From NCBI RefSeq assembly GCF_003574965.1, contig NZ_CP032317.1:3224001-3288000 (forward strand): DNA of 64,000 nucleotides. Reading direction: 5' to 3'. The notes under the pieces are model-generated. The model had not been told where the DNA came from, searched no databases, and saw only the letters and a program-made list of their open reading frames with translations. Each line of letters starts with the position of its first letter. The stretch's first letter is position 1. Source of the DNA: Hymenobacter oligotrophus (lineage in GTDB: Bacteria; Bacteroidota; Bacteroidia; Cytophagales; Hymenobacteraceae). Positions 1 through 64,000 of this stretch are shown piece after piece. The translations under genes and the position numbers were made by a program.

Positions 1-516
1 GATCGACTTCGCATCTTTGAAGATGGGGTCTTTCTTGTACGTCGTTTTGAGGTACAACGGCATCAGGCCCGTCATCCAGTCGTTGCAGTGCACGATGTCG
101 GGGGCCCAACCAAGTTTCTTGACGGTTTCGAGCACACCTTTGCAGAAAAAGATAGCGCGCTCGTCGTTATCGGCGTGGAACTGGTCGTTCTTGTCGCGCA
201 ATACCGACTTGCGGTGGAAGTAATCTTCGTTATCGATGAAGTATACTTGCAGCTTTGCGTTCGGAATAGAGGCCACTTTGATAATGAGCGGCTTTTCGTC
301 CTCGCCTACGGCAATGTTGATGCCCGACAAGCGCACCACCTCGTGCAGGCGGTTTTTGCGTTCGTTGATAATGCCGAAGCGGGGTACGAAAATGCGGATT
401 TCCATCCCCATCTCTTGCATGCCTTGCGGCAGGCGCCGCAGGAACTCCGCTACCCGGGTCGTTTGCAAAAACGGATTGATTTCCGTGGCAGCATAGAGAA
501 TTCTCAGCTTCGACAT
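1..516 (-). CDS. Glycogen/starch synthase, N-terminal part (cut by window edge)
   Basis: The reverse strand reads from an ATG at 516 to the window edge, giving 172 codons without a stop. The product begins MSKLRILYAATEINPF and continues with an alternating beta/alpha pattern and the segment PDIVHCNDWMTGLMPLYLK, which matches the GT5 glycogen synthase N-terminal (GT-B) half, where the His-Cys-Asn-Asp-Trp stretch lines the ADP-glucose/acceptor cleft. Enzymes of this family build alpha-1,4-glucan from ADP-glucose in the cytoplasm. The gene is divergent from panC with a 116-bp spacer, an arrangement common in Bacteroidota. The C-terminal half lies outside the window, so its completeness cannot be judged. 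Confidence 0.88.
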   Translation of the reverse strand, partial: MSKLRILYAATEINPFLQTTRVAEFLRRLPQGMQEMGMEIRIFVPRFGIINERKNRLHEVVRLSGINIAVGEDEKPLIIKVASIPNAKLQVYFIDNEDYFHRKSVLRDKNDQFHADNDERAIFFCKGVLETVKKLGWAPDIVHCNDWMTGLMPLYLKTTYKKDPIFKDAKSI

Positions 517-632
517 ACGGGGTTAATGGAGAAGTTAGGAAAAGGAAACACCATTGGGACGCACAAAATTAAACAATTTTGCCCGATAAATCCACTATGC
601 TTACCCCGGACGTCCGGGGCCGTCTGCCTGAC

Positions 633-1487
633 ATGGAGATACTTGAAACCGCCGCCGCGTTGCAAGCCCTTACCGAAAAATGGCGCCGCGAAGGCCGCAG
701 CATCGGCTTAGTGCCCACTATGGGTGCCCTACACGAGGGTCATTTGCAACTGGTGCGCACCGCCGCCGCCCAAAACGACGAGGTGGTGGTAAGCATATTT
801 GTGAACCCCACGCAGTTCAACAACAGCGAAGATTTCAAATTATATCCCCGCGTACCCGATTCGGATGCGGAAATGCTGCGCGGAACCGGCTGCACTGTTT
901 TGTTTACGCCCACGGTGGAGGAGGTGTACCCGCGCCCCACGGTGCTGCAGTTTAATTTCGGGGCGCTGGAGAACGTGATGGAAGGCGCGCACCGGCCGGG
1001 CCACTTCAACGGGGTGGCTACTGTGGTGAGCAAGTTGTTTCACCTAGGGCGCCCGCACCGCGCGTACTTCGGGCAGAAGGATTGGCAACAAGTGGCCGTG
1101 GTGCGCCAGTTGGTGCAAGACTTAAGTTTTGACCTGGACTTGATTAGCTGCCCAACCATTCGCGAAACCGATGGCCTGGCTATGTCGTCGCGCAACCGGC
1201 GGCTTTCGCCCGAAGCGCGGGCCGTGGCCCCGCGCCTGTACGAGGCCTTGCAGCTGGCCGCTGCACAGCTCCAACACACCCGGCAGCCGGAGCTAGCGCA
1301 ACAAGCGGCGCTGGACTTCCTAGGTGCCTACCCGCAAATTGAAGTGGAGTACCTGCAAGTGGCCGACGCCCGTTTGCTGCAACCACTGCCGGCCGGTACG
1401 GAGCCTGGGCAAGAAGCCGTGATTTGCTTGGCGGCGTGGCTCGGTGGCGTGCGCCTGATTGACAACGTGGTACTCTTGCTTACCTAG
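633..1487 (+). CDS. panC: Pantothenate synthetase
   Basis: The 284-residue product condenses pantoate and beta-alanine with ATP to make pantothenate, the precursor of coenzyme A. The [10 protein letters not shown] segment (residues 28-37) is the HxGH-type nucleotide-binding signature, followed by [10 protein letters not shown], the GQKDWQQ loop and SSRNRRL, all typical of PanC. The open frame extends upstream to 579, but the family alignment begins at [13 protein letters not shown], so the ATG at 633 is preferred. The stop codon TAG (1485-1487) sits inside a CCTAGG palindrome. panD follows after 70 bp, so two consecutive steps of the pathway are adjacent; a -7 box before panD allows separate transcription. 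Confidence 0.96.
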
Positions 1488-1522
1488 GGCTGGCACCCGC
1501 GGCAGAGCGGGGCTTATTTGCG

Positions 1523-1530
1523 TATCTTTG
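1523..1530 (+). promoter_or_regulatory. Bacteroidota -7 box upstream of panD
   Basis: TATCTTTG matches the Bacteroidota primary sigma consensus TAnnTTTG exactly and lies 27 bp before the panD start codon. No clear -33 TTG was found at the usual distance. Confidence 0.5.
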
Positions 1531-1557
1531 CCGCCTTGTTACCCGCACCGCTTACCC

Positions 1558-1905
1558 ATGCACATTGAGGTTTTAAAATCCAAGATACACCGCGCCAAAG
1601 TCACCCAGGCCGAGCTCCACTACGTGGGCAGCATCACCATTGATGAGGACCTGCTCGACGCGGCCAACATGGTGGAAAACGAGAAGGTCACGGTCGTGAA
1701 CGTCAACAACGGCGAGCGGTTCGAAACCTATACCATCAAAGGCGAACGAGGCTCGGGCATGGTTTGCCTGAACGGCCCGGCAGCCCGCCGCGTCGCCGTT
1801 GGCGACATCGTTATCGTCTTCTCGTACTGCCTGATCGACTTTGCCGTAGCGCGCGAACACAAACCAACTTTGGTGTTCCCCGATCAGCACAACCGGTTGG
1901 TATAG
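1558..1905 (+). CDS. panD: Aspartate 1-decarboxylase, pyruvoyl-type proenzyme
   Basis: The 115-residue product decarboxylates L-aspartate to beta-alanine, which PanC (upstream) uses. The self-cleavage site Gly24-Ser25 is visible in HYVGSITID, where Ser25 becomes the pyruvoyl cofactor. The family core [19 protein letters not shown] and the glycine-rich [13 protein letters not shown] are intact, and the length is typical. The open frame continues upstream to 1459, but [16 protein letters not shown] is the standard PanD N-terminus. The protein should form a cytoplasmic tetramer. Confidence 0.97.
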
Positions 1906-1995
1906 CCACGTTGCTTCCGCCTCCGAAGCCAGTAGCCCCGCTGCTGGCTTTGTTTTTAGTGCTCAGCCCCGATTAGTATTACCCAATCAGTTAGA

Positions 1996-3057
1996 GTGAA
2001 ACGGGTACTCGATATTCTCAAATACGCTTTGCTGCTGGCTTTTTCGGCGGCACTGATGATTTACGCCATCCGGGGCCAGGACCTGAGCCGCATTGGGCAG
2101 TACATGCTCGAAGCCGACTACAGCTGGCTCGGCTTAACCATGGCGTTGTCGGTGATGGGCTACTTCAGCCGCAGCTACCGCTGGAAAATGCAACTGGATG
2201 CAGCCAATTACCGGGCGCCTTTCTGGCAAGTGTACCACGCCATGATGGTGGGATACTTGGCCAACATGGTACTGCCCCGCATGGGCGAGGTTATTCGGTG
2301 TTCGGTGTTGCGCCGCACGAGCGGCGTACCGGTACACGTGGCGGTGGGCACGGTGATTACCGAGCGCGTTATTGATGTGTTGGTGCTGTTTGGTTTGTTG
2401 GGCGCCACGTTGCTGCTCGATTTTCACAAGTTCTGGGCGTTTGTGGTAGACAAGCTCCTCGGCGGGCAAGCCCAGTACGATGCCCTGGCCCGCAACCGCA
2501 CGCCCCTGCTGTGGGCGGCCGTCATAGCCGGCGTGCTGCTGCTGATTGTGGCGTATGCTTTGTGGCGCAACCTCGAGCGCATCAACGAAAACCGCTTGTT
2601 CAACCGCATCATCAAGTTTGTGCGGGGGCTGCTCGAGGGCGTATTCAGCATCCGTAAGCTCGAGAACAAAGGCTTGTTCTTGCTGCACACGTTCTTTACC
2701 TGGCTGGTGTATTTCCTCATGGATTACTTAGCCTTCTTTGCCTTTCCTGAAACCTACAACCTAGGGGCCCGGGCGGGCCTGGCGGTGCTCACGTTTGGGG
2801 CCTTTGGCATGGCCGCTCCGGTATCCGGGGGCATTGGCACCTTTCACTTGTTGGTGCAAAGCATCCTCATCGTGTTCGGCGTTTCGCCCGAAGCCGGCAT
2901 TGCCTACGCGCTGGTGGTGCACGGCGCCCAAACTTTGCTGGTGGTGCTAATGGGCGGTATCAGCTTTGTAGCTAGCATGATGCAGGCCGGCCGAAGAGCC
3001 CGCGTGGGCACAGCCGAGCCTGCCGAACTGTCTGTAATCCATGCCGACAAAAGATAA
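1996..3057 (+). CDS. Flippase-like (lysylphosphatidylglycerol synthase TM-type) membrane protein
   Basis: The 353-residue product starts at a GTG and has about eight hydrophobic segments. The pattern matches the YbhN/UPF0104 or lysylphosphatidylglycerol synthase transmembrane family: a short N-terminal helix, the charged GYFSRSYRWKM loop, MVLPRMGEVIRCSVLRR, a second cluster near VITERVIDVLVL, and a C-terminal GGIGTFHLL segment. No aminoacyl-transfer domain is present, so it is only the membrane half. These proteins are proposed lipid or polyprenyl-linked substrate flippases in the inner membrane; the substrate cannot be read from the sequence. The stop overlaps the next gene start by 17 bp, indicating co-transcription with it. 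Confidence 0.85.
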   Translation: MKRVLDILKYALLLAFSAALMIYAIRGQDLSRIGQYMLEADYSWLGLTMALSVMGYFSRSYRWKMQLDAANYRAPFWQVYHAMMVGYLANMVLPRMGEVIRCSVLRRTSGVPVHVAVGTVITERVIDVLVLFGLLGATLLLDFHKFWAFVVDKLLGGQAQYDALARNRTPLLWAAVIAGVLLLIVAYALWRNLERINENRLFNRIIKFVRGLLEGVFSIRKLENKGLFLLHTFFTWLVYFLMDYLAFFAFPETYNLGARAGLAVLTFGAFGMAAPVSGGIGTFHLLVQSILIVFGVSPEAGIAYALVVHGAQTLLVVLMGGISFVASMMQAGRRARVGTAEPAELSVIHADKR

Positions 3058-3535
3058 AATCCTGACCCGCGAGCAGCTACCCGCCGTACTCGACACCTGG
3101 CGCCAGCAAGGCAAGCGCATCGTGTTCACCAACGGCTGCTTCGATCTGCTGCACCTAGGGCACGTCGATTACCTCGAAAAGGCCCGCGCCCTAGGCGACG
3201 CCATGGTGGTGGGCCTGAACACCGATGCCTCGGTAAGTTGCCTGAAACCCGGCCGCCCGTTGCAAGACGAAATGTCACGCGCGCGGGTGCTGGCCTCGCT
3301 TTTGTTTGTAGATGCGGTGGTGCTATTCGGCGAACCTACCCCGCTGGAGCTTATTCACCTCGTGCGGCCCGATGTGTTGGTGAAGGGCGACGACTACGCC
3401 CTAAGCGGAATCGTAGGCCACGAGTTTGTGTTAAGCAACGGAGGGCAGGTGCTCACCGTACCCTTGGTGCCCGGCTACAGCACTACCCGCATCGTGGAGC
3501 GCGTGCGCCGGGCCGAGGGCAGTACGGGCGCCTAA
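3041..3535 (+). CDS. rfaE2: D-glycero-beta-D-manno-heptose 1-phosphate adenylyltransferase
   Basis: The 164-residue cytidylyltransferase-fold protein carries FTNGCFDLLHLGH (residues 29-41) with the HxGH nucleotide-binding motif, VKGDDY, and the closing GYSTTRIVERV signature. It corresponds to the C-terminal adenylyltransferase half of E. coli HldE, here as a stand-alone enzyme. It would make ADP-heptose from heptose-1-phosphate and ATP for LPS core synthesis. The gene overlaps the preceding flippase-like gene by 17 bp, suggesting translational coupling. Both Leu-Gly pairs that follow a C-ending codon are encoded CTA-GGN, creating CCTAGG sites. The partner kinase (RfaE1) is not in the window. 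Confidence 0.9.
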   Translation: MPTKDKILTREQLPAVLDTWRQQGKRIVFTNGCFDLLHLGHVDYLEKARALGDAMVVGLNTDASVSCLKPGRPLQDEMSRARVLASLLFVDAVVLFGEPTPLELIHLVRPDVLVKGDDYALSGIVGHEFVLSNGGQVLTVPLVPGYSTTRIVERVRRAEGSTGA

Positions 3536-3614
3536 CCAGCTCGGAGCCAGTAGGGCTGCGAGTTGCCGAGCACCACGCTTCCAACATTCACACGGCTTTA
3601 CTTTTTTCCAGACG

Positions 3615-4307
3615 ATGAGTCCGAACGCTTTTTACATGCTGATGATCCTGCTCATGGTTGTGAGCATGGGCATCCAGTGGCGCCTCCGCAGCAAGTTCAC
3701 CAAGTACTCCCACATCGGGTTGCAGTCGGGCCTTTCGGGCAAGCAAATAGCCGAGCTGATGCTGGCCGACAACAACATCCACGACGTGCGCGTGATTTCG
3801 ACCTCGGGTCGCCTCACCGACCACTACAACCCCGCCGACAAAACCGTCAACCTTAGCGAAGAGGTGTACGACGGCCGCTCGGCCGCTGCCGCCGCCGTAG
3901 CTGCCCACGAGTGCGGCCACGCCGTGCAGCACGCTACGGCCTACAGCATGCTGCAATTCCGCTCGGCCATGGTGCCGGCCCTTAGCGCTGTGTCGCGCTT
4001 CATGCCGTTCATCCTGATCGGGGGCATGCTGATGATGCAAAGCACACCTATTCCGTTGGGCATTGGCATTGCGCTTTTTGCCCTCACCACGCTGTTCAGC
4101 TTTATCACCTTGCCCGTTGAGTTCGACGCCTCGCGCCGTGCCCTCGTTTGGATTGATAAGCGTGGCATTGTAACCGCGCAAGAACACGCACTGGCCAAAG
4201 ATGCCTTGTGGTGGGCCGCCATGACGTACGTGGTAGCGGCGATTAGCTCGCTGGCTACCTTGCTGTACTACGTGAGTATTTTCATGGGCGGCAGCCGCCG
4301 CAACTAA
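3615..4307 (+). CDS. Neutral zinc metallopeptidase, YugP family
   Basis: The 230-residue membrane protein has an N-terminal helix (about residues 5-20), the zinc-binding motif HECGH (residues 98-102, HExxH type) and two to three C-terminal hydrophobic segments. It matches the YugP/Zn_peptidase_2 family, an inner-membrane metalloprotease family whose physiological substrates are unknown. The segment VEFDASRRAL after the second helix is characteristic of this family. The next gene is separated by a strong terminator, so this looks like the end of the panC-rfaE2 group. Function beyond probable peptidase activity is inference. Confidence 0.88.
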   Translation: MSPNAFYMLMILLMVVSMGIQWRLRSKFTKYSHIGLQSGLSGKQIAELMLADNNIHDVRVISTSGRLTDHYNPADKTVNLSEEVYDGRSAAAAAVAAHECGHAVQHATAYSMLQFRSAMVPALSAVSRFMPFILIGGMLMMQSTPIPLGIGIALFALTTLFSFITLPVEFDASRRALVWIDKRGIVTAQEHALAKDALWWAAMTYVVAAISSLATLLYYVSIFMGGSRRN

Positions 4308-4338
4308 CCCCCGCTGCTGTAGCTATTGCAGCTTGCAC

Positions 4339-4366
4339 AAGCGCCCGCACCTGCGGGCGCTTTGTT
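4339..4366 (+). terminator. Rho-independent terminator after the metallopeptidase gene
   Basis: An 11-12 bp stem AAGCGCCCGC/GCGGGCGCTT with a 4-nt loop is followed by TTTGTTTT, 32 bp after the stop codon. Confidence 0.8.
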
Positions 4367-4482
4367 TTGCTCCCTAGGTGGTAACAACCAAAACAGCAGT
4401 TAAACCTAACGGGCGTTAGGCATGTTAGGCAAGCAGCCTATAACTTAGCGTGCGCATCGGTGCGTTTAATGCTGGTTATAGG

Positions 4483-4512
4483 TTGATAACCACTGACCAG
4501 CTTGTAATTTCG
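4483..4512 (+). promoter_or_regulatory. Promoter of the acyl-CoA dehydrogenase gene
   Basis: TTG at 4483-4485 is separated by 19 bp from TAATTTCG at 4505-4512, close to the Bacteroidota TTTG-N19-TAnnTTTG consensus (one mismatch in the -7 box). The start codon lies 52 bp downstream. Confidence 0.5.
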
Positions 4513-4564
4513 CGGCGCCGTACCGGGCTCCGGTAGGTGCCAAGCCTCTATTCCCATTCCCACA

Positions 4565-5704
4565 ATGAACTTTCAGCTCACCGAAGAACAACTCGCCGTG
4601 CAAGCCGCGGCCCGCGAATTTGCCCAGAACGAACTGTGGGCCGGCGTAATCGAGCGCGACGAACACCAGAAATTCCCCGCCGAGCAAATCAAGAAGATGG
4701 GCGAGCTGGGCTTTATGGGCATGATGGTGAGCCCCGAGTACGGCGGCGGCGGCATGGATACCGTATCGTACGTGTTGGCCATGGAAGAAATTTCCAAGGT
4801 CGATGCTTCGTGCTCGGTTATCATGTCGGTGAACAACTCGCTGGTGTGCTGGGGCCTCGAGAAGTACGGCACCGAAGAGCAAAAGCAGAAATACCTGACT
4901 AAGCTGGCCACCGGCGAAATCATCGGCGCGTTCTGCCTCTCGGAGCCCGAAGCCGGCTCCGATGCCACCATGCAGCGCACCACCGCCGTTGACATGGGCG
5001 ACCATTACCTGCTGAACGGCACCAAAAACTGGATTACCAACGGCTCGTCGGCTTCGGTGTACCTGGTAATTGCTCAAACCAACCCCGAGCTCAAGCACCG
5101 CGGCATCAACGCCCTGATTGTGGAGCGCGACACCCCCGGGTTTGTGGTAGGCACCAAGGAAAACAAGCTGGGCATCCGCGGCTCCGACACGCACTCGCTT
5201 ATGTTCACCGACGTGAAAGTGCCCAAGGAAAACCGCATCGGCGAAGATGGCTTCGGCTTTAAGTTTGCCATGCAGGTGCTGGCCGGTGGCCGCATTGGCA
5301 TCGCCGCGCAAGCCCTAGGCATTGCTTCGGGTGCTTACGAGCTGGCCGTGAAATATTCGAAAGAGCGCAAGGCTTTCGGCGTGCCGATTTCGCAGCACCA
5401 AGCCATCCAGTTTAAGCTGGCCGATATGGCGACCAACATCGACGCTGCCCGTTTGCTTTGCTTGCAGGCCGCACACGATAAGGATGCCCACCTCGACTAC
5501 GCCAAGTCGGGCGCCATGGCCAAGCTCTTCGCCTCGAAGGTTGCCATGGACACGGCGGTGGAAGCCGTACAGGTGCACGGCGGCTACGGATTCGTGAAAG
5601 AATTCCACGTGGAGCGCCTAATGCGCGACGCCAAAATCACCCAGATTTACGAGGGAACTTCTGAGATTCAGAAAATTGTAATCTCGCGGGAAATTCTGAA
5701 GTAG
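4565..5704 (+). CDS. Acyl-CoA dehydrogenase (short-chain/butyryl-CoA type)
   Basis: The 379-residue flavoprotein catalyses alpha,beta-desaturation of acyl-CoA with electron transfer to ETF. The family order is intact: N-terminal helical domain, middle beta domain with FCLSEPEAGSDA and WITNG, and C-terminal domain with RKAFG, QVHGGYG and YEGTSEIQ. Glu363 in that last motif is the expected catalytic base at the position used by short-chain and butyryl-CoA dehydrogenases. The gene is monocistronic: its own promoter candidate is upstream and a terminator follows. It may work with the thiolase at 17.8 kb and the Fe-S protein pair at 10.5-12.9 kb, but this linkage is inferred only from pathway logic. 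Confidence 0.94.
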   Translation: MNFQLTEEQLAVQAAAREFAQNELWAGVIERDEHQKFPAEQIKKMGELGFMGMMVSPEYGGGGMDTVSYVLAMEEISKVDASCSVIMSVNNSLVCWGLEKYGTEEQKQKYLTKLATGEIIGAFCLSEPEAGSDATMQRTTAVDMGDHYLLNGTKNWITNGSSASVYLVIAQTNPELKHRGINALIVERDTPGFVVGTKENKLGIRGSDTHSLMFTDVKVPKENRIGEDGFGFKFAMQVLAGGRIGIAAQALGIASGAYELAVKYSKERKAFGVPISQHQAIQFKLADMATNIDAARLLCLQAAHDKDAHLDYAKSGAMAKLFASKVAMDTAVEAVQVHGGYGFVKEFHVERLMRDAKITQIYEGTSEIQKIVISREILK

Positions 5705-5740
5705 AATCGGAATTGCCTTAAAGTCAGAATCCTTGCACAA

Positions 5741-5776
5741 AACCCAGCCAAATTTCTGGCTGGGTTTTCGTTTTTG
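5741..5776 (+). terminator. Terminator after acyl-CoA dehydrogenase
   Basis: Stem AACCCAGCCA/TGGCTGGGTT with loop AATTTC, followed by TTCGTTTTTG, 37 bp after the stop codon. Confidence 0.85.
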
Positions 5777-5863
5777 TGAATTTTTATATCTTATTTTGCA
5801 TTGTCGAAACAGCGGCGTCGCCGTAGTCCGCTGGTACTCAGCCAACCACTCCCGCGTCCGAAT

Positions 5864-6787
5864 ATGGAAGATTATAATAAAGTCATAGAATCGCTCGGTG
5901 TGCGCTACATCAAGGCCAAGAACTTGGTGTTGCAGCAGCCCTTTACCGTGCGCAACTCCTACGATGTAGGCAACAACCTTATTCTGTTGCACAAGGGGCG
6001 TATTTCGTTTGGCGACGAGGACACGGTGGTAGAAGAAGGCGATATGCTCTTCATCCCGGGGGGCCGGGCTACCCGCGTGAGCTACGGCGAAGCGGGCGGC
6101 AAAACCATCACCAACGACGACCTGATCAGCAACAAGGACAAGTTCTTCCACTCCAACGTTGACCTCGATCTAATTTCCGACGCCGAGGAAAGCCACTCGT
6201 TTGTGTCGTTCGAGGCCAAAGTGTTCGATTCGGTGAACTTCTTCGCGTCGCTCGACGTGCCGGCGTTCCTGATCAGCGGCAATTCCAAGCTAGCCAACCT
6301 GGTCATCAAGGTGGTGGAGGAGAGCTTGCAGGAGCTGCCGGGCCGCGAGCGTCTGATTTCGATTTACACCGAGAACATCGTTGTCGAAATCATTCGCTAC
6401 ATCCTGAAGAACAAGATGTTTGTGGAGCAATTGGCCACTAACAGCACGTACTTCAAAGACCCGCGCCTGATCGACTTGTTCAATTACATCAAGGAGAACC
6501 TAGGTGGCGACCTATCCAACAAGGTGCTGTCGGGCGTGGCCAACGTGTCCGAAGACTACGTGGGCCAGTACTTCAAGATGCTGACTGGCATTAACCCGCA
6601 AGACTACATTGAATACCAGCGCATGGAGCGCGCCGTGTTCCTGCTCCGTACCACCAAAAAGAGCATCCGCGACATTGGCAAGGAAGTGGGCTACAAAGAC
6701 ACCGCGTACTTCTGCCGCCGCTTTAAAATGATGTTCGGCATTCCGGCCGGTAAGATGCGCCGCCGCGAGTCGGCCATGAACATTTAA
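5864..6787 (+). CDS. AraC-family transcriptional regulator
   Basis: The 307-residue product has an N-terminal cupin-like sensor region (about residues 1-150, with LLHKGRISFGDED and GDMLFIPGG) and a C-terminal AraC-type double helix-turn-helix (about residues 205-300), including LSGVANVSEDYVGQYFKML and IRDIGKEVGYKDTAYFCRRFK. The frame is open from a TTG at 5801, but the arginine-rich extension is atypical and the alignment-like start MEDYNKVIES at ATG 5864 is preferred. The ligand and targets are unknown. The gene converges with the GGGP synthase gene and ends exactly at a 72-bp palindrome that should terminate both. Confidence 0.9.
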   Translation: MEDYNKVIESLGVRYIKAKNLVLQQPFTVRNSYDVGNNLILLHKGRISFGDEDTVVEEGDMLFIPGGRATRVSYGEAGGKTITNDDLISNKDKFFHSNVDLDLISDAEESHSFVSFEAKVFDSVNFFASLDVPAFLISGNSKLANLVIKVVEESLQELPGRERLISIYTENIVVEIIRYILKNKMFVEQLATNSTYFKDPRLIDLFNYIKENLGGDLSNKVLSGVANVSEDYVGQYFKMLTGINPQDYIEYQRMERAVFLLRTTKKSIRDIGKEVGYKDTAYFCRRFKMMFGIPAGKMRRRESAMNI

Positions 6788-6858
6788 CCTAGGGCCGCAA
6801 GCAAAAGCGCCCGCCGCCCCACGTGGGGCGGCGGGCGCTTTTGCTTGCGGCCCTAGGT
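6787..6858. terminator. 72-bp perfect palindrome, bidirectional terminator between convergent genes
   Basis: The two 36-bp arms are exact reverse complements with no spacer, centred on CACGTG. Each arm runs from an outer CCTAGG through GCCGCAAGCAAAAGCGCC to CGCCGCCCCAC. It starts at the last base of the AraC stop codon and ends 3 bp before the stop of the opposing gene. The AAAAGCGCC/GGCGCTTTT part yields a GC stem followed by U-rich tract in either direction. Confidence 0.85.
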
Positions 6859-6861
6859 GGT

Positions 6862-7635
6862 TTAGTTAAGCGTGGCGTCGAGTACCGCGTTGTAGGAGTG
6901 CACCACGCGCGACACTTCGCCCAAGAACTCCGGGTCGCGCTCAATCTGGTTGCCGATGACAATGACATCGGCGCCGGCAGCTAAGGCGGTATGGGCTTTC
7001 TCGGCTGTGCTGATACCGCCACCCACCACAATGGGCAACGCCACGGCCTGGCGCACAGCCCGAATCATGGCCGGCGACACGGGGTGCAAGGCCCCGCTGC
7101 CGCCATCGAGGTAAATGAGACCTAGGCCCAATTGCTCGCCCGCCATGGCCGTGCAGGCCGCAATGGTGGGCTTGTCGTGGGGCAGGGGCGTGGTGCCGCT
7201 CATGTAGCTGGCCGTGGTTTGCCGGCCCGAATCGACGAGCATGTAGCCGGTGGGTAAAATCTCGAGCTGGCTGGCGCGCAGCAGCGGCGCGGCTACTACG
7301 TGCTGGCCGATCAGGAAATCGGGGTTGCGGCCCGAAATCAGCGAGAGTAGCAGAATGGCATCGGCTTGCGCATCGATGTGCAGGCTGTTGCTCGGGAACA
7401 GCACCACGGGCACCTGCGAGTGCGCCTTCAGCAAGCGAATAAGGGCAGCCTGGTGCTGCGAAGTCACCAGGCTGCCCCCTACGAAGAAGTAATCAACGGG
7501 ATGCGTGTTGCTTAGCGCCAGAATACGCCGCGTGCCGGCCTCGTCGAGGTCGTCGGGGTCGAGCAGCACGGCCAGAGATTTCTGGCCGCGGGAGCAGCGG
7601 TGGCGCAGGGCATCATGCAGTGGGGTCAGGCGCAT
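6862..7635 (-). CDS. Geranylgeranylglyceryl/heptaprenylglyceryl phosphate synthase family protein
   Basis: The 257-residue TIM-barrel protein shows LLDPDD near the N-terminus, FVGGSLVT, PVVLFPSN, GYMLVDSGRQT, LIYLDGGSGA, PIVVGGGIST and DVIVIGNQIE. These are the beta-strand ends and phosphate-binding loops of the PcrB/GGGPS family, which links sn-glycerol-1-phosphate to a polyprenyl diphosphate. Family members are known in Bacteroidota, but their lipid product in the cell is not settled. The frame is open to 7701, yet MRLTPLHDALRHR at 7635 is the better start. It overlaps the end of the upstream gene by 23 bp, so the two are probably co-transcribed. Confidence 0.85.
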   Translation of the reverse strand: MRLTPLHDALRHRCSRGQKSLAVLLDPDDLDEAGTRRILALSNTHPVDYFFVGGSLVTSQHQAALIRLLKAHSQVPVVLFPSNSLHIDAQADAILLLSLISGRNPDFLIGQHVVAAPLLRASQLEILPTGYMLVDSGRQTTASYMSGTTPLPHDKPTIAACTAMAGEQLGLGLIYLDGGSGALHPVSPAMIRAVRQAVALPIVVGGGISTAEKAHTALAAGADVIVIGNQIERDPEFLGEVSRVVHSYNAVLDATLN

Positions 7636-8350
7636 GCGCGTCGTCGTGGTGGATGACAAAGTCGATGTCCTTGGTTTCGGGCTCAGTGGCCGAAGCTGCA
7701 AGGTCCGAATTTTTGTTCATTTCCATCCACTCGTTCACCTTGCGCGTGAGCATTGCGATGAGCACGCCCGAAACCTGCCCGATCAGCATTTTGCCTGTGT
7801 CGGATTCGGCCAGGGCCCGCAGCGTATCCAATACCATCGAACCTTGCTCGGCGGGCTTGGGTTGCGCGCGGTAGCCGCCGCGGGGCGCCTGGTACGCCGG
7901 CGCTGCCACGGCCGGCAGGCCTGCCGCGTAGGGCTCCGTGGTATCGAAAGCCGGGAAAGGGTCGGCATCGGAGGCAGCGGTGGCGTGGTACACCGGCGGG
8001 GCCAATTGGGCGCGGGGGCTCAGGCCCGACGAGCCAAAGTGGTAGTCGTCGGAGTGGGCCACGAGTTGCGCTTTGCGCCGGCCGCCCTTAACTTTTTTGG
8101 CCTTTTGCTTTTTCCGACGGCGCTGCGAGGCGTGGTCCTCGTCGTCTTCGTCGTCGCGGCCACCTAGCACTTTGCTCACGAGCCAGACGCCGCCCAGCAG
8201 GGCAGCCCCGATGGCTACGTACTTACCCACTTGGGTAGTGCGTTCCTTGATATGGTCCACGTCGCCGAGAAGGGCACGTTCGTACTCCTGCTTCTGGCGC
8301 TCCAGAAATTCACGTTCGTCGTCGAACAGCGGGTTGTGCAATTCGCTCAT
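7613..8350 (-). CDS. Hypothetical protein with one transmembrane segment
   Basis: The 245-residue product is not assigned to a named family. It has an acidic/charged N-terminus (MSELHNPLFDDEREFLERQ), one hydrophobic helix (about residues 43-64), an acidic DDEDDED run next to a lysine/arginine-rich stretch (about residues 65-95), a low-complexity Pro/Ala/Tyr middle and a second amphipathic or weakly hydrophobic helix near MLIGQVSGVLIAML (about residues 188-202). It sits between the holin-X-like gene (21 bp upstream) and the GGGP synthase gene (overlapping), so the three form a probable operon. A structural or envelope role is a guess from the membrane context. Confidence 0.72.
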   Translation of the reverse strand: MSELHNPLFDDEREFLERQKQEYERALLGDVDHIKERTTQVGKYVAIGAALLGGVWLVSKVLGGRDDEDDEDHASQRRRKKQKAKKVKGGRRKAQLVAHSDDYHFGSSGLSPRAQLAPPVYHATAASDADPFPAFDTTEPYAAGLPAVAAPAYQAPRGGYRAQPKPAEQGSMVLDTLRALAESDTGKMLIGQVSGVLIAMLTRKVNEWMEMNKNSDLAASATEPETKDIDFVIHHDDAHAPDPTA

Positions 8351-8371
8351 CGCGCTAAAACGGTTGGGGGG

Positions 8372-8740
8372 TTATTGGCGCTTGTCCGATTTGTAAATGG
8401 TATTGCTCAGCATTTTGTCGGCTAGCCCTTGGTAAAGTTTCTTGCCTACGCCCACCAGAAATACGATGAGCAGCAGCAAGTAAAAGCCTGCCACAATGCC
8501 AAAGCCCCAAAACGGGCTATCCAGCGCATCGTTGAGAGCCAGGCCCGCGAAGATGCTCAGGAATACCAGAAAGAGTAGCCCGAGCAGCCCGAGCGTTACG
8601 CCCTGGGCCGTGCCGACAAATGCCGTCTTGACTTTTTCTTGCACCTCCAGGCGCACCAAATCAATGCGCGTGTCGATGTAGCCCATTAGGTTGCCCATCA
8701 GCGAATCGTTGCGGGGCGTTTTGTCGTCGTCGGTAGCCAT
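8372..8740 (-). CDS. Phage holin family / holin-X-like membrane protein
   Basis: The 122-residue product has a polar N-terminus, the amphipathic helix YIDTRIDLVRLEVQEK and two transmembrane segments (about residues 45-68 and 78-97) linked by a short loop. This layout matches the Phage_holin_3_6/holin-X family, commonly found as a chromosomal gene in Bacteroidota without any prophage. No phage genes are nearby, so lysis function is unlikely to be its role here. It is the first gene of a probable three-gene minus-strand operon with the hypothetical membrane protein and the GGGP synthase-like gene. Confidence 0.78.
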   Translation of the reverse strand: MATDDDKTPRNDSLMGNLMGYIDTRIDLVRLEVQEKVKTAFVGTAQGVTLGLLGLLFLVFLSIFAGLALNDALDSPFWGFGIVAGFYLLLLIVFLVGVGKKLYQGLADKMLSNTIYKSDKRQ

Positions 8741-8916
8741 GCAGCGGCGAGGTTTGTTTAGGTGAGTGGTTTGGATCGAGAAGACACGGGAAAGTAGAAA
8801 GCCCCGCCGAACTCCAACCCCTAGGTCGTCGTTCTGCAGGTCGAGGGTATCTACGGAAAAGGCCGTTGCGCGTCTGAACTTCCCTATATTTTTACCACAA
8901 CCCTTCGTCTGCCATC

Positions 8917-10056
8917 GTGAGTCAAACCCTCTACCAGGTGCTGGGCCTTGCGCCCACGGCCACGCTGGCCGACATTAAGCAGGCCTACAAGCAGCTGGCT
9001 TTGCGCTACCACCCCGACCGCAACGGGGGCAGCAAAGTGCACGAAGAGCACTTCAAGGCCGTGGTGGCCGCCTACAAAGTGCTGTCGGATCAGGCCCGCC
9101 GCGCCAGCTACGACCACCAACTGCACTTGGCCAAGTTGCGCGCCGACGAAGCCCGCCGCGCGCAGGCCTTTCGGCCGCAGGCCCAGCACGTGTACGGCGT
9201 GCCCATGCCGCCGCCCCAGCCACTGCGCACGCGCCGGCCGGCATCGTCGGCCGAGCGGCACTACGTACGCCGCCAAAAAGCCCGCTTCAACCGCAAGGAT
9301 TATATCTTGGTGATTGGCTTGCTGCTCGGGGTTGTGCTGTTTGCCCTAGGTGTAAAATTCGTGATGGAACGCGTGGCAGCCAGCAGCAACTACCAGCAGG
9401 GCCTGAAGGCCTATGCCCAGCGGCGCTGGGGCACCGCACACAGCTTCCTAAGCGAAACCCTGGAAGCGCAGCCAAACCACGTTGGGGCCCTGCGTCGGCG
9501 GGGCGAAATTGAGCAATTGGTGTACCGCAACTATGCTGCCGCCAACGCCAACTACAGAGCCGCCTTGCGCCAAGCCGACAACCGCTTGCTGGTGGCCGAA
9601 CTGTTGTACCGCGTGGGGCAATGCGAAACCGAGTTGGGCAAGCACCGGGCGGCGGTGCGCAGTTTCAGCCGCGCCTTGGCCCTCGACACGGCCCTCACCG
9701 ATGCGTGGCTGGCCCGCGGCGAGGTGTCGTTGTTTGAGCAGCGCCGGTTTACGGCCGCCGCCCGCGACCTAAGCATTGGCCTGCGGCAACGCGCCGGCAA
9801 CCACTCGCCGTCGGTGAAGTGGCTTACCTACCGCGGCTTGGCCTACTTTAAGCTAGGCGACTACCCCGCTGCCCTGGCCGATTATCAGCAAGTGCTGCTG
9901 CTGAAACCCAACAACGGGCAGATCTATTTCTTGCTGGGGCGGGTGGCGCAAAAGCAAAACCGCAAAGCTGCGGCCTGCGAGTTTTTCCGGCGGGGCGCGC
10001 ACCTAGGGTACCTGCCCGCCGTGGAGGCCACGCGCCGCAACGCTTGCAGCCCCTAA
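8917..10056 (+). CDS. J-domain protein with transmembrane segment and TPR repeats
   Basis: The 379-residue product starts at GTG and opens with a J-domain (residues 1-68) with the HPD motif at 32-34, needed to stimulate the Hsp70 DnaK ATPase. A basic linker leads to one transmembrane helix (about residues 128-148), and the C-terminal 210 residues form about five TPR-like repeats. This places the J-domain in the cytoplasm and the TPR part on the other side of the inner membrane or the reverse; the positive-inside rule (basic linker RRQKARFNRKD) favours a cytoplasmic J-domain. It is a membrane-anchored co-chaperone of unknown client. A weak -7 box TATATTTT lies at 8885-8892. It is transcribed alone. 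Confidence 0.85.
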   Translation: MSQTLYQVLGLAPTATLADIKQAYKQLALRYHPDRNGGSKVHEEHFKAVVAAYKVLSDQARRASYDHQLHLAKLRADEARRAQAFRPQAQHVYGVPMPPPQPLRTRRPASSAERHYVRRQKARFNRKDYILVIGLLLGVVLFALGVKFVMERVAASSNYQQGLKAYAQRRWGTAHSFLSETLEAQPNHVGALRRRGEIEQLVYRNYAAANANYRAALRQADNRLLVAELLYRVGQCETELGKHRAAVRSFSRALALDTALTDAWLARGEVSLFEQRRFTAAARDLSIGLRQRAGNHSPSVKWLTYRGLAYFKLGDYPAALADYQQVLLLKPNNGQIYFLLGRVAQKQNRKAAACEFFRRGAHLGYLPAVEATRRNACSP

Positions 10057-10233
10057 GCATAAGCAGCCCAACCAAGCAGCGGCGTACGCGCAATCAGCAA
10101 CAGCATAAGCAAAACATACCGGCAACTCGAACAGCGCTGGGCAATACCTGTTTTGTATGCATGGTGCTGAAGTACAGCCAAGCGCCGGCTGTTTATCCGG
10201 AGAAGCCGGTGCGGAAAGCGAAATGCCCGTAAC

Positions 10234-10262
10234 GAAAAAAGCCTCCGATTTCTCGGAGGCTT
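10234..10262 (-). terminator. Terminator of tRNA-Phe
   Basis: On the minus strand the stem AGCCTCCGA/TCGGAGGCT with a short loop is followed by TTTTTT, 7 bp beyond the 3' end of the tRNA. The preceding stretch 10057-10233 shows no gene. Confidence 0.85.
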
Positions 10263-10268
10263 TGGAAG

Positions 10269-10341
10269 TGGTGATGGACGGAATCGAACCGCCGACACAA
10301 GGATTTTCAGTCCTTTGCTCTACCAGCTGAGCTACATCACC
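10269..10341 (-). tRNA. tRNA-Phe (anticodon GAA)
   Basis: A 73-nt cloverleaf on the minus strand: acceptor GGTGATG/CATCACC, D-arm GCTCAGCTGGTAGAGC, anticodon stem-loop with CTGAAAA (anticodon GAA), and T-arm with GGTTCGATTCC. The discriminator is A and CCA is not encoded. It stands alone, followed by its own terminator. Confidence 0.97.
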
Positions 10342-10436
10342 AGGTGCCAGTATGTGGCTGAATGGAGCGCAAAACTAGGAACCAGATTTTACAATGCAAT
10401 ATTTCTGCTGAAAAAAATCTTTGCACCGAAACGGAT

Positions 10437-10461
10437 TACTTTTGCTCACGTAGCAAAAGTA
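10437..10461 (+). promoter_or_regulatory. Inverted repeat overlapping a -7 box before the Fe-S membrane protein gene
   Basis: Two 10-bp arms TACTTTTGCT and AGCAAAAGTA flank CACGT. The left arm contains TACTTTTG (10437-10444), an exact TAnnTTTG match, so the repeat would cover the promoter or the start of the transcript. The GTG start codon of the Fe-S gene is 45 bp downstream. Confidence 0.45.
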
Positions 10462-10506
10462 TTAGGCATGCCTACTATCTTGCCGACAACGAAATCTCGC
10501 TGAGTT

Positions 10507-11862
10507 GTGATTCAACAAATTCTTTTTCTGCTCGTGGCAGCGCTAGGGATAGGGCTGTTTGTGTGGCAGGTGCGAAAGATTCGCGCCAACATCTTGAAGG
10601 GTAAGGACCGCGTGATGGGCGGCTCCGTGAGCGAGCGAATCAACAAGACCCTGCTCGTCGCGTTTGGCCAGCAGAAAATGTTCAAGCGCATTACGCCGGC
10701 CTTGTTGCACTTGGTGGTGTACGTGGGCTTTTTGGTCATCAACGTTGAAGTCATCGAAATCATGATCGACGGCATCTTCGGCACGCACCGTGCGCTAAGC
10801 TTTATGGGCCCGGTGTACGATGTGCTGATGGCTACCAACGAAATCTTAGGTGCCTTGGTGATTGTGGCGGTGGTGGCCTTGTGGTGGCGCCGCAACGTGC
10901 AGAAGGTACACCGCCTGAGCGCCGGCGTGGAAATGCGCGCCTGGCCTCGCCTCGATGGCAACATCATTCTGTACGTGGAGATTGTGCTGATGACGGCCTT
11001 GTTCACGATGAACACCGCCGACCTAAAGCTGCACCAACTGGAGGGCGTTGACTTGCCCGGCTCGTTCCCGATCAGCTCGCTGTTGGTGGGCCTGTTCCCG
11101 GAAAACGTGACCGCGCTGCACGCGCTGGAGCGCGTGGGCTGGTGGCTGCACATTTTGGGCATTCTGGCCTTCCTGAACTACCTGCCCTCGTCGAAGCACT
11201 TCCACATCATCATGGCCTTCCCGAACGTGTACTACACGCGTTTGGTACCGCAAGGCCAATTCTCGAACGTGGACAGCATTACGCACGAGGTAAAGGCCAT
11301 GATGGACCCGAGCTACCAAGTGCCCGCCGGGCCTGTGGATGCCGACGGCAACCCCGTGGTGCAGCGCTTCGGCGCCAAGGATGCCGACGACCTCTCGTGG
11401 CTGAACCTGCTGAACGCCTACTCCTGCACCGAGTGCGGCCGCTGCACCTCGGTGTGCCCCGCCAACATTACGGGCAAGCTCCTCTCGCCGCGCAAAATCA
11501 TCATGGACACGCGCGACCGGATTGAGGAAAAGTACGAGTCGCCGCTGATTTTCCGGCCCAACCAGTACAACGGCGAAATCGGGGCCGAAAGCGAAGACGG
11601 CTCGTTGGTGCGTGGCAAAGTAACCCCCGAAGAGCTATGGGCTTGCACCACCTGCAACGCCTGCGTGGAAGCTTGCCCCGTGAACATTAACCCGCTCGAC
11701 AGCATTGTGGAGATGCGCCGCTACCTGGTGCTCGAGGAGTCGGCGGCACCGCACTCGCTAAACGTGATGTTTAGCAACATTGAAAACAACGGCGCGCCCT
11801 GGGCTTTCTCGCCTTCCGACCGCTTTAACTGGGCCGAAGAACTGTACGTGGCCGAGAAATAA
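10507..11862 (+). CDS. Membrane-bound 4Fe-4S protein, heterodisulfide reductase-related
   Basis: The 451-residue product starts at GTG and has five to six transmembrane helices in its first 240 residues (nitrate-reductase-gamma-like, with potential haem-ligand histidines), then a dicluster ferredoxin-like domain. The cluster ligands are C307, C310, C313, C317 (CTECGRCTSVCP) and C380, C383, C386, C390 (CTTCNACVEACP). Such proteins pass electrons between the quinone pool and a soluble CCG-domain partner. The partner gene follows 105 bp downstream in the same direction. A link to ETF or acyl-CoA oxidation is often proposed for this pair and is inference here. Confidence 0.87.
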   Translation: MIQQILFLLVAALGIGLFVWQVRKIRANILKGKDRVMGGSVSERINKTLLVAFGQQKMFKRITPALLHLVVYVGFLVINVEVIEIMIDGIFGTHRALSFMGPVYDVLMATNEILGALVIVAVVALWWRRNVQKVHRLSAGVEMRAWPRLDGNIILYVEIVLMTALFTMNTADLKLHQLEGVDLPGSFPISSLLVGLFPENVTALHALERVGWWLHILGILAFLNYLPSSKHFHIIMAFPNVYYTRLVPQGQFSNVDSITHEVKAMMDPSYQVPAGPVDADGNPVVQRFGAKDADDLSWLNLLNAYSCTECGRCTSVCPANITGKLLSPRKIIMDTRDRIEEKYESPLIFRPNQYNGEIGAESEDGSLVRGKVTPEELWACTTCNACVEACPVNINPLDSIVEMRRYLVLEESAAPHSLNVMFSNIENNGAPWAFSPSDRFNWAEELYVAEK

Positions 11863-11867
11863 AAGGA

Positions 11868-11962
11868 GTTGTCAGTTGCTGGTTATCAGTTGTCAGAAAC
11901 AGACAATGGTGATTGGCGCTGACGCATTCACTGACAACTAACAACTGACAACTGTCAACTCA
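11868..11962. repeat. Word-repeat inverted spacer A
   Basis: The spacer between the two Fe-S genes carries TTGTCAGTTG-type words on its left half (GTTGTCAGTTG, AGTTGTCAG) and their reverse complements on its right half (CTGACAACT, CAACTGACAAC, TGTCAAC). It can fold into an imperfect long hairpin. See the related spacers at 19.6, 23.0, 29.7 and 31.4 kb. Confidence 0.7.
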
Positions 11963-11967
11963 ATACA

Positions 11968-12864
11968 ATGGCTGAGCAAGTAGCCAAGCGTCAAGTAAAC
12001 GTACCCCTGATGGCCGACCTCGCCGCCCGCGGCGAGCAGCCCGAAGTGTTGTTTTGGGTGGGCTGCGCCGGCGCCTTCGACGACCGGTATAAGCGCGTAA
12101 CCCGTGCCTTTGTGCGCATTCTGGAGCACGTAGGCGTGAAGTATGCCGTGTTAGGCATGGAAGAAAGCTGCACCGGCGACCCCGCCAAGCGCGCCGGCAA
12201 CGAGTTCTTGTTTCAGATGCAGGCCATGCAAAATATCACTACGTTGGATGGCTACGCTATCAAGACGATTGTGACGGCCTGTCCGCACTGCTTCAATACC
12301 ATCAAGAACGAGTACCCCGCCCTAGGCGGCAACTACGAGGTGATTCACCACAGCACTTTCCTGCAGCAGCTCATCAACGAGGGCCGCGTGAAAGTGCAGG
12401 GCGGTGAGTCGTACAAGGGCCGCCGCATTACCTTCCACGACTCCTGCTACCTGGGCCGCGCCAACGACATTTACGAAGCGCCGCGCGACGTGCTGGCCGC
12501 TCTCGATGCCGACTTGGTGGAAATGAAGCGCAGCAAAGCCAACGGCCTGTGCTGCGGCGCTGGCGGTGCCCAAATGTGGAAAGAGCCCGAGCCCGGCAAA
12601 AAAGACATCAACATTGAGCGAACTGAAGAAGCCCTGGCCACGCTCGACGGCAACGCGGCCGCGCTCGAAAACCTGTACGGCGTGGAAAGCGGCAACGCCG
12701 GCGCCACGCCCGCCAAGGGCAACGGCAACGGCATCATTGCGGTGAGCTGCCCCTTCTGCATGACGATGATGAGCGACGGCGTGAAAAACAAAGAGCGCGA
12801 AAGCTCGGTGCAGGTGTTCGACCTGGCCGAACTCGTGGCCTCGGCCGAAGGCCTGAACGCCTAA
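11968..12864 (+). CDS. CCG-domain Fe-S protein, heterodisulfide reductase subunit B-like
   Basis: The 298-residue soluble protein has two cysteine-rich CCG-type domains: the first with VGCAG (about residue 32), EESCTGD and CPHCFNTIKNEYP, the second with FHDSCYLGR, GLCCGAGGAQMW and SCPFCMTMM. These bind a non-cubane 4Fe-4S cluster in HdrB and relatives. It should be the peripheral partner of the membrane Fe-S protein encoded upstream. A low-complexity insert rich in Gly, Asn and Ala (about residues 232-250) precedes the last cysteine motif. The redox substrate cannot be told from sequence. Confidence 0.87.
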   Translation: MAEQVAKRQVNVPLMADLAARGEQPEVLFWVGCAGAFDDRYKRVTRAFVRILEHVGVKYAVLGMEESCTGDPAKRAGNEFLFQMQAMQNITTLDGYAIKTIVTACPHCFNTIKNEYPALGGNYEVIHHSTFLQQLINEGRVKVQGGESYKGRRITFHDSCYLGRANDIYEAPRDVLAALDADLVEMKRSKANGLCCGAGGAQMWKEPEPGKKDINIERTEEALATLDGNAAALENLYGVESGNAGATPAKGNGNGIIAVSCPFCMTMMSDGVKNKERESSVQVFDLAELVASAEGLNA

Positions 12865-12896
12865 CCGCCGCAGCCGCAAAACCTGCCTAACTTGAG

Positions 12897-12938
12897 GCCC
12901 GCGCCGCCGGAACTTTGCTCCGGGGCGCGGGCTTTTGT
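12897..12938 (+). terminator. Terminator after the Fe-S protein pair
   Basis: GCCCGCGCCGCCGG pairs imperfectly with CCGGGGCGCGGGC around a 9-nt loop, followed by TTTTGTTTG. Confidence 0.75.
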
Positions 12939-13015
12939 TTGGGTAAGCCGCAGGCACCTAGGGCGGGCACAAGCCGCCCGCCAAGGCCCGGCGGTACTGA
13001 TCTTTCCTGTCTGCT

Positions 13016-13510
13016 ATGTTCGTTCCGTTTCACGAACTTCCCCCGTCGGCGCGCATCTGGATTTACCAGGCCAGCCGCCCCCTTACCGAGGCCGAACTAG
13101 CGGCCGTGCAGCCCGCGCTGCGGCAATTTTCGGAAGCCTGGACAAGCCACGGCCGCGAGCTGCGTGCCTCGGCCGAATTCAGGCACCGCCAGTTTTTGGT
13201 AATCGGCCTCGACGAAGCCGTGGCCGATGCCAGCGGCTGCTCGATCGATTCCTCGGTACGCTTTGTGCGCGAGCTTGAAGCCGCCTTGGGCCTACAGTTG
13301 CTGGCCAAAGAACAACTGGCTTTCCTAGGTCCGGAGGGGCAAGTGCAGCTCTTCAACCGCCGCGACCTGAAGCAGGCCGTGGCCGATGGCGCGCTGCAGC
13401 CGAATTCTTTGTACTTCGACAACACCATAAGCCAACGCGGTGCGTTAGAGGCAGGGTGGCCCGCACCCGCTTCGGCTACTTGGCTGGCGCGGTATTTCGG
13501 CGCGGCCTAG
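13016..13510 (+). CDS. Conserved hypothetical protein of Bacteroidota
   Basis: The 164-residue soluble product has the recognisable centre ASGCSIDSSVRFVRELE (about residues 72-90) and a C-terminal VQLFNRRDLKQAVADG. Similar Bacteroidota proteins are often labelled ABC transporter ATPase, but no Walker A, Walker B or signature motif is present, so that name is not supported. There is no signal peptide or membrane segment. It is followed 129 bp later by the PorE-like gene in the same orientation, a pairing that may be conserved. Function unknown. Confidence 0.75.
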   Translation: MFVPFHELPPSARIWIYQASRPLTEAELAAVQPALRQFSEAWTSHGRELRASAEFRHRQFLVIGLDEAVADASGCSIDSSVRFVRELEAALGLQLLAKEQLAFLGPEGQVQLFNRRDLKQAVADGALQPNSLYFDNTISQRGALEAGWPAPASATWLARYFGAA

Positions 13511-13639
13511 AAAAAGCTGCACCGCGGCCGATTGCTTCGTAAACTTAGTATTATTGTTAGCCCAAGTTGGGTTGAAAGCGGCCCGGACCTAGGGCCGCAG
13601 CCACCCCGGCGGTACCCCACCTTTCCCTTCCGACTTCCC

Positions 13640-15628
13640 ATGAGGAACCTGTTAGTTGTCTGTGCTGCGGCCGGATCGGTTGCCCTGCTTGGCGGTTGCG
13701 CCGCCTCGGGCAACATGAGCAAGGCCGAAAAACGTTTTTCGCGCGGCGAGTACGAAACCGCCATTCAGCTGTACAAAGCGGATGTAGCGCGCGGCAAAGA
13801 CGTAGCCACGGCCAACCACAAAATAGCGGAAGCCTACCGCCTCTCGAACCGCATTGAGCTGGCCGAAGATTATTACAAAGCCGCCCTCGACGGCGGGCTG
13901 AAAAACGCCGACGCGCCGTTTTACTACGCCTTGGCCATGAAGGCCAACGGCAAGTACGATGACGCCGCCGCGCGCTTTAAGCAGTACGCCGAAAGCGGCA
14001 CCAACCGCAACCTGATACCGCGCGCCGAGTTGGAAGTGCAAAACGCGCAGGCTGTATCGCAGTTGGTGGCCATGCGCAGCAACAGCGAGGTGCTGCCGCT
14101 TGAGCAGATCAACACGCCGTCGGCCGAGTTCAGCGCCACCATCAAGCCCGATACCAAAGAGCTGATCTTTGCCTCGGGCCGCGACGGCAAAAAGTACCTA
14201 GGCAACGGCGAAGGATTCAACGACCTGTACGCCATCAAGTTTGATAACGTGGAGAAGATGACGGGCGGCACCGTAGTGCCGTTCGAAACGGTAGCCAAAG
14301 GCGCCGCAGTGGCCGGTACCGATGCGGCCAAGGACACGGGCAAGCCGCTGTTCAACAAGCCCGGCACGCACGAGGCCTCGCCCACGTTCTCGCCCGATGG
14401 CAAGATGATGATCTTCGCCCGCTCAAACGACGGCTCGAAGAAAGGCTACCTGAGCGTGGATTTGTACGCCTCGTACTTCCGCGGCGGGGCCTGGACGGAA
14501 CCAGAAATCATCCGGGGCATCAACAACAGCCGCGCCGACGACTTTGCGCCGGTGCTTTCGCCCGATGGCCGTACGCTGTACTTTGCCTCGTCGCGCCCCG
14601 GCGGGCAAGGCGGCAACGACTTATACAAATCGACCCTAGGTGAAAACAACCGCTGGGCAACGCCCGAAAACCTAGGCGAACAAATCAACACGCCCGGCAA
14701 CGAGAACTTCCCGGCCGTGGCGCCCGATGGCACGCTGTATTTCTCTTCCGACGGGCACCCGGGCCTGGGCAAGCTCGATTTGTTTCGGGTGGAAAAGAAC
14801 AGCAAGGTGACGAACATGGGCGCGCCCATCAACAGCACCGGCGACGACTTTGCGCCCTACCTCACGGGCAAAGACGTGGGCGTGTTTGCCTCGAACCGCG
14901 CCGGCGGCAAAGGCTCCGACGACCTGTACTTCTTCCGGAAGAAGCCGCTGAAGCTGGTTGCTTTTTACGTGGAGGGCAAGGTGCAGGAGCTTGATACCAA
15001 AACCGGTGCTACTGCTCCGCTGGCCAACGAAACGGTTACCATCAGCGGTAGCAGGGGCCAAAAGCAAGAGGTGCAGGTTGGGGCCGATGGCACCTTCAAG
15101 ACCAAGCTCGATACCTCGGCCGCCTACACGCTGTTTGCCGACCGTCCGGGTTATTTCTCGGCGCGCCAGAGCATAACCACCGTGGGCAAGGTGCCGCCGC
15201 AAGACCAGCTGCCCAACGAGATGAACGACATCAGCATTCCGGTGACGCTCACGCTCAGCAAGATTGTGGTGAACAAAGCCATTGTGGTCGAGAACATTTT
15301 CTACGACTACAACAAGGCCAACATCCGCCCCGATGCCGCCGTGGAGCTGGATAAGCTTGTGCAAACCCTGCAGGACAACCCCGACATTACCATCGAGCTC
15401 AGTTCGCACACCGACGCCCGCGGCAAGGACGCCTTTAACCAGGATCTGTCGCAGCGCCGCGCGCAATCGGCTGTCGACTACATCATCTCGAAAGGCGTTG
15501 ATAAGTCGCGCATTACGGCCCGTGGCTACGGCGAAACCCGTCCGGTTATCCGCACGGCCAAAACCGAGCCCGAGCACCAGCGCAACCGCCGCACCGAGTT
15601 CAAAGTCACCAAAATCAACGGGCGCTAA
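13640..15628 (+). CDS. PorE-like OmpA-family lipoprotein (TPR, PD40 propeller, OmpA_C)
   Basis: The 662-residue product has a lipoprotein signal with lipobox LLGGC (Cys20), then TPR-like repeats (about residues 28-135), a PD40/TolB-like beta-propeller (about 145-440; repeated SPDGRTLYFAS-type blades), a carboxypeptidase-regulatory-like beta domain (about 445-540) and a C-terminal OmpA peptidoglycan-binding domain with NPDITIELSSHTDARG and NQDLSQRRAQSAVDY. This domain order is that of PorE, the periplasmic type IX secretion protein described in Porphyromonas, which anchors the system to peptidoglycan. Cytophagales encode several such paralogues, so assignment to the secretion system is likely but not certain. 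The start was set at the ATG giving the lipoprotein signal. Confidence 0.88.
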   Translation: MRNLLVVCAAAGSVALLGGCAASGNMSKAEKRFSRGEYETAIQLYKADVARGKDVATANHKIAEAYRLSNRIELAEDYYKAALDGGLKNADAPFYYALAMKANGKYDDAAARFKQYAESGTNRNLIPRAELEVQNAQAVSQLVAMRSNSEVLPLEQINTPSAEFSATIKPDTKELIFASGRDGKKYLGNGEGFNDLYAIKFDNVEKMTGGTVVPFETVAKGAAVAGTDAAKDTGKPLFNKPGTHEASPTFSPDGKMMIFARSNDGSKKGYLSVDLYASYFRGGAWTEPEIIRGINNSRADDFAPVLSPDGRTLYFASSRPGGQGGNDLYKSTLGENNRWATPENLGEQINTPGNENFPAVAPDGTLYFSSDGHPGLGKLDLFRVEKNSKVTNMGAPINSTGDDFAPYLTGKDVGVFASNRAGGKGSDDLYFFRKKPLKLVAFYVEGKVQELDTKTGATAPLANETVTISGSRGQKQEVQVGADGTFKTKLDTSAAYTLFADRPGYFSARQSITTVGKVPPQDQLPNEMNDISIPVTLTLSKIVVNKAIVVENIFYDYNKANIRPDAAVELDKLVQTLQDNPDITIELSSHTDARGKDAFNQDLSQRRAQSAVDYIISKGVDKSRITARGYGETRPVIRTAKTEPEHQRNRRTEFKVTKINGR

Positions 15629-15653
15629 CCCGCTGGTTTAGCTCAACACAAAA

Positions 15654-15688
15654 AAGCCCCCGCGCCCACCGGCCGGGGGCTTTTTTTG
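15654..15688 (+). terminator. Terminator after the PorE-like gene
   Basis: AAAGCCCCCG pairs with CGGGGGCTTT across a short GC-rich loop, followed by TTTTTTTGCG. Confidence 0.85.
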
Positions 15689-15707
15689 CGACCCTAGATT
15701 ACAGAAA

Positions 15708-15816
15708 TGTAGCGCGGAAATCCGTTCCGCGACGCGCCATGGGCGCGTATGTGGTTCTGTGCAACAGATGGATACGCGCCTTCGGGGCGCGTCGCGGAAC
15801 GGATTTCCGCGCTACA
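15708..15816. repeat. REP/BIME-like element with 31-bp perfect terminal inverted repeats
   Basis: The left arm (15708-15738) starts TGTAGCGCGGAAATCC and is exactly the reverse complement of the right arm (15786-15816). Each arm has a GTAG tetranucleotide followed by a small palindrome (CGCGGAA-loop-TTCCGCG) and then a second one (ACGCGCC/GGCGCGT), the anatomy of REP sequences recognised by RAYT transposases; two inverted REPs form a BIME. A RAYT gene lies at 57430-58038. The remaining spacer to the next gene (15817-15973) shows only two CCTAGG sites. Confidence 0.7.
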
Positions 15817-15973
15817 CCTTGGCCAATTGGTTTCAGGCCCTAGGTAGGCGCACGCGCAAAAGCTCGGCAGCACATAATGATGTGAGCCGCGAGCAGCTGA
15901 ATTGGCACAGAAGTTGGCTTAGGCTCAAGCAGTCGCTCCGACCTAGGGCGCGGCCTATTTGCCTCTCTCAGCT

Positions 15974-17161
15974 ATGAAACGAACCCTACTCCTGTGCCTG
16001 AGCCTGCTGCTGGCCCAAGTAGCGCTGGCCATTCCGGCGGGCATGGCCGTGCGCTCTGAGCGCGGCTTGCCTTTCCGGCTGCGCCTCGATGGCAACCGCA
16101 TTGGCAGCCGCTACGGCCTCACGCAAGTGCGCTTTGTGCGTCTCGCGCCGGGCTACCACTGGGCCGAGTTCCAGGTGCCCGCCAACGGCGGCGTGCTCAA
16201 CTACCGCACCCGCGTGCAGCTGCTGCCCGGCCGCGAAACCCGCTTTGTGTTGGTAACGCGCCGTGGCTACCCGCCGGTGCTGCAACGCTTCGATGAAGTG
16301 CCGCTGCCGGGTTGGGCCGGCGGGTATGGCCGCGGCCCGCAGCCGGCCTACGAGTACGGCTACCAGTGCGAGCCCACGCCCTACAGCGGCCCCAGCAACT
16401 GGCCCGTGCCCGGCACCCGCGACGATTGGTACGGCCGCGACGACGATGGCTACGGCAACAACGGTGGCTACGGCCGCGACCCGTACGAGCCGGTACCCGG
16501 CGGTTACGGCAACGGCGGTTACAGCAACAACTACCGCCACCTGATGACCCCGCAAGAAGCCGACGAACTGCTGCGCGCCATCCGGGCCCGCTCCTTCGAC
16601 GACGAAAAGGTGCAACTGGCCAAGCAGGCCATTGCCGAAAGCAACCTGCGCACCGACGACCTAGGGCGCCTGCTCAGCGGCTTTGGTTTCGACGAGGGCA
16701 AGGTGAAGCTGGCCAAGTACGCCTACCCGCGCCTCACCGATCGGCACAACTTCTACCAGATCTACAACCAATTTTCGTTCCGCGCGAGCATAAGCGAGCT
16801 GCAGCGCTTCGTGGAGGAATTTGCCGCGGCCGGCAACCCAAGCGGCGGCTACAACCCTGGCTACCGGCATTTGCTTGGCGCTTCGGATGTAGACCAGCTG
16901 CTAAAGGCCTTGCGGGCACGTTCGTTCGACGAGGAGCGGGTGCAGCTGGCAAAGCAAACCTTAGCCGAAAGTGACATCAGGGCCGAAGACCTGCGCCGCT
17001 TGCTCGGGGGCATTAGCTTCGACAGCTACAAAGTAGAGCTGGCCAAATACGCCTACTCGCACGTGTCGGATCGGCAAAATTTCCACCGCATTGCCGATGC
17101 TTTTACCTCGAGCCTGAGCATGCGCGAAGTGCAGCAGTACGTGACCGACAGCCGCGGCTAA
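15974..17161 (+). CDS. Secreted protein with two DUF4476 domains
   Basis: The 395-residue product has a Sec signal peptide (MKRTLLLCLSLLLAQVALA), an N-terminal beta-rich region (about residues 20-110), a Gly/Tyr/Asn/Asp-rich linker (about 115-188) and two tandem DUF4476 domains (about 190-290 and 300-390). The two copies share the pattern RARSFD(D/E)E(K/R)VQLAKQ...AES(N/D) and (V/E)KLAKYAY, so they arose by internal duplication. DUF4476 proteins are frequent in Bacteroidota and their function is unknown. The gene converges with DUF4293 over a 46-bp palindromic terminator. Confidence 0.85.
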   Translation: MKRTLLLCLSLLLAQVALAIPAGMAVRSERGLPFRLRLDGNRIGSRYGLTQVRFVRLAPGYHWAEFQVPANGGVLNYRTRVQLLPGRETRFVLVTRRGYPPVLQRFDEVPLPGWAGGYGRGPQPAYEYGYQCEPTPYSGPSNWPVPGTRDDWYGRDDDGYGNNGGYGRDPYEPVPGGYGNGGYSNNYRHLMTPQEADELLRAIRARSFDDEKVQLAKQAIAESNLRTDDLGRLLSGFGFDEGKVKLAKYAYPRLTDRHNFYQIYNQFSFRASISELQRFVEEFAAAGNPSGGYNPGYRHLLGASDVDQLLKALRARSFDEERVQLAKQTLAESDIRAEDLRRLLGGISFDSYKVELAKYAYSHVSDRQNFHRIADAFTSSLSMREVQQYVTDSRG

Positions 17162-17177
17162 ACAGCCCTAAGTGCCC

Positions 17178-17223
17178 CAACGCAACAGGCCCCGCAGCAC
17201 GTGCTGCGGGGCCTGTTGCGTTG
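17178..17223. terminator. 46-bp perfect palindrome, bidirectional terminator
   Basis: Two 23-bp arms (outer CAACGCAACAGGCCCC) meet without spacer at CACGTG between the convergent DUF4476 and DUF4293 genes. It lies 16 bp after one stop codon and 18 bp before the other. Confidence 0.85.
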
Positions 17224-17241
17224 CTACGGAAGGCGGCGCGA

Positions 17242-17709
17242 TTAGCGCAGGCGGTCCATCGAGCGCACCAGCTTTTCGTCGCGGCGGATGAAACGGTTGG
17301 CCAGCAGGTTGAGCAGCAGCGCCAGCGTGGGCAGGTAAAAACCCGCTTCGAACTCGCCCGGCATCTTTAGGTTCAGCATCCGCTCGCCGATGGAGGAGTA
17401 GTAGAAGCTGGCACCTAGGGTAGCCGCAATCAGCATGAGGTTGAGCGAGCCAAGCATGAGCTGCGTCATGCGCTTGCGGTACTGTAAGATTTCGATGAGG
17501 GCTACCAGCGCCGAAGCCGCCGCCAGGCCCGCAATGGCGTAGGTGCCCACCGGAGCTTGGCTGGGGTTGCTGGAGGTAATCTGCGTGGCCGTCATGGTCA
17601 GCGTTTGCTGCGTCTGCGGATCGGTTTTCGACCAGATGGGCAGGAAAAGCACGCAAGCCATGCTGATGGCCAGCAACAGTAAAAACACGCTTTGGATTCT
17701 TTGTATCAT
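17242..17709 (-). CDS. DUF4293 family membrane protein
   Basis: The 155-residue product begins MIQRIQSVFLLLLAISM and contains four hydrophobic segments (about residues 5-25, 55-75, 85-105, 120-138), the standard layout of DUF4293, a Bacteroidota-specific inner-membrane family of unknown function. The C-terminus is basic (RFIRRDEKLVRSMDRLR). A -7 box on the same strand (TACTTTTG, 17756-17749) precedes it, and it is divergent from the thiolase gene. Confidence 0.9.
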   Translation of the reverse strand: MIQRIQSVFLLLLAISMACVLFLPIWSKTDPQTQQTLTMTATQITSSNPSQAPVGTYAIAGLAAASALVALIEILQYRKRMTQLMLGSLNLMLIAATLGASFYYSSIGERMLNLKMPGEFEAGFYLPTLALLLNLLANRFIRRDEKLVRSMDRLR

Positions 17710-17748
17710 CTTTGTGGTTATGGGCTAAATCCGGCTTTGTTAGGCCGG

Positions 17749-17756
17749 CAAAAGTA
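17749..17756 (-). promoter_or_regulatory. -7 box of the DUF4293 gene
   Basis: The minus strand reads TACTTTTG, an exact TAnnTTTG match, 40 bp before the ATG at 17709. No convincing -33 element was seen. Confidence 0.5.
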
Positions 17757-17788
17757 GCCAAAAGACTCCGCTAACCCGCATTTATCCA

Positions 17789-18991
17789 ATGCCTGAATCA
17801 TATATCGTCGACGCGGTGCGTACGCCCGTTGGCAAATTTGGTGGCGCGCTCAGCGCCGTGCGCCCCGACGACCTGGCCGCCGTAGTACTGCGCGAACTGC
17901 TGCGCCGCAACAACACCATCGACCCGAAATTGGTGGAAGACGTGATTATGGGCGCCGCCAACCAGGCAGGCGAAGACAACCGCAACGTAGCCCGCATGGC
18001 CGGACTGCTAGCGGGCCTGCCCGCCAGCGTAGCCGGCGTAACGGTAAACCGCCTGTGCGCCTCGGGCCTGCAGAGCATCATCGACGCCACGCGGGCCGTG
18101 CGCTCCGGCGACGGCGACGTGTACCTGGCCGGCGGCTCCGAGAGCATGACCCGCGCGCCGTTTGTAATGGCGAAGTCGGAAACCGCTTTCGGCCGCGACT
18201 TCACCGCCCACGATACTACCCTGGGCTGGCGCTTCGTGAACCCGAAGCTGGCCAAGATGCACCACCCGTACTCGATGGGCGAAACCGCCGAGAACGTGGC
18301 CAAGAAGTATGGCATCACGCGCGAAGAGCAAGACGAGTGGGCGTTTGAATCGCAGCGCAAATACCAGCGCGCGTTCGAAAAAGGCCGCTTCCGCCGCGAA
18401 ATCGTGCCCGTGTTTGTGGCCCAGCCCAAAACCGAGGCCGTGATGTTCGATACCGACGAACACCCGCGCCTCACCTCGCTCGAAAAGCTGGCTACGCTGA
18501 AGCCCGCCTTTAACCCCACCGAGGGTTCGGTTACGGCCGGTAACTCGTCGGGCATTAACGACGGTGCCGCTGCCACGATGGTAGTGAGCGAGGAGATGGT
18601 AAAGCGCCTAGGTCTGAAGCCGCTGGCCCGTGTGGTATCCACGGCCGTAGCCGGGGTCGATCCGGCCATTATGGGCGTTGGCCCGGTGCCGGCCACCCAA
18701 AAAGCCCTGCAGCGCGCCGGCCTCACGGTAAACGACCTCGACCTGATTGAGCTGAACGAGGCCTTTGCTGCCCAGGTAATTGCCTGCTGCCGCGACCTAG
18801 ACCTCGACCCGAGCAAAATCAACGTGAATGGCGGCTCCATTGCCATTGGCCACCCCCTAGGTGCTTCGGGTGCCCGCATCACGGCCACCTTGCTGCACGA
18901 AATGCAGCGCCGCGAAGGTGTGCGCTACGGTTTGGCCACCATGTGCGTAGGCGTAGGCCAGGGCGCTGCCGTTATCTACGAAAAGCTTTAA
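17789..18991 (+). CDS. Acetyl-CoA C-acyltransferase (thiolase), 3-oxoadipyl-CoA thiolase-like
   Basis: The 400-residue product has all thiolase landmarks: the nucleophile Cys90 in NRLCASG, the GHPLGASG loop with His355, and the second catalytic Cys386 in CVGVGQGAAV. It would cleave 3-oxoacyl-CoA with CoA to release acetyl-CoA. The N-terminus (AVRTPVGKFGGALSAVRPDDLAA) looks most like PcaF/PaaJ-type thiolases, but no aromatic-degradation genes are nearby, so general beta-oxidation is equally possible. A GNAT gene follows 11 bp downstream, probably co-transcribed. Confidence 0.92.
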   Translation: MPESYIVDAVRTPVGKFGGALSAVRPDDLAAVVLRELLRRNNTIDPKLVEDVIMGAANQAGEDNRNVARMAGLLAGLPASVAGVTVNRLCASGLQSIIDATRAVRSGDGDVYLAGGSESMTRAPFVMAKSETAFGRDFTAHDTTLGWRFVNPKLAKMHHPYSMGETAENVAKKYGITREEQDEWAFESQRKYQRAFEKGRFRREIVPVFVAQPKTEAVMFDTDEHPRLTSLEKLATLKPAFNPTEGSVTAGNSSGINDGAAATMVVSEEMVKRLGLKPLARVVSTAVAGVDPAIMGVGPVPATQKALQRAGLTVNDLDLIELNEAFAAQVIACCRDLDLDPSKINVNGGSIAIGHPLGASGARITATLLHEMQRREGVRYGLATMCVGVGQGAAVIYEKL

Positions 18992-19002
18992 AGCCCTGCC
19001 GC

Positions 19003-19563
19003 ATGCATAGCGCCCCTGCTACCGAGTTGTTGCGGCCCACGCTGCCACTGCCGGTAGCCGGGGCGCGTTTGCGTCCGTTCGGAGCGGCCGATGCACCCGC
19101 CTTGGCCCGCCACGCCAACGACCGCGGCATTAGGCTGAACCTGCGCGACCGGTTTCCGCACCCGTATTCCTTGGCCGATGCCGAGTGGTACGTGCGGTTT
19201 GTGCAAGCCGAAGGCGCTGCCGACATACACTTGTGCATTGAGGTAGACGGTGCCGCCGCCGGCAGCATCAGCGTGTTGTTCAAAGACGACATCAACCGCC
19301 GCGAAGCCGAAATTGGTTACTGGCTGGGGCGGCCGTACTGGGGTAGGGGCATTGCTTCGGCTGCTACCAAGGTGCTGTCGGACTATGCCTTGGCAAACTT
19401 CGACATCTGCCGCCTGTACGCGAGTGTTTTCGAGTACAATCCCGCCTCGGGGCGCGTGTTGGAAAAAGCCGGTTTCACGCTCGAAGCGCGCCTGCGTAAG
19501 AGCATTACCAAAGATGGACGGACCGTGGATGGCTTGCTGTACGCTCTGGTTAAGGAAGAATGA
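19003..19563 (+). CDS. GNAT-family N-acetyltransferase (RimJ-like)
   Basis: The 186-residue product fits the Acetyltransf_3 type of GNAT: RPFGAADAPALARHAND near the N-terminus, EIGYWLGRPYWGRGIA with the acetyl-CoA pyrophosphate-binding loop, and NPASGRVLEKAGFTLEARLRKSI near the C-terminus. The start was set at the ATG 11 bp after the thiolase stop; the frame is open further upstream inside the thiolase gene. The substrate is unknown; such enzymes often modify protein N-termini or small amines. Confidence 0.87.
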   Translation: MHSAPATELLRPTLPLPVAGARLRPFGAADAPALARHANDRGIRLNLRDRFPHPYSLADAEWYVRFVQAEGAADIHLCIEVDGAAAGSISVLFKDDINRREAEIGYWLGRPYWGRGIASAATKVLSDYALANFDICRLYASVFEYNPASGRVLEKAGFTLEARLRKSITKDGRTVDGLLYALVKEE

Positions 19564-19662
19564 GAAATGAAGAAGGAGGATTTGCTTTGTTTCCCGTCTG
19601 CTTACCCGCGCGAGCCGCTTAACTTCTGATCTTCCTTCCTCATTCCTCCTTCTTCCTTCTCC
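19554..19662. repeat. Word-repeat inverted spacer B (purine/pyrimidine type)
   Basis: The left half carries GAAGAAGGAGGA (19569-19580) after GAATGAGAAAT; the right half carries its exact reverse complement TCCTCCTTCTTC (19644-19655) inside a longer CCTTCCTCATTCC stretch. The arms reach into the GNAT 3' end and abut the TTG start of truA. Confidence 0.7.
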
Positions 19663-20487
19663 TTGCGCTACTTTCTCGAACTCGCTTACGACGGCACCCG
19701 CTACTGCGGCTGGCAAACGCAGCCCAACGCCTTAAGCGTACAGCAAGAGCTGGACCGCTGCCTTTCGCAGGTGCTGCGGCAGCCGGTGTATAGCCTAGGT
19801 AGCGGCCGCACCGATGCCGGCGTGCACGCCAGCCACCAGGTGGCGCACTTCGATGCCGAGCTGCCCGCGCACCTTAACGAGGAGCAGCTAGTATATCGCC
19901 TCAACCGCGCCTTGCCACCCGACATTGGGGTGTACGCGGTTACCCCGGTGCAGCCCGATGCCCACGCCCGCTATGGGGCCGTGGCGCGTTCCTACGAGTA
20001 CCACGTGGTGCTGCGCCGCGACCCGTTCCGGCGCGACCAAGCCCTGTGGCTCGACAAAGCGCCGAACGTTGAAGCCATGAACGAAGCCGCGCAGTACCTC
20101 CTAGGTCAGCGCGACTTTACGAGCTTCTCGAAAACCAAGGGCGCCGAGACGCATTATGTGTGCTGGGTGCACGAGGCCGGCTGGCACCCCACGCCGCACG
20201 GGCTGATGTTCCTCATTCGGGCCAACCGTTTTGTGCGCGGCATGGTGCGGCTGGTGGTGGGCACCTTGCTCGATGTAGGCCGCGGCCGCCTTACGCCCGC
20301 ACAATTCGCCGAGATATTGCACCGCCAAGAGCGCATAGCCGCCAGCGGTGCCGCGCCGGCGCACGGGCTGTTTCTGAGCCGCGTGGAGTACCCGCCGGAA
20401 ACGTTGCTGCCCGGGCACGAGCCGGCCGAGAAGCCGTTTTTCATCACCGACGCTGATTTGCAGCCGTTTTACTGGCAGCAGAAGTAG
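19663..20487 (+). CDS. truA: tRNA pseudouridine(38-40) synthase
   Basis: The 274-residue product begins at a TTG and reads RYFLELAYDGTRYCGWQ, the classic TruA N-terminus. The catalytic Asp51 lies in GSGRTDAGVHA, and the C-terminal half has DFTSFSK and NRFVRGMVRLVVGTLLDVG. It isomerises uridines 38-40 in the anticodon arm of many tRNAs. No ATG exists near the alignment start, so TTG is well supported. A 38-residue C-terminal tail extends past the usual end (after LFLSRVEYP). It converges with a low-GC hypothetical gene. Confidence 0.95.
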   Translation: MRYFLELAYDGTRYCGWQTQPNALSVQQELDRCLSQVLRQPVYSLGSGRTDAGVHASHQVAHFDAELPAHLNEEQLVYRLNRALPPDIGVYAVTPVQPDAHARYGAVARSYEYHVVLRRDPFRRDQALWLDKAPNVEAMNEAAQYLLGQRDFTSFSKTKGAETHYVCWVHEAGWHPTPHGLMFLIRANRFVRGMVRLVVGTLLDVGRGRLTPAQFAEILHRQERIAASGAAPAHGLFLSRVEYPPETLLPGHEPAEKPFFITDADLQPFYWQQK

Positions 20488-20566
20488 CAACGGGGCGGTC
20501 CTAAGCTTGCGAGGCTACAGATTCAATCTGTAAATGATTATTGGCAAGCTAATGATTAACAATTGG

Positions 20567-21127
20567 TTAGTTTGCTTGCCTTGTCAGGAAGAAAAACTCG
20601 CGTTCTAAGTAGTGCTTCATTTTTGATAGAAGTCGACGCATCAGCAGGTAAGGCAGCACAACGAAGATTGAGGCATGAAGTAGGGCAACCAACAGTAGTG
20701 TTGGCTTGGAATCGAGTGCCTGAATCACCAGAAAGGCATAGAAAATAAACAGCATCCCGTAAAGGGCATAGAACAAAGGGTGAAAGGCATTGAGCTCCAA
20801 TTTCACAACGCATCCATCTTCTGCAGATAGAACCGCTCCTTCGACCTTTATCAGAGTGAGACTATTACGTTCGAATGACCTGGCTCGGCGGCGAATGGTA
20901 AACCAGTCGGGGCCAACATTACCGGTAAATTCCCTGTTAAAGGAGTAATTAGCCTCAACAGCTGAATACCGAGGGCTGGAAGGGCGTTGTTCTGTAGCGG
21001 ATGCCAGTCTGGTAATGAATTGCTCTTGTTCAATTGGCAAGCTCAGAACCATATCATGCACAAGCTTCAACTTGCGCAACGTGTCCTTGGAAATCACAGA
21101 GAATGAAGGTGGTGCTTTAGATGACAA
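20567..21127 (-). CDS. Hypothetical membrane protein in a low-GC segment
   Basis: The 186-residue product is not recognised. It has a basic N-terminal region, a mixed alpha/beta middle and two hydrophobic segments (about residues 118-137 and 142-163), followed by a Lys/Arg-rich end (RRLLSKMKHYLEREFFFLTRQ). The gene is clearly more AT-rich than its neighbours, uses AT-ending codons, and no CCTAGG occurs between 20106 and 22037, one of the longer gaps in the window. This suggests a recent acquisition or a fast-evolving orphan. It could be a PH-domain-like membrane protein, but that is only a shape-based guess. Confidence 0.6.
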   Translation of the reverse strand: MSSKAPPSFSVISKDTLRKLKLVHDMVLSLPIEQEQFITRLASATEQRPSSPRYSAVEANYSFNREFTGNVGPDWFTIRRRARSFERNSLTLIKVEGAVLSAEDGCVVKLELNAFHPLFYALYGMLFIFYAFLVIQALDSKPTLLLVALLHASIFVVLPYLLMRRLLSKMKHYLEREFFFLTRQAN

Positions 21128-21243
21128 ATCTAGTCATCATTCTCCAAGCATGCCGCTAGAAGGCTAGTCGTGTAACTTGCGTCCTGCTTGGGCGGTTTAC
21201 CGCCTACGTTTCTTTCCTAGCCTTTCATTCCCACCCGCTGCCC

Positions 21244-23022
21244 GTGGAGTCTGCTGCTACTGCTACATCCGCCAAAGCTGGCAATATCTTCGACTGGCAA
21301 GTGCTCAGCCGCTTGCTGGTGTACATCCGGCCGTACCGCGGCACTTTTGCGCTGCTCATCTTCCTTACCATTGCCACGGCCGTGCTGGGTACGGTGCGCC
21401 CGTTCCTCATTCAGCAAATGGTGGACGTGCAGATCAGCAACGGCGACTGGCCCGGGCTGAACCGCATGTTTGCCTGGCTGCTAGGCATACTCGTGGCCCA
21501 CACCGGTGTTAGCTATCTGCAAACCTACTACGGCGGCTGGTTGGGGCAGTACATCGTGCGCGATATCCGCGTCGACCTTTACCAACACATCCTCAACCTG
21601 CGCCTGCAGTTCTTCGACCGCACACCCATTGGGGTGCTGGTAACGCGCAACATCTCCGACGTAGAAACCCTCTCGGACGTGTTCAGCGAAGGCTTGGCGG
21701 CCATGATTGGCGACATCCTGCAGTTGGTGTTCATCATGGCCTTCATGTTTTACATCGATTGGCGTCTGACGTTGGTGAGCCTCTCGGTGATTCCGCCGCT
21801 GCTGCTGAGCACGTACGTGTTCAAGGAGAAGGTAAAAAAGTCATTTCAGGAAGTACGCACGGCCGTGGCCAACCTCAACGCCTTCGTGCAGGAGCACCTC
21901 ACGGGCATGGGCATCGTGCAGATTTTTGGCAACGAGGAGCGCGAGTTTCGCAAGTTCGAGAAGCTGAACCAGGAGCACACCCGCGCCAACATTCGCTCGG
22001 TGTTGTACTACTCGGTTTACTTCCCGGTGGCCGAAGTCCTAGGTGCCATTGGCGTGGGCTTGCTGGTGTGGTACGCCGCGCAGGGCCAGATTGAGGGCAC
22101 CATTTCGAAGGGGGCACTCATTGCCTTCATCATGTACAACTCGCTGTTCTTCCGGCCCATTCGGCAAATTGCCGACCGCTTCAATACGCTGCAGCTGGGC
22201 CTAGTGAGCACCGAGCGTTTGCTGAAGCTGCTCGACAGCAAGGAGTTTATCCCGAACGAAGGCACGCGCCAGCCCGCCACCTTGCGCGGCGAGGTTGATT
22301 TCCGCCACGTGTGGTTTGCCTATAATGAGCCCGAGTGGGTGCTTAAGGATATCAACTTCGAGGTAAAAGCCGGGCAAACCATTGCTTTCGTGGGCGCTAC
22401 CGGCGCCGGTAAAACCAGCATCATCAACCTGCTATCGCGCTTCTACGACATTCAGCGCGGCGAAATTTGTGTGGATGGGCATGACTTGCGCGAGTACGAC
22501 CTGAAGGCTTTGCGCCGCCACATTGCAGTCGTGTTGCAGGATGTGTTCCTGTTCAACGGCACCATCCAGGACAACATTACCCTAGGCGACCAAAGCATCA
22601 CGGAGGAGCAAGTGTGGGCTTCGGCCCGGCTCGTGGGGGCCGATAAGTTTATTGAGCGCCTGCCCGGTGGGCTGCAGTATAAGGTGATGGAGCGGGGCTC
22701 GACGCTGTCGGTAGGCCAGCGGCAGCTCATCAGCTTCGTGCGCGCTTTGGTGTACGACCCGCGCATCATCATCCTGGACGAAGCTACCTCGTCGGTCGAC
22801 TCCGAAACCGAGGAGATGATTCAAGACGCCATCGAAAAGCTGATGCAGGGCCGCACCTCGCTGGTAATTGCCCACCGCCTCAGCACCATTCAAAAAGCCG
22901 ACCGCATCATCGTGCTCGACCGTGGTGAAATAAAGGAAAGCGGCCCGCACGAGGAGTTGCTGCGCCTGGGTGGGTACTACGCCCAGCTTTATCAGATGCA
23001 GTATTTAGTCAGTGAACAATAA
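21244..23022 (+). CDS. ABC transporter, fused permease and ATPase (MsbA-like)
   Basis: The 592-residue half-transporter starts at GTG. Six transmembrane helices occupy about residues 30-310; the ATPase domain has Walker A GATGAGKT (384-391), signature LSVGQ (from 488) and Walker B ending in Asp512-Glu513. It would act as a dimer exporting lipids, lipid A or drugs from the inner membrane; the substrate is unknown. The signature has Val instead of the more common Gly (LSGGQ), as seen in some exporters. A related but distinct exporter is encoded at 26598-28382. Confidence 0.92.
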   Translation: MESAATATSAKAGNIFDWQVLSRLLVYIRPYRGTFALLIFLTIATAVLGTVRPFLIQQMVDVQISNGDWPGLNRMFAWLLGILVAHTGVSYLQTYYGGWLGQYIVRDIRVDLYQHILNLRLQFFDRTPIGVLVTRNISDVETLSDVFSEGLAAMIGDILQLVFIMAFMFYIDWRLTLVSLSVIPPLLLSTYVFKEKVKKSFQEVRTAVANLNAFVQEHLTGMGIVQIFGNEEREFRKFEKLNQEHTRANIRSVLYYSVYFPVAEVLGAIGVGLLVWYAAQGQIEGTISKGALIAFIMYNSLFFRPIRQIADRFNTLQLGLVSTERLLKLLDSKEFIPNEGTRQPATLRGEVDFRHVWFAYNEPEWVLKDINFEVKAGQTIAFVGATGAGKTSIINLLSRFYDIQRGEICVDGHDLREYDLKALRRHIAVVLQDVFLFNGTIQDNITLGDQSITEEQVWASARLVGADKFIERLPGGLQYKVMERGSTLSVGQRQLISFVRALVYDPRIIILDEATSSVDSETEEMIQDAIEKLMQGRTSLVIAHRLSTIQKADRIIVLDRGEIKESGPHEELLRLGGYYAQLYQMQYLVSEQ

Positions 23023-23122
23023 ACGATTATCAATGAGCAGTTACCAGCAAGCAACTCCATGGTAATTGCTCACTGATAATTACCCATTGTTCATTGCTCA
23101 TTGATAATTGTTCAATACCCAA
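23013..23122. repeat. Word-repeat inverted spacer C
   Basis: ATTATCAATGAGCA (23026-23039) is repeated exactly in inverted form as TGCTCATTGATAAT (23095-23108), with further words such as TGCTCACTGATAAT and TTGTTCATTG between. The left arm includes the last codons and stop of the ABC transporter gene (GAACAATAA); the right arm ends 14 bp before the ATG of the next gene. Confidence 0.75.
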
Positions 23123-23644
23123 ATGTCTCGTTGGTTTTTCATCATTGGCGGCGTGTTGCTGTCGGTTTTTGCGGCGGTGTATGCCTACTTAGGTGGTTTT
23201 GCTACGGCGCAGGTTGAGCAGCTCACCACGCCGCAGCCCATTTACCTAGCCGGGCGCTACTACGAGGGCATCCCCGATCAGAACTTCGCCAAGCTCTTCA
23301 GCCAAACCAACGAGCTGTACCGCGCTGGTACGCTCAAAGGCACCCTCGGCAACATTTACTACAACGACCCCGAGAAGGAAGGGCAGGAGGTAAAAGCCTT
23401 CGTTGGGGTGGTGGTGCCCGATACCACCAGCCAGCAACTGCCCGTAGGCTACTCGTTCCGGGCTTTGCCGGCTGGGCAGCGCGTGCTGCGCGCCCGCGTA
23501 AAGGCCAGCTTTATGCTGGCCCCGGGCAAGTTGTACCCCGCCCTCAAGGACGCCGTGAAGGAGCGTAAGCTCCAAACGCAGAGCGTCTTCGTGGAACAAT
23601 TCCCCGAAGACGCTCCGTCAGAAATGCTGGTAGTGCTAAAGTAG
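23123..23644 (+). CDS. Hypothetical membrane-anchored protein (possible GyrI-like domain)
   Basis: The 173-residue product starts MSRWFFIIGGVLLSVFAAVYAYLGGF, a single N-terminal membrane anchor or uncleaved signal, followed by a soluble domain of about 140 residues with alternating beta/alpha character (TAQVEQLTTPQPIYLAGRYYEG...). The fold pattern resembles GyrI/SRPBCC-like small-molecule binding domains, with low certainty. The frame is open from a TTG at 23108, but the ATG at 23123 gives a clean anchor. The gene converges with an outer-membrane protein gene. Confidence 0.68.
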   Translation: MSRWFFIIGGVLLSVFAAVYAYLGGFATAQVEQLTTPQPIYLAGRYYEGIPDQNFAKLFSQTNELYRAGTLKGTLGNIYYNDPEKEGQEVKAFVGVVVPDTTSQQLPVGYSFRALPAGQRVLRARVKASFMLAPGKLYPALKDAVKERKLQTQSVFVEQFPEDAPSEMLVVLK

Positions 23645-23668
23645 GCGCTCCAACTAATTGGGTTGCTG

Positions 23669-24325
23669 CTAGCGGCCTAGGTACAGCGAGGCACCTAGGG
23701 CAAAGTTGCGCAAGCTGAGGTTGGCCGCAAACGAGCGGCTGGTGAACTCCTGGCGCTCCACCCGGCTGTTGGAAGGCTGTTCCTGCTTGTTGCGGAAATA
23801 CGAGTAGCCGATGTTGCCAAACGAGGCCTCAATGCCCACCTTGGGCACCGGGAAGTACACCACGCCGGGCGTAAACTCGGCGTAGCCACCGCGGCCGTGG
23901 TAGTTGAAGCGCGGATCGGTTGCCTTGTACTTGTCCCAATTTTCGCGGTAGCCGGCACCTAGGGTACCTACCAGGCCAAACTGGCTTTCGCCAAACATTT
24001 TGTAGTAGCGCACAAACGGGCCCACCGACAGCTCCAGAAAGCGACGGGTATCTTCCTCGGTGGCTTGGTACTTATCGGCATCGAGGGCAGCGTTGATGCC
24101 CAAGGCCAGGTTGTCGCTAATGAAGTAGCCCGCCTGCGGGCCGAACGATACGCTGCGCCTGTTGCTTTCGGTGCCCGAGGTGTTGGGCAAAATAGGCTCG
24201 GCGCCCGAGGAACTGCGCGAATAGGCCGCGCTGCCGCCCAACAAAACGGTGCCAGCCGGTATTTGTGCTTGTGCGTTGATAGCGGTTGCGCCCGTCAGCA
24301 GGGCTGCCCATCCAAGAACTTTCAT
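23669..24325 (-). CDS. Outer membrane beta-barrel protein
   Basis: The 218-residue product has a signal peptide (MKVLGWAALLTGATAINAQA) and then alternating amphipathic strands typical of small OmpW/OMP_b-brl barrels: SFGPQAGYFISDNLALGINA, ELSVGPFVRYYK, GLVGTLGAGY, FTPGVVYFPVP and the C-terminal strand FALGASLYLGR. The frame stays open to 24415, but the signal peptide begins at the ATG at 24325. Its role, porin-like or structural, cannot be told. Confidence 0.83.
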   Translation of the reverse strand: MKVLGWAALLTGATAINAQAQIPAGTVLLGGSAAYSRSSSGAEPILPNTSGTESNRRSVSFGPQAGYFISDNLALGINAALDADKYQATEEDTRRFLELSVGPFVRYYKMFGESQFGLVGTLGAGYRENWDKYKATDPRFNYHGRGGYAEFTPGVVYFPVPKVGIEASFGNIGYSYFRNKQEQPSNSRVERQEFTSRSFAANLSLRNFALGASLYLGR

Positions 24326-24462
24326 GGGTAAACAACAATATAGTGTGACATAGATGTTGCGCCGCTTATCCAACTTCCTTGCCAAAACTATTGTCGAGGT
24401 GTCAACGACTGGCAAAATAGTTCCGACCTGAGGCGGGTTATGAGCTTTTTAAAGGCGTGAAA

Positions 24463-24500
24463 ACAAAAAAGCCCGCCGAACTAGCTGTTCGGCGGGCTTT
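24463..24500 (-). terminator. Terminator of the tRNA-Pro pair
   Basis: On the minus strand AGCCCGCCGAAC/GTTCGGCGGGCT with loop TAGCT is followed by TTTTTTG, directly downstream of tRNA-Pro(GGG). Confidence 0.85.
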
Positions 24501-24502
24501 CG

Positions 24503-24576
24503 TCGGAGTGGCAGGATTCGAACCTGCGACCTCCAGCACCCCATGCTGGCGCGATACCAGGCTACGCTACACCCCG
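24503..24576 (-). tRNA. tRNA-Pro (anticodon GGG)
   Basis: A 74-nt cloverleaf: acceptor CGGGGTG/CACTCCG, anticodon stem CCAGC/GCTGG with loop ATGGGGT (anticodon GGG), T-arm GCAGGTTCGAATCCTGC. Discriminator A; CCA not encoded. It is second of a tandem pair. Confidence 0.96.
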
Positions 24577-24656
24577 AGCGTGGCGCCTTTCGGGAAGGCG
24601 GCCTTCACATTGTCCAAGAAAAAAGCCCTGGTATTAGCTTCTTTCTTATTGCGTAG

Positions 24657-24730
24657 TCGGGGTGGCAGGATTCGAACCTACGGCCTCTACGTCCCGAACG
24701 TAGCGCGCTACCGGGCTGCGCTACACCCCG
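24657..24730 (-). tRNA. tRNA-Pro (anticodon CGG)
   Basis: A 74-nt cloverleaf: acceptor CGGGGTG/CACCCCG, anticodon stem CTACG/CGTAG with loop TTCGGGA (anticodon CGG), T-arm with GGTTCGAATCC. It lies 80 bp upstream of tRNA-Pro(GGG) on the same strand; the two probably share a transcript. Confidence 0.96.
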
Positions 24731-24911
24731 ATTCGGACAATGTGGGTGCAAATGTACGCAGGCAATTTGCAAACGTGCAACCCTTGGTAACTGATTTTTT
24801 TCAGCGGGTGCCACTACGCAGAATAGGCACGAAAGTTGGCGTAACGGGCGTTTGATGCACCGACGAGCTTGCCAACTGTCGCTGGCTCAAGCGCATCATG
24901 GCCAAAATCAG

Positions 24912-24919
24912 TATCTTTG
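24912..24919 (+). promoter_or_regulatory. -7 box of the T9SS sorting-domain protein gene
   Basis: TATCTTTG is an exact TAnnTTTG match 27 bp before the ATG at 24947. Confidence 0.5.
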
Positions 24920-24946
24920 AGTTCTGACACGCAGTCGTTTCCACCT

Positions 24947-25315
24947 ATGAAAGCGTACGTCTACACCTTTATGTTTGTGGCGCTATCCAGTGCTGCCTTT
25001 GCTCAAAACAGCCCCACGGCCAAGCCCGCCCTTATCACTTCGGATAGCGTGCAGCAGCCTGTGGCCGGCCCTGGCATCACTTTCAATGTGGAGGCCAACC
25101 CCGTAAACAACACGCTGCGGGTGCGCACCAATGCCAAAGGCCCCATGCAGCTGGAAGTAAACGATGCCTCGGGCCACCCGGTGCTTACCAAAGCATTGTC
25201 GGTCAACGGTTCGGCCATTTCGGTGCCCTTGGGCAATTTGCCCGGCGGCTCGTACGTAGTGCGCTGCATGGTAGCCGACAAAACGTTTATGCGCCGCGTT
25301 ACGCTCGGCCAGTAA
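24947..25315 (+). CDS. Small secreted protein made of a type IX sorting-like domain
   Basis: The 122-residue product has a signal peptide (MKAYVYTFMFVALSSAAFA, cleaved before QNS) and a domain of about 75 residues that follows the T9SS type A sorting pattern: NPVNNTLRVRT, MQLEVNDASGHPVL, then ISVPLGNLPGGSYVVRCMV and a C-terminal RRVTLGQ. In normal cargo this domain is the C-terminal tail of a much larger enzyme or adhesin; here it makes up nearly the whole protein. It could be a T9SS-displayed peptide, a decoy, or a short domain of similar fold. A terminator follows the stop codon. Confidence 0.72.
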   Translation: MKAYVYTFMFVALSSAAFAQNSPTAKPALITSDSVQQPVAGPGITFNVEANPVNNTLRVRTNAKGPMQLEVNDASGHPVLTKALSVNGSAISVPLGNLPGGSYVVRCMVADKTFMRRVTLGQ

Positions 25316-25345
25316 GCCCTTGCTTTTACAGCGGGCTAGTACTTT

Positions 25346-25376
25346 AGCCTCCCGGCCGTGCTGGTCGGGAGGCTTT
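25346..25376 (+). terminator. Terminator after the sorting-domain gene
   Basis: AGCCTCCCG pairs with CGGGAGGCT around an 11-nt loop, followed by TTTTCTGTTTT. Confidence 0.85.
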
Positions 25377-25411
25377 TCTGTTTTCACTTCTGCGCGCTTG
25401 CCGTGGCTACT

Positions 25412-26542
25412 TTGCTATCGTACTGGGAAAAACAAAGCTTTCTGCAGGGCTTTGATGTAGCTGTAGTGGGAGCGGGGCTAGTAGGCCTTACGGCAGCCAT
25501 TTACACCAAGCGGCTGCGGCCCCGGGCCCGCGTGGTAGTGCTGGAGCGCGACGTGCTGCCCAATGGCGCCAGCACCAAAAATGCCGGTTTTGCGTGCTTT
25601 GGCAGCGTATCGGAGCTAATGGAGCAGGAGAAGCGCGGGGGCACGGCGGCGCTGCTATCGGTGGTGCAATACCGCTGGGAGGGGCTGCGCTTGTTGCGCG
25701 AGTTGCTCGGCGACGAAGCCATCGGCTACGAGCCCCTAGGTGGCTACGAGCTGTTTCGGGCGCAGGAGGCTGCCTTGGCCGCGCAGTGCCGCCAGCACCT
25801 AGGGTATTACAACGCGCTGCTGGCACCGATTATAGGCGAGGCCGAAGTCTTCCGGCCGGCCGACCACAAACTGGCCGGTTTTGGCTTTGCCGGTGTGCAC
25901 GCCATGCTGGAAAACGTAGCCGAAGGCGCACTCGATACCGGCCGGATGATGCACGCGCTGCTACGGCTTGCCTGGCAAGAAGGCGTGGTGGTGCTGCACG
26001 GCGTGCCCGTTACCGCCATCGAAGGCGGCTCAGGGGTAGTGAAACTTCGAACGCCGCTGGCCGAGCTGGAGGCCGGGCAAGTGCTGCTGGCCACCAACGC
26101 ATTCAGCCGCACGTTTTTCCCCGACCTCGACGTGGTACCCGGCCGCGGGCAAGTGCTCGTAACGGCGCCGGTGCCCGGGCTGCACTTACCTGGCACGTTT
26201 CACTACGACAAAGGCTATTACTACTTCCGGCCCGTGGCAGGCAACCGCCTATTGCTGGGCGGCGGCCGCAACCTCGACTTCGCCGCCGAAGCCACCACCG
26301 AGCCCGGCCTTACCTCCTTGGTGCAGCAGCACCTAGAGTTGCTGTTGCGCGAGGTAATCTTGCCCGGCCGCAACGTGGCAATAGAGCACCGCTGGAGCGG
26401 TGTAATGGGCTTCGGGCAGGAGTTGGAGCCGTTTATCGGTGAGCTGGCACCCGGTGTCTACGGTGCTTTGCGTTGCAACGGCATGGGCGTGGCCATGGGT
26501 GCCAGAAGCGGCCAACGCGCAGCGGAGCTGCTGAATGAATAA
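25412..26542 (+). CDS. FAD-dependent oxidoreductase (DAO family)
   Basis: The 376-residue product has the N-terminal Rossmann motif GAGLVG (residues 20-25) with a following acidic residue for FAD ribose, a NGASTKNAGFACFGS stretch close to the flavin, and a C-terminal NGMGVAMG segment typical of the DAO superfamily (glycine/sarcosine/D-amino-acid oxidase relatives). The substrate is unknown. The frame opens at a GTG (25358) inside the preceding terminator, so the TTG at 25412 giving MLSYWEKQSF is the likely start. The gene converges with an ABC exporter gene. Confidence 0.82.
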   Translation: MLSYWEKQSFLQGFDVAVVGAGLVGLTAAIYTKRLRPRARVVVLERDVLPNGASTKNAGFACFGSVSELMEQEKRGGTAALLSVVQYRWEGLRLLRELLGDEAIGYEPLGGYELFRAQEAALAAQCRQHLGYYNALLAPIIGEAEVFRPADHKLAGFGFAGVHAMLENVAEGALDTGRMMHALLRLAWQEGVVVLHGVPVTAIEGGSGVVKLRTPLAELEAGQVLLATNAFSRTFFPDLDVVPGRGQVLVTAPVPGLHLPGTFHYDKGYYYFRPVAGNRLLLGGGRNLDFAAEATTEPGLTSLVQQHLELLLREVILPGRNVAIEHRWSGVMGFGQELEPFIGELAPGVYGALRCNGMGVAMGARSGQRAAELLNE

Positions 26543-26590
26543 CGAAGAAGGACGAAGGAACAGCAGCCTCCTTCTTCCTCGGTCATTAAT
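26534..26590. repeat. Imperfect inverted repeat between convergent genes
   Basis: CGAAGAAGGACGAAGGA is followed by CTCCTTCTTCCTCGG and a rough mirror of AATGAATAA (CGGTCATTAAT). The words resemble those of spacer B; the hairpin may end transcription from both sides. Confidence 0.5.
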
Positions 26591-26597
26591 CCTTACC

Positions 26598-28382
26598 TCA
26601 TGCCTCTTCGCTTTGCAGTTGCCGCTCGTAGAGGGCGCGGTACAGGCCTTCTTGGTCGGCCATAAGCTCCTCGTGGGTGCCGTGCTGCACAATGCGGCCG
26701 TCGTCGAGCACCAGGATATGGTCGGCTAGCTTTACCGACGACACCCGGTGCGAAATGATGAGGCTGGTGCGGTTCTGCATAATGCGCTGCAGGCTACCCA
26801 GGATAACGTTTTCTGTTTTGGTATCAACAGCCGACAGCGCATCGTCCAGAATCAGAATGCTCGGCTCCTTAACCAACGCCCGCGCAATGCTGACGCGCTG
26901 TTTTTGGCCGCCCGATAGGGTAATGCCCCGCTCGCCTACCTTGGTCTCGAAGCCTTCCGGAAAGCGCATAATGTTCTCGTACACGTCGGCATCCTTGGCC
27001 GCTTGCACCATGCGTTCTTCCGAAAGCGCATCCAAGCCGAAACCAATGTTGTGGCCAATGGTATCGGAAAACAGAAATACATCCTGCGGCACGTAACCAA
27101 TTTGGCTACGCAGCGAGGTGAGTGCATAGTCGCGCACATCTACCCCGTCGACCAAGATGCGGCCCGAGGTGACATCGTAGAGGCGGCAGAGCAGGTTGGC
27201 AATGGTGCTTTTGCCCGAGCCCGTGTTGCCAATTACGGCCAGCGTATGCCCCGGCTGAATGCGAAACGACACCCCGGTAAGCGCCTGAATGCCCGTGTCG
27301 GGATACACAAACGAGACGTTATCGAACACGATATCGCCCTGAATGTGCTGCGCGATGTTTTGGCGCGAAACAATATCGGTTTTCTGGTTCAGGAACTCGT
27401 TGATGCGGGCTTGCGAAGCCTCGGCCCTTTGCACCAACGACGAAGTCCAACCTAGGGCGGTTACCGGCCACGTCAGCAAGTTCACGTAAATCAGAAACTC
27501 GGCAATGGTGCCCGTGGTAATTGTGCCGCGGATTACCTCTTGTCCGCCAATCCACACCGTAACAATGGTGCTAACCCCAACCAAGAACAGGATCAGCGGG
27601 AAAAACAGCGAGTTAACGAAGTTCAGCTCCAGGGATTTGGCCCGGTAGGCATCGGAAGCGGTGGTGAAGTTCCGGTGCGAGTCTTGCTCGCGCACAAACG
27701 ACTTCAGCACCCGAATGCCCGAAAACGCCTCTTGCACAAAGGTGGTCATGTTGGCCAGCGCCTTCTGAATCTCGTCCGACTTCTTTTCGATGAGGTTGTT
27801 GACGTAGAAAATGCTGATGCTCAGAATGGGAAGGGGCAGCAAAGTGAGCAAAGTCAGCTTCACGTTCACCATCAGCATCAGCGGCACAATCAGCAGAAAC
27901 AGGATAACCAGCTGCATGAAGTACATAATGGCCGGCCCGATGTACATGCGCACGCGGCCTACGTCCTCGGAAATGCGCGACATCAGGTCGCCGGTGCTGT
28001 GGCGGCGGTAAAAGGAGAGGGGCAACGACTGGTAGTGCTGGTATATCTCGTTTTTCTGGTCGTTCTCGATCAGCCGCGACATCACGATCAGCGTTTGGCG
28101 CATGAAAAACAGAAACACGCCGCGCAGCAAGGCCAAGCCGATGATGAGCGCCCCGTACAGGATAATGTTGCGGCCGAACAGGCTGTACACGCCCTGTTGG
28201 GCTTGGGTGCCCCCGAAGAGGTGGTACAGGTCGATGCCTTCCTGCACCAAATCGAAAGCGTAGCGCACTACCTGCGCCGGAAATATGGCTAGCAGGGTGC
28301 TTAACGCCACAAACAGCACTCCACCTAGGAAGTGCCATTTGTAACGGACGAGGTATTTATCGGTAGCGCGGATGGCTTTCAC
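26598..28382 (-). CDS. ABC transporter, fused permease and ATPase (lipid/multidrug exporter type)
   Basis: The 594-residue half-transporter begins at GTG (MKAIRATDKYLVRYKWHF). Its membrane domain (about residues 15-320) includes the coupling segment GDLMSRISEDVGRVR, and its ATPase domain has GNTGSGKST (Walker A), the canonical signature LSGGQKQR and Walker B ILILDDALSAVD, with an Asp-Asp-Ala rather than Asp-Glu-Ala start. It is distinct from the exporter at 21.2 kb. In the second half-site, the replacement of the catalytic Glu by Asp could slow ATP hydrolysis if it forms a homodimer. Substrate unknown. Confidence 0.92.
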   Translation of the reverse strand: MKAIRATDKYLVRYKWHFLGGVLFVALSTLLAIFPAQVVRYAFDLVQEGIDLYHLFGGTQAQQGVYSLFGRNIILYGALIIGLALLRGVFLFFMRQTLIVMSRLIENDQKNEIYQHYQSLPLSFYRRHSTGDLMSRISEDVGRVRMYIGPAIMYFMQLVILFLLIVPLMLMVNVKLTLLTLLPLPILSISIFYVNNLIEKKSDEIQKALANMTTFVQEAFSGIRVLKSFVREQDSHRNFTTASDAYRAKSLELNFVNSLFFPLILFLVGVSTIVTVWIGGQEVIRGTITTGTIAEFLIYVNLLTWPVTALGWTSSLVQRAEASQARINEFLNQKTDIVSRQNIAQHIQGDIVFDNVSFVYPDTGIQALTGVSFRIQPGHTLAVIGNTGSGKSTIANLLCRLYDVTSGRILVDGVDVRDYALTSLRSQIGYVPQDVFLFSDTIGHNIGFGLDALSEERMVQAAKDADVYENIMRFPEGFETKVGERGITLSGGQKQRVSIARALVKEPSILILDDALSAVDTKTENVILGSLQRIMQNRTSLIISHRVSSVKLADHILVLDDGRIVQHGTHEELMADQEGLYRALYERQLQSEEA

Positions 28383-28407
28383 GGGCGGGAGTATCGGGGC
28401 CGGGCTG

Positions 28408-28455
28408 ACCCGTTTTTCGGGAGCATTCCCGGTGGGCTGAGTCGGAAAAACGGGT
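28408..28455. promoter_or_regulatory. Inverted repeat just upstream of the leucine dehydrogenase -7 box
   Basis: ACCCGTTTTTC (28408-28418) and GAAAAACGGGT (28445-28455) are exact reverse complements. The right arm ends at the base before the -7 box, so the repeat spans the -33 region. Confidence 0.4.
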
Positions 28456-28463
28456 TACCTTTG
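28456..28463 (+). promoter_or_regulatory. -7 box of the leucine dehydrogenase gene
   Basis: TACCTTTG matches TAnnTTTG exactly. It lies 158 bp before the ATG at 28622, implying a long 5' leader of about 150 nt. Confidence 0.5.
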
Positions 28464-28621
28464 CGGCCGGTTTCGGGGCGGTGGCCAAAGGTACTGCGTA
28501 GTGGGAAGTCAGTAGTCAGAAACCGGCCACGACTCCCTAGGTTCTACGCAACGTTTGGTCCGGCCACGGCGACCATGTGCCGTCTACCTACATCCTACCC
28601 ATTCCCACAACGTTTTCCCCC

Positions 28622-29713
28622 ATGGTTGAGATCCAAGCCCTGCCCGAGACCAGCATCTTTGGGCAAATTGCTGAGTTCCAGCACGAGCAAGTGGTGTTTT
28701 GCCACGACCACGAAACCGGACTCCGCGCCATCATCGGCATCCACAACACCGTGCTGGGCCCGGCCCTGGGTGGCACGCGCATGTGGCACTATGCCTCCGA
28801 CGCCGAAGCCCTGAACGACGTGCTGCGCCTCTCGCGGGGCATGACCTACAAGGCCGCTATTTCGGGCCTGAACCTAGGGGGTGGCAAAGCCGTGATTATC
28901 GGCGACGCTAAAACGCAGAAAAACGAAGCGTTGCTGCGCAAGTTTGGCCGCTTTGTAAAGAACCTCAACGGCAAGTACATCACGGCCGAGGATGTGAACA
29001 TGACCACCAAGGACATGGAGTACATCCGCATGGAAACCACGCACGTAGCCGGCCTGCCCGAATCGATGGGCGGCTCGGGCGACCCGTCGCCGGTCACGGC
29101 TTACGGCACCTACATGGGCATGAAGGCTGCCGCCAAGAAGGCATTCGGCTCGGATAGCCTCGTAGGCAAGCGCGTAGCCGTGCAGGGTGTGGGCCACGTG
29201 GGTACTTACCTGCTCGAGCACCTCACCAAAGAGGGCGCCGAAATTGTGCTGACCGATTACTACACGGAGCGCGCCGAGGAAGCCGGTGCCCGTTTCGGTG
29301 CCAAAGTGGTGGGCTTGGATGAAATCTACGACCAAGACGTGGACATCTACTCGCCCTGCGCCCTAGGTGCCACCCTCAACGACGACACTATCGGCCGCCT
29401 GAAGTGCGCCGTGGTAGCAGGCTGCGCCAACAACCAGCTCAAGGACGAAAACGTGCACGGCCCGGCGCTGGTGGAGCGCGGCATCATCTACGCCCCCGAC
29501 TTCCTGATCAACGCCGGTGGCCTGATCAACGTGTACTCGGAAGTGGTAGGCAGCAGCCGCCAAGGTGCGCTGAACCAAACCGAGAAGATTTACGATTACA
29601 CCCTCCAGGTACTGGAGAAAGCCGCCAAAGAGGGTTCGCACCCCCAAGCCGCGGCCGTTCGCCAGGCCGAACAGCGCATTGCTGCCATCGGTCGGGTGAA
29701 ATCGACGTACTAA
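28622..29713 (+). CDS. Leucine dehydrogenase (Glu/Leu/Phe/Val dehydrogenase family)
   Basis: The 363-residue product shows GLRAIIGIHNTVLGPALGGTRM, MTYKAAISGLNLGGGKAVI with Lys77 and catalytic Lys89, and the dinucleotide loop GVGHVGTYL. The length and the GGGKAVI context fit the octameric NAD-dependent leucine/branched-chain amino acid dehydrogenases rather than glutamate dehydrogenases. It reversibly deaminates Leu, Val and Ile, feeding branched-chain acyl-CoA primers for iso-fatty acids typical of Bacteroidota. The frame is open from a GTG at 28577; the ATG at 28622 fits the family start. Confidence 0.92.
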   Translation: MVEIQALPETSIFGQIAEFQHEQVVFCHDHETGLRAIIGIHNTVLGPALGGTRMWHYASDAEALNDVLRLSRGMTYKAAISGLNLGGGKAVIIGDAKTQKNEALLRKFGRFVKNLNGKYITAEDVNMTTKDMEYIRMETTHVAGLPESMGGSGDPSPVTAYGTYMGMKAAAKKAFGSDSLVGKRVAVQGVGHVGTYLLEHLTKEGAEIVLTDYYTERAEEAGARFGAKVVGLDEIYDQDVDIYSPCALGATLNDDTIGRLKCAVVAGCANNQLKDENVHGPALVERGIIYAPDFLINAGGLINVYSEVVGSSRQGALNQTEKIYDYTLQVLEKAAKEGSHPQAAAVRQAEQRIAAIGRVKSTY

Positions 29714-29826
29714 AGTTTAGGAGTTGGGGAGTTTGTGAGTTTAGGAGTTGTTGTTCAGGACTTCTGGGCTACGACTTCGCCAACTCGTAAACTCCCCAAC
29801 TCGCAAACTCATTAACTCCTTCCGTT
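29714..29826. repeat. Word-repeat inverted spacer D
   Basis: GAGTTGGGGAGTTT (29721-29734) recurs in exact inverted form as AAACTCCCCAACTC (29789-29802). Around these sit several more GAGTTTAGGAGTTG-like words on the left and CCAACTCGTAAACTC-like words on the right. The spacer fills the whole gap between leucine dehydrogenase and nusB. Confidence 0.75.
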
Positions 29827-31029
29827 TTGCTTAACCGCCGTACGCTTCGCATCAAAGTCATGCAGGCCCTTTATGCCTACGATCAGGCAATTGGGTCCGA
29901 TTTTTTATTGGCTCTGGACCGCATCAGCGAAGCTTTTCAGCCCGACCTGAACTCCATGGTACCGCAAGACCGGCGCCTGCTGCAAGGGCAGCAGAAGCTG
30001 GCTGAAGCTGGTTTTCGGGAGTGGCACAAGGCCGGCGGTACTGCTGAGCCCGAAGAACTCGACAACCAGGAGGTAAACGACGCCATCCGCGACGCTGTTA
30101 AGTACTATCAGAAGCAGGTTCAGAAAGAAAACCAATTCTACCTGAACCAGATGCTCCACGCCACGGAGAGCATCCACGATCAGTACATTCACCTGCTGAA
30201 CCTGCCGGCAGCCCTGCTGCAGGTGCTGGAGGAGGAGCGTAGCCGCGAAGCCCGCCGGTTTACGGCCGCCACCGACCGCCTCGATACCACGCGCCTCGAG
30301 CAAAACCCGGTGCTGCAAAAGCTTGCCGCCAACAAGCAACTGCAGGAGCTAACCATCCGCCGCACCCTGCAATGGGCTGGCGAAGACGAGATGGAAGCCC
30401 TGCGCCAGGCCTGGCGCAACGAAATGCGCAACGACACCGAGCTGCGCAGCTACTTTGAAGCGCCAGCCGGCGACGAAGGTGTCCGTGATTACGGCGCCGA
30501 GCAGGAAATCCTCAAGCACATCTACAAGACGTACGTGTTCAAGGGGGAGGCTATTCCGGCGCTGCTGGAAGAGCAAGACCTGAACTGGGAGGAGAACCGC
30601 TCCATCGTGAAGAATCTGGTGGTGAAGACGATGAAGATGCTGGAAGAAGGCACCGACGAGAACATGGAACTTCTGTCGTTGTCGGCCAACTGGCAGGAAG
30701 ACAAGGAGTTTGCCGAAACGCTGTACAAGCAAACCCTCGCCGACGACGCCCGCTACGAGCAACTCATTTCGGGTGCCGTGCAAAACTGGGACGTGGAGCG
30801 CGTGGCCCTGCTCGACAAGATCATCCTGAAGATGGCCCTGTGCGAAATGCATCTGTTCCGCTCCATTCCGGTGAAGGTGACCATCAACGAGTACATCGAA
30901 ATCAGCAAACTCTACAGCACGCCCAAAAGCAAGCAGTTTATCAACGGTATTCTGGATAAATTGGCGCAAGACCTGATGGCCAGCGGCGCCATCCGTAAGT
31001 CGGGCCGCGGCCTGCTGGACAACCAGTAA
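29827..31029 (+). CDS. nusB: Transcription antitermination factor NusB, long Bacteroidota form
   Basis: The 400-residue product starts at TTG and reads LNRRTLRIKVMQALYAYDQ, the NusB N-terminus. The C-terminal 130 residues (VERVALLDKIILKMALCEMHLFRSIPVKVTINEYIEISKLYSTPKSKQFINGILDKL, shown here by its ends) hold the conserved NusB helices; the middle 200 residues are a Glu/Gln-rich helical insertion that makes the protein about three times longer than E. coli NusB, as is usual in this phylum. It would join NusE/S10 in rRNA antitermination complexes. YtxH follows in the same direction. Confidence 0.92.
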   Translation: MLNRRTLRIKVMQALYAYDQAIGSDFLLALDRISEAFQPDLNSMVPQDRRLLQGQQKLAEAGFREWHKAGGTAEPEELDNQEVNDAIRDAVKYYQKQVQKENQFYLNQMLHATESIHDQYIHLLNLPAALLQVLEEERSREARRFTAATDRLDTTRLEQNPVLQKLAANKQLQELTIRRTLQWAGEDEMEALRQAWRNEMRNDTELRSYFEAPAGDEGVRDYGAEQEILKHIYKTYVFKGEAIPALLEEQDLNWEENRSIVKNLVVKTMKMLEEGTDENMELLSLSANWQEDKEFAETLYKQTLADDARYEQLISGAVQNWDVERVALLDKIILKMALCEMHLFRSIPVKVTINEYIEISKLYSTPKSKQFINGILDKLAQDLMASGAIRKSGRGLLDNQ

Positions 31030-31124
31030 GACCTAGGCAACCCCGGCAACGGCGCCTGCGTTGAGCCCCTCAGAAACCGTTCTGTTTTCCGCACTTTCCC
31101 TTCTCTCCCTACCGCTCCCGCCCC

Positions 31125-31436
31125 ATGGCTAGCAAAACCACTACCGGCATTTTGTGCTTTGCCACCGGCGCCCTAGCCGGCGCTACTATCGGCCTTTTGT
31201 TTGCGCCCGAAAAGGGCCGCGAAACGCGTAGCTGGCTTAGCTACAAGCTCGAGAAGTACCGCGAAGTGCTGGCCGACCTAACGGAGAACTTGGTTACCAG
31301 CCGCGTCGACGAAGGTCCGTCGTCGGCCCGGGCCGAGGGGCAGCGCGTAATCCGCGACGCGAAAGACAAAGCCGAGCAACTGCTGGGCGACGTTGATCAG
31401 CTCATCAACCAAATCAACTCGCGCCGCACCGTTTAA
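31125..31436 (+). CDS. YtxH domain protein
   Basis: The 103-residue product has an N-terminal glycine/alanine-rich hydrophobic stretch (GILCFATGALAGATIGLLFAPEKGRETR), the YtxH signature, followed by a charged helical tail (about residues 40-98) likely to form a coiled coil. YtxH proteins are small membrane-associated stress proteins of unknown mechanism. The gene lies 95 bp after nusB and before the isocitrate dehydrogenase gene in the same direction. Confidence 0.85.
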   Translation: MASKTTTGILCFATGALAGATIGLLFAPEKGRETRSWLSYKLEKYREVLADLTENLVTSRVDEGPSSARAEGQRVIRDAKDKAEQLLGDVDQLINQINSRRTV

Positions 31437-31449
31437 CACGCTTCGCCGA

Positions 31450-31555
31450 AAACCGATGTGCTGATGTGCTGCCGAATGAAATGTGCTGAGGAGATACCTA
31501 GGCGCAGTCATCGTGAGCACATCGGCACATTCTCATATCCGCACATTCATTCGTC
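31450..31555. repeat. Word-repeat inverted spacer E
   Basis: The left half holds ATGTGCTG words (CCGATGTGCTGATGTGCTG, GAATGAAATGTGCTG); the right half holds inverted partners (GTGAGCACATCGGCACATT, CCGCACATTCATTCG). A CCTAGG lies near the loop. The right arm abuts the start codon of the next gene at 31556. Confidence 0.7.
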
Positions 31556-32557
31556 ATGCATACTATCACCCTCATTCCTGGCGACGGCATCGGCCCCGAA
31601 ATAACCCGTGCCGTGCAGGACATTTTCGCTGCCGCGCAAGTGCCCGTGCAGTGGGAAGAACAAAACGCTGGCCAGACCACCTACGACCAATCGGGTGAGT
31701 TGATTCCGCAAGCCCTGCTCGAGTCGCTCGAGCGCAACTGCGTGGCCCTGAAAGGCCCCATTACTACTCCGGTAGGCAAGGGCTTTCGCTCCATCAACGT
31801 AACGCTGCGCCAGAAGTACGACCTGTACCAAAACCTGCGCCCCGCCAAAACCACCGAAGGCGTACCTACGCGCTACTCGGGCGTTGACATTGTGCTGTTC
31901 CGCGAGAACACCGAAGGCCTGTACTCGGGCCTAGAAGTATACGACGAGCCCCGCGGCATTGCCGACTCGTTTAACCGCATTTCGGTAGAGGGCTCGCGCA
32001 AGATTTGCCGTGCGGCTTTTGCCTACGCTGCCAAGCACGGCCGCAAAAAGGTAACGCTGGCCCACAAAGCCAACATCTTGAAAATGGCCGGCAAGCTAAT
32101 GCTGGATGCCGCGCAGGAAGCTTCGCGCGAGTTCCCGCAAATTCAGTTCGAGGACAAGATCATCGACAACATGTGCATGCAGCTCGTGACCAAGCCCGAG
32201 CAGTTTGACGTGATTGTGACCACCAACCTGTTTGGCGACATCCTGTCGGACCTATGCGCTGGCTTGGTGGGCGGCCTAGGTGTGGTAGCCGGCGCCAACA
32301 TCGGCGACGACATGGCCATCTTCGAAGCGGTGCACGGCTCGGCCCCCGACATTGCTGGCAAAGGCATTGCCAACCCTACCGCTTTGCTGCGCTCGGCTTT
32401 GCTGATGCTGGAGCACCTAGGCGAGAAGGAGTATGCTACGCGCATCGAAACGGCCCTGAACGAAACGCTGCGCCACAAGGAGCAGTGCACCGGCGACCTA
32501 GGCGGCCCGGCCACCACGCAGCAGTTTGCCCAAAACGTAATCAACAACCTGCGCTAA
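31556..32557 (+). CDS. Isocitrate dehydrogenase, NAD-dependent type
   Basis: The 333-residue product belongs to the isocitrate/isopropylmalate dehydrogenase family: [12 protein letters not shown] at the N-terminus, [18 protein letters not shown] (substrate loop), [11 protein letters not shown], the Mg-binding [19 protein letters not shown] and [17 protein letters not shown]. The Ser-Ile-Asn-Val-Thr-Leu-Arg loop and the short length fit NAD-dependent isocitrate dehydrogenases (IDH3-like) better than 3-isopropylmalate dehydrogenase. It would supply 2-oxoglutarate in the TCA cycle. Three of its Leu-Gly pairs that follow a C-ending codon are written CTA-GGN and create CCTAGG. A terminator follows. 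Confidence 0.9.
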
Positions 32558-32590
32558 CCCGCTGGCGGTTGTATATTTGACGGAAAGCCA

Positions 32591-32627
32591 GCCGCGCCGC
32601 CGCTGTATGGCGGCGCGGTTTTTTCCA
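32591..32627 (+). terminator. Terminator after isocitrate dehydrogenase
   Basis: CCGCGCCGCC pairs with GGCGGCGCGG across a GCTGTAT loop, followed by TTTTTTCC. Confidence 0.85.
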
Positions 32628-32640
32628 TCTTCCCGATTTC

Positions 32641-33165
32641 ATGAAACGCACCCTGTTTTCGACCCTGCTGGTAACTGGCCTGCTCTTTACGGGCGCTTGC
32701 AACCAGCAAAAAACCGAGGTAGGCGAAGCCGGCATGAACGTGGCCGCCACCCAAGCTGCCGATGCCGCCAACCCTACGGTAGACAACCCCAACGTAGCGG
32801 CCGAAACGGAAGCGCCGAACCCGAACGCGCCGGTGATGACGTTTGCCGAGCCCGAGCACGACTTCGGCACCATTCAGCCCAACTCCGTGGTGAAACACAC
32901 CTTTGAGTTCACCAACACGGGCAAAACGCCGCTGCTGATCGACAACGCGCAGGCCTCGTGCGGCTGCACGGTGCCCAGCTGGCCCAAAGACCCGGTAGCC
33001 CCGGGCCAGAAAGGCAAGATTGAAGTTCAATTTGATGCCCACGGCAAAACGGGCATGCAAAACAAGCAAATCACCATCACGGCCAACACCCAGCCGAGCA
33101 CCACGCAGCTCACCATCAAAGGCAATATTTTGCCCGATGGCGCCAACGGACCGGTTCGGCAGTAA
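32641..33165 (+). CDS. DUF1573 lipoprotein
   Basis: The 174-residue product has a lipoprotein signal with lipobox FTGAC (Cys20), a low-complexity Ala/Asn/Pro linker (about residues 25-65) and a DUF1573 immunoglobulin-like domain (about 66-165) with EHDFGTIQPNSVVKHTFEFTNTGKTPL and ASCGCTVPSWPKDPVAPG. DUF1573 proteins are abundant in Bacteroidota and their role is unknown, although an ASH-like adhesion or assembly domain is assumed. It starts the DUF1573-yajC-ybbR-coaE run that is conserved in this phylum. Confidence 0.9.
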   Translation: MKRTLFSTLLVTGLLFTGACNQQKTEVGEAGMNVAATQAADAANPTVDNPNVAAETEAPNPNAPVMTFAEPEHDFGTIQPNSVVKHTFEFTNTGKTPLLIDNAQASCGCTVPSWPKDPVAPGQKGKIEVQFDAHGKTGMQNKQITITANTQPSTTQLTIKGNILPDGANGPVRQ

Positions 33166-33178
33166 TTGCTAGGTCGCG

Positions 33179-33216
33179 AAAAAAGGCCTGCGGCAACCGC
33201 CGCAGGCCTTTTTTAT
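33179..33216 (+). terminator. Terminator after DUF1573 gene
   Basis: AAAAAAGGCCTGCGGC and GCCGCAGGCCTTTTTT are exact reverse complements around a 4-nt loop AACC. It can work in both directions, but the neighbouring genes are codirectional. Confidence 0.88.
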
Positions 33217-33253
33217 TGTAAACTTGTCTTTCTTCAACCATTTCCCTTCCGCC

Positions 33254-33571
33254 GTGCTTCTCACGCTCTTGTTGCAAGCCTCCGCCGCTACGGGCCCGTT
33301 GCAGTACCTGTTTCCGCTGCTGCTGCTGGCCGTATTTTACTTCTTCATGATTCGGCCGCAGCAAAAGCGCGCAGCCGAGGCGCGCAAACTGCGCGAAGGC
33401 CTAAGCAAAGGTTCGCAGGTGGTAACCATCGGGGGCCTGCACGGCCGCGTGGTAGAGCTCAGCGACGACAAGGTGGTGCTGGAAGTGGACAAAGGCACGC
33501 GTCTGACCTTCGACCGCAGCGCCGTAGCGCGGCAGCTGAACGCCGGCAAGTCGGGCGAGGCCGCCTCCTAG
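33254..33571 (+). CDS. yajC: Preprotein translocase subunit YajC
   Basis: The 105-residue product has a hydrophobic N-terminus and one strong transmembrane helix (PLQYLFPLLLLAVFYFFMIRPQQKR), then the YajC domain with GSQVVTIGGLHGRVVELSDDKVVLEV. It is an accessory subunit of the Sec translocon in the inner membrane. The frame is open from a TTG at 33224, but the GTG at 33254 (MLLTLLLQASAATG) fits the family length. The stop TAG lies in CCTAGG. The ybbR-like gene follows after 34 bp. Confidence 0.92.
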   Translation: MLLTLLLQASAATGPLQYLFPLLLLAVFYFFMIRPQQKRAAEARKLREGLSKGSQVVTIGGLHGRVVELSDDKVVLEVDKGTRLTFDRSAVARQLNAGKSGEAAS

Positions 33572-33605
33572 GCTGTTGTACCCCTAATTTTTTCGAACAC
33601 GCGCC

Positions 33606-34592
33606 ATGCCGCTTCAAACCGCTCGTTCGCTGGCCCGCTGGTTTGTCCGGCCGCTTTCCGAGCCGGAGCGTAGTTTTTGGCGTGTGGTAACCAGCTGTTT
33701 TTTGGCGGCCGTAACGCTGTGGCTGCTCAACGCGCTCAACAAAACCTACACCACGCGCGTGAGCTACCCCTTGCAGTGGCGCTACAACGAAGCGGAGTTT
33801 ATTCCGGTGCGGCCGCTTACCGAAAGCATAGCGGTGCAGGTAACCGGGCGTGGCTGGAAGCTGCTGCGCATCACGCTGGGGCTCGACATTCGGCCCGCCG
33901 AGGTGTTGGTGCGCCGCCCGGGCGGCGCCGGTGCCGTGCCCGGTACGGCGCTGCGCGGGGGCCTCATCGGTGCCATGGACGGGCTGCAACTCAACGCAGT
34001 ACTGACCGATACTGTTTACTTCGAGTTCGATCGGTTGATTACGCGGCGGCTCCCACTGCGCCTTAGCCCCGACGCTACCGGCGAGGCGCTGCCGTTCGAC
34101 GCTAAGTTTGCCCCGGCGAGCATCACGTTTAAAGGCCCCGCCAACACCGTAAACGCCCTGCCCAACCCATACCCGGTGCACTTGCCGCAAGCCCCTGCCG
34201 GCAGCACCGACGGCAGCATTCGGGTGCCGGTGGGCGGCCCAGCCTTGGTACAAACCGATGTGCAAGAAGTGCAAGTGAAGCTGCAGCCCCGGCAAGTGCT
34301 GACGCGCACCATCATTGCCGAGCCGCAGCTGCGCCACTTCCCGGCCGATAGCACCGTGAAATTGTGGCCGGCGCAAGTACCCGTGGAGGTGCAGTTCTTC
34401 CCCGAAGACTCGGTCAAGCTCAATCCCAGCCAAGTGCAGGTATTTGCCGACTACCGCCAGCTACGCGAAGACGACTCCACGGTGCAGCTGTCGTTGCGCC
34501 CGTTGCCGGTGATTATTCGGGGCGCGCGCATTGGCGTAACCACCGTGCGGGTGCTGTCGGGCGCAAAATACAAAGCGGTACCTAAGCCCTAG
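33606..34592 (+). CDS. YbbR-like domain protein
   Basis: The 328-residue product has a short basic N-terminus, one transmembrane helix (about residues 26-44) and an extracytoplasmic beta-rich region with YbbR-type repeats (each about 85 residues with TxxVxVxGxxxxL-type spacing, for example ESIAVQVTGRGWKLLRI). YbbR/CdaR proteins regulate diadenylate cyclase in Firmicutes; in Bacteroidota their partner has not been shown, and no cyclase gene is in view. It sits 34 bp after yajC and 3 bp before coaE, a conserved phylum arrangement. Confidence 0.85.
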   Translation: MPLQTARSLARWFVRPLSEPERSFWRVVTSCFLAAVTLWLLNALNKTYTTRVSYPLQWRYNEAEFIPVRPLTESIAVQVTGRGWKLLRITLGLDIRPAEVLVRRPGGAGAVPGTALRGGLIGAMDGLQLNAVLTDTVYFEFDRLITRRLPLRLSPDATGEALPFDAKFAPASITFKGPANTVNALPNPYPVHLPQAPAGSTDGSIRVPVGGPALVQTDVQEVQVKLQPRQVLTRTIIAEPQLRHFPADSTVKLWPAQVPVEVQFFPEDSVKLNPSQVQVFADYRQLREDDSTVQLSLRPLPVIIRGARIGVTTVRVLSGAKYKAVPKP

Positions 34593-34595
34593 CGT

Positions 34596-35222
34596 ATGCT
34601 GAAAGTTGGAATAACAGGCGGCATTGGCTCAGGCAAATCAGTGGTGTGCCGGCTGTTTGCCCTGCTGGGCGTGCCCGTGTACGACGCCGATACCCGCGCC
34701 AAGTGGGTAATGCACCACGACGCGGTGTTGCGCAACAACCTGCTTGTGGCTTTCGGCCCGGAGGTGTACGCGCCCACAGGCGAGCTGAACCGGACGTATT
34801 TGGCCGGCCTGGCTTTCAGCAACCCCGAAAAGCTTGCCCACCTCAACGGCTTGGTGCACCCGCGCGTGGGCCACGACTTTGCGCAATGGGCCGCCGCACA
34901 GCAGCAGGCCGGCCACCCTTACATCCTGAAAGAAGCCGCCCTGATGTTCGAGTCGGGCTCGTGGCAGCAACTCGATAAAGTTATCACCGTGTACGCACCG
35001 CAGGAACTGCGGCAGCAGCGCGTGCTGCGCCGCGATGCGCACCGCACGTTGGCCGATGTAACGGCCATCATCGGGAAGCAGCTGAGCGAAGAAGAAAAGT
35101 TGCAGCGGGCGGACTTCGTCATTTACAACAACGACGATCAACTGGTGTTGCCGCAGGTGCTGGGTTTGCATCAGCATCTGCTCAGCCTAGCTACGGCACC
35201 CGTAGCACCCGCAACGCGGTAA
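34596..35222 (+). CDS. coaE: Dephospho-CoA kinase
   Basis: The 208-residue product phosphorylates the 3'-OH of dephospho-CoA, the last step of CoA synthesis. The P-loop GITGGIGSGKS (residues 5-15), VYDAD (acidic site), and HPRV lid-proximal motif are present. It starts 3 bp after the ybbR-like stop and is probably translationally coupled. Its last 32 bp overlap the 3' end of the convergent GT-C gene. Together with panC and panD in this window, three CoA pathway genes are represented. Confidence 0.94.
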   Translation: MLKVGITGGIGSGKSVVCRLFALLGVPVYDADTRAKWVMHHDAVLRNNLLVAFGPEVYAPTGELNRTYLAGLAFSNPEKLAHLNGLVHPRVGHDFAQWAAAQQQAGHPYILKEAALMFESGSWQQLDKVITVYAPQELRQQRVLRRDAHRTLADVTAIIGKQLSEEEKLQRADFVIYNNDDQLVLPQVLGLHQHLLSLATAPVAPATR

Positions 35223-36786
35223 TCCCATCGGCGGTTATCCGGTGCACGGTGGTAGCGGGCGGTAGCGCGCGCGACGGCGGCGACAACCGTTCCGTGGTAA
35301 GCAAGTATTGGGCTTCGGCGGGGCTGCTGAGGACGATTCGTTCGCGCTCGGCGGGGCGCAAAAGCAGCCGGGCGTTGTAGAGCGGCATAAAGTGCGGCCC
35401 GCTCACGCGCAAAGGCCCGGAAGCGTGTTGCTGCAGAAGCCACTCCAGCCCTTGCCGGTACGACACGCCCCAGTAGTCGCGCTCAAATTGCTGCGCTGCT
35501 ACTGCGTTGGGAATAGAGAAATAGAGCTGCTGCTGCGGATGCGCACGCATCAAATAGGCCATGGGCGGCAGCAGTAAACCCGCGGCAAGCAGGCCCGCCA
35601 CCGTTGCGGCGCGCCTAGGTGCCCAGCGTGTAAGTACCGCCAACAGCATCCGAAAGCCGCCCACCATCAGCAAAACCATGGGTGGGTACACAAAATACAG
35701 GTGGCGCCATCCGTCGTAAATGACAGAATGAAAGATTATTACAGAAATAATCGGCCCGAAAAGCCATGCCGTTATCAGCAAATCGAAACGCGCTGCCGGT
35801 GGTACGGCCCAGCGCCGGATGCAATGCCAAGCGCCACATACGGCTTGTAGCAACCCCAGCAACGCCAAGGCCACAAACGGCAGGGGCGTGGTTACTGCAA
35901 TCCACACCGGGGCGTAGTGCCAAGGCAGCTGCCGCGCCGAAATCAGCTCGCCTAGGTAAAAGTTGTGCAACGTGGAGCGGTAGCGGCTAAACGAGCGAAA
36001 GGCCGCCATAAAATTGGCGAACGGTGCCTCCCAAAGAAATGGCCAGCCCACCACCGTAAAAGCAGCCATGAGCGGAAAGTAAGCTACCAACGCCACCAAA
36101 AGCGCGCGCCGGCGAGTGGGCTCTTGCCAAGCTTCGAGCAGCCCGAAACCTAGGGTTAGGGCCGGTAGCAGCACGCCCATGGTGCGCACATCGATGGCAA
36201 AGGCCGTAGCGGCCGCGTGCAAAAGCACACGTACTGCGGTAGGCCGTTGCAGCAGGCGCCACAACGTGAGGATGCTCAGGGTAAATACCGAGGCGAACAC
36301 GACATCCTTGTAGTTGATAAACGCTTCGGCGAAAAAGCGGGGTGTGAGTACCAGCAACGAGGCCGCCAGCAGGCCGGCCCGCCAATCGGCAAAGCGTGCG
36401 CGCGCCAAGCCGTAGAGCCCTGCCGCGCCGGCTACGAAGAACAGGAAGTTGACTAGGTGGCGCAGCAGGTAAATGGCGCGTTGGTCGTGCGCTCCAAGCA
36501 GGCGCTCCAAGGGCAGCAAGAGCAGCTGATAAGCCACTCCGTGGTCGGCATCGGGCGCATCAGTCAAGGCGGGTATCACGCGGTAATTAGGCTCTTGCCG
36601 CGCCAACGCACCTAGGCCCAGCCGCTCGGCCACGTACTTGGCGTTGATAATGCCGTTGATGCGCTCCGTCGATTCATCCCACCCAATGCCGTAGTCGGGG
36701 TGCAACACCAGGCCTAACGCCAGCAGCGCTCCAAAAAACAACGGCACTACCCAGCGACGCGCCGAGTCGGATGAAAAATCGAGCAT
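35191..36786 (-). CDS. GT-C-like membrane glycosyltransferase
   Basis: The 531-residue product has about eleven transmembrane segments. The first extracytoplasmic loop has WDESTERINGIINAKYV, where the acidic Asp-Glu pair fits the catalytic or metal-binding position of GT39/PMT-type GT-C enzymes, and a later loop has RYRSTLHNFYLGELI. Such enzymes transfer sugars from polyprenyl-phosphate carriers outside the inner membrane. The acceptor is unknown. An ATG at 36786 is preferred over a GTG at 36795. Its stop codon lies within coaE (32-bp tail-to-tail overlap). Confidence 0.8.
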   Translation of the reverse strand: MLDFSSDSARRWVVPLFFGALLALGLVLHPDYGIGWDESTERINGIINAKYVAERLGLGALARQEPNYRVIPALTDAPDADHGVAYQLLLLPLERLLGAHDQRAIYLLRHLVNFLFFVAGAAGLYGLARARFADWRAGLLAASLLVLTPRFFAEAFINYKDVVFASVFTLSILTLWRLLQRPTAVRVLLHAAATAFAIDVRTMGVLLPALTLGFGLLEAWQEPTRRRALLVALVAYFPLMAAFTVVGWPFLWEAPFANFMAAFRSFSRYRSTLHNFYLGELISARQLPWHYAPVWIAVTTPLPFVALALLGLLQAVCGAWHCIRRWAVPPAARFDLLITAWLFGPIISVIIFHSVIYDGWRHLYFVYPPMVLLMVGGFRMLLAVLTRWAPRRAATVAGLLAAGLLLPPMAYLMRAHPQQQLYFSIPNAVAAQQFERDYWGVSYRQGLEWLLQQHASGPLRVSGPHFMPLYNARLLLRPAERERIVLSSPAEAQYLLTTERLSPPSRALPPATTVHRITADGITALRVLRVP

Positions 36787-36819
36787 AGCAACCACTTAAA
36801 CTGCCGCAACAGGGCCGCG

Positions 36820-36827
36820 CAAAGGTA
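36820..36827 (-). promoter_or_regulatory. -7 box of the minus-strand GT-C gene
   Basis: The minus strand reads TACCTTTG, an exact TAnnTTTG match, 33 bp before the ATG at 36786. A weaker plus-strand box TACTTTG (36847-36853) lies in front of the divergent gene. Confidence 0.5.
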
Positions 36828-36870
36828 GCTTAGCCGGGTGCAGTGTTACTTTGTGTTTTTCCTGCCTGTT

Positions 36871-38160
36871 ATGCTGCGTCGTTTGCCCCGTGCCTTTTGG
36901 GTGGTTGCCCTGATGCTGTTTGCCCTACGCCTGGGGCTGCTGTGGCACAACAACCCGGGGCTTGAGCTGAACTGGGACGAAGTGCGCAACGCCCGCATTG
37001 CCGATAACTGGTTGCAGGGCAAAGGGTACGTCAGTTTCGATCAGGTACGGCAGCAACTGCGCCCCGACGCTTTTCATGCCACCTTTCCGGTGTGGGTGTA
37101 CGCTGCATGGGCCTGGGTAGGGTTGCCGCGGTATTATTTGGTTGCGCTCCTGATGCTGCCCATGGCTGCGGGCGGCGTGGTTACGTGGCTGTACGCCCAG
37201 CGCATTTTGCGCTGGTACCAATTGCCACCGCGCTGGGCGTGGCTTGGCGGCGGAGCGCTAGCCTTGTACCCCTCGGTGCTGTGGTACGTGGGCGCCTGGT
37301 TTTGGTACGAAAACCTGTGTTTGCCGGCCTTGGTGTGGGTTACTCACCAACTGCTGCGCCTGCAGGCCGGCCGGCCGTTGCCAGCTGCCAAAGCATTGTT
37401 GCTGGCGTTGGTAGTAGTGGTTTCGTGTTTGCTGCGCGGTTATTTGCTGGCCTTGTATGGGCTGATGTTTGCCTGGGTGCTGTGGCGCGGCTACCGGGCC
37501 GGGCCGGCCCTGCTGCGCCGCGTGTGGCGCCCGGCGCTGCTCACGCTCGTGCTAACAGTAGGGCTGCACCTGCCCATCCTCGTAAAAAACCAACGGCTTT
37601 TCGGCGCATACATACTTAGCACCCAAGCCGGCTTCGAGTTGCTACAGGGCCACAACTCCGCTACCGAAGGCAAATTCATGTTCAACTGGGACGAAGCCGA
37701 TAAGCCGTTTGGTCGGTGGGTGCAGCAATCCATTCCCAACCTGCTTGCCCTTGATCAATACCAGGAAAGCCAGGCACGAGCCCGGTTGGCCCGCCAATGG
37801 GTAGCGGCGCACCCCGCCCACGAGTTGCGGCTGTTGGGGCGCAAGCTGTTGGTATTTTTCAGCCCCGAAAACTTTGTGGCCGATGCTTACCGCACCGCTG
37901 CTAACCCCATAACCGCCGCGGTACACCTAGGCTTTCTGCTGAGCTTGTTGCTCACGGCCGTGGGCTGGCGCGGGCTGCGCTTTCGGGCGGCCGATGTTTT
38001 GTTGCTTACGCCGTTTGCCGTGGTGCTGCTGCTGAGCCTGGTGTTTTTTGTGGGCTACCGCTGGCGTTTGTTTGCCGAGCCGGCATTTGTGCTATTTCCG
38101 CTTATCACAATCTGGCGGCTCGGGCAGGCCCCTGCGGCAAAACAACCACCGAGCACCTAG
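36871..38160 (+). CDS. Membrane protein of glycosyltransferase family 39 type
   Basis: The 429-residue product has about ten transmembrane segments and the first-loop motif LNWDEVRNARIADNWLQGKGYV, which matches the acidic loop of GT-C mannosyltransferase-like proteins. A large central loop (LLQGHNSATEGKFMFNWDEADKPFG) lies about residues 262-285. It is divergent from a second GT-C gene. An open frame begins at GTG 36838, but the -7-like box at 36847-36853 makes the ATG at 36871 more likely. The stop TAG sits in CCTAGG. Substrate unknown. Confidence 0.78.
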   Translation: MLRRLPRAFWVVALMLFALRLGLLWHNNPGLELNWDEVRNARIADNWLQGKGYVSFDQVRQQLRPDAFHATFPVWVYAAWAWVGLPRYYLVALLMLPMAAGGVVTWLYAQRILRWYQLPPRWAWLGGGALALYPSVLWYVGAWFWYENLCLPALVWVTHQLLRLQAGRPLPAAKALLLALVVVVSCLLRGYLLALYGLMFAWVLWRGYRAGPALLRRVWRPALLTLVLTVGLHLPILVKNQRLFGAYILSTQAGFELLQGHNSATEGKFMFNWDEADKPFGRWVQQSIPNLLALDQYQESQARARLARQWVAAHPAHELRLLGRKLLVFFSPENFVADAYRTAANPITAAVHLGFLLSLLLTAVGWRGLRFRAADVLLLTPFAVVLLLSLVFFVGYRWRLFAEPAFVLFPLITIWRLGQAPAAKQPPST

Positions 38161-38259
38161 GCGGCAATGGCGTGAGCGTGCCGCCAAATTTTGCATCGTT
38201 GCCGCCAACTCAACTGCTAGCCTACGCCTGCGTATGCTAGCCAAATTGTAACCATCCCC

Positions 38260-38655
38260 ATGGCGCAACTGCTATTCCAGGCCGCAACCATCGAAATTCA
38301 GTTTGATCCGCTAAACGATTGGTTGTATGTGAATTGGCTGGGCAACCAAACCGAGGAGTCGGTACGCGCGGGTGCAACCAAAATTCTGGAGTACGTGCAG
38401 CAGGAGCGCACCCGCAAAGTGCTCAACGACAATTCCTACGTAACCGGAATGTGGGGCGGGGCTGCTGAATGGATTGGCCAAGAGCTAATGCCAGCCCTAA
38501 GCGCTGCCGGACTGGAGTACGCCGCTTGGGTGTATTCGCCGGATATCTACAGCCGTTTATCCACCGATAGCTCGTTGCAGCACGTAACGGGTGGCGTAAT
38601 CGTGTTGCCCTTCGACGACGTGGCAACGGCTGGCAGCTGGTTGCGGCAAATGTAG
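38260..38655 (+). CDS. Hypothetical STAS/SpoIIAA-like protein
   Basis: The 131-residue soluble product has the alternating pattern of a SpoIIAA-like STAS fold: beta strand IEIQFDPLNDWLYVNWLG, helix with KILEYVQQERTRKVLNDNS, strand LEYAAWVYSPDIYSRLS and C-terminal helix. Similar short proteins are scattered in Hymenobacter-like genomes without known function. No catalytic or phosphorylation serine can be identified with confidence. It stands alone between a GT-C gene and tRNA-Val. Confidence 0.65.
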   Translation: MAQLLFQAATIEIQFDPLNDWLYVNWLGNQTEESVRAGATKILEYVQQERTRKVLNDNSYVTGMWGGAAEWIGQELMPALSAAGLEYAAWVYSPDIYSRLSTDSSLQHVTGGVIVLPFDDVATAGSWLRQM

Positions 38656-38677
38656 CCGCCCACGCCAAAAGCAAATC

Positions 38678-38705
38678 AGCCACTCAGTTTTGCAACTAAG
38701 TGGCT
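38678..38705 (-). terminator. Hairpin downstream of tRNA-Val
   Basis: AGCCACT pairs with AGTGGCT, extended by AGTT/ACT pairs, 13 bp past the tRNA 3' end on the minus strand. The following T tract is weak (GATTTGCTTTT). Confidence 0.6.
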
Positions 38706-38717
38706 GTTTACCAGTGG

Positions 38718-38792
38718 TGGGAGATGACGGGTTCGAACCGCCGACCCTCTGCTTGTAAGGCAGATGCTCTGAACCAGCTGAGCTAATCTCCC
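38718..38792 (-). tRNA. tRNA-Val (anticodon TAC)
   Basis: A 75-nt cloverleaf: acceptor GGGAGAT/ATCTCCC, D-arm GCTCAGCTGGTTCAGAGC, anticodon stem TCTGC/GCAGA with loop CTTACAA (anticodon TAC), T-arm with GGTTCGAACCC. Discriminator A; CCA not encoded. Confidence 0.96.
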
Positions 38793-38831
38793 TTCGACTA
38801 CCGGGCTTGTGTCCCGATTGCGAGTGCAAAT

Positions 38832-41513
38832 ATGGGGGGTGTTTTCGGAAACCGCAACAGTTTGCCGACATTTCGACCAAGAAAATTCTGCTTAAAAGCG
38901 CCTTTTAAGCGCAAGAAGCTAATAATCAAGCTTAAAATTTTTGGGGTGCGGGCGCTAAAATGGTTCGGGTACGGGTTGCTGAGCGTGCTGCTGGTCGGAA
39001 TGGGGCTGGCTGCAACTTTGTGGCTGGGCGAAGAGCGCATCATCAACTTGTTTGTGGCGGCTGCCAATAAGCACCTGCGCACCCCGGTGCAGGTGCAAAA
39101 ACTGGAGCTGTCGTGGCGCGAAGACTTTCCGCGGGTAAGTATTCTGCTCACCAACGTGCGGGTTGGGGGCTCGTTGCCGCTCGATACCGTTGCGCTGGCT
39201 CGCGTGCAGCGCCTCCACTGCTCGTTTAACGCCTGGGATGTGCTGGGCGGCCGTTACCGCATCCGCACCCTAACCGTGGAGCAAGGCGCCGTGCAGGTGC
39301 GCCTCGATCGGGAGGGCCGCCCCAACTACCTTATACTGCGGCCCGACACCGCTGCCCCTGCAGACAACGAGCCCGTGCGCTTCGACTTTGAGCGCGTGCG
39401 GGTGCGCAACGTGGCCGTAAGCTACGCCGACTCCTCGGTGCGGCAGCGCTACCGCCTGCAAGCCCATAATTTGACGGCCGCGTTACTAATTGCCGGCGAC
39501 ACCGTGCAGGTGCGCGCCACCGGGCCGATGCGCGTGGAGGGCCTGCGCGTGGGCACCGATACGTACTTCCGGCAGCGCGAAATTACTGTACGCACGGCCT
39601 TGGCAATTAACCGCGCTACGCGGCAAGTGCGCATTCAGCCCTCGGAGGTGCAAATTGGGCCGGCCACTTACACCGTGGCGGGCAATGTGGGCTGGCGCGG
39701 CCCCACGCAGTTGGCCTTACAGCTCGGCGGCAAAAACACCGATGTGCAAAGCTTGCTGGCGTTGTTGCCGCCTAGGTTTAGCAAGCCCTTGGCCGCATAC
39801 CGCAGCGAGGGCGCGGTGTATTTTGGCGGCAGCGTGCGGGGCGAGTGGTCGGGCAAGCGCTACCCGCAGGTAGATGTTCGCTTTGGATGCCGCGACGCCT
39901 CGTTTGTACATCCCGAAACCCGGCAGCGCGTTGAGCACGTGTTTCTGGCGGGTTCGTTTCGCAACGGGCCGCAAGCCTCGGCGCGCGCGGCCGTGCTCGA
40001 GTTGCGCAACGTGCGGGGCCGCCTGGGGGGCAAGCCCTTCAGTGGCAGCCTCAGCTACCGCAACTTGCAAGACCCGTATGTGCGCCTTAGCCTGCAAGCC
40101 GAGCTGGAGGTGGCCGATGCGCTGCGCTTTTATCCGGTGGCAGCCTTGCAACAAGCCAGTGGCCAACTGCGCGTGCGGGCGCAACTGGCCGGCAACCTGC
40201 GCGCTTTTCGGCAAAACCCGGCCCGGGCAGCAGGCGAAGCCTCGGGCGAGCTGCAGCTGCGCAACGTGCGCCTGCGCCTACGCAACCCAAACCTGGGCTT
40301 AACCCAAATTAACGGTAGCTTTCTGCTGCGCCGCAACGATGTGGCCGTGAGTGATTTTACCGGGCGGGCGGGTAGTTCCGATTTCCGCCTGAATGGCTTA
40401 TTCCGGAACGCGTTGGGGTGGCTTTTGCTGCCGCGGCAGCCATTACGGGTAGAGGCCGACGTGGCCGCAGGCCTGCTCAACCTCGACGAGCTTCTGCAAA
40501 CCGGTTCCTTGCCAACTGCAGCGGGTGCGGCACCTAGGGTGACGCCCCGCGGCGGTAGCTACGCCCTGAAGCTGCCCGCCAACATCGACCTCGACCTGAA
40601 CGCCACCGTGCAGCAACTGCGCTTCCGGCGCTTTCGGGCGCGGGCGCTAAGCGGCGCGGTGCGCCTGCACGAGCAAATGCTTACCTCGCCCGGCATTGCC
40701 CTAACCGCTGCGGCCGGGCGCCTGCAGCTGCGCGGAACCCTCGACGCCCGCCAGCCCGCGCTGCTGAAAGTAAGCGCCGTAGCCGCGTGCCAGCAGGTGC
40801 AGCTCGATAGTTTGCTTTACGTCTTCGAAGATTTCGGCCAAAACTTCATCACCAGCCGCCACCTGCGCGGGCAGCTCAGCGGCACAGCCGAAGCCGATAT
40901 GTATTTCGGACCGCAGCTGCAGCCGCTCACTAACAAGCTGGAAGCCGAAGTACGGGCCACGGTGCGGCACGGCGAGCTGAACAATTTTGCGCCGGCGCAG
41001 CAGCTGAGCATGTTGGCCAGCCGCGAACAGCTGCGCCGCCTACGCTTCGACGAACTTACAAATACCATCTACATCCAAAGCCGGACGGTGTACGTGCCCG
41101 AAATGGAAATCCGCTCGAACGTACGGCGTGCCTCGCTTATTCGCGTTACGGGCACGCACACCTTCGATCAGCAGATGGATTACCACTTGAGCGTTCCGCT
41201 GCTGCCGGGCCTGCGCCGCCCTGCCCTCGACGGCGCCCTGGCCAAAGGCCCCAACCTGCTGCTGCATGTGTGGGGCAACGAAGACAAGTTTCGGGTGGCC
41301 TACGACCGCGAAAGGGCCGTGGCGCAGCGCCAAGAGGCGGGCCCACCGGCGCCGGCAGGCGCCTCCTCGGGGCCGGCGGGCGCCGGCAGCACGGGCGCAG
41401 CAACGCCCGCTGCACCGGCGGCGCCTGGCCTGCGTGGCCGCCAACCGGCGCCTGCCGCGCCCCACCAAAAAAAGCCTGCTGCCCCGCAGCCTGGCGAGTA
41501 CTTCGAGCTCTGA
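38832..41513 (+). CDS. AsmA-like protein
   Basis: The 893-residue product has an N-terminal membrane anchor (VRALKWFGYGLLSVLLVGMGLAATLW) followed by a very long beta-rich repeat region with AsmA features (INLFVAAANKHLRTPVQVQKLELSWREDFPRVSILLTNVRV, given here by its ends) and a C-terminal AsmA_2-like part (NNFAPAQQLSMLASREQLRRLRFDELTN). AsmA-like proteins bridge inner and outer membranes and carry phospholipids. The last 60 residues are Pro/Ala/Gly-rich low complexity. The start is uncertain: the ATG at 38832 lies within the tRNA-Val promoter region, and the GTG at 38946 gives a more typical N-terminus. Confidence 0.82.
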   Translation: MGGVFGNRNSLPTFRPRKFCLKAPFKRKKLIIKLKIFGVRALKWFGYGLLSVLLVGMGLAATLWLGEERIINLFVAAANKHLRTPVQVQKLELSWREDFPRVSILLTNVRVGGSLPLDTVALARVQRLHCSFNAWDVLGGRYRIRTLTVEQGAVQVRLDREGRPNYLILRPDTAAPADNEPVRFDFERVRVRNVAVSYADSSVRQRYRLQAHNLTAALLIAGDTVQVRATGPMRVEGLRVGTDTYFRQREITVRTALAINRATRQVRIQPSEVQIGPATYTVAGNVGWRGPTQLALQLGGKNTDVQSLLALLPPRFSKPLAAYRSEGAVYFGGSVRGEWSGKRYPQVDVRFGCRDASFVHPETRQRVEHVFLAGSFRNGPQASARAAVLELRNVRGRLGGKPFSGSLSYRNLQDPYVRLSLQAELEVADALRFYPVAALQQASGQLRVRAQLAGNLRAFRQNPARAAGEASGELQLRNVRLRLRNPNLGLTQINGSFLLRRNDVAVSDFTGRAGSSDFRLNGLFRNALGWLLLPRQPLRVEADVAAGLLNLDELLQTGSLPTAAGAAPRVTPRGGSYALKLPANIDLDLNATVQQLRFRRFRARALSGAVRLHEQMLTSPGIALTAAAGRLQLRGTLDARQPALLKVSAVAACQQVQLDSLLYVFEDFGQNFITSRHLRGQLSGTAEADMYFGPQLQPLTNKLEAEVRATVRHGELNNFAPAQQLSMLASREQLRRLRFDELTNTIYIQSRTVYVPEMEIRSNVRRASLIRVTGTHTFDQQMDYHLSVPLLPGLRRPALDGALAKGPNLLLHVWGNEDKFRVAYDRERAVAQRQEAGPPAPAGASSGPAGAGSTGAATPAAPAAPGLRGRQPAPAAPHQKKPAAPQPGEYFEL

Positions 41514-41638
41514 CCTAGGGCCAGCCCGTCAACATTTCAGCTAAGCATGCGTTTAGAGGCAACACCCACGCCCGGTGTGCTGCGCCAGCAGCCGCGGCGC
41601 GGTGGGCGCTTGTTTCCCACACCCAAAACCCCTAGCGT

Positions 41639-42541
41639 ATGCAACCCGAAGAAGTATTTAACCAGTATTCCGAGCAAGAAAAAACCGCTTACCTCAGCGT
41701 AATAGCCAGCTTGGCCACCGCCGACCGCCAAGCTACCCAGCACGAGGCCGAGTTTCTGCAACAGATGGCGCAGGTGGCCGGCCTCTCGGCCCAGGGCACG
41801 CAGTACGTGCTCCACGCCGCGCAGGACTCCACCAACGAAAGCATCAAAGGCAACCTCGATGCGATGCGCAACAGCAACCTGCGCTACTCGCTGGTAACCG
41901 ATCTGGTAAGCTTTGCCCGCGCCGACGGCGCTTACTCCAACGAAGAAGAAGCCATGGTAAACAAGATGGCTTCGTACCTAGGGCTGAACCAGCAGCAGGT
42001 AAGCACCATCGAAAACGTGGTAACGCAAACCCAGCAAGCACAAGCCCAAAATCCGCAGCAAGCCCCGCAGGGCCTCATGGATTCGCTCGGCGATAAGCTG
42101 CGCTCGGTGGGCATTCCGCCCCAAGCGGCGCTTACCGGCCTGCTCGCGGTAGCCGCGCCCATGGTGCTTTCGCGCGTGATGGGCGGCAACCGCGGCGGTA
42201 TGGGCGGTGGCATGATGGGCGGCGGTGGCGGCACCCTGGGCGGCTTGCTGGGCGGAGCCGCAGCCTCGATGGGCGGCGCCGGTACCATGGGTGGCTTGCT
42301 AGGTGGCCTGATGAACAGCGGCGGCCTGGGCGGTATGCTGGGCGGAGCAACTGGTGGCTACGGCTCGCGCCCGGCCGGCTACGGCGTGCCCGGCGGCGGC
42401 TTGGGCGGCCTGATGTCGGTACTGGGTGGCCTGGGCGGCGGTGCCCACATGGGCCCGCGCAGCACCGGCGGCGGCGGCCTAGGTGGCCTGATGGGTGGCG
42501 GCATGGGCAGCCTGCTCGGCGGCTTGTTGGGCGGCCGCTAG
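41639..42541 (+). CDS. TerB-like protein with glycine-rich C-terminus
   Basis: The 300-residue product has an N-terminal TerB-type helical domain (about residues 10-135: EKTAYLSVIASLATADRQATQHEAEFL, given by its ends, and DLVSFARADGAYSNEEEAMVNKMASYLG). A Gln-rich linker leads to a C-terminal 130-residue Gly/Met-rich low-complexity domain (GGMGGGMMGGGGGTLGG and similar runs). TerB domains bind metal ions and occur in tellurite resistance and envelope stress. The glycine-rich domain is unusual and may be a disordered or membrane-associating segment. The gene ends at a strong bidirectional terminator. Confidence 0.75.
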   Translation: MQPEEVFNQYSEQEKTAYLSVIASLATADRQATQHEAEFLQQMAQVAGLSAQGTQYVLHAAQDSTNESIKGNLDAMRNSNLRYSLVTDLVSFARADGAYSNEEEAMVNKMASYLGLNQQQVSTIENVVTQTQQAQAQNPQQAPQGLMDSLGDKLRSVGIPPQAALTGLLAVAAPMVLSRVMGGNRGGMGGGMMGGGGGTLGGLLGGAAASMGGAGTMGGLLGGLMNSGGLGGMLGGATGGYGSRPAGYGVPGGGLGGLMSVLGGLGGGAHMGPRSTGGGGLGGLMGGGMGSLLGGLLGGR

Positions 42542-42551
42542 GCGCGCGCCA

Positions 42552-42609
42552 ATTATTAAAACAGAAGCGGACCGGGGCAGCTACCCCGGTCCGCTTCTGT
42601 TTTAATAAT
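42552..42609. terminator. Bidirectional terminator with 26-bp perfect arms
   Basis: Arms of 26 bp (outer ATTATTAAAACAGAAGCGG, inner ACCGGGG and complement) with a 6-nt loop CAGCTA lie between the convergent TerB-like and MscS genes, 3 bp from the mscS stop codon. AT-rich outer ends give a U tract in either direction. Confidence 0.9.
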
Positions 42610-42612
42610 GGT

Positions 42613-43776
42613 TTAGATAATCGAGCCGTCTGAGGCTTGGCCGGTGCCGGAGGTAATGCCGGGGTCGGTTACCATGCGCACCACGGTGGTGTTGGTGGCA
42701 AATACGCCCTCGTGCGCTTCCACAATTTCCAGGATGCGGTAATTCACGGCTTCTTTTACCGTGAGGTATTCGTCGTATGTAGCAACCTGCACAAAGTACT
42801 GCACCGATAAGTCGCGGCCGGCTTGGGTGAGGGCAGCCAGCTTGATCTGTACTTCTTCGGGCAAAATTTGTGGGTGCTCGTGCAAAAAGATGCGCAGATC
42901 GGCGGCAATGCCCAGCAGTTGCTCGCGGGTGGTTTCGTGGCCGAAGTTGAGCGTGAAATTTACCCGGCGGGCCGTGCGCAGCGAGAGGTTATCGAGCGGC
43001 TTGTCGATCATCGATTTGTTGGGCACCGTTACGTAGCTCTTTTCGGCGGTGCGCAGGCGCGTGCTCCGGAAGCCCACCTTCTCCACCGTGCCCGTAATGC
43101 CGCCCACCGTTACTAGGTCGCCTACCTGAAAAGGCCGGTCGAGGAAGATAGTGAACGAGGCAATAAGGTTTTCGAGGCTCTCCTTGGCTGCAAAGGCCAC
43201 CGCCAAGCCGCCGATACCTAGGCCGCCGATTAAGGCCGTTACGTTCACGTTGAATACCTGGCCCAGCATCACTAAAAAGGCAAAAATCAGAATCATCACC
43301 TTCGCAAAGTCCTTGGCGAAAGGAATGAATTGCGCGTCGAGGCGGGTGTTGGTGGAGGTGAGTAGCTCGGCTCGGCGGCGGTACACCAGCTCGGCAAAAT
43401 CGACGAGGCGCAGCACCACCCACGCCAGCGCCGATATCACCCCGATTTGGTACACGGCAAAGGCCAGGCGCTTGGGCCAAGGCTCGGAGCGGTCCAAATC
43501 GTGCGTGAACGAGGCCGGGTAATCGAGCACGTTGAAGGCCAGAAACAACGTGAACAGAAACAGCACCACCGAGAGCGGCTGAATCAGGAAATCGTTCAGC
43601 TCCTTTTCCGAAACGCCCGCCGTGTGGCGTTTGATGATGCGGAAGAAAATGCCCGAAACAATGCGCGACAACAAGCGCCGCAGGCCAAAGCCTACCAGCA
43701 GAATGGCCCCGCACAGCAGGTACTGGCCTACGGTATTGCCCAAAAACTGCTGATCCAGAAATTGTTTGGTGTTCAT
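42613..43776 (-). CDS. Mechanosensitive ion channel, MscS family
   Basis: The 387-residue product has four to five transmembrane segments (about residues 15-35, 60-80, 100-125, 155-175 and the pore helix) followed by the MscS core: ALIGGLGIGGLAVAFAAKESLENLIASF (given by its ends) as the pore-lining TM3, then the beta domain PFQVGDLVTVGGITGTVEKVGFRSTRLRTAEKS and the C-terminal alpha/beta domain. It should open under membrane tension to release solutes. The ATG at 43776 is preferred; the frame is open to 43839. The glutamate dehydrogenase-like gene is upstream in the same direction. Confidence 0.92.
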   Translation of the reverse strand: MNTKQFLDQQFLGNTVGQYLLCGAILLVGFGLRRLLSRIVSGIFFRIIKRHTAGVSEKELNDFLIQPLSVVLFLFTLFLAFNVLDYPASFTHDLDRSEPWPKRLAFAVYQIGVISALAWVVLRLVDFAELVYRRRAELLTSTNTRLDAQFIPFAKDFAKVMILIFAFLVMLGQVFNVNVTALIGGLGIGGLAVAFAAKESLENLIASFTIFLDRPFQVGDLVTVGGITGTVEKVGFRSTRLRTAEKSYVTVPNKSMIDKPLDNLSLRTARRVNFTLNFGHETTREQLLGIAADLRIFLHEHPQILPEEVQIKLAALTQAGRDLSVQYFVQVATYDEYLTVKEAVNYRILEIVEAHEGVFATNTTVVRMVTDPGITSGTGQASDGSII

Positions 43777-43861
43777 GGCAGAACAGGGGTGAAAGAAACA
43801 GCGCCGCCGCACCTTTGGCAGGCGAGGCGGCGCCGGCAAAAAGCGCGGCCGTAGCTGCCGC

Positions 43862-45088
43862 TTATACGAGTTGGCGCAGCGCTAGCTCGAACGACGTACG
43901 CGCCACTTGGTTGGTGTGGCCTTGCGAGTGCGTGCGCTCTAGGGCCCGCAAAATGGTGCGCGAAATGTCGCCGAAAATGGCTTGGTCGGTGATTTCGGCG
44001 TTGGTTTCCATGAGGTAGGCAAATACCCGCGCCATGCCGCAGTTGGCAATAAAATCGGGCACTACGGCCGTGTGGGCATCGGCAAATTCGCCGGTTGGGC
44101 CGAAGAAGATTTCCGGGTCGGCGAAGGGCACGTTGGCTCCGCAGCTGATTACCTCGAGCCCGCCCGCCAGCAGTTGCTCCACTTGCTCGCGCGTAACAAG
44201 GCGCGAGGCCGCTGCCGGCACGAATATCTCAGCCCCCGACGACCAAATTTGCTTGTTTATTTCCTCGAACGGAAGCAGGTTGTCGGCCGAAAGCGCGTTG
44301 CCTTGGCGGTTGAGCAGCAAAGCCCGGATTTCCTCGAACGAGAAGCCCTCGGGGCGCAGCAAACCACCGGCCCGGTCGATGATGCCGGTGATAATGGCAC
44401 CTTGCTGTGCCAGGTAGTAAGCGGCGGCAGCTCCTACGTTGCCCCAGCCCTGAATAATAGCGCGTTTGCCCGCTACCTCTTGCTCGGGCCATAGGCGGTA
44501 GTAGTGGCGTACGGCCTCGGCCACGCCGTAGCCGGTAATCAGGTCGGCCACGGTGTAGCGGCGGGCGCGGTCGGGCGTAAACTGCTCGTCCTCTACTACT
44601 TTAATTACGCCTTGGCGCAGTTGGCCTACTTTCTGAATCTTTTGCGGCTCGCTGGCGCGGTAGTGACCCGTAACCACGCCCTCCTGCGGGTGCCACAGGC
44701 CGTAGTCTTCGGTAATCGGAATTACCTCGTGGATTTCGTCCACGTTCAGGTCGCCGCCGGTGCCGTAGTAGTTTTTCAGCAGCGGAATAACGGCGCGGTA
44801 CCAGCGCTCCAGTACGCCGCGCTTGCGCGGGTCCTGCGGATCGAAGTTGATGCCCGATTTGGCGCCGCCAATGGCCGGCCCCGATACGGTGAACTTCACC
44901 TCCATTGTTTTGGCCAGGCTCTCTACCTCGCGCTTGTCAAGGCCCTTGCGCATGCGGGTGCCGCCGCCGGCCGCGCCGCCGCGCAGCGAGTTAATTACCA
45001 CCCAGCCTTCGGCCTCGGTTTCGGAGTCTTTCCACTCAAATACGATTTCGGGGCGTTTGTTCTCGAAGGTGGCGAGTAAGTCGCGCAT
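43862..45088 (-). CDS. Glu/Leu/Phe/Val dehydrogenase family protein
   Basis: The 408-residue product has the substrate-domain motif GPAIGGAKSGINFDPQDPRKRG with catalytic Lys77, the GTGGDLNVDE acidic loop and the NAD-binding GWGNVGAAAAYYL. It is longer than leucine dehydrogenase and differs from bacterial glutamate dehydrogenase in the loop after the catalytic Lys. It would deaminate an amino acid with NAD(P), but the preferred substrate is open. The start was set at ATG 45088; the frame is open to 45235. Two more family members are in the window (28.6 and 63.3 kb). Confidence 0.9.
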   Translation of the reverse strand: MRDLLATFENKRPEIVFEWKDSETEAEGWVVINSLRGGAAGGGTRMRKGLDKREVESLAKTMEVKFTVSGPAIGGAKSGINFDPQDPRKRGVLERWYRAVIPLLKNYYGTGGDLNVDEIHEVIPITEDYGLWHPQEGVVTGHYRASEPQKIQKVGQLRQGVIKVVEDEQFTPDRARRYTVADLITGYGVAEAVRHYYRLWPEQEVAGKRAIIQGWGNVGAAAAYYLAQQGAIITGIIDRAGGLLRPEGFSFEEIRALLLNRQGNALSADNLLPFEEINKQIWSSGAEIFVPAAASRLVTREQVEQLLAGGLEVISCGANVPFADPEIFFGPTGEFADAHTAVVPDFIANCGMARVFAYLMETNAEITDQAIFGDISRTILRALERTHSQGHTNQVARTSFELALRQLV

Positions 45089-45353
45089 AATCAGCGGGTA
45101 GGAGGTTGGGTGGGAGAAAGCGGTATGCCAACAGGCCAATAGCACTGGGTGCCCTGGCCGGTGCCCAAAGGTACAGCGACCTAGGCATTGGGCCGAAAAA
45201 TACCTGAGCCGTAAACTCCCCTTGAAAGGCAGCATTCGCGGAAACGGCCAAAAATTTCGGCTGCGGGGCGCTTGTATAGGAACTTTAGACTATAGGAAGC
45301 ACGTATTACGCGTACTGCACACCCAGAGTAATATTTCCACCTTGCAAGCCTCC

Positions 45354-45662
45354 ATGAAACCACTGCTTTCGCGCGTAGAATCCAAGAAAGTGGATAAGGC
45401 TGCCGCGATGCTCAAAGTGCTGGCTCACCCCAAGCGTTTGGCCATCGTTGATTTGCTCGGCAAAGAAGATAAAATGACCGTGACGGAAATCTACCGCACG
45501 CTCGGATTACCCCAAGCCATAGCTTCTCAGCACCTTATTACACTCAAAGACCGCGGCATCTTATCGTCGTTCAAGGTCGGTACCAAAATCTACTACTCCC
45601 TGTCTATCCCCAAACTGCTCGACGTGATTGACACGCTCGAGGGGTGCTGCGATACGATGTAA
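45354..45662 (+). CDS. ArsR/SmtB-family transcriptional regulator
   Basis: The 102-residue product is a winged helix-turn-helix regulator: LKVLAHPKRLAIVDLLG, MTVTEIYRTLGLPQAIASQHLITLKDRGILSSFKVG (given by its ends) and YYSL. The metal-binding ELCVCDL motif of ArsR is absent; a CC pair in the C-terminus (EGCCDTM) is the only obvious cysteine cluster. It may sense metal, redox or nothing known. It is divergent from the GDH-like gene and is followed by a strong terminator. The start was set at ATG 45354. Confidence 0.88.
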   Translation: MKPLLSRVESKKVDKAAAMLKVLAHPKRLAIVDLLGKEDKMTVTEIYRTLGLPQAIASQHLITLKDRGILSSFKVGTKIYYSLSIPKLLDVIDTLEGCCDTM

Positions 45663-45692
45663 AAGGGATTACCACCCAAGCCTAGCTTTACC

Positions 45693-45742
45693 AAAAGCTC
45701 GAAGGCCCTGCTTCTAACCACGAAGCGGGGCCTTCGAGCTTT
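45693..45742 (+). terminator. Terminator after the ArsR-type gene
   Basis: AAAAGCTCGAAGGCCC and the complement GGGCCTTCGAGCTTTT form a long stem with an inner TGCTTC/GAAGCG extension (one G-U type mismatch) and a 7-nt loop. Confidence 0.88.
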
Positions 45743-45810
45743 TGGGTAATTGTGCCCGAACGCCGTACCGAGCTTGTCGGGGAATTTTGCGTGCTGACGC
45801 CCAATAGTAT

Positions 45811-46058
45811 TGTCATCCTGAGCCTAAGCGAAGGACCTTATCACGCCAGAGTCTCACGAAACCCCTCCGGAGCAACGCCCCCTGCCTCGCTCTATGCGCG
45901 ACATAGAAGAGAGAAAGGGTGGTTAGTATCCGGCGTCAGCACGCGAGATGTCTCGACTTCGCTCGACATGACAACGAACCTAGGTCGCCAGGCTCCTTCT
46001 TTTCCGGAGGAGAGGGAGCCTGGCGTGATAAGGTCCTTCGCTTAGGCTCAAGATGACA
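45811..46058. repeat. Dispersed TGTCATCCTGAGC repeat, inverted pair with inner copies
   Basis: The left end (45811-45847, TGTCATCCTGAGCCTAAGCG then AAGGACCTTATCACGCC) and the right end (46022-46058) are inverted with one mismatch in 37 bp. Between them lie a GAGATGTCTCGACTTCGC copy of related wording and a CGCCAGGCTCC/GGAGCCTGGCG hairpin. The same unit recurs at 59730-59830. This and the REP-like hairpin explain the gene-free stretch 45743-46153; an open frame here is not a gene. Confidence 0.75.
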
Positions 46059-46090
46059 GGCAATATCATCCGGTAAGACGCCTAAACGAC

Positions 46091-46119
46091 AGCGCCCCCG
46101 CGGGGAGCGGGGGCGCTAC
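46091..46119 (-). repeat. REP-like hairpin with GTAG head
   Basis: On the minus strand TGTAGCGC (46120-46113) leads into an 11-bp palindrome AGCGCCCCCGC/GCGGGGGCGCT with a 5-nt loop. The TGTAGCGC head is shared with the BIME at 15708. It lies 34 bp past the hemA stop codon and has no T tract, so it is less likely to be a plain terminator. Confidence 0.55.
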
Positions 46120-46153
46120 ATCGAATAGGTGGCAAGTGCAGTGGTAAGGCGAG

Positions 46154-47428
46154 CTAGGCAGTGGCCTGTTGGCGTTCCAGGTCGAAGAGGTCGTTGAGCA
46201 CGTCAATCATCTGGTCGGCGTCGTCGCGCTTGCAGGCGGCTTTCAGCTGCAGTACATGCTGCTTCAGAATCTTCTGCATCAGCGACTTGGTAACGTCGTC
46301 AAGGCGCTTCGCTTCTTCGGCCGATACCTTCTTCTGGTAGCGGTCCAGTTCCTCCTGACGCAGTTGCTCGAGCGCGCCTTTGATTTTCTGGATTACCGGT
46401 GATACCATCATCTCGCGGCTCCACTCGTCGAGGCCGGCAATGCTCTCGCCGATGATGGCGCGCACGTGCGGCACGGCCGCGAGGCGGCGCTCCAGCGCTT
46501 CGGAAGCGCGGCCCTGAATGGCGTCGATGTTGTAGAGCAGAATGCCGGGTACTTCCTCTACCTCGGGCTCGATGCTGCGCGGCACCGACAAATCGATGAA
46601 GAACTTGTAGCTGAGTACCTCGAGGCGGCTCACCATCTCGGCCGTAAAGTACGGCGTGTCGCGGGCGATGGAAGAAATAACCACGTCGGCGTCCTGCAGC
46701 GCCTCGGCCAAGTTTTCGAAGTCGATAACCTTCAGGCCTTCGCACTCTTCGGCCAGCAGCTCGGCTTTGGAGCGGGTGCGGTTGCAGATGGTGACATCGG
46801 CAAACGACTTGTTATTGGTGAGGTGGCGGCACACATCGGCACCAATTTCACCTAGGCCAACCACCAGCACGCGGGGGCTGGCAAAATCGGTGGTGAGTTC
46901 CTCCACCAGCTCCACGGCGGCGTAGGAGGTAGAGGCAGCCCCGTCGCGGAACGAGGTTTCCTGCTGCACGCGCTTGTTGGTGAAAAACACCGAGTGCATG
47001 ATGCGGTGCAGGAAGGGCCCGGCCGCATCGGCATCGGCCGACCACTGGTAGGCCATCTTCACCTGGTTGGCGATTTGTAGGTCGCCAACTACTTGCGCGT
47101 CGAGGCCCATCGCTACCTCAAAAAGGTGCTGCGCGGCCTTGTCGGCGGTGTTGTAGAGGTTGAAGTACTCGTAGTAAGCCACCATGTCGGCCACGCCCTT
47201 CAAGTTGCCCAGCGCCTCAATAATGGCGGGGCTTTGGTCGCGGTCGGAGGCGTAATAGATTTCGGTACGGTTGCAGGTGCTCAGCACGAGCAGATCGGAC
47301 AAGCCGAGCTCCTGATGAAGCGTGTCGAGAAAGCGACGGCAGGCCGGTTCATCCAACGCAATCAGCTCGCGAATCGCGAGCGGGGCGGTTTTATAGGATA
47401 GCCCTACGGCCTTAAACGGGTGGGTCAT
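46154..47428 (-). CDS. hemA: Glutamyl-tRNA reductase
   Basis: The 424-residue product reduces glutamyl-tRNA to glutamate-1-semialdehyde, the first step of tetrapyrrole synthesis. The catalytic Cys52 lies in STCNRTEIY; the NADPH loop GLGEIGADV and the dimerisation helices at the C-terminus are present. The frame is open to a TTG at 47464, but an exact -7 box at 47462-47469 overlaps that codon, so the ATG at 47428 (MTHPFKAVGLSYKTAPL) is the start. The gene is transcribed alone. Confidence 0.94.
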   Translation of the reverse strand: MTHPFKAVGLSYKTAPLAIRELIALDEPACRRFLDTLHQELGLSDLLVLSTCNRTEIYYASDRDQSPAIIEALGNLKGVADMVAYYEYFNLYNTADKAAQHLFEVAMGLDAQVVGDLQIANQVKMAYQWSADADAAGPFLHRIMHSVFFTNKRVQQETSFRDGAASTSYAAVELVEELTTDFASPRVLVVGLGEIGADVCRHLTNNKSFADVTICNRTRSKAELLAEECEGLKVIDFENLAEALQDADVVISSIARDTPYFTAEMVSRLEVLSYKFFIDLSVPRSIEPEVEEVPGILLYNIDAIQGRASEALERRLAAVPHVRAIIGESIAGLDEWSREMMVSPVIQKIKGALEQLRQEELDRYQKKVSAEEAKRLDDVTKSLMQKILKQHVLQLKAACKRDDADQMIDVLNDLFDLERQQATA

Positions 47429-47461
47429 AGCTGGTGCTACGGGCGACGTAGAAGTGGAATG

Positions 47462-47469
47462 CAAAATTA
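47462..47469 (-). promoter_or_regulatory. -7 box of hemA
   Basis: The minus strand reads TAATTTTG, an exact TAnnTTTG match, 34 bp before the ATG at 47428. The gene-free stretch 47429-47867 otherwise holds a TTTAACGTTAAA palindrome (47530-47541), a small GTTGAT/ATCAAC hairpin followed by TTTTTGG (47571-47593) and two CCTAGG sites. Confidence 0.55.
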
Positions 47470-47867
47470 CGGCGCAATTCGCTAGGGAAAAACACCGAAA
47501 AATGTAAAGCGGTTCGGGCAGAGGCTGAAGTAGGCTTATTTAACGTTAAAGCGGCTTTGGCGCTCGGCGAGTTGATAAAAATCAACTTTTTGGGGCCGCC
47601 GAAACGCCTTGCCAACAACACGTTAAACGTACTACCGAAGCGCGCGTTGGTCAATCGCCTAATCATGTGATGAGCCAGAGCTTGTTGAAAAAATACCGGC
47701 GTCACCCCGGCACCGTGCACCCCTCGCGGGCCCTAGGTGTTCGGCGAGGCCCCGCTGCATTGCAGGCCAACCCGGCATCGGTAGGCCTAGGTGCTGCGTA
47801 CTTTCGCAACCATGCAAGCGTTGCCGGTAGCTAACCGGTTAGCGGTTGCTGTTGTTTGTTTTTGCCT

Positions 47868-49052
47868 GTGCTTCCCATCTACGACCAAAAATCCCGGATT
47901 AAGCTGCTCATCGTGGTAATGGCGCTGGTAATCGGTGCCGTTACGGTGGTGTATACCAATTTGCTGGTGCGCCGCCTCTCGGAGCGCGAGCAGCAGCAAA
48001 TCGACTTGTATGCCAAGGCCTTGCGCTTTGTCATCAACTCCGAGTCCGACGACACGAACATTCAGTTTGCCTCCACCGAAATCATTGAGGCCAACAAAAC
48101 CATTCCGGTAATCTGGGCCGATGCCGAGGGCACGGTGCTCGATTACCGCAACCTCGATGTGCCGGCCCGCCTCAACGAAGCCGAACGCGAGCGGCTGCTG
48201 CACCGCGAAATCGACGAAATGCGTAGCCAGCACCCGCCCATTGTAGTGGAGCTGGGCGCCGGGTTGCGTAACTACATTTATTACAAAGATTCAGTGATTC
48301 TAAGCCAGTTGCGCACATATCCGCTGGTGCAGCTGGCCGTTATTGCCTCATTGGCGGTAGTGGCGTACTTCGCCTTCAGCTACTCGCGCCGGGCCGAGCA
48401 AAACCGCGTGTGGGTGGGCTTGGCCAAGGAAACCGCGCACCAGCTGGGCACCCCGCTCAGCAGCCTGATGGCCTGGCAGAGCTACATGAAGGATTCGCCT
48501 AGGTTCGAGGGCGAGCCGGTGGTGGAGGAGCTGGCCAAGGACATCCGTCGGCTCGAAATTATCACGGAGCGCTTCTCCAACATCGGCTCGGTGCCGGTGC
48601 TCAAGGACGAGGACATTTACCAAGTGGCCGAGCGCGCCGTGGATTACCTCAAGGTGCGGGTATCGCGCAAGGTGGTTTTCAAAGTTGAAAGCTTGCTGCC
48701 GCCCGGCGCTACGGCCCGCGTGAACGTGCCGCTGCTGGAGTGGGTAATCGAGAACGTGTGTAAAAACGCCGTCGATGCCATGGATGGCCGCGGCTCCATT
48801 ACGCTGGTGCTGCGCCACGGCGGCCGCAACCACAAGCAAATTGCCCTCGACATTACCGACACCGGCAAAGGCATCCCTAAGAGCAAGTTCGAAACAGTGT
48901 TTTTGCCGGGCTACACCACCAAAAAGCGCGGTTGGGGCCTAGGGCTGGCCTTGGCCAAGCGCATCATCGAGAACTACCACAAAGGCCGGTTGTACGTGCG
49001 TTGGTCGGAGGTGGGCAAGGGTACTACCTTCCGGGTGCTGCTGAATGCCTAG
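47868..49052 (+). CDS. Sensor histidine kinase
   Basis: The 394-residue product starts at GTG (MLPIYDQKSRIKLL) and has two transmembrane helices (about residues 10-30 and 145-165) flanking an extracytoplasmic sensor region, then a HisKA-type helix with phospho-acceptor His191 in KETAHQLGTPLSSL and an HATPase_c domain with ENVCKNAVDAMDGRG (N box), DITDTGKGIP (G1) and GWGLGLALAKRI (G2). The His is followed by Gln rather than the usual Glu, as in many Bacteroidota kinases. No response regulator gene is adjacent, so it is an orphan kinase. Confidence 0.88.
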   Translation: MLPIYDQKSRIKLLIVVMALVIGAVTVVYTNLLVRRLSEREQQQIDLYAKALRFVINSESDDTNIQFASTEIIEANKTIPVIWADAEGTVLDYRNLDVPARLNEAERERLLHREIDEMRSQHPPIVVELGAGLRNYIYYKDSVILSQLRTYPLVQLAVIASLAVVAYFAFSYSRRAEQNRVWVGLAKETAHQLGTPLSSLMAWQSYMKDSPRFEGEPVVEELAKDIRRLEIITERFSNIGSVPVLKDEDIYQVAERAVDYLKVRVSRKVVFKVESLLPPGATARVNVPLLEWVIENVCKNAVDAMDGRGSITLVLRHGGRNHKQIALDITDTGKGIPKSKFETVFLPGYTTKKRGWGLGLALAKRIIENYHKGRLYVRWSEVGKGTTFRVLLNA

Positions 49053-49056
49053 GCGT

Positions 49057-49074
49057 GCTAAAGCCCGCGCTACA
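49057..49074 (-). repeat. Degenerate REP-like sequence
   Basis: The minus strand reads GTGTAGCGCGGGCTTTAG, sharing the 10-mer TGTAGCGCGG with the REP/BIME at 15708, but the palindrome is broken on its right side. It lies between the convergent kinase and CrtC-like genes. Confidence 0.4.
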
Positions 49075-49089
49075 CCGCGAGGCATTGCG

Positions 49090-50208
49090 CTACTGCGCAG
49101 CGCCTTCGGCAGCCGCTGCGGCAGCGCCACCAGGGCGGCGTGGCTCTTTGCGGTTGGTAATTTCTACGTAGCTGTTGCCGCTTACGGGCTTGCCGTGGTG
49201 CGTGCCAGTTACGCGGCACATGCCTTCCCAGTAGGGCAGCTTAATGCCGGCAATCAGCTTTAGCACCAGCTCTTGGTCGTTCATTACGGGCTCCACGAGC
49301 AAGTCGTAGCCTTTGCTGGGCACGCGCACGCGCCACTTGGCTGGGTAGCGCAAGCCGGTTTTGGGGCTTTTCCACCACGCCAGGGTTTCCAGCTGAAAGT
49401 CCTTCTCGCCCAGGTGCGTGTTTTCGTTGGCAGTGGAGTTGTGCGAGCCGCCTCCTAGGTACTGGCCGGTGTTTTTGTTGTACACGGTGTACAGCATCAG
49501 CTCCTCGCGCGGCTCGTCGAGCTGAATGCTAAACCAGTCCCAGCCAATGTCTTTGCGCGTAACGGAGCCGCAGTTCCACTGCCGGTCGTACCACAGCTCC
49601 CCGGCCACGGGGCGGGCCTGGCCATCTAGGGTAAGCGTGCCGCGGGTGCTGAGGCGCGGGTAGCTGTAATAGCCGGCGGTGGCAATGTTGCCGTAGTTTT
49701 CGTAGCCGGTGCCGCCGTGCAGCAGCAAGGGCTTGGCGGGCACGGTGGTCAGGTTCAGCCCGAAGCCGGGTTGGCTTACCATGTTGGCCTGCAACTGGTA
49801 CTTGCCCTCTTGGCCGCGCAGCGCCCAGGTTTGGTTTTTCTTCTGCAGGCGCAGGTTCAGGGGCAGGGTAGCGGGCAGCTCATCGGCCAGGCCGCTCCAC
49901 TTATAATCGTACCGGAAGCTTTTTTGCTGCGGGTCCGTCAGGGCCACGTTCACCATCAGGTGGTCCTTCTTGCCGGTGGGGTTGAAGTGGAAGAACACGT
50001 ACTCCAGCCCGTAGGTGTGGCCCGAAAGCGAATCGCGCAGATGACCTGTGAAGTACCACCACTCCAGCGAGTTGCGCGGGTGCACGGCTTCTTCCTGCGG
50101 CAGTTTGGCCTGCTGGTTGAACACATCGTGCTTGGTGGTGGGCTTGAGCGAACAGGCGGGGCTGAGCAGTGTCAGCAGCAAGGCGGCCGGGAGCAGCTTA
50201 TTCATCAT
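49090..50208 (-). CDS. CrtC/AttH-like lipocalin-type lipoprotein
   Basis: The 372-residue product begins MMNKLLPAALLLTLLSPACS, a lipoprotein signal with the lipobox Cys. The mature part follows the CrtC/AttH two-domain lipocalin-like fold: HPRNSLEWWYFTGHLRDS, GLEYVFFHFN, GGTGYENYGNIATAGYYSYPR, GELWYDRQWN, DWFSIQLD. Relatives act as carotenoid 1,2-hydratases or have unknown functions; no carotenoid genes are nearby. The C-terminus is an Ala/Gly-rich tail. A hypothetical gene precedes it in the same direction. Confidence 0.82.
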   Translation of the reverse strand: MMNKLLPAALLLTLLSPACSLKPTTKHDVFNQQAKLPQEEAVHPRNSLEWWYFTGHLRDSLSGHTYGLEYVFFHFNPTGKKDHLMVNVALTDPQQKSFRYDYKWSGLADELPATLPLNLRLQKKNQTWALRGQEGKYQLQANMVSQPGFGLNLTTVPAKPLLLHGGTGYENYGNIATAGYYSYPRLSTRGTLTLDGQARPVAGELWYDRQWNCGSVTRKDIGWDWFSIQLDEPREELMLYTVYNKNTGQYLGGGSHNSTANENTHLGEKDFQLETLAWWKSPKTGLRYPAKWRVRVPSKGYDLLVEPVMNDQELVLKLIAGIKLPYWEGMCRVTGTHHGKPVSGNSYVEITNRKEPRRPGGAAAAAAEGAAQ

Positions 50209-50291
50209 GGCCTTGGCATAAGCTGCTGACATGCCGAAAGGTTTCAGCTGAGCTGCACCTGCCTGCAGCGGCTGGCCCCGCGGGCTGCTCT

Positions 50292-50714
50292 TTATTGCTG
50301 GGCCGAGCGCAGATGGCGGACTTCTTCGGGGCATAGCAAGTTCAGGGTGATGGGCCCTGGGGCAAACAAATTCTTGCCCGCCGACACTTTGGTGTAGGGT
50401 GGCAGGTTTACGCTCACCTCGTCGTGCCCCACGCGCAAGGCTTTGTCAAGCGGAATATTCAGGTGAAAACGACCGTCGGGTTGGGTGTACACGGTGAGGC
50501 GCAGGCGCTTGAAACGCACCGGAATGCGGGCGGGCCGTGGGCCCCGGTAGCCGCTTACGTAGCCCCAGCAATACACCGAGTCGGGGCTTGTTAAGTGCGC
50601 CTCAGTTGGAGCTGCAGCGCCGGAATGCGTGTAATCAAGCGGTAATAAGTGAGGGGATGATACAGCAAGTATGGAGAGAAATACGAAGTAGGTAAATGGA
50701 TTTTCAATAAGCAT
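50292..50714 (-). CDS. Hypothetical protein with carboxypeptidase-regulatory-like domain
   Basis: The 140-residue product has a hydrophobic N-terminus (MLIENPFTYFVFLSILAVSS), likely a signal or anchor, followed by a beta-sandwich pattern: VYCWGYVSGYRGPRPARIPVRFKRLRLTVYTQPDGRFHLNIP (given by its ends), which resembles a carboxypeptidase regulatory-like or transthyretin-type domain. The function is unknown. The ATG at 50714 is used because it gives a membrane-type N-terminus; the frame is open to 50798. It may be transcribed with the CrtC-like gene 84 bp downstream. Confidence 0.65.
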   Translation of the reverse strand: MLIENPFTYFVFLSILAVSSPHLLPLDYTHSGAAAPTEAHLTSPDSVYCWGYVSGYRGPRPARIPVRFKRLRLTVYTQPDGRFHLNIPLDKALRVGHDEVSVNLPPYTKVSAGKNLFAPGPITLNLLCPEEVRHLRSAQQ

Positions 50715-50839
50715 ACAATAAGGTTTGCGGATAGATGATGCTTGTTTCAAAAGCAAAGAAAGTAGCCAAAACAACGCTGAGTAGCAGCACAGCAGCATCG
50801 CGAAGCCTTGGATGCGTGCAGCCCCGGCGCATTATTTTC

Positions 50840-50848
50840 TATCTTTTG
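50840..50848 (+). promoter_or_regulatory. -7 box-like element of the permease gene
   Basis: TATCTTTTG differs from TAnnTTTG only by one extra base, 24 bp before the TTG start at 50872. Confidence 0.4.
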
Positions 50849-50871
50849 CCCCTTATTTCACCCAATTCGCC

Positions 50872-52647
50872 TTGTCAGCTCCTCTACCTCCCACGCGCTC
50901 GGCCGGTTTGTTCCGCCGCAAAGCGCTTTCCGACCTGCTGGCCAACCCTCCGGCCGACGAAGACCTGCACGGCTCGCACCCCGGCGAGCATGGCCTGGCG
51001 CGCCACCTCACCGTGCGCGACCTCACTTCCCTAGGTATCGCCGCCGTAATCGGGGCGGGCATCTTCAGTACCATAGGCAACGCCTCCTACGACGGCGGCC
51101 CGGCGGTTTCGTTGTTGTTCGTGTTCACGGCTATTGCCTGCGCGTTTTCGGCCTTGTGCTACGCGCAGTTTGCGGCTACCATACCGGTGTCGGGCTCGGC
51201 CTATACCTACGCCTACGCTTCGTTTGGCGAACTGGCCGCCTGGATTATTGGCTGGGCGCTCATCATGGAGTACGCCGTGGGCAACATCGTGGTGGCCATT
51301 AGCTGGTCCGATTACTTTACGGGTTTGCTGAGCGGCGTGGGTGTTGAGCTGCCGCTGTGGCTGACGATGGGTACGCAAAGCGCCTACAAGGGCTACCACG
51401 CGGTGCTCGAGTTGATGCAGGCCGGCAAACCGCTAACCGATGCTGCTCCCGATCAGCTAGAGGCTTACAAGGCCTGGGCCGCAGCCCCCGAGCTATTCGG
51501 AGGCCTGCGCTTTGTGGTCGATTTGCCGGCGTTCCTCATTACGGTGCTCATTACCAGCTTGGTGTACGTGGGCATTAAGGAGTCGAAAAACGCCTCGAAC
51601 CTGCTGGTGCTGCTGAAGCTGGCGGTGGTGTTCGTAGTAATTGTGGTGGGCGTGTTCTACATCAAGCCCGCCAACTGGAGCCCATTTGCGCCCAACGGCA
51701 TTGGCGGCGTGCTGAAGGGCGTGTCGGCGGTGTTCTTCGCCTACATCGGCTTCGACGCCATTAGCACCACGGCCGAGGAGTGCAAAAATCCGCAGCGCGA
51801 TTTGCCGCGAGCCATGATTTACGCCCTGGTAATCTGCACGGTGCTCTACGTGATCATCACGCTGGTACTGACCGGTATGGTGAACTACAAAGAGCTGGCC
51901 GTGGGCGATCCGCTGGCGTACGTGTTCAACAAAGTAGGCGTGGAGTGGCTCGGCGGCATTGTGGCCGTGTCGGCCATTTTTGCCATGGCCTCGGTGTTGT
52001 TGGTATTCCAAATTGGCCAGCCACGCATCTGGATGACTATGTCGCGCGACGGGCTGCTGCCGCCGGTGTTTGCCCGCGTGCACCCCAAGTTTCGCACGCC
52101 CTCGTTTAGCACCATCGTAACGGGCTTGTTTGTGGGCGTGCCGGCCTTGTTGTTGAACATGGACTTGGTTATCGACCTGACCTCCATCGGCACGCTGTTC
52201 GCCTTCGCGCTGGTGTGCGGCGGCATCCTGGTTATCGACCCCAAGGGCCAAAGCAACGCGCGCTTCAAGGTGCCTTACATCAACGGCCGCTACCTCGTGC
52301 CGCTGATTTTGCTGGCTGCCGGCGCGCTGGTATTGGTGTACAACCGCGTGAACATCGACGACTTCCTGCGCAAAGTGAGCTTCGCCGAAGGCTACGAGGG
52401 CTTCCGCCACCAGATTCCGATGCTCGTGTTTCTGCTCGCCAGCCTGCTGATAGCCGTGGTATCGTTCCGCAAGCAGCTGTCGTTGCTGCCGGTGCTCGGC
52501 CTGCTCACCAACCTGTACCTGATGACGCAGCTGGGCATCAGCAACTGGGTGCTGTTTGGCGGCTGGCTGGTTATCGGCCTGGCCATTTACTTCAACTACG
52601 GCATCAAGCACAGCAAGCTCAACCGCGCGGCAACTGCCGCTGCCTAG
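50872..52647 (+). CDS. Amino acid permease (APC superfamily)
   Basis: The 591-residue product has about twelve to fourteen transmembrane segments starting after a polar 60-residue N-terminus. The APC consensus is clear: LGIAAVIGAGIFSTIG (TM1), FVFTAIACAFSALCYAQFA, and GVSAVFFAYIGFDAISTTAEECKNPQRDLP (TM6 and following loop). It belongs to the cationic amino acid/CAT-like subgroup by length. The frame is open to 50812; the TTG at 50872 (MSAPLPPTRSAGLFRRKAL) lies just after a -7-like box. The TAG stop is in CCTAGG. A terminator follows. Confidence 0.9.
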   Translation: MSAPLPPTRSAGLFRRKALSDLLANPPADEDLHGSHPGEHGLARHLTVRDLTSLGIAAVIGAGIFSTIGNASYDGGPAVSLLFVFTAIACAFSALCYAQFAATIPVSGSAYTYAYASFGELAAWIIGWALIMEYAVGNIVVAISWSDYFTGLLSGVGVELPLWLTMGTQSAYKGYHAVLELMQAGKPLTDAAPDQLEAYKAWAAAPELFGGLRFVVDLPAFLITVLITSLVYVGIKESKNASNLLVLLKLAVVFVVIVVGVFYIKPANWSPFAPNGIGGVLKGVSAVFFAYIGFDAISTTAEECKNPQRDLPRAMIYALVICTVLYVIITLVLTGMVNYKELAVGDPLAYVFNKVGVEWLGGIVAVSAIFAMASVLLVFQIGQPRIWMTMSRDGLLPPVFARVHPKFRTPSFSTIVTGLFVGVPALLLNMDLVIDLTSIGTLFAFALVCGGILVIDPKGQSNARFKVPYINGRYLVPLILLAAGALVLVYNRVNIDDFLRKVSFAEGYEGFRHQIPMLVFLLASLLIAVVSFRKQLSLLPVLGLLTNLYLMTQLGISNWVLFGGWLVIGLAIYFNYGIKHSKLNRAATAAA

Positions 52648-52670
52648 GTGCTGCTGCCTCCTGCCGCCAG

Positions 52671-52706
52671 AAACCCCGGTTGCCACCTAGGCGGCCGGGG
52701 TTTTTG
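52671..52706 (+). terminator. Terminator after the permease gene
   Basis: AAACCCCGG pairs with CCGGGGTTT around a loop holding CCTAGG; a TTTTTGC tract follows. Confidence 0.75.
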
Positions 52707-52800
52707 CTTGCTTGCCCGCCGCCCGGCGGGCGCTAACTTGCATAATTGGCTGCCGAGCAGCGCGGCCACCTAGGGCCTGCCACTTCGGCTATTCTACCGC

Positions 52801-55800
52801 ATGAATTCTTCGTCTGACCCAAGTCCGCTGGAGCGCGAACGGCTGCTGGCACTGCTGAGCTTTGTTCGCGAAAGCGTACGGCTGAAAACCACGCCCGCCG
52901 CCGATGTTACCCGCCAATCGGCTTTTTGCGCCTTGGAGGCCCAATTGGCTGACTTGCCCGGCGTGACGCTCAACGTGGCCCCTGACTACGCCGACGAAGA
53001 ATTGTGGCTGCGCGTGGAGCGCCTCCAGGAAACGCCCGCGCCGGCCATTGCCGATGCCGTGCTGGCCACCCTCACCGAACTCACCAACGACCCCGGCCAA
53101 GCCCCGCGGCTCCGCACCCAATTGCCCGCCCAAACGCTGGTGCGCCTAGGTCTGTTGCGCGAAGGCACCGAGCAAGAGCCCAGCTACAATCCGCTGGCGC
53201 CGGTACCGCTGGCCGAGCTGCCCCAGGCCGCCGCATACGCAGCCGCGCTGGCGCAGTATCAGCAGCAAGCGTGGCAGCCCTGGGCCCTGCACGAAACCCG
53301 CCGCCGCCGCACCATCGGGTGGTATTCGCGGCTGTACGCCCTGAAGCAGCAACTCGATGGCGGCCTAGCTGATGCCCCCTTGGAGTTGGTGTGGGGCGTG
53401 GGCGTAGGCGCGTGGCAGCTGCCCGCTGTGGAGGTGCGCCACCCCGTGCTCACGCGCCTCGTTGAGCTGACGCTGAACCCGCAAACCATGGCCCTGGAGG
53501 TGCGCCCCCGCGAGCTAACCACCCGCCTGGAGGCCGATGTGTACGCCGCGCACGAGGTACCCGGCGTGGCCGCGCTAGAGCAAGGCAGCCGCACGCTGCT
53601 GGCCGAAGCGCCCTACTTGTCACCTTTCGAGGCCGCTACCTTCGAGCCGGTGCTGCGGCTGGCCGCGGCTTTGCTCGATGCCCAGGGCCGCTACCTACCC
53701 GACGAGCCCCGCACCGTGCCCGCTGCCGCGCCGCAGCTTCAGCTAACCGACACGTGGGTGCTGTTTGCGCGGCCCCGCAGCACCAACACGTTTCTGCAAG
53801 ACTTAGAGCGCCTGCATACCCGCATCCAGGCGCTTAGAGGCGCGTTGCCCGCCGCCGTGGCTGCGTTGGTGCGCGAGCCAGCCAGCTACCACGCCAACCA
53901 GCCGCTACCCGCTTTTCGGGGCCTTTCGATGGTGGGTAACCCCGCCGAGGCCAATGGTGCCGCGCCGCAGGAGCTGTACTTCCCGCTGCCTTTCAATGAT
54001 GAGCAAGTGCGCATTGTGCAGTTGCTGGAGCACGCCCCCAGCGTGGTGGTGCAGGGCCCGCCCGGCACCGGCAAAACCCACACCATTGCCAACGTTATTT
54101 GCCACTACCTCGCGTTGGGCAAACGGGTGCTGGTTACCTCCATGCGCGACCCTGCGCTGGGCGTGCTGCGCGACAAGCTGCCCGCTTCGGTACGCCCATT
54201 GGCTATTAGCCTGCTGACGAGCGAGCGGGAGGGCCTGCGCCAGTTCGAGCACGCCGTGCAGCACATTGCCGAGCAAGTGCAGCGCCTCGACCGCGCCGCC
54301 GCGCAGCGCACCATTGCCCAGCTAACCGAGCAGCTCGATGGCTACCACGCCCGCCTGGCCCGCACCGACGGCCGCCTTGCCGAGTGGGGCCGGCAAAACC
54401 TCGAGGCCGTGATGCTGGACGAGGGGCGCCTCGAGCCCCGCGAAGCCGCCCGCGAAGTAGCCGAAGCCGAAGCCTTGGCCGAGTGGCTGCCCGATGCCCT
54501 AACGCCAGCGCCGACGCACAGCCCGCAGTTCGACGAGGCCGCCGTGGCCCGCCTGCGGGCCGCCCGCCTGGCGCTGGCGGCCGATTTGGATTACCGCACG
54601 GCCCACCTGCCCGCCGTGGCTGCTTTGCCTGAACTTCGCGAGTTGCTGCTCACGCATCAGCAATTGGGCCGTGCGGCGGAGCTGCAGGCGGCAGTAGCTG
54701 CCGGCGAGCTGCCACCGCTGGCCACAGTGCCCGATGCGCTTGCTCGCATCACCGCCGCCCTGCAGCAAATCAGCAACCTAGAGGCGCAGCAGATTAAGTT
54801 GGCCCAGCTTCCGTGGGCTGCTGCGCAAGCGGCTCGCCTAGGTGCCGGTACCGCCAGCGGTCTGTATGCCCTGCTCGAAGCCCTAGGTGCCGAACTGCAA
54901 CAAGCCCTGGCCACCCGGCAGCAGTTTTTGCCTAGGCCCGTGCGGGTGTCGGCCGGGCTGGAGCTGGAGCCCGAACTACTGGCTGCCGTGGCGGCTCAGG
55001 CCCGCGGCGAGCGGCCGTTTGGCTTACTCGGCGTATTCGGTAAAACGGCTCAAAAGCAACGCCTTGGCGAAATCAGGGTGCTTACCAGCCCGCCGGCTTC
55101 GGCCGCCGATTGGGCCTACGTAGCCAGTTATCTGCACCTGCTCCGGCAATTGCACGAGCTGGCAGCGCGTTGGCAAGCCCTGGCGCCCGAGTTGGGCCTG
55201 CCCGCGCTTACCCAGCCCGAACCGTTGGCCGCCGCTACCGAAGCCTGGCAGCACTACGAAGCCTACGAGCAGGTGCGCGACACCCAAATTGCCGAGGCAG
55301 CGCTGCGTCAGCAAATACATCAGCTAATGCCTGCCTGGGCTTCGGCTCATCCGTCCGCAGCCCAACCGGTGACCTTGCCCGAAGCCGCGGTTGTGCTGCG
55401 CCAGCACCAACAGCGTTTGCAGCTGGAAACCGCCTGGGCTGTGCGCGAACATTACCAAACCGCCCTGCACGGCACCTCTGGCCGCATCAGCGAAGCGTTG
55501 CGTGGTTTTCTGGAGCAGGAGTTGGGCAACCCCGCCGTTACCGATGCCGATCTGCAAGCCCGCTGGGCTGCCCTCACGCAGGAGCTGCGGCGGGTACACA
55601 ACCTGCAGCCGCTGCTCGGTACCGTAACCGCCGTTACCGAGCAAATAACTGCCTCCGGCGCCCTACGCTGGGCCGAGCGCTTGCAAACCCAACCCGCCCT
55701 AGGAGCCGCCGACGAATTATTGCCCGACGACTGGCGCCGCCGCTGGCGGCTGCGGCGCTTGGCTACGCACCTCGCCAGCCTCGATGGCCGCGCCGAGCTG

Positions 55801-57390
55801 CGGCAACTGGCCACCGAGCGCCGCGAAACCGAGAAAGGCTTGACGCTGACGTATCAGGAATTGATAAACCAGCGCACTTGGCTGCACCTCGCCGAAAACG
55901 CCACCCCGCAGGTACGCAGCGCGCTGGAAGCCTACCGCAACGCCATTACCAAAATCGGGAAGGGTACCGGCAAGCGGGCCGCGCGCTACCGCCTCGATGC
56001 CCAGCGCGCCGCGGCTCAGGCCAACGCGGCCATTCCGTGCTGGATTATGCCGCACTACCGTGTATCGGAGTCGCTGCCGGCAGAGTTGGGCGCTTTCGAC
56101 CTAGTAATTGTGGACGAGGCCTCGCAGTCCGACCTCACGGCGCTACCGGCGCTGCTGCGGGCCCGCAAAATCCTGGTAGTCGGCGACGACAAGCAGGTAT
56201 CGCCGGAAGGCATTGGGCTCGAAGAAGACAAAATCCGCAGCCTGATGGCACGCTTTCTCAGCACGCAAGTCGGGCTGTACGCGCCGCAACTTTCGCCGGA
56301 GCGTTCCATCTACGATCTGTTCAAGGTGGTGTTTGCCGATTCGGGCGTGATGCTGAAAGAGCATTTCCGCTGCGTAGGCCCCATTATCGAATACTCCAAG
56401 CGCGAGTTCTACAACCACGAAATCAGGCCACTACGGCTGCCCAGTGCCGCCGAGCGCCTCGATCCGCCCCTGGTTGATGTGCTGGTGGAAGACGGCGTGC
56501 GCCACCACGACACTAATCCCGGCGAGGCGCGCTTTATTGTTGAGGAAATCAAGCGCCTGGTGGCCGACCCCGCCATGGCCGGGCGCACCCTAGGTGTGGT
56601 ATCGTTGCTGGCCGACAAGCAGGCCCGATTGACTTGGGATATGCTGGAACGGGAAATCGGCCTCGAGGCGATGCTGCGCCACGAGCTGGCCTGCGGCGAT
56701 GCGCGCACCTTTCAAGGCAAAGAACGCGACGTGATGTTTCTGTCGCTGGTGGTGTCGGCGGGCAAGGCCGCAGCCGTGGGCCGCGACGACTTTGCCAAGC
56801 GCTTTAACGTGGCCGCTTCCAGGGCCCGCGACCGAATGTACCTGGTGCGCAGCCTCGAGGCCGACCAACTCAGCCCCAACGACCGCCTGCGCCGCGGCCT
56901 GCTGGCGCATTTTGCCACGCCCTACGGCCACGACGAAGTTCGGGTAAACAACCTGCGCGAGCGGTGCGAGTCGGCATTTGAGCAGGAGGTGTACGACGTG
57001 CTCACCGAGCGCGGCTACCGCGTGCAGCCCCAGGTGCGGGTGGGCCAGTACCGCATCGACTTGGTGGTGGAAGGGGCCGCCGACCAGCGCTTGGCCGTGG
57101 AGTGCGACGGCGACCAGTACCACGGCCCCGACCGCTGGGCCGACGACCTGCGCCGGCAGCGCGTGCTGGAGCGGGCCGGCTGGCAATTTTGGCGCTGTTT
57201 TGCCTCGGCCTGGGTGCGTTGGCGCGCCGAGAGCATTCAGGATTTGCTAAGCACGCTCACGCGCTTGGGCATCGAGCCCCTAGGTGCCCACGGGGCCGCG
57301 CCCAGCAGGCACGTGGAGGCACGCCGTTACGTAGCTTTTCCGGAGGCAACCGAGCCCGTAGCGGCGGCGCTGCCCTTGGAGGTAGAGTAG
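52801..57390 (+). CDS. Large SF1 helicase fused to a C-terminal PD-(D/E)xK/Vsr-like nuclease
   Basis: The 1529-residue product has an N-terminal region of unknown type (about residues 1-400, with DEELWLRVERLQETPAP), an SF1/UPF1-like helicase split by a 680-residue Ala/Gln/Leu-rich helical insertion, and a nuclease domain. Walker A is QGPPGTGKT (418-426), Walker B is VDEASQ (Asp1105-Glu1106), followed by VVGDDKQVSPEG and FNVAASRARDRMYLVRS (motif VI). The nuclease (about 1385-1490) has RIDLVVEG and LAVECDGDQYHG (Asp1420, Glu1434, Asp1436), matching the MTES_1575/DUF559-like REase group. Such proteins unwind and cut DNA or RNA and some act in phage defence. It is intact and followed 39 bp later by a RAYT gene. 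No partner methylase or other defence gene is adjacent. Confidence 0.85.
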   Translation: MNSSSDPSPLERERLLALLSFVRESVRLKTTPAADVTRQSAFCALEAQLADLPGVTLNVAPDYADEELWLRVERLQETPAPAIADAVLATLTELTNDPGQAPRLRTQLPAQTLVRLGLLREGTEQEPSYNPLAPVPLAELPQAAAYAAALAQYQQQAWQPWALHETRRRRTIGWYSRLYALKQQLDGGLADAPLELVWGVGVGAWQLPAVEVRHPVLTRLVELTLNPQTMALEVRPRELTTRLEADVYAAHEVPGVAALEQGSRTLLAEAPYLSPFEAATFEPVLRLAAALLDAQGRYLPDEPRTVPAAAPQLQLTDTWVLFARPRSTNTFLQDLERLHTRIQALRGALPAAVAALVREPASYHANQPLPAFRGLSMVGNPAEANGAAPQELYFPLPFNDEQVRIVQLLEHAPSVVVQGPPGTGKTHTIANVICHYLALGKRVLVTSMRDPALGVLRDKLPASVRPLAISLLTSEREGLRQFEHAVQHIAEQVQRLDRAAAQRTIAQLTEQLDGYHARLARTDGRLAEWGRQNLEAVMLDEGRLEPREAAREVAEAEALAEWLPDALTPAPTHSPQFDEAAVARLRAARLALAADLDYRTAHLPAVAALPELRELLLTHQQLGRAAELQAAVAAGELPPLATVPDALARITAALQQISNLEAQQIKLAQLPWAAAQAARLGAGTASGLYALLEALGAELQQALATRQQFLPRPVRVSAGLELEPELLAAVAAQARGERPFGLLGVFGKTAQKQRLGEIRVLTSPPASAADWAYVASYLHLLRQLHELAARWQALAPELGLPALTQPEPLAAATEAWQHYEAYEQVRDTQIAEAALRQQIHQLMPAWASAHPSAAQPVTLPEAAVVLRQHQQRLQLETAWAVREHYQTALHGTSGRISEALRGFLEQELGNPAVTDADLQARWAALTQELRRVHNLQPLLGTVTAVTEQITASGALRWAERLQTQPALGAADELLPDDWRRRWRLRRLATHLASLDGRAELRQLATERRETEKGLTLTYQELINQRTWLHLAENATPQVRSALEAYRNAITKIGKGTGKRAARYRLDAQRAAAQANAAIPCWIMPHYRVSESLPAELGAFDLVIVDEASQSDLTALPALLRARKILVVGDDKQVSPEGIGLEEDKIRSLMARFLSTQVGLYAPQLSPERSIYDLFKVVFADSGVMLKEHFRCVGPIIEYSKREFYNHEIRPLRLPSAAERLDPPLVDVLVEDGVRHHDTNPGEARFIVEEIKRLVADPAMAGRTLGVVSLLADKQARLTWDMLEREIGLEAMLRHELACGDARTFQGKERDVMFLSLVVSAGKAAAVGRDDFAKRFNVAASRARDRMYLVRSLEADQLSPNDRLRRGLLAHFATPYGHDEVRVNNLRERCESAFEQEVYDVLTERGYRVQPQVRVGQYRIDLVVEGAADQRLAVECDGDQYHGPDRWADDLRRQRVLERAGWQFWRCFASAWVRWRAESIQDLLSTLTRLGIEPLGAHGAAPSRHVEARRYVAFPEATEPVAAALPLEVE

Positions 57391-57429
57391 TTGTAGTGTG
57401 TCAGCAAAAGCGTTGAACCCGTTTGGCTT

Positions 57430-58038
57430 ATGTTTTCTTCCGGCGATACCTTGCTGCTGACTTTGCGCCTGGCGGGCTCCGTTCCGGCCCGTGCCGGCCG
57501 CGAGCTGCAAGAGCAGCGCGTAGCGGCGCAGCAGGCCGCCCGCACGGTCGCCTCCGCCAACGAAGCCCTGGCCGCGCACCGCCAAGCCGAAAAACGGTTT
57601 TTCGCCGGGTTTGATGCGTTGCTGGATGCTGCCCCCACGGGCCCAGCTTACCTAGGCAAAGAGAAAATAGCTGAGGCCGTGGCCGGCGAGTTGCTGATGC
57701 TGGAAGAGCAAGGCCTACGCGTGCCCTGCTTTGTGCTGTTGCCCAACCACCTGCACGCCGTGCTGCACCAGCCTGCGGGGCACAGCCTCTCGCTCTACAA
57801 AACCGTGGAGCTGCTGCACCAACGCACCGCCGCTCTGGCCCGCCGCATGTTGCGCGGCCAACTGCCCGCGCAAGCCGATTTCTGGCACCCGGGCTTTCAT
57901 GAGCTGCCGGTGCTCGATGCCGCCGAGTTGCAGCGCGTGCAAACGTACCTGCTGGGCCATGCGCAGCGCCTAAAGCTGCCCGCACGCTACGGCGAGTGGC
58001 CCTACGCTTACGCAGCGCCCAGCGCCCGCGCCACCTAG
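57430..58038 (+). CDS. REP-associated tyrosine transposase (RAYT)-like protein
   Basis: The 202-residue product has the IS200/RAYT features: the HUH motif in LLPNHLHAVLH (His107, His109), a long helix before it (LQEQRVAAQQAARTVASANEALAAH, given by its ends, and RYF/FFAGFDALLD region), and the C-terminal WHPGFHELPVLDAAELQRVQTYLLG with candidate nucleophile Tyr173. This is the TnpA_REP group, normally single copy and linked to REP sequences rather than a mobile transposon. The expected N-terminal TLRLAGSVPARAG pattern of the family is present. The stop TAG is inside CCTAGG. REP-like sequences sharing a TGTAGCGC head occur at 15708, 46091 and 49057. Confidence 0.8.
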   Translation: MFSSGDTLLLTLRLAGSVPARAGRELQEQRVAAQQAARTVASANEALAAHRQAEKRFFAGFDALLDAAPTGPAYLGKEKIAEAVAGELLMLEEQGLRVPCFVLLPNHLHAVLHQPAGHSLSLYKTVELLHQRTAALARRMLRGQLPAQADFWHPGFHELPVLDAAELQRVQTYLLGHAQRLKLPARYGEWPYAYAAPSARAT

Positions 58039-58048
58039 GGCCGCGCCG

Positions 58049-58585
58049 CTACCTGCCAGGCTCCGATGCCGCCTCAGGGTGCAGAAAAAGCAACATGGTT
58101 TCCTCGTCGAAATACCGGCCTTGCCATTTCATGGCCCGCGGCTCGATGCCCGTGCTTACGAAGCCTTCGGCGGCGTACAGGGCGCGGGCCGGGGCGTTGG
58201 TGGCTACCAGCGTCAGGAGTATTTGCTCGAGGCCCGGCAGCTGGCGGGCAAAACCGATGGCCTCGCGCAGCAACGCCCGGCCCACGCCGCGGCGGCCGGC
58301 CTTGGGGTGCACGTACATGCCCCGGAGCAGGCCTTTGTGGCGCATTTTATCGAGTGGTTCGCGCACAAAGCCCACGGTGCCCACCAGCGCAGCGCCCGCA
58401 AAAGCACCCCAAATTACTTCGTCGGCGGTGGGGTGGTAGGCCGCCCAGCGCAACGGGCGGCGGGCGTCGTCGGCGGGCGTTACCCGGAAGCACTCGGGCA
58501 GGCGCGTGAGGCCGTCGGTGCGCAGCGCCGTGTAAGCGGGCTCGTCGGCCGGAAACACAAGTGGGCGGATGGTGAACTCAGCCAT
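58049..58585 (-). CDS. GNAT-family N-acetyltransferase
   Basis: The 178-residue product shows the GNAT pattern: FTIRPLVFPADEPAYTALR, ALVGTVGFVREP, GLLRGMYVHPKAGRRGVGRALLREAI with the pyrophosphate-binding (R/Q)xxGx(G/A) loop, and TLVATNAPARALYAAEGF. The substrate is unknown. It converges with the RAYT gene (10 bp apart) and lies 33 bp after the DMT exporter start in reading direction, so it is probably expressed separately or at the end of that transcript. Confidence 0.87.
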   Translation of the reverse strand: MAEFTIRPLVFPADEPAYTALRTDGLTRLPECFRVTPADDARRPLRWAAYHPTADEVIWGAFAGAALVGTVGFVREPLDKMRHKGLLRGMYVHPKAGRRGVGRALLREAIGFARQLPGLEQILLTLVATNAPARALYAAEGFVSTGIEPRAMKWQGRYFDEETMLLFLHPEAASEPGR

Positions 58586-58618
58586 AGCGTGGAGCTGCGT
58601 GGGCAAACTTGTGGTTGG

Positions 58619-59584
58619 CTACTTGGCGCGGTTGATGATGAACACGCTCAGCAGGATAATGCCCATGCCCAGCAGGTGCCACCCGTTGATGATTTCGCCA
58701 TCGAGCAGGCCCCAGCCCAGGGCCATAATGGGCACGAGGTAGGTGTTGGAGGAAGCAAACAGCGCCGTGGATTGCTGAATCAGCTTGTTGAACAACACCA
58801 TGGCCACGGCCGTGCTGAGGGTGGCCAGCAACGCAATGTAGCCGAAGGCCGTCCAGGCGCCGGGCACGTGCTGCAGCTTGTGCAGGAAATCGGTACCCAG
58901 GAGCAGGTAAACCGCGGCCGGTCCGCCAATCAGCATGAGCAGCAGCCCCGTTACGGCCAACGACGGAATGCCGTGGAAGTGATGCTTGATGACGTTGATG
59001 CTGATGCCGTAGCCCAGCGTGGCCAGCACGATGTACAGCCCATACCAGGCGTTGCCTTCGCCGGTGGGCGTAGCATCGCCGCCGCTGCCACCTAGGCCCA
59101 TTAGCACAACGGTACCCAGCAAGCCTGCCCCAATGCCCGCTGCGCGCAGCCACGTAATGCGCTGCCCAAAAAACATGGCGCCCATGAGCAGGGTAAACGC
59201 TACCGTGAGGGCATTGAGCACCCCGGCCAAGCCCGAGGCCAGTTTGGTTTCGGCGTAGGCAAACAAAAAGGCCGGAATGAGCGTGCCCACCACCCCACTC
59301 AGCAACAGCCACTTAAAGCGGCTGCGCTCTACTTTGCGCACGTAGCGCAGCGCAAACGGCAGCAGCAACAGCGCCGCTACCGTGACGCGGGTAGCACCCA
59401 ACTCCAACGCCGAAAACACCGCCAGTCCCTTCTTCATCAGAATAAACGACGTGCCCCAAATGGAGGCCAGCACCACCAGCAACACCCAAGCCGACAGCGG
59501 CGTGTGGTGTGGGGGCGGTCCGGCTACAACGGGCGGGGCAGGTGCGGCAGCAGCCGCGGGAGCGGGGGGAGGAGTAGAGGACAT
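58619..59584 (-). CDS. EamA/DMT-superfamily transporter
   Basis: The 321-residue product has an Ala/Pro-rich N-terminus (about residues 1-28) and ten transmembrane segments arranged as two EamA repeats, with SIWGTSFILMKKGLAVFSALELGATR in the first (given by its ends) and LLATLSTAVAMVLFNKLIQQSTALFASSNTYLVPIMALGWG in the second. It would export amino acids, metabolites or drugs across the inner membrane. The start was set at ATG 59584; the frame is open a little further. The intergenic region after it (59585-59843) contains the dispersed repeat described at 59730. Confidence 0.88.
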   Translation of the reverse strand: MSSTPPPAPAAAAAPAPPVVAGPPPHHTPLSAWVLLVVLASIWGTSFILMKKGLAVFSALELGATRVTVAALLLLPFALRYVRKVERSRFKWLLLSGVVGTLIPAFLFAYAETKLASGLAGVLNALTVAFTLLMGAMFFGQRITWLRAAGIGAGLLGTVVLMGLGGSGGDATPTGEGNAWYGLYIVLATLGYGISINVIKHHFHGIPSLAVTGLLLMLIGGPAAVYLLLGTDFLHKLQHVPGAWTAFGYIALLATLSTAVAMVLFNKLIQQSTALFASSNTYLVPIMALGWGLLDGEIINGWHLLGMGIILLSVFIINRAK

Positions 59585-59729
59585 GGGCGGCAAAGGTCGG
59601 AACAAGGCGCGAGGTATGCCATGCTTGCGGCGGCCGCCCCTAGGTGCTAGCGCCGCGCCGGGTCAGTGGCACCTAGGGCATGTCCTGTCGAGCTGCTGAT
59701 GCTGAATAGAAAAACTGTCATCCTTCATC

Positions 59730-59830
59730 TGTCATCCTTGATCTAGCGTCCGCAAAGCGAAGGACCTTACCACATTGGATAGTGCATACTACCTTGCGTG
59801 ATAAGGTCCTTCGCTTTGCTCAGGATGACA
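59730..59830. repeat. Dispersed TGTCATCCTGAGC repeat, second copy
   Basis: The right end (59796-59830) reads in reverse TGTCATCCTGAGCAAAGCG then AAGGACCTTATCACGC, matching the copy at 45811; the left end is interrupted by an insertion (TGTCATCCTTGATCTAGC). Another short TGTCATCCTTCATC word precedes it. It lies just past the Dus stop codon. Confidence 0.7.
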
Positions 59831-59843
59831 AACTAGGTATTGT

Positions 59844-60833
59844 TTAATCCGCCAGCACGGCTTCGCTTTGGGCGATGGTGGCCAGGATGGCACGCACTTC
59901 GTCGGGGGTGTTGGCCTCTACCAACTGCGTGCGCCATTGCTTGGCACCCACCAAACCTTTGAAGTAGTGCGCGTAGTGGCGGCGCATCTCAAAAATGCCC
60001 ACTTTCGGGCCCTTCCACTCAATGCTCTTCTCGAAGTGCATTTGGCAGGCGCCTACGCGCTCCTCCAGGGTGGGCGGGGCCAGCTTTTCGCCGGTGGCCA
60101 GGTAGTGCTTGATTTCGCGGAAAATCCAGGGGTAGCCGATGGAAGCGCGGCCAATCATAATGCCGTCGACGCCGTAGCGGTTTTTGTACTCCATGGCTTT
60201 CTCGGGCGAATCGATGTCGCCGTTGCCGAAAATGGGAATGCGGATGCGCGGATTCTCCTTGATCTTGGCAATCAAGGTCCAATCGGCTTCGCCTTTGTAC
60301 ATCTGCACGCGGGTGCGGCCATGGATGGTCAGCGCCTCAATGCCAATATCCTGCAGGCGCTCAGCTACTTCCTCTACGTTGCGGGTCGAGTCGTCCCAAC
60401 CTAGGCGCGTCTTCACCGTCACGGGCAGGCGTGTGGCTTTTACCACGGCCTCGGTCATCTGCACCATCTTCGGAATATCGCGCAGCAGCGCCGCGCCAGC
60501 ACCCCGGCAGGCTACCTGCTTCACGGGGCAGCCGTAGTTAATATCGATGAGGTCGGGCCCGGCTACGGTGCTGATTTTGGCGCACTCGGCCATGGTTTGC
60601 ACATCGGAGCCGAAGAGCTGAATGCCGATGGGCCGCTCGTAGTCGAACACGTCGAGCTTCTTTTTGCTCTTGGCCGCGTCGCGGATCAGGCCTTCCGACG
60701 ACACAAATTCGGTGTACATCAGATCGGCGCCGCCCTGCTTGCACACGGCACGGAACGGCGGGTCCGATACGTCCTCCATGGGGGCAAGCAGCAGCGGAAA
60801 ATCGGGCAGGGCGAGGTCGCGGATGTAGACCAT
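59844..60833 (-). CDS. tRNA-dihydrouridine synthase, DusB-like
   Basis: The 329-residue product is a TIM-barrel flavoprotein: LLLAPMEDVSDPPFRAVC, the catalytic Cys102 in INYGCPVKQVACRGAGAALL, then VTVKTRLGWDD, ALTIHGRTR, and GNGDIDSPEKAMEY plus GIMIGRASIGYPWIF. This is the Dus family signature; the GCPVKQV motif and length suggest the DusB branch. It reduces uridine to dihydrouridine in the tRNA D-loop. A -7 box TAAATTTG on the minus strand (60904-60897) precedes it. Confidence 0.92.
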   Translation of the reverse strand: MVYIRDLALPDFPLLLAPMEDVSDPPFRAVCKQGGADLMYTEFVSSEGLIRDAAKSKKKLDVFDYERPIGIQLFGSDVQTMAECAKISTVAGPDLIDINYGCPVKQVACRGAGAALLRDIPKMVQMTEAVVKATRLPVTVKTRLGWDDSTRNVEEVAERLQDIGIEALTIHGRTRVQMYKGEADWTLIAKIKENPRIRIPIFGNGDIDSPEKAMEYKNRYGVDGIMIGRASIGYPWIFREIKHYLATGEKLAPPTLEERVGACQMHFEKSIEWKGPKVGIFEMRRHYAHYFKGLVGAKQWRTQLVEANTPDEVRAILATIAQSEAVLAD

Positions 60834-60896
60834 ACTGTGGGGGCGCCGCGCAAGCGTCGGGCTGACGTTGAACGGCGCCGGTTAGCGTATTTTGCG

Positions 60897-60904
60897 CAAA
60901 TTTA
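60897..60904 (-). promoter_or_regulatory. -7 box of the Dus gene
   Basis: The minus strand reads TAAATTTG, an exact TAnnTTTG match, 64 bp before the start codon at 60833. Confidence 0.45.
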
Positions 60905-60960
60905 CGACAGAAGAGTGGTCAGTAGCCGGTATGGAGTACTGAGACTCAGCCACCCGGGCA

Positions 60961-60993
60961 AAACGTGCCAGCCAATGCAGCCCTCGGCACGTT
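60961..60993 (+). promoter_or_regulatory. Hairpin in the leader of the CPBP protease gene
   Basis: AAACGTGCC and GGCACGTTT form a 9-bp stem with a 15-nt loop, followed by ATTTGTC, 39 bp before the ATG at 61032. It could be a weak terminator or leader structure; this region also shows GTAGTCAG-type words. Confidence 0.4.
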
Positions 60994-61031
60994 TATTTGT
61001 CTGACTACCGCCTACCAACTACCCAACGCGC

Positions 61032-62108
61032 ATGAAAGGTTTCGCCCGCTCCACCGAAACGCTGCACCCCGCCCTTACGCTGCTGCTGCTCACGCTGCTG
61101 GTGGTGGCGGGCATGTGCATCGGTATGTTTCTGGCTGTATCGGTGGTTACAATTACCTACGGCGTCGATCTGCTGCGCCTGCCCGAGGTACTGGCCTCGC
61201 CCGCGCGCTACACCTACGGCTGGGCTGTGCTGATGTGGCTGCAGGGCTTGTCGCTGCTTGCTGGGTTTGGAGCTGGCGCTTACTTTTTGCCCGTGCTGCG
61301 CGGCCTCAAGCCCGCCGACTACTTTATGCCGCGCCGCCCCACGCCGGGTTGGTGGCTGCTCGCGGCCATGGTGCTGATGATCGTGAGCATGCCGGCGCTA
61401 TCGGGCCTAGTAGCCTGGAACGCCGATGCTCACTTGCCCTCTTGGCTTTACGACCTAGAAAAAGGCGCCCGCGAAAAAGAAGACCAAGCTCAGGCGCTTA
61501 CCACTTTCCTGACCAAGTTTGGCACCACCACGCGCTTTTTGGTGGCGCTGCTGGTAGTGGCCGTGGTGCCTGCTATTGCCGAGGAGCTAACCTTCCGGGG
61601 CGTGGTGCTGCGCCAGTTTAGCCGCTGGACGAACTCTTTGCACTGGGGCGTGTGGCTGTCGGCTATCGTGTTCAGCGCCATTCACATGCAGTTCTTCGGG
61701 TTTGTGCCGCGCATGGTGTTGGGCGTGCTGCTGGGCTACCTGTTTGCCTGGAGCGGCAACATACTGGTACCCATGGCGGCCCACTTCGCCCAAAACGGCT
61801 TTCAGTTGCTGTTGCTGTTTTTGCAGCAGCGCGGCACCATCAGCTTCGATGCCGATGCCAACGAGCCCATGCCGTGGCCGCTGATGCTGCTTTCGCTGGT
61901 GCTTACCTTGGGGCTGCTGTACTGGCTGCAGCAGCAGTTTGCAGCGCACAAAGCCGCTACCACCGAGGCGCACGTGCTTACGGGCCACGGCGTGCAGGTG
62001 CGCACCCAAGCCGACGCGCCGCTGCCTGCGCCGCCAGTAGCCGGGCACACGCTCACCTCGCACGGCATCGAAACGCCGCCCGAAGCTTCCGGCCGTATAA
62101 CCACCTAG
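61032..62108 (+). CDS. CPBP-family intramembrane glutamic endopeptidase
   Basis: The 358-residue product has eight to nine transmembrane segments. The CAAX-protease/CPBP signatures are intact: EELTFRG (Glu184-Glu185 as catalytic), FSAIHMQFFGF with a conserved His, and ILVPMAAHFAQN with another His. Such proteases cleave within membranes and act in stress signalling or bacteriocin immunity. The C-terminal 60 residues are polar and Pro/Ala/Thr-rich. The stop TAG lies in CCTAGG and cdsA follows in the same direction. Confidence 0.88.
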   Translation: MKGFARSTETLHPALTLLLLTLLVVAGMCIGMFLAVSVVTITYGVDLLRLPEVLASPARYTYGWAVLMWLQGLSLLAGFGAGAYFLPVLRGLKPADYFMPRRPTPGWWLLAAMVLMIVSMPALSGLVAWNADAHLPSWLYDLEKGAREKEDQAQALTTFLTKFGTTTRFLVALLVVAVVPAIAEELTFRGVVLRQFSRWTNSLHWGVWLSAIVFSAIHMQFFGFVPRMVLGVLLGYLFAWSGNILVPMAAHFAQNGFQLLLLFLQQRGTISFDADANEPMPWPLMLLSLVLTLGLLYWLQQQFAAHKAATTEAHVLTGHGVQVRTQADAPLPAPPVAGHTLTSHGIETPPEASGRITT

Positions 62109-62215
62109 GGCCGTCGCCACTGCATTTTCCCGCCATCAGCACCTTTGCACTTTTGATTACCTCCGCAACTCCGTCGTCGCCCGCCAACTCGCCCGAAGCT
62201 GCTAAGCCGCCTGGC

Positions 62216-63067
62216 ATGTCGAACATGTGGCAACGCATTATTTCCGGCGCCATCGGGGCCGTAGCGCTGCTGGGCTGCATTTGGTACAGCGGCTGGACGT
62301 TCGGCTTGTTTTTCGGCATCGTGCAGGCCCGCATGCTGTGGGAGTTTTACCGCATGATGCGCGTGGCCGGCTACCGGCCCGCCGCCATCATCGGCACGGG
62401 CACCAGCTTGGTGGTCTTCGGCCTGCTCTACGTACTCGGCGACGTGGATGCCCGCCCCTACGAAACCACCGAGCCGGTGCTGATCACGCTAGCCTCGCTA
62501 ATTCTAATTGTGCCCTTGGTGTTTCTGCTGCGCGAAATGGTTCGCTGGAACGACACCAACGAGCACCAACCCTTCGCCAACCTAGGCGTGGCCATGGGCG
62601 GCTTGTTCTACGTGAGCCTGCCCATGAGCCTGTTGTGCCTTATCGGTTTCACGGAAGACGGCTATGACTACCGCCGCATTTTTGGCTTGCTCTTTCTGGT
62701 GTGGGCGGCCGATACCGGAGCCTACATTGCCGGCAAAAACTTTGGCAAACACAAGCTGGCACCCGGCATCTCGCCCGGCAAAACCTGGGAAGGCTGGGTG
62801 GGCGGCACGTTGCTGACCCTAGGGGTAGGTTGGGGCCTGGGCTACCTGCTGCCCGATATGCCCCTGGCGCACCGCTTGGTGGCGGCCGCGGTGGTAGCGG
62901 TGTTCGGTGTGCTCGGCGATTTGGCCGAATCGATGCTGAAGCGCAGCGTAGGCGTAAAAGATTCGGGCCGCATATTGCCCGGCCACGGCGGTTTGCTCGA
63001 CCGGTTCGACGCCTTCTTGTTCATCGTGCCGGTGCTGGTGGTGCTGCTGCTGCTGTTCGATTTGTAA
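62216..63067 (+). CDS. cdsA: Phosphatidate cytidylyltransferase
   Basis: The 283-residue product makes CDP-diacylglycerol from phosphatidate and CTP at the inner membrane. It has about seven transmembrane helices and the diagnostic C-terminal motif SVGVKDSGRILPGHGGLLDRFDA (given by its ends), where Asp and Gly-His-Gly residues bind the substrate. The start was placed at the ATG at 62216 (MSNMWQRII); an in-frame TTG at 62151 would add a Pro/Ser-rich extension. The preceding CPBP gene is 107 bp upstream. Confidence 0.93.
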   Translation: MSNMWQRIISGAIGAVALLGCIWYSGWTFGLFFGIVQARMLWEFYRMMRVAGYRPAAIIGTGTSLVVFGLLYVLGDVDARPYETTEPVLITLASLILIVPLVFLLREMVRWNDTNEHQPFANLGVAMGGLFYVSLPMSLLCLIGFTEDGYDYRRIFGLLFLVWAADTGAYIAGKNFGKHKLAPGISPGKTWEGWVGGTLLTLGVGWGLGYLLPDMPLAHRLVAAAVVAVFGVLGDLAESMLKRSVGVKDSGRILPGHGGLLDRFDAFLFIVPVLVVLLLLFDL

Positions 63068-63138
63068 GCGGCACCTAGGGCCCTCGGCTCGCCAACGCTA
63101 GTCCTTTTAGCCTTTTTATGCGTATTGGGGAATCCTAG

Positions 63139-63146
63139 TACCTTTG
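63139..63146 (+). promoter_or_regulatory. -7 box of the glutamate dehydrogenase gene
   Basis: TACCTTTG is an exact TAnnTTTG match, 103 bp before the ATG at 63250. Confidence 0.5.
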
Positions 63147-63249
63147 GCGCGTCATTTTTCCGCCCGCTTGCTGGCTGCTCGGCCGGCCTCGGGCGGCCGC
63201 TGTTTTTTGCATTCCCCCATTCTTCAACCCCACTTACCCGACCAACAGC

Positions 63250-64000
63250 ATGGCCACTACGGTGTATAAAGAGCCGGCCCCTAAGGTGGACCGCGAGAAC
63301 CCCCTCGAATCCATGATGTCGCGTTTCAACGTTGCCGCCGATATTCTCGGCCTCGACGACGCGACGTACAACGTGCTGAAAGCGCCCGACAAGCAAGTCA
63401 TCGTGCACATCCCCGTGACGATGGACAACGGCCAAGTACGCGTTTTCGAGGGCTACCGCGTGGTTCATAACACGGTGCTCGGCCCGTCGAAAGGCGGCAT
63501 TCGCTACGATAAAAACGTGCACCTGGACGAGGTGAAAGCCTTGGCTGCCTGGATGACCTGGAAGTGCGCCGTGGTGGACATTCCGTACGGCGGTGCCAAA
63601 GGCGGCATCATCTGCGACCCCACCACCATGAGCCCCGGCGAAATTGAGCGCCTCACCCGCGCCTACACGCTGGCCATGAAGGACGTATTCGGCCCCGACA
63701 AGGACATTCCGGCCCCCGACATGGGCACCGGCCCGCGCGAAATGGCGTGGCTGATGGACGAATTCTCCAAGACGGTAGGCATGACGTCGCCGGCCGTGGT
63801 TACGGGCAAGCCGCTGGTAATGGGCGGTTCGCTGGGCCGCACCGAGGCTACCGGCCGCGGGGTAATGGTATCGGCGCTGGCGGCTATGCGCAAGCTGGGC
63901 ATGGACCCTAAGGGGGCTTCGGCCGCTGTGCAGGGCTTTGGCAACGTGGGCTCGTGGGCAGCTAAGCTGCTTTGCGAGCAGGGCGTGAAAATCAAAGCCG
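63250..64000 (+). CDS. Glutamate dehydrogenase, N-terminal part (cut by window edge)
   Basis: The visible 250 residues include EGYRVVHNTVLGPSKGGIRYDKNV, MTWKCAVVDIPYGGAKGGI with Lys105 and catalytic Lys117, PDMGTGPREMAWLMDEF and the start of the nucleotide-binding domain VQGFGNVGSWAAKLL. This matches hexameric bacterial/archaeal-type Glu dehydrogenase (GDH family of Glu/Leu/Phe/Val dehydrogenases). It would interconvert glutamate and 2-oxoglutarate plus ammonia. The C-terminus lies outside the window. It is the third family member here after 28.6 and 43.9 kb. Confidence 0.92.
   Translation, partial: MATTVYKEPAPKVDRENPLESMMSRFNVAADILGLDDATYNVLKAPDKQVIVHIPVTMDNGQVRVFEGYRVVHNTVLGPSKGGIRYDKNVHLDEVKALAAWMTWKCAVVDIPYGGAKGGIICDPTTMSPGEIERLTRAYTLAMKDVFGPDKDIPAPDMGTGPREMAWLMDEFSKTVGMTSPAVVTGKPLVMGGSLGRTEATGRGVMVSALAAMRKLGMDPKGASAAVQGFGNVGSWAAKLLCEQGVKIKA

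Follow-up and report, generated by a model that had tools for sequence, protein, structure and literature searches.

The function of the highly iterated palindromes (HIPs) of cyanobacteria is an open question, and HIPs are so widespread in that phylum that few clean comparisons can be made. In all the cyanobacterial genomes with HIPs that have been studied, a methyltransferase was present whose predicted target includes part of the palindrome (PMC4390886). For the known DNA uptake words, dialects have been described (PMC3630211), and even spacing has been reported by some authors (discussed in PMC1939737). Among the Bacteroidota, Riemerella columbina prefers its own DNA in transformation (PMC7965970), and transformation of R. 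anatipestifer depends on several proteins that have no relation to known competence machinery (PMC8459023). In the literature, we found no report of a Hymenobacter with CCTAGG or a DNA uptake sequence, nor of an iterated palindrome in Bacteroidetes; subscription journals and preprints may hold such reports.

In this study, we analysed a 64,000-nucleotide stretch of the chromosome of Hymenobacter oligotrophus (hereafter the window; the genome is G000). The window contains 90 copies of CCTAGG, compared with 12.2 ± 3.5 in dinucleotide shuffles, none of which gave more than 21, and CCTAGG is by far its most over-represented palindromic hexamer (7.5-fold under a first-order model; the next reaches 2.7-fold). 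The original prediction concerned codons. It held that Leu-Gly pairs following a codon that ends in C are written CTA-GGN, creating CCTAGG, although CTA is a rare leucine codon; that CTG-GGC is used after a codon ending in G; and it suggested selection or mutation bias for the hexamer itself as the cause. All nine Leu-Gly sites on which it was based carry CCTAGG, in frame as xxC-CTA-GGx, and the genes had been correctly named (rfaE domain II, tRNA pseudouridine synthase, Glu/Leu/Phe/Val dehydrogenase, isocitrate/isopropylmalate dehydrogenase and, for the CTG-GGC pairs, acyl-CoA dehydrogenase). These sites are listed here with one at a stop codon and one in intergenic DNA:

1043..63079, no strand assigned: CCTAGG sites of the window, first to last (90 sites, 12.2 expected)
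3154..3159, plus strand: CCTAGG in rfaE2, CAC-CTA-GGG (HLG), full word ACCTAGGG
3190..3195, plus strand: CCTAGG in rfaE2, GCC-CTA-GGC (ALG)
19794..19799, plus strand: CCTAGG in truA, AGC-CTA-GGT (SLG), other-strand word ACCTAGGC
20100..20105, plus strand: CCTAGG in truA, CTC-CTA-GGT (LLG)
28873..28878, plus strand: CCTAGG in the leucine dehydrogenase family gene, AAC-CTA-GGG (NLG)
29362..29367, plus strand: CCTAGG in the leucine dehydrogenase family gene, GCC-CTA-GGT (ALG)
32275..32280, plus strand: CCTAGG in isocitrate/isopropylmalate dehydrogenase, GGC-CTA-GGT (GLG)
32416..32421, plus strand: CCTAGG in isocitrate/isopropylmalate dehydrogenase, CAC-CTA-GGC (HLG)
32497..32502, plus strand: CCTAGG in isocitrate/isopropylmalate dehydrogenase, GAC-CTA-GGC (DLG)
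1483..1488, plus strand: CCTAGG containing the TAG stop of the pantoate ligase gene (633-1487), the word being recruited at the stop
6788..6793, plus strand: intergenic CCTAGG, directly 3' of the gene ending at 6787

In the acyl-CoA dehydrogenase gene (4565-5704), the two pairs that follow a codon ending in G are indeed written with CTG-GGC (ELG, GAG-CTG-GGC; KLG, AAG-CTG-GGC), and the third Leu-Gly pair, ALG, is GCC-CTA-GGC. Codons were counted over 384 kb in genes predicted with a simple codon-model caller written for this analysis; overall, our statistics cover 784 kb of the 4.10-Mb chromosome, with our own gene calls, and pieces of 20-80 kb sampled from other genomes. In the 384 kb, CTA was enriched only in the context C-Leu-GG (331/524, 63%), compared with 126/2760 (4.6%) in C-Leu-H and 28/447 (6.3%) in notC-Leu-GG (Fisher P < 1e-80 for both contrasts). 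CTA use at other leucine codons is clearly far from equal to this; at 5-6%, the codon is as rare elsewhere as had been claimed. Other frames were recruited as well: in the same 384 kb, 25 of the 128 TAG stops were written CC-TAG-G, and AGG, as in Pro-Arg CCT-AGG, encoded 28 of 298 arginines after proline versus 62 of 6,890 elsewhere. Among 357 in-gene sites, 331 were read in frame as Leu-Gly and the other 26 as Pro-Arg. For the Leu-Gly dipeptide, the observed-to-expected ratio was 1.08 in G000 and 1.00 in the window; word-poor genomes gave 0.90-1.03. Selection for Leu-Gly itself was rejected, given that the dipeptide is at most slightly enriched (1.08), and the word therefore builds up where the protein permits. 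The unusual leucine codons arise as a by-product of a short DNA word that is iterated over the whole chromosome and that CTA-GGN completes; this is not a codon phenomenon.

Across the whole G000 genome (4.19 Mb), CCTAGG was found 5,678 times (1.36/kb) and the control word GGATCC 67 times. Intergenic density was 2.94/kb (175 sites, 17 expected) versus 1.10/kb in coding DNA, and convergent intergenic regions were the densest and divergent ones the sparsest (3.9 versus 2.1/kb). When 21 regions round the chromosome were compared, the density was even (1.1-1.9/kb), and there was no strand bias (489 plus versus 500 minus). It is the DNA word that is acted on, and neither the protein nor the codon. 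As a separate observation, GGATCC was strongly depleted in the G000 chromosome sample C1:3044001-3428000 (3 versus 46 expected), as were GGGATC and GCGATC, and across the Hymenobacteraceae genomes GGATCC counts lay anywhere between 0 and more than 600; this depletion and variation in counts suggest restriction-driven avoidance.

The consensus of the word in G000 is ACCTAGG(G/C), or ACCTAGGS; when intergenic sites are aligned, the pattern extends to GCACCTAGGSC, in which the outer positions are weak. An A before the hexamer or a T after it is strongly preferred, not both, as the combination A..T was seen 10 times versus 77 expected from the margins in 334 intergenic sites. In genes, the Gly codon that followed C-CTA was GGT in 170 of 204 cases that had no A upstream versus 10 of 127 that had one. 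Where ACCTAGGG can form on either strand, CTA was used in 154 of 177 Leu-Gly opportunities (87%), compared with about 22% of opportunities with neither flank. The preferred full word of G000 is asymmetric and non-palindromic, built round a hexamer core that is a perfect palindrome; in G109 and G190 (ACCTAGGT) and in G058 (CCCTAGGG), the full word is itself palindromic. Most single-mismatch forms of CCTAGG were depleted rather than enriched.

Moreover, the sites avoid each other. CTA use rose with the distance to the nearest other site, from 34% within 50 bp to 56% at 100-300 bp and about 73% at more than 300 bp. Over 1,078 synonymous opportunities, the repulsion test gave z = 7.5 (0 of 5,000 permutations), and seven control words showed no repulsion (z from -1.3 to 0.5). 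In bins of 0.5-4 kb, site counts were less variable than in all 1,000 simulations, which preserved opportunities and intergenic space, and the pair correlation was 0.64-0.84 up to 500 bp. In small samples of six other word-rich genomes, the repulsion was weaker (combined z = 2.8), and in G005 it was absent. Spacing in G000 is more even than chance, with sites avoiding each other over about 300-500 bp, a length scale that constrains any mechanism. The word accumulates through synonymous and intergenic changes, and it does so in a density-dependent manner, the use of a site falling when there is a second one within about 300 bp.

Within the genus, three of eight genomes are rich (5,325-6,212 CCTAGG) and five are poor (123-249). 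Nine of the 204 genomes of the family Hymenobacteraceae exceed 5,000 copies, namely the three of the genus and six more with 5,500-8,900; four further genomes among the 204 are intermediate (1,200-2,400), and no genome is above about 800 among roughly 380 from elsewhere in the class. The rich genomes carry different versions of the word, ACCTAGGT with ACCTAGCT in G109, G190 and G115, CCCTAGGG in G058 and a mixture in G158; a TGGCCTA[GC] version occurs in G121, G203 and, weakly, G196. G121 and G203 contain 2,000-2,200 CCTAGG, and the different word that they iterate, TGGCCTA followed by G or C, overlaps CCTAG and looks like another version of the same system. No other iterated word was seen in the samples read from word-poor genomes. 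Between rich sister genomes, 69-73% of the window's sites are exactly conserved versus 48-52% of all hexamers; the same places in poor relatives hold CCTGGG, GCTGGG, CCCAGG, CCTCGG and others, and 19 of 32 polarised sites need at least two substitutions, of several types. The word is patchy in its distribution, being limited to part of the Hymenobacteraceae, and its versions differ from species to species. The claim about the hexamer is thus refined, in that the word is ACCTAGGS rather than the hexamer alone, and is genome-wide and lineage-specific. Since counts of a single word differ by more than 20-fold between members of the same genus, gene-presence and knock-out comparisons become possible.

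Some DNA in the rich genomes is almost free of the word. Three small contigs of G000, which from their size are probably plasmids, hold 3 sites in 71 kb, where the chromosomal rate predicts about 101; the word is also scarce on small contigs of G005, G158 and G058, and those of G190 are variable. In the sister genome G005, only one site lies in a chromosomal stretch of 15 kb that carries genes for a large terminase and a portal protein and is therefore a prophage; the prophage at L146:8841-19494 (G005:C1, about 1,068,800-1,079,500) also encodes a virion protein and is almost free of CCTAGG. Such word-poor contigs and chromosomal stretches may have arrived too recently, or they may escape the process. 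In G173 (C1:25,000-45,000, L155-L158), a 20-kb stretch of lower GC with zero CCTAGG contains two radical-SAM genes, an AAA protein and regulators, and is likely a recent acquisition. The two longest word gaps in G000 were considered as foreign DNA, a notion that was dropped since their genes, for a SIS/glutamine-amidotransferase, a DUF4270 protein, an SMC-like ATPase and a resolvase-type HTH protein, are not clearly mobile. In these genomes, scarcity of the word seems to be a marker of plasmids, prophages and recently acquired islands.

Profile searches found no PF00145, PF01555 or PF02086 protein in G000. The PF02384 protein of G000 has no counterpart in G007, whose sole match is to PF01555; PF07669 gave none in G007 and in G000 only a sub-threshold match, of a kind also seen in poor genomes. 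A PF02086 protein was absent from every rich genome. None of the five methyltransferase families covered (PF00145, PF01555, PF02086, PF02384 and PF07669) is common to G000 and G007, the two rich genomes best tested in this respect. TIGR01420 (PilT) remained below cut-off in all 29 genomes searched. Vsr was absent from G000, G007 and G058, and Vsr-type repair was for that reason rejected as the cause. In the window, the gene at 52801-57390 (plus strand) encodes a 1,529-aa protein with weak similarity, well below curated cut-offs, to the anti-phage helicase-like ProA and Hhe, and is conserved at 43-84% identity in scattered phyla; it was discarded as a reader gene because it is also present in word-poor Hymenobacter.

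We infer that a putative protein reads the word as duplex DNA, and that what matters is the presence of at least one copy per few hundred bp. Such a reader of the cell's own DNA would be at work in some members of the family but not in their close relatives. The leading candidates for the role of the word are a self-DNA or uptake word and a chromosome-architecture site. We favour the first, with a probability of roughly 0.4, in the form of a self-DNA mark for uptake and recombination that would work as the uptake sequences of Neisseria and the Pasteurellaceae do. An uptake word is favoured by the differences between versions, the form of a core with weak flanks, the lack of orientation, the saturation with distance, and the existence of Bacteroidota, such as Riemerella columbina, with a preference for their own DNA in transformation. 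ACCTAGGS would then be read during DNA uptake and homologous recombination; DNA carrying it would be preferentially imported and recombined, and the word would spread by biased replacement until it saturated at about one per effective fragment length. A change of receptor would bring about a change of word version. Because PilT was not found, the uptake machine would need to be pilus-independent, of the kind proposed for Riemerella. Several findings count against an uptake word: the same lack of PilT in 29 genomes; a core that is palindromic, in a word short for this role; the depletion of most single-mismatch forms, though biased uptake should carry near-matches too; and the repulsion, which is weaker in other rich genomes and absent in the G005 sample. 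The fuller proposal makes the word a self-DNA signal, with species dialects, for a sequence-specific uptake or recombination system that works without pili and has been repeatedly gained and lost in one family; it is possible but doubtful. If true, this would be the first uptake-type word of the Bacteroidota, and would connect HIP-type palindromes with uptake-type words.

The word might instead anchor an abundant nucleoid- or condensin-type protein that binds ACCTAGGS every few hundred bp, with selection keeping a minimum density. The even density (1.1-1.9/kb in 21 regions), the lack of orientation, the repulsion over hundreds of bp and small contigs almost without the word would all suit such an architectural site, but the word is dispensable for five species of the genus and for almost the whole family, versions differ between species, a word-free prophage is tolerated in the G005 chromosome, and a candidate protein was not found; we regard this role as possible, if somewhat unlikely. 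CCTAGG also resembles HIP1 and the alternate HIPs, with which it shares its density (about 1.4/kb) and the type of its GC-rich palindromic core. For the HIPs, Elhai's model invokes an orphan methyltransferase of matching specificity and methylation-directed mismatch repair, saturating at about one site per kb; such a repair-range model predicts saturation too (PMC4390886). However, G000 and G007 share none of the five methyltransferase families, PF02086 occurs in no rich genome, and the preferred G000 word is not palindromic. This mechanism is therefore rather unlikely here, and the leading HIP model is challenged by the finding that the two genomes have no methyltransferase of the main families in common.

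A sequence-specific mutation or repair bias, turning near-matches into a word without function, finds a basis in the single central transition by which many sites differ from a relative, and in the near-matches of CCTAGG, which became CCTAGG in G000 in 9.8% of cases versus a median of 1.5% for other palindromes. Nevertheless, local mutation bias cannot produce repulsion over hundreds of bp, and more than one substitution, of several types, is required to explain 19 of the 32 polarised sites; the low density on co-resident small contigs (unless these are recent) and the absence of Vsr from G000, G007 and G058 also speak against it, and simple mutation bias is distinctly unlikely. Of the two forces named in the original prediction, selection or biased fixation fits, whereas simple mutation bias does not, given the repulsion and the multi-substitution origins; that some force acts on the DNA word is strongly supported by intergenic enrichment, an enrichment of Leu-Gly that is slight at most, recruitment at TAG stops and conservation. 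A translational or codon-pair effect on Leu-Gly would explain only the codon pattern as first noticed, and is hardly conceivable: density is highest in intergenic DNA (175 sites for 17 expected), Pro-Arg CCT-AGG and TAG stops are recruited as well, and the intergenic enrichment and stop-codon recruitment refute it.

When compared with described systems, CCTAGG at 1.36/kb falls in the HIP class of short palindromes many-fold over-represented at roughly 0.5-2.5 per kb. Like the cyanobacterial HIPs (HIP1, GCGATCGC, and the alternate HIPs; Elhai 2015, PMC4390886), it has a short GC-rich palindromic core, occurs about once per kb chromosome-wide, and has close relatives that carry different words or none. 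It differs in phylum and word, in the asymmetry of the full G000 word (ACCTAGGS), in the site repulsion measured here, and in that no methyltransferase of five families is common to two word-rich genomes. With the DUS and USS of Neisseriaceae and Pasteurellaceae (PMC3630211, PMC1939737) it shares about one copy per kb, a core with weaker flanks, a lack of orientation bias, species dialects and even spacing, claimed for those words by some authors and found for CCTAGG. In contrast to them, the word is shorter, its core is palindromic, its single-mismatch forms are mostly depleted, and the type IV pilus retraction ATPase (PilT) was not found in the 29 genomes searched. Chi and KOPS-like words are likewise short, asymmetric and over-represented in chromosomes, but they are strand-biased relative to replication, whereas the CCTAGG word has no strand bias along replichores, and its orientation balance of 489 plus to 500 minus rules out a word of that kind. 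Taken together, the best reading is that of an iterated word, probably held at a set density by a putative reader of duplex DNA, and most like a self-DNA or uptake signal.
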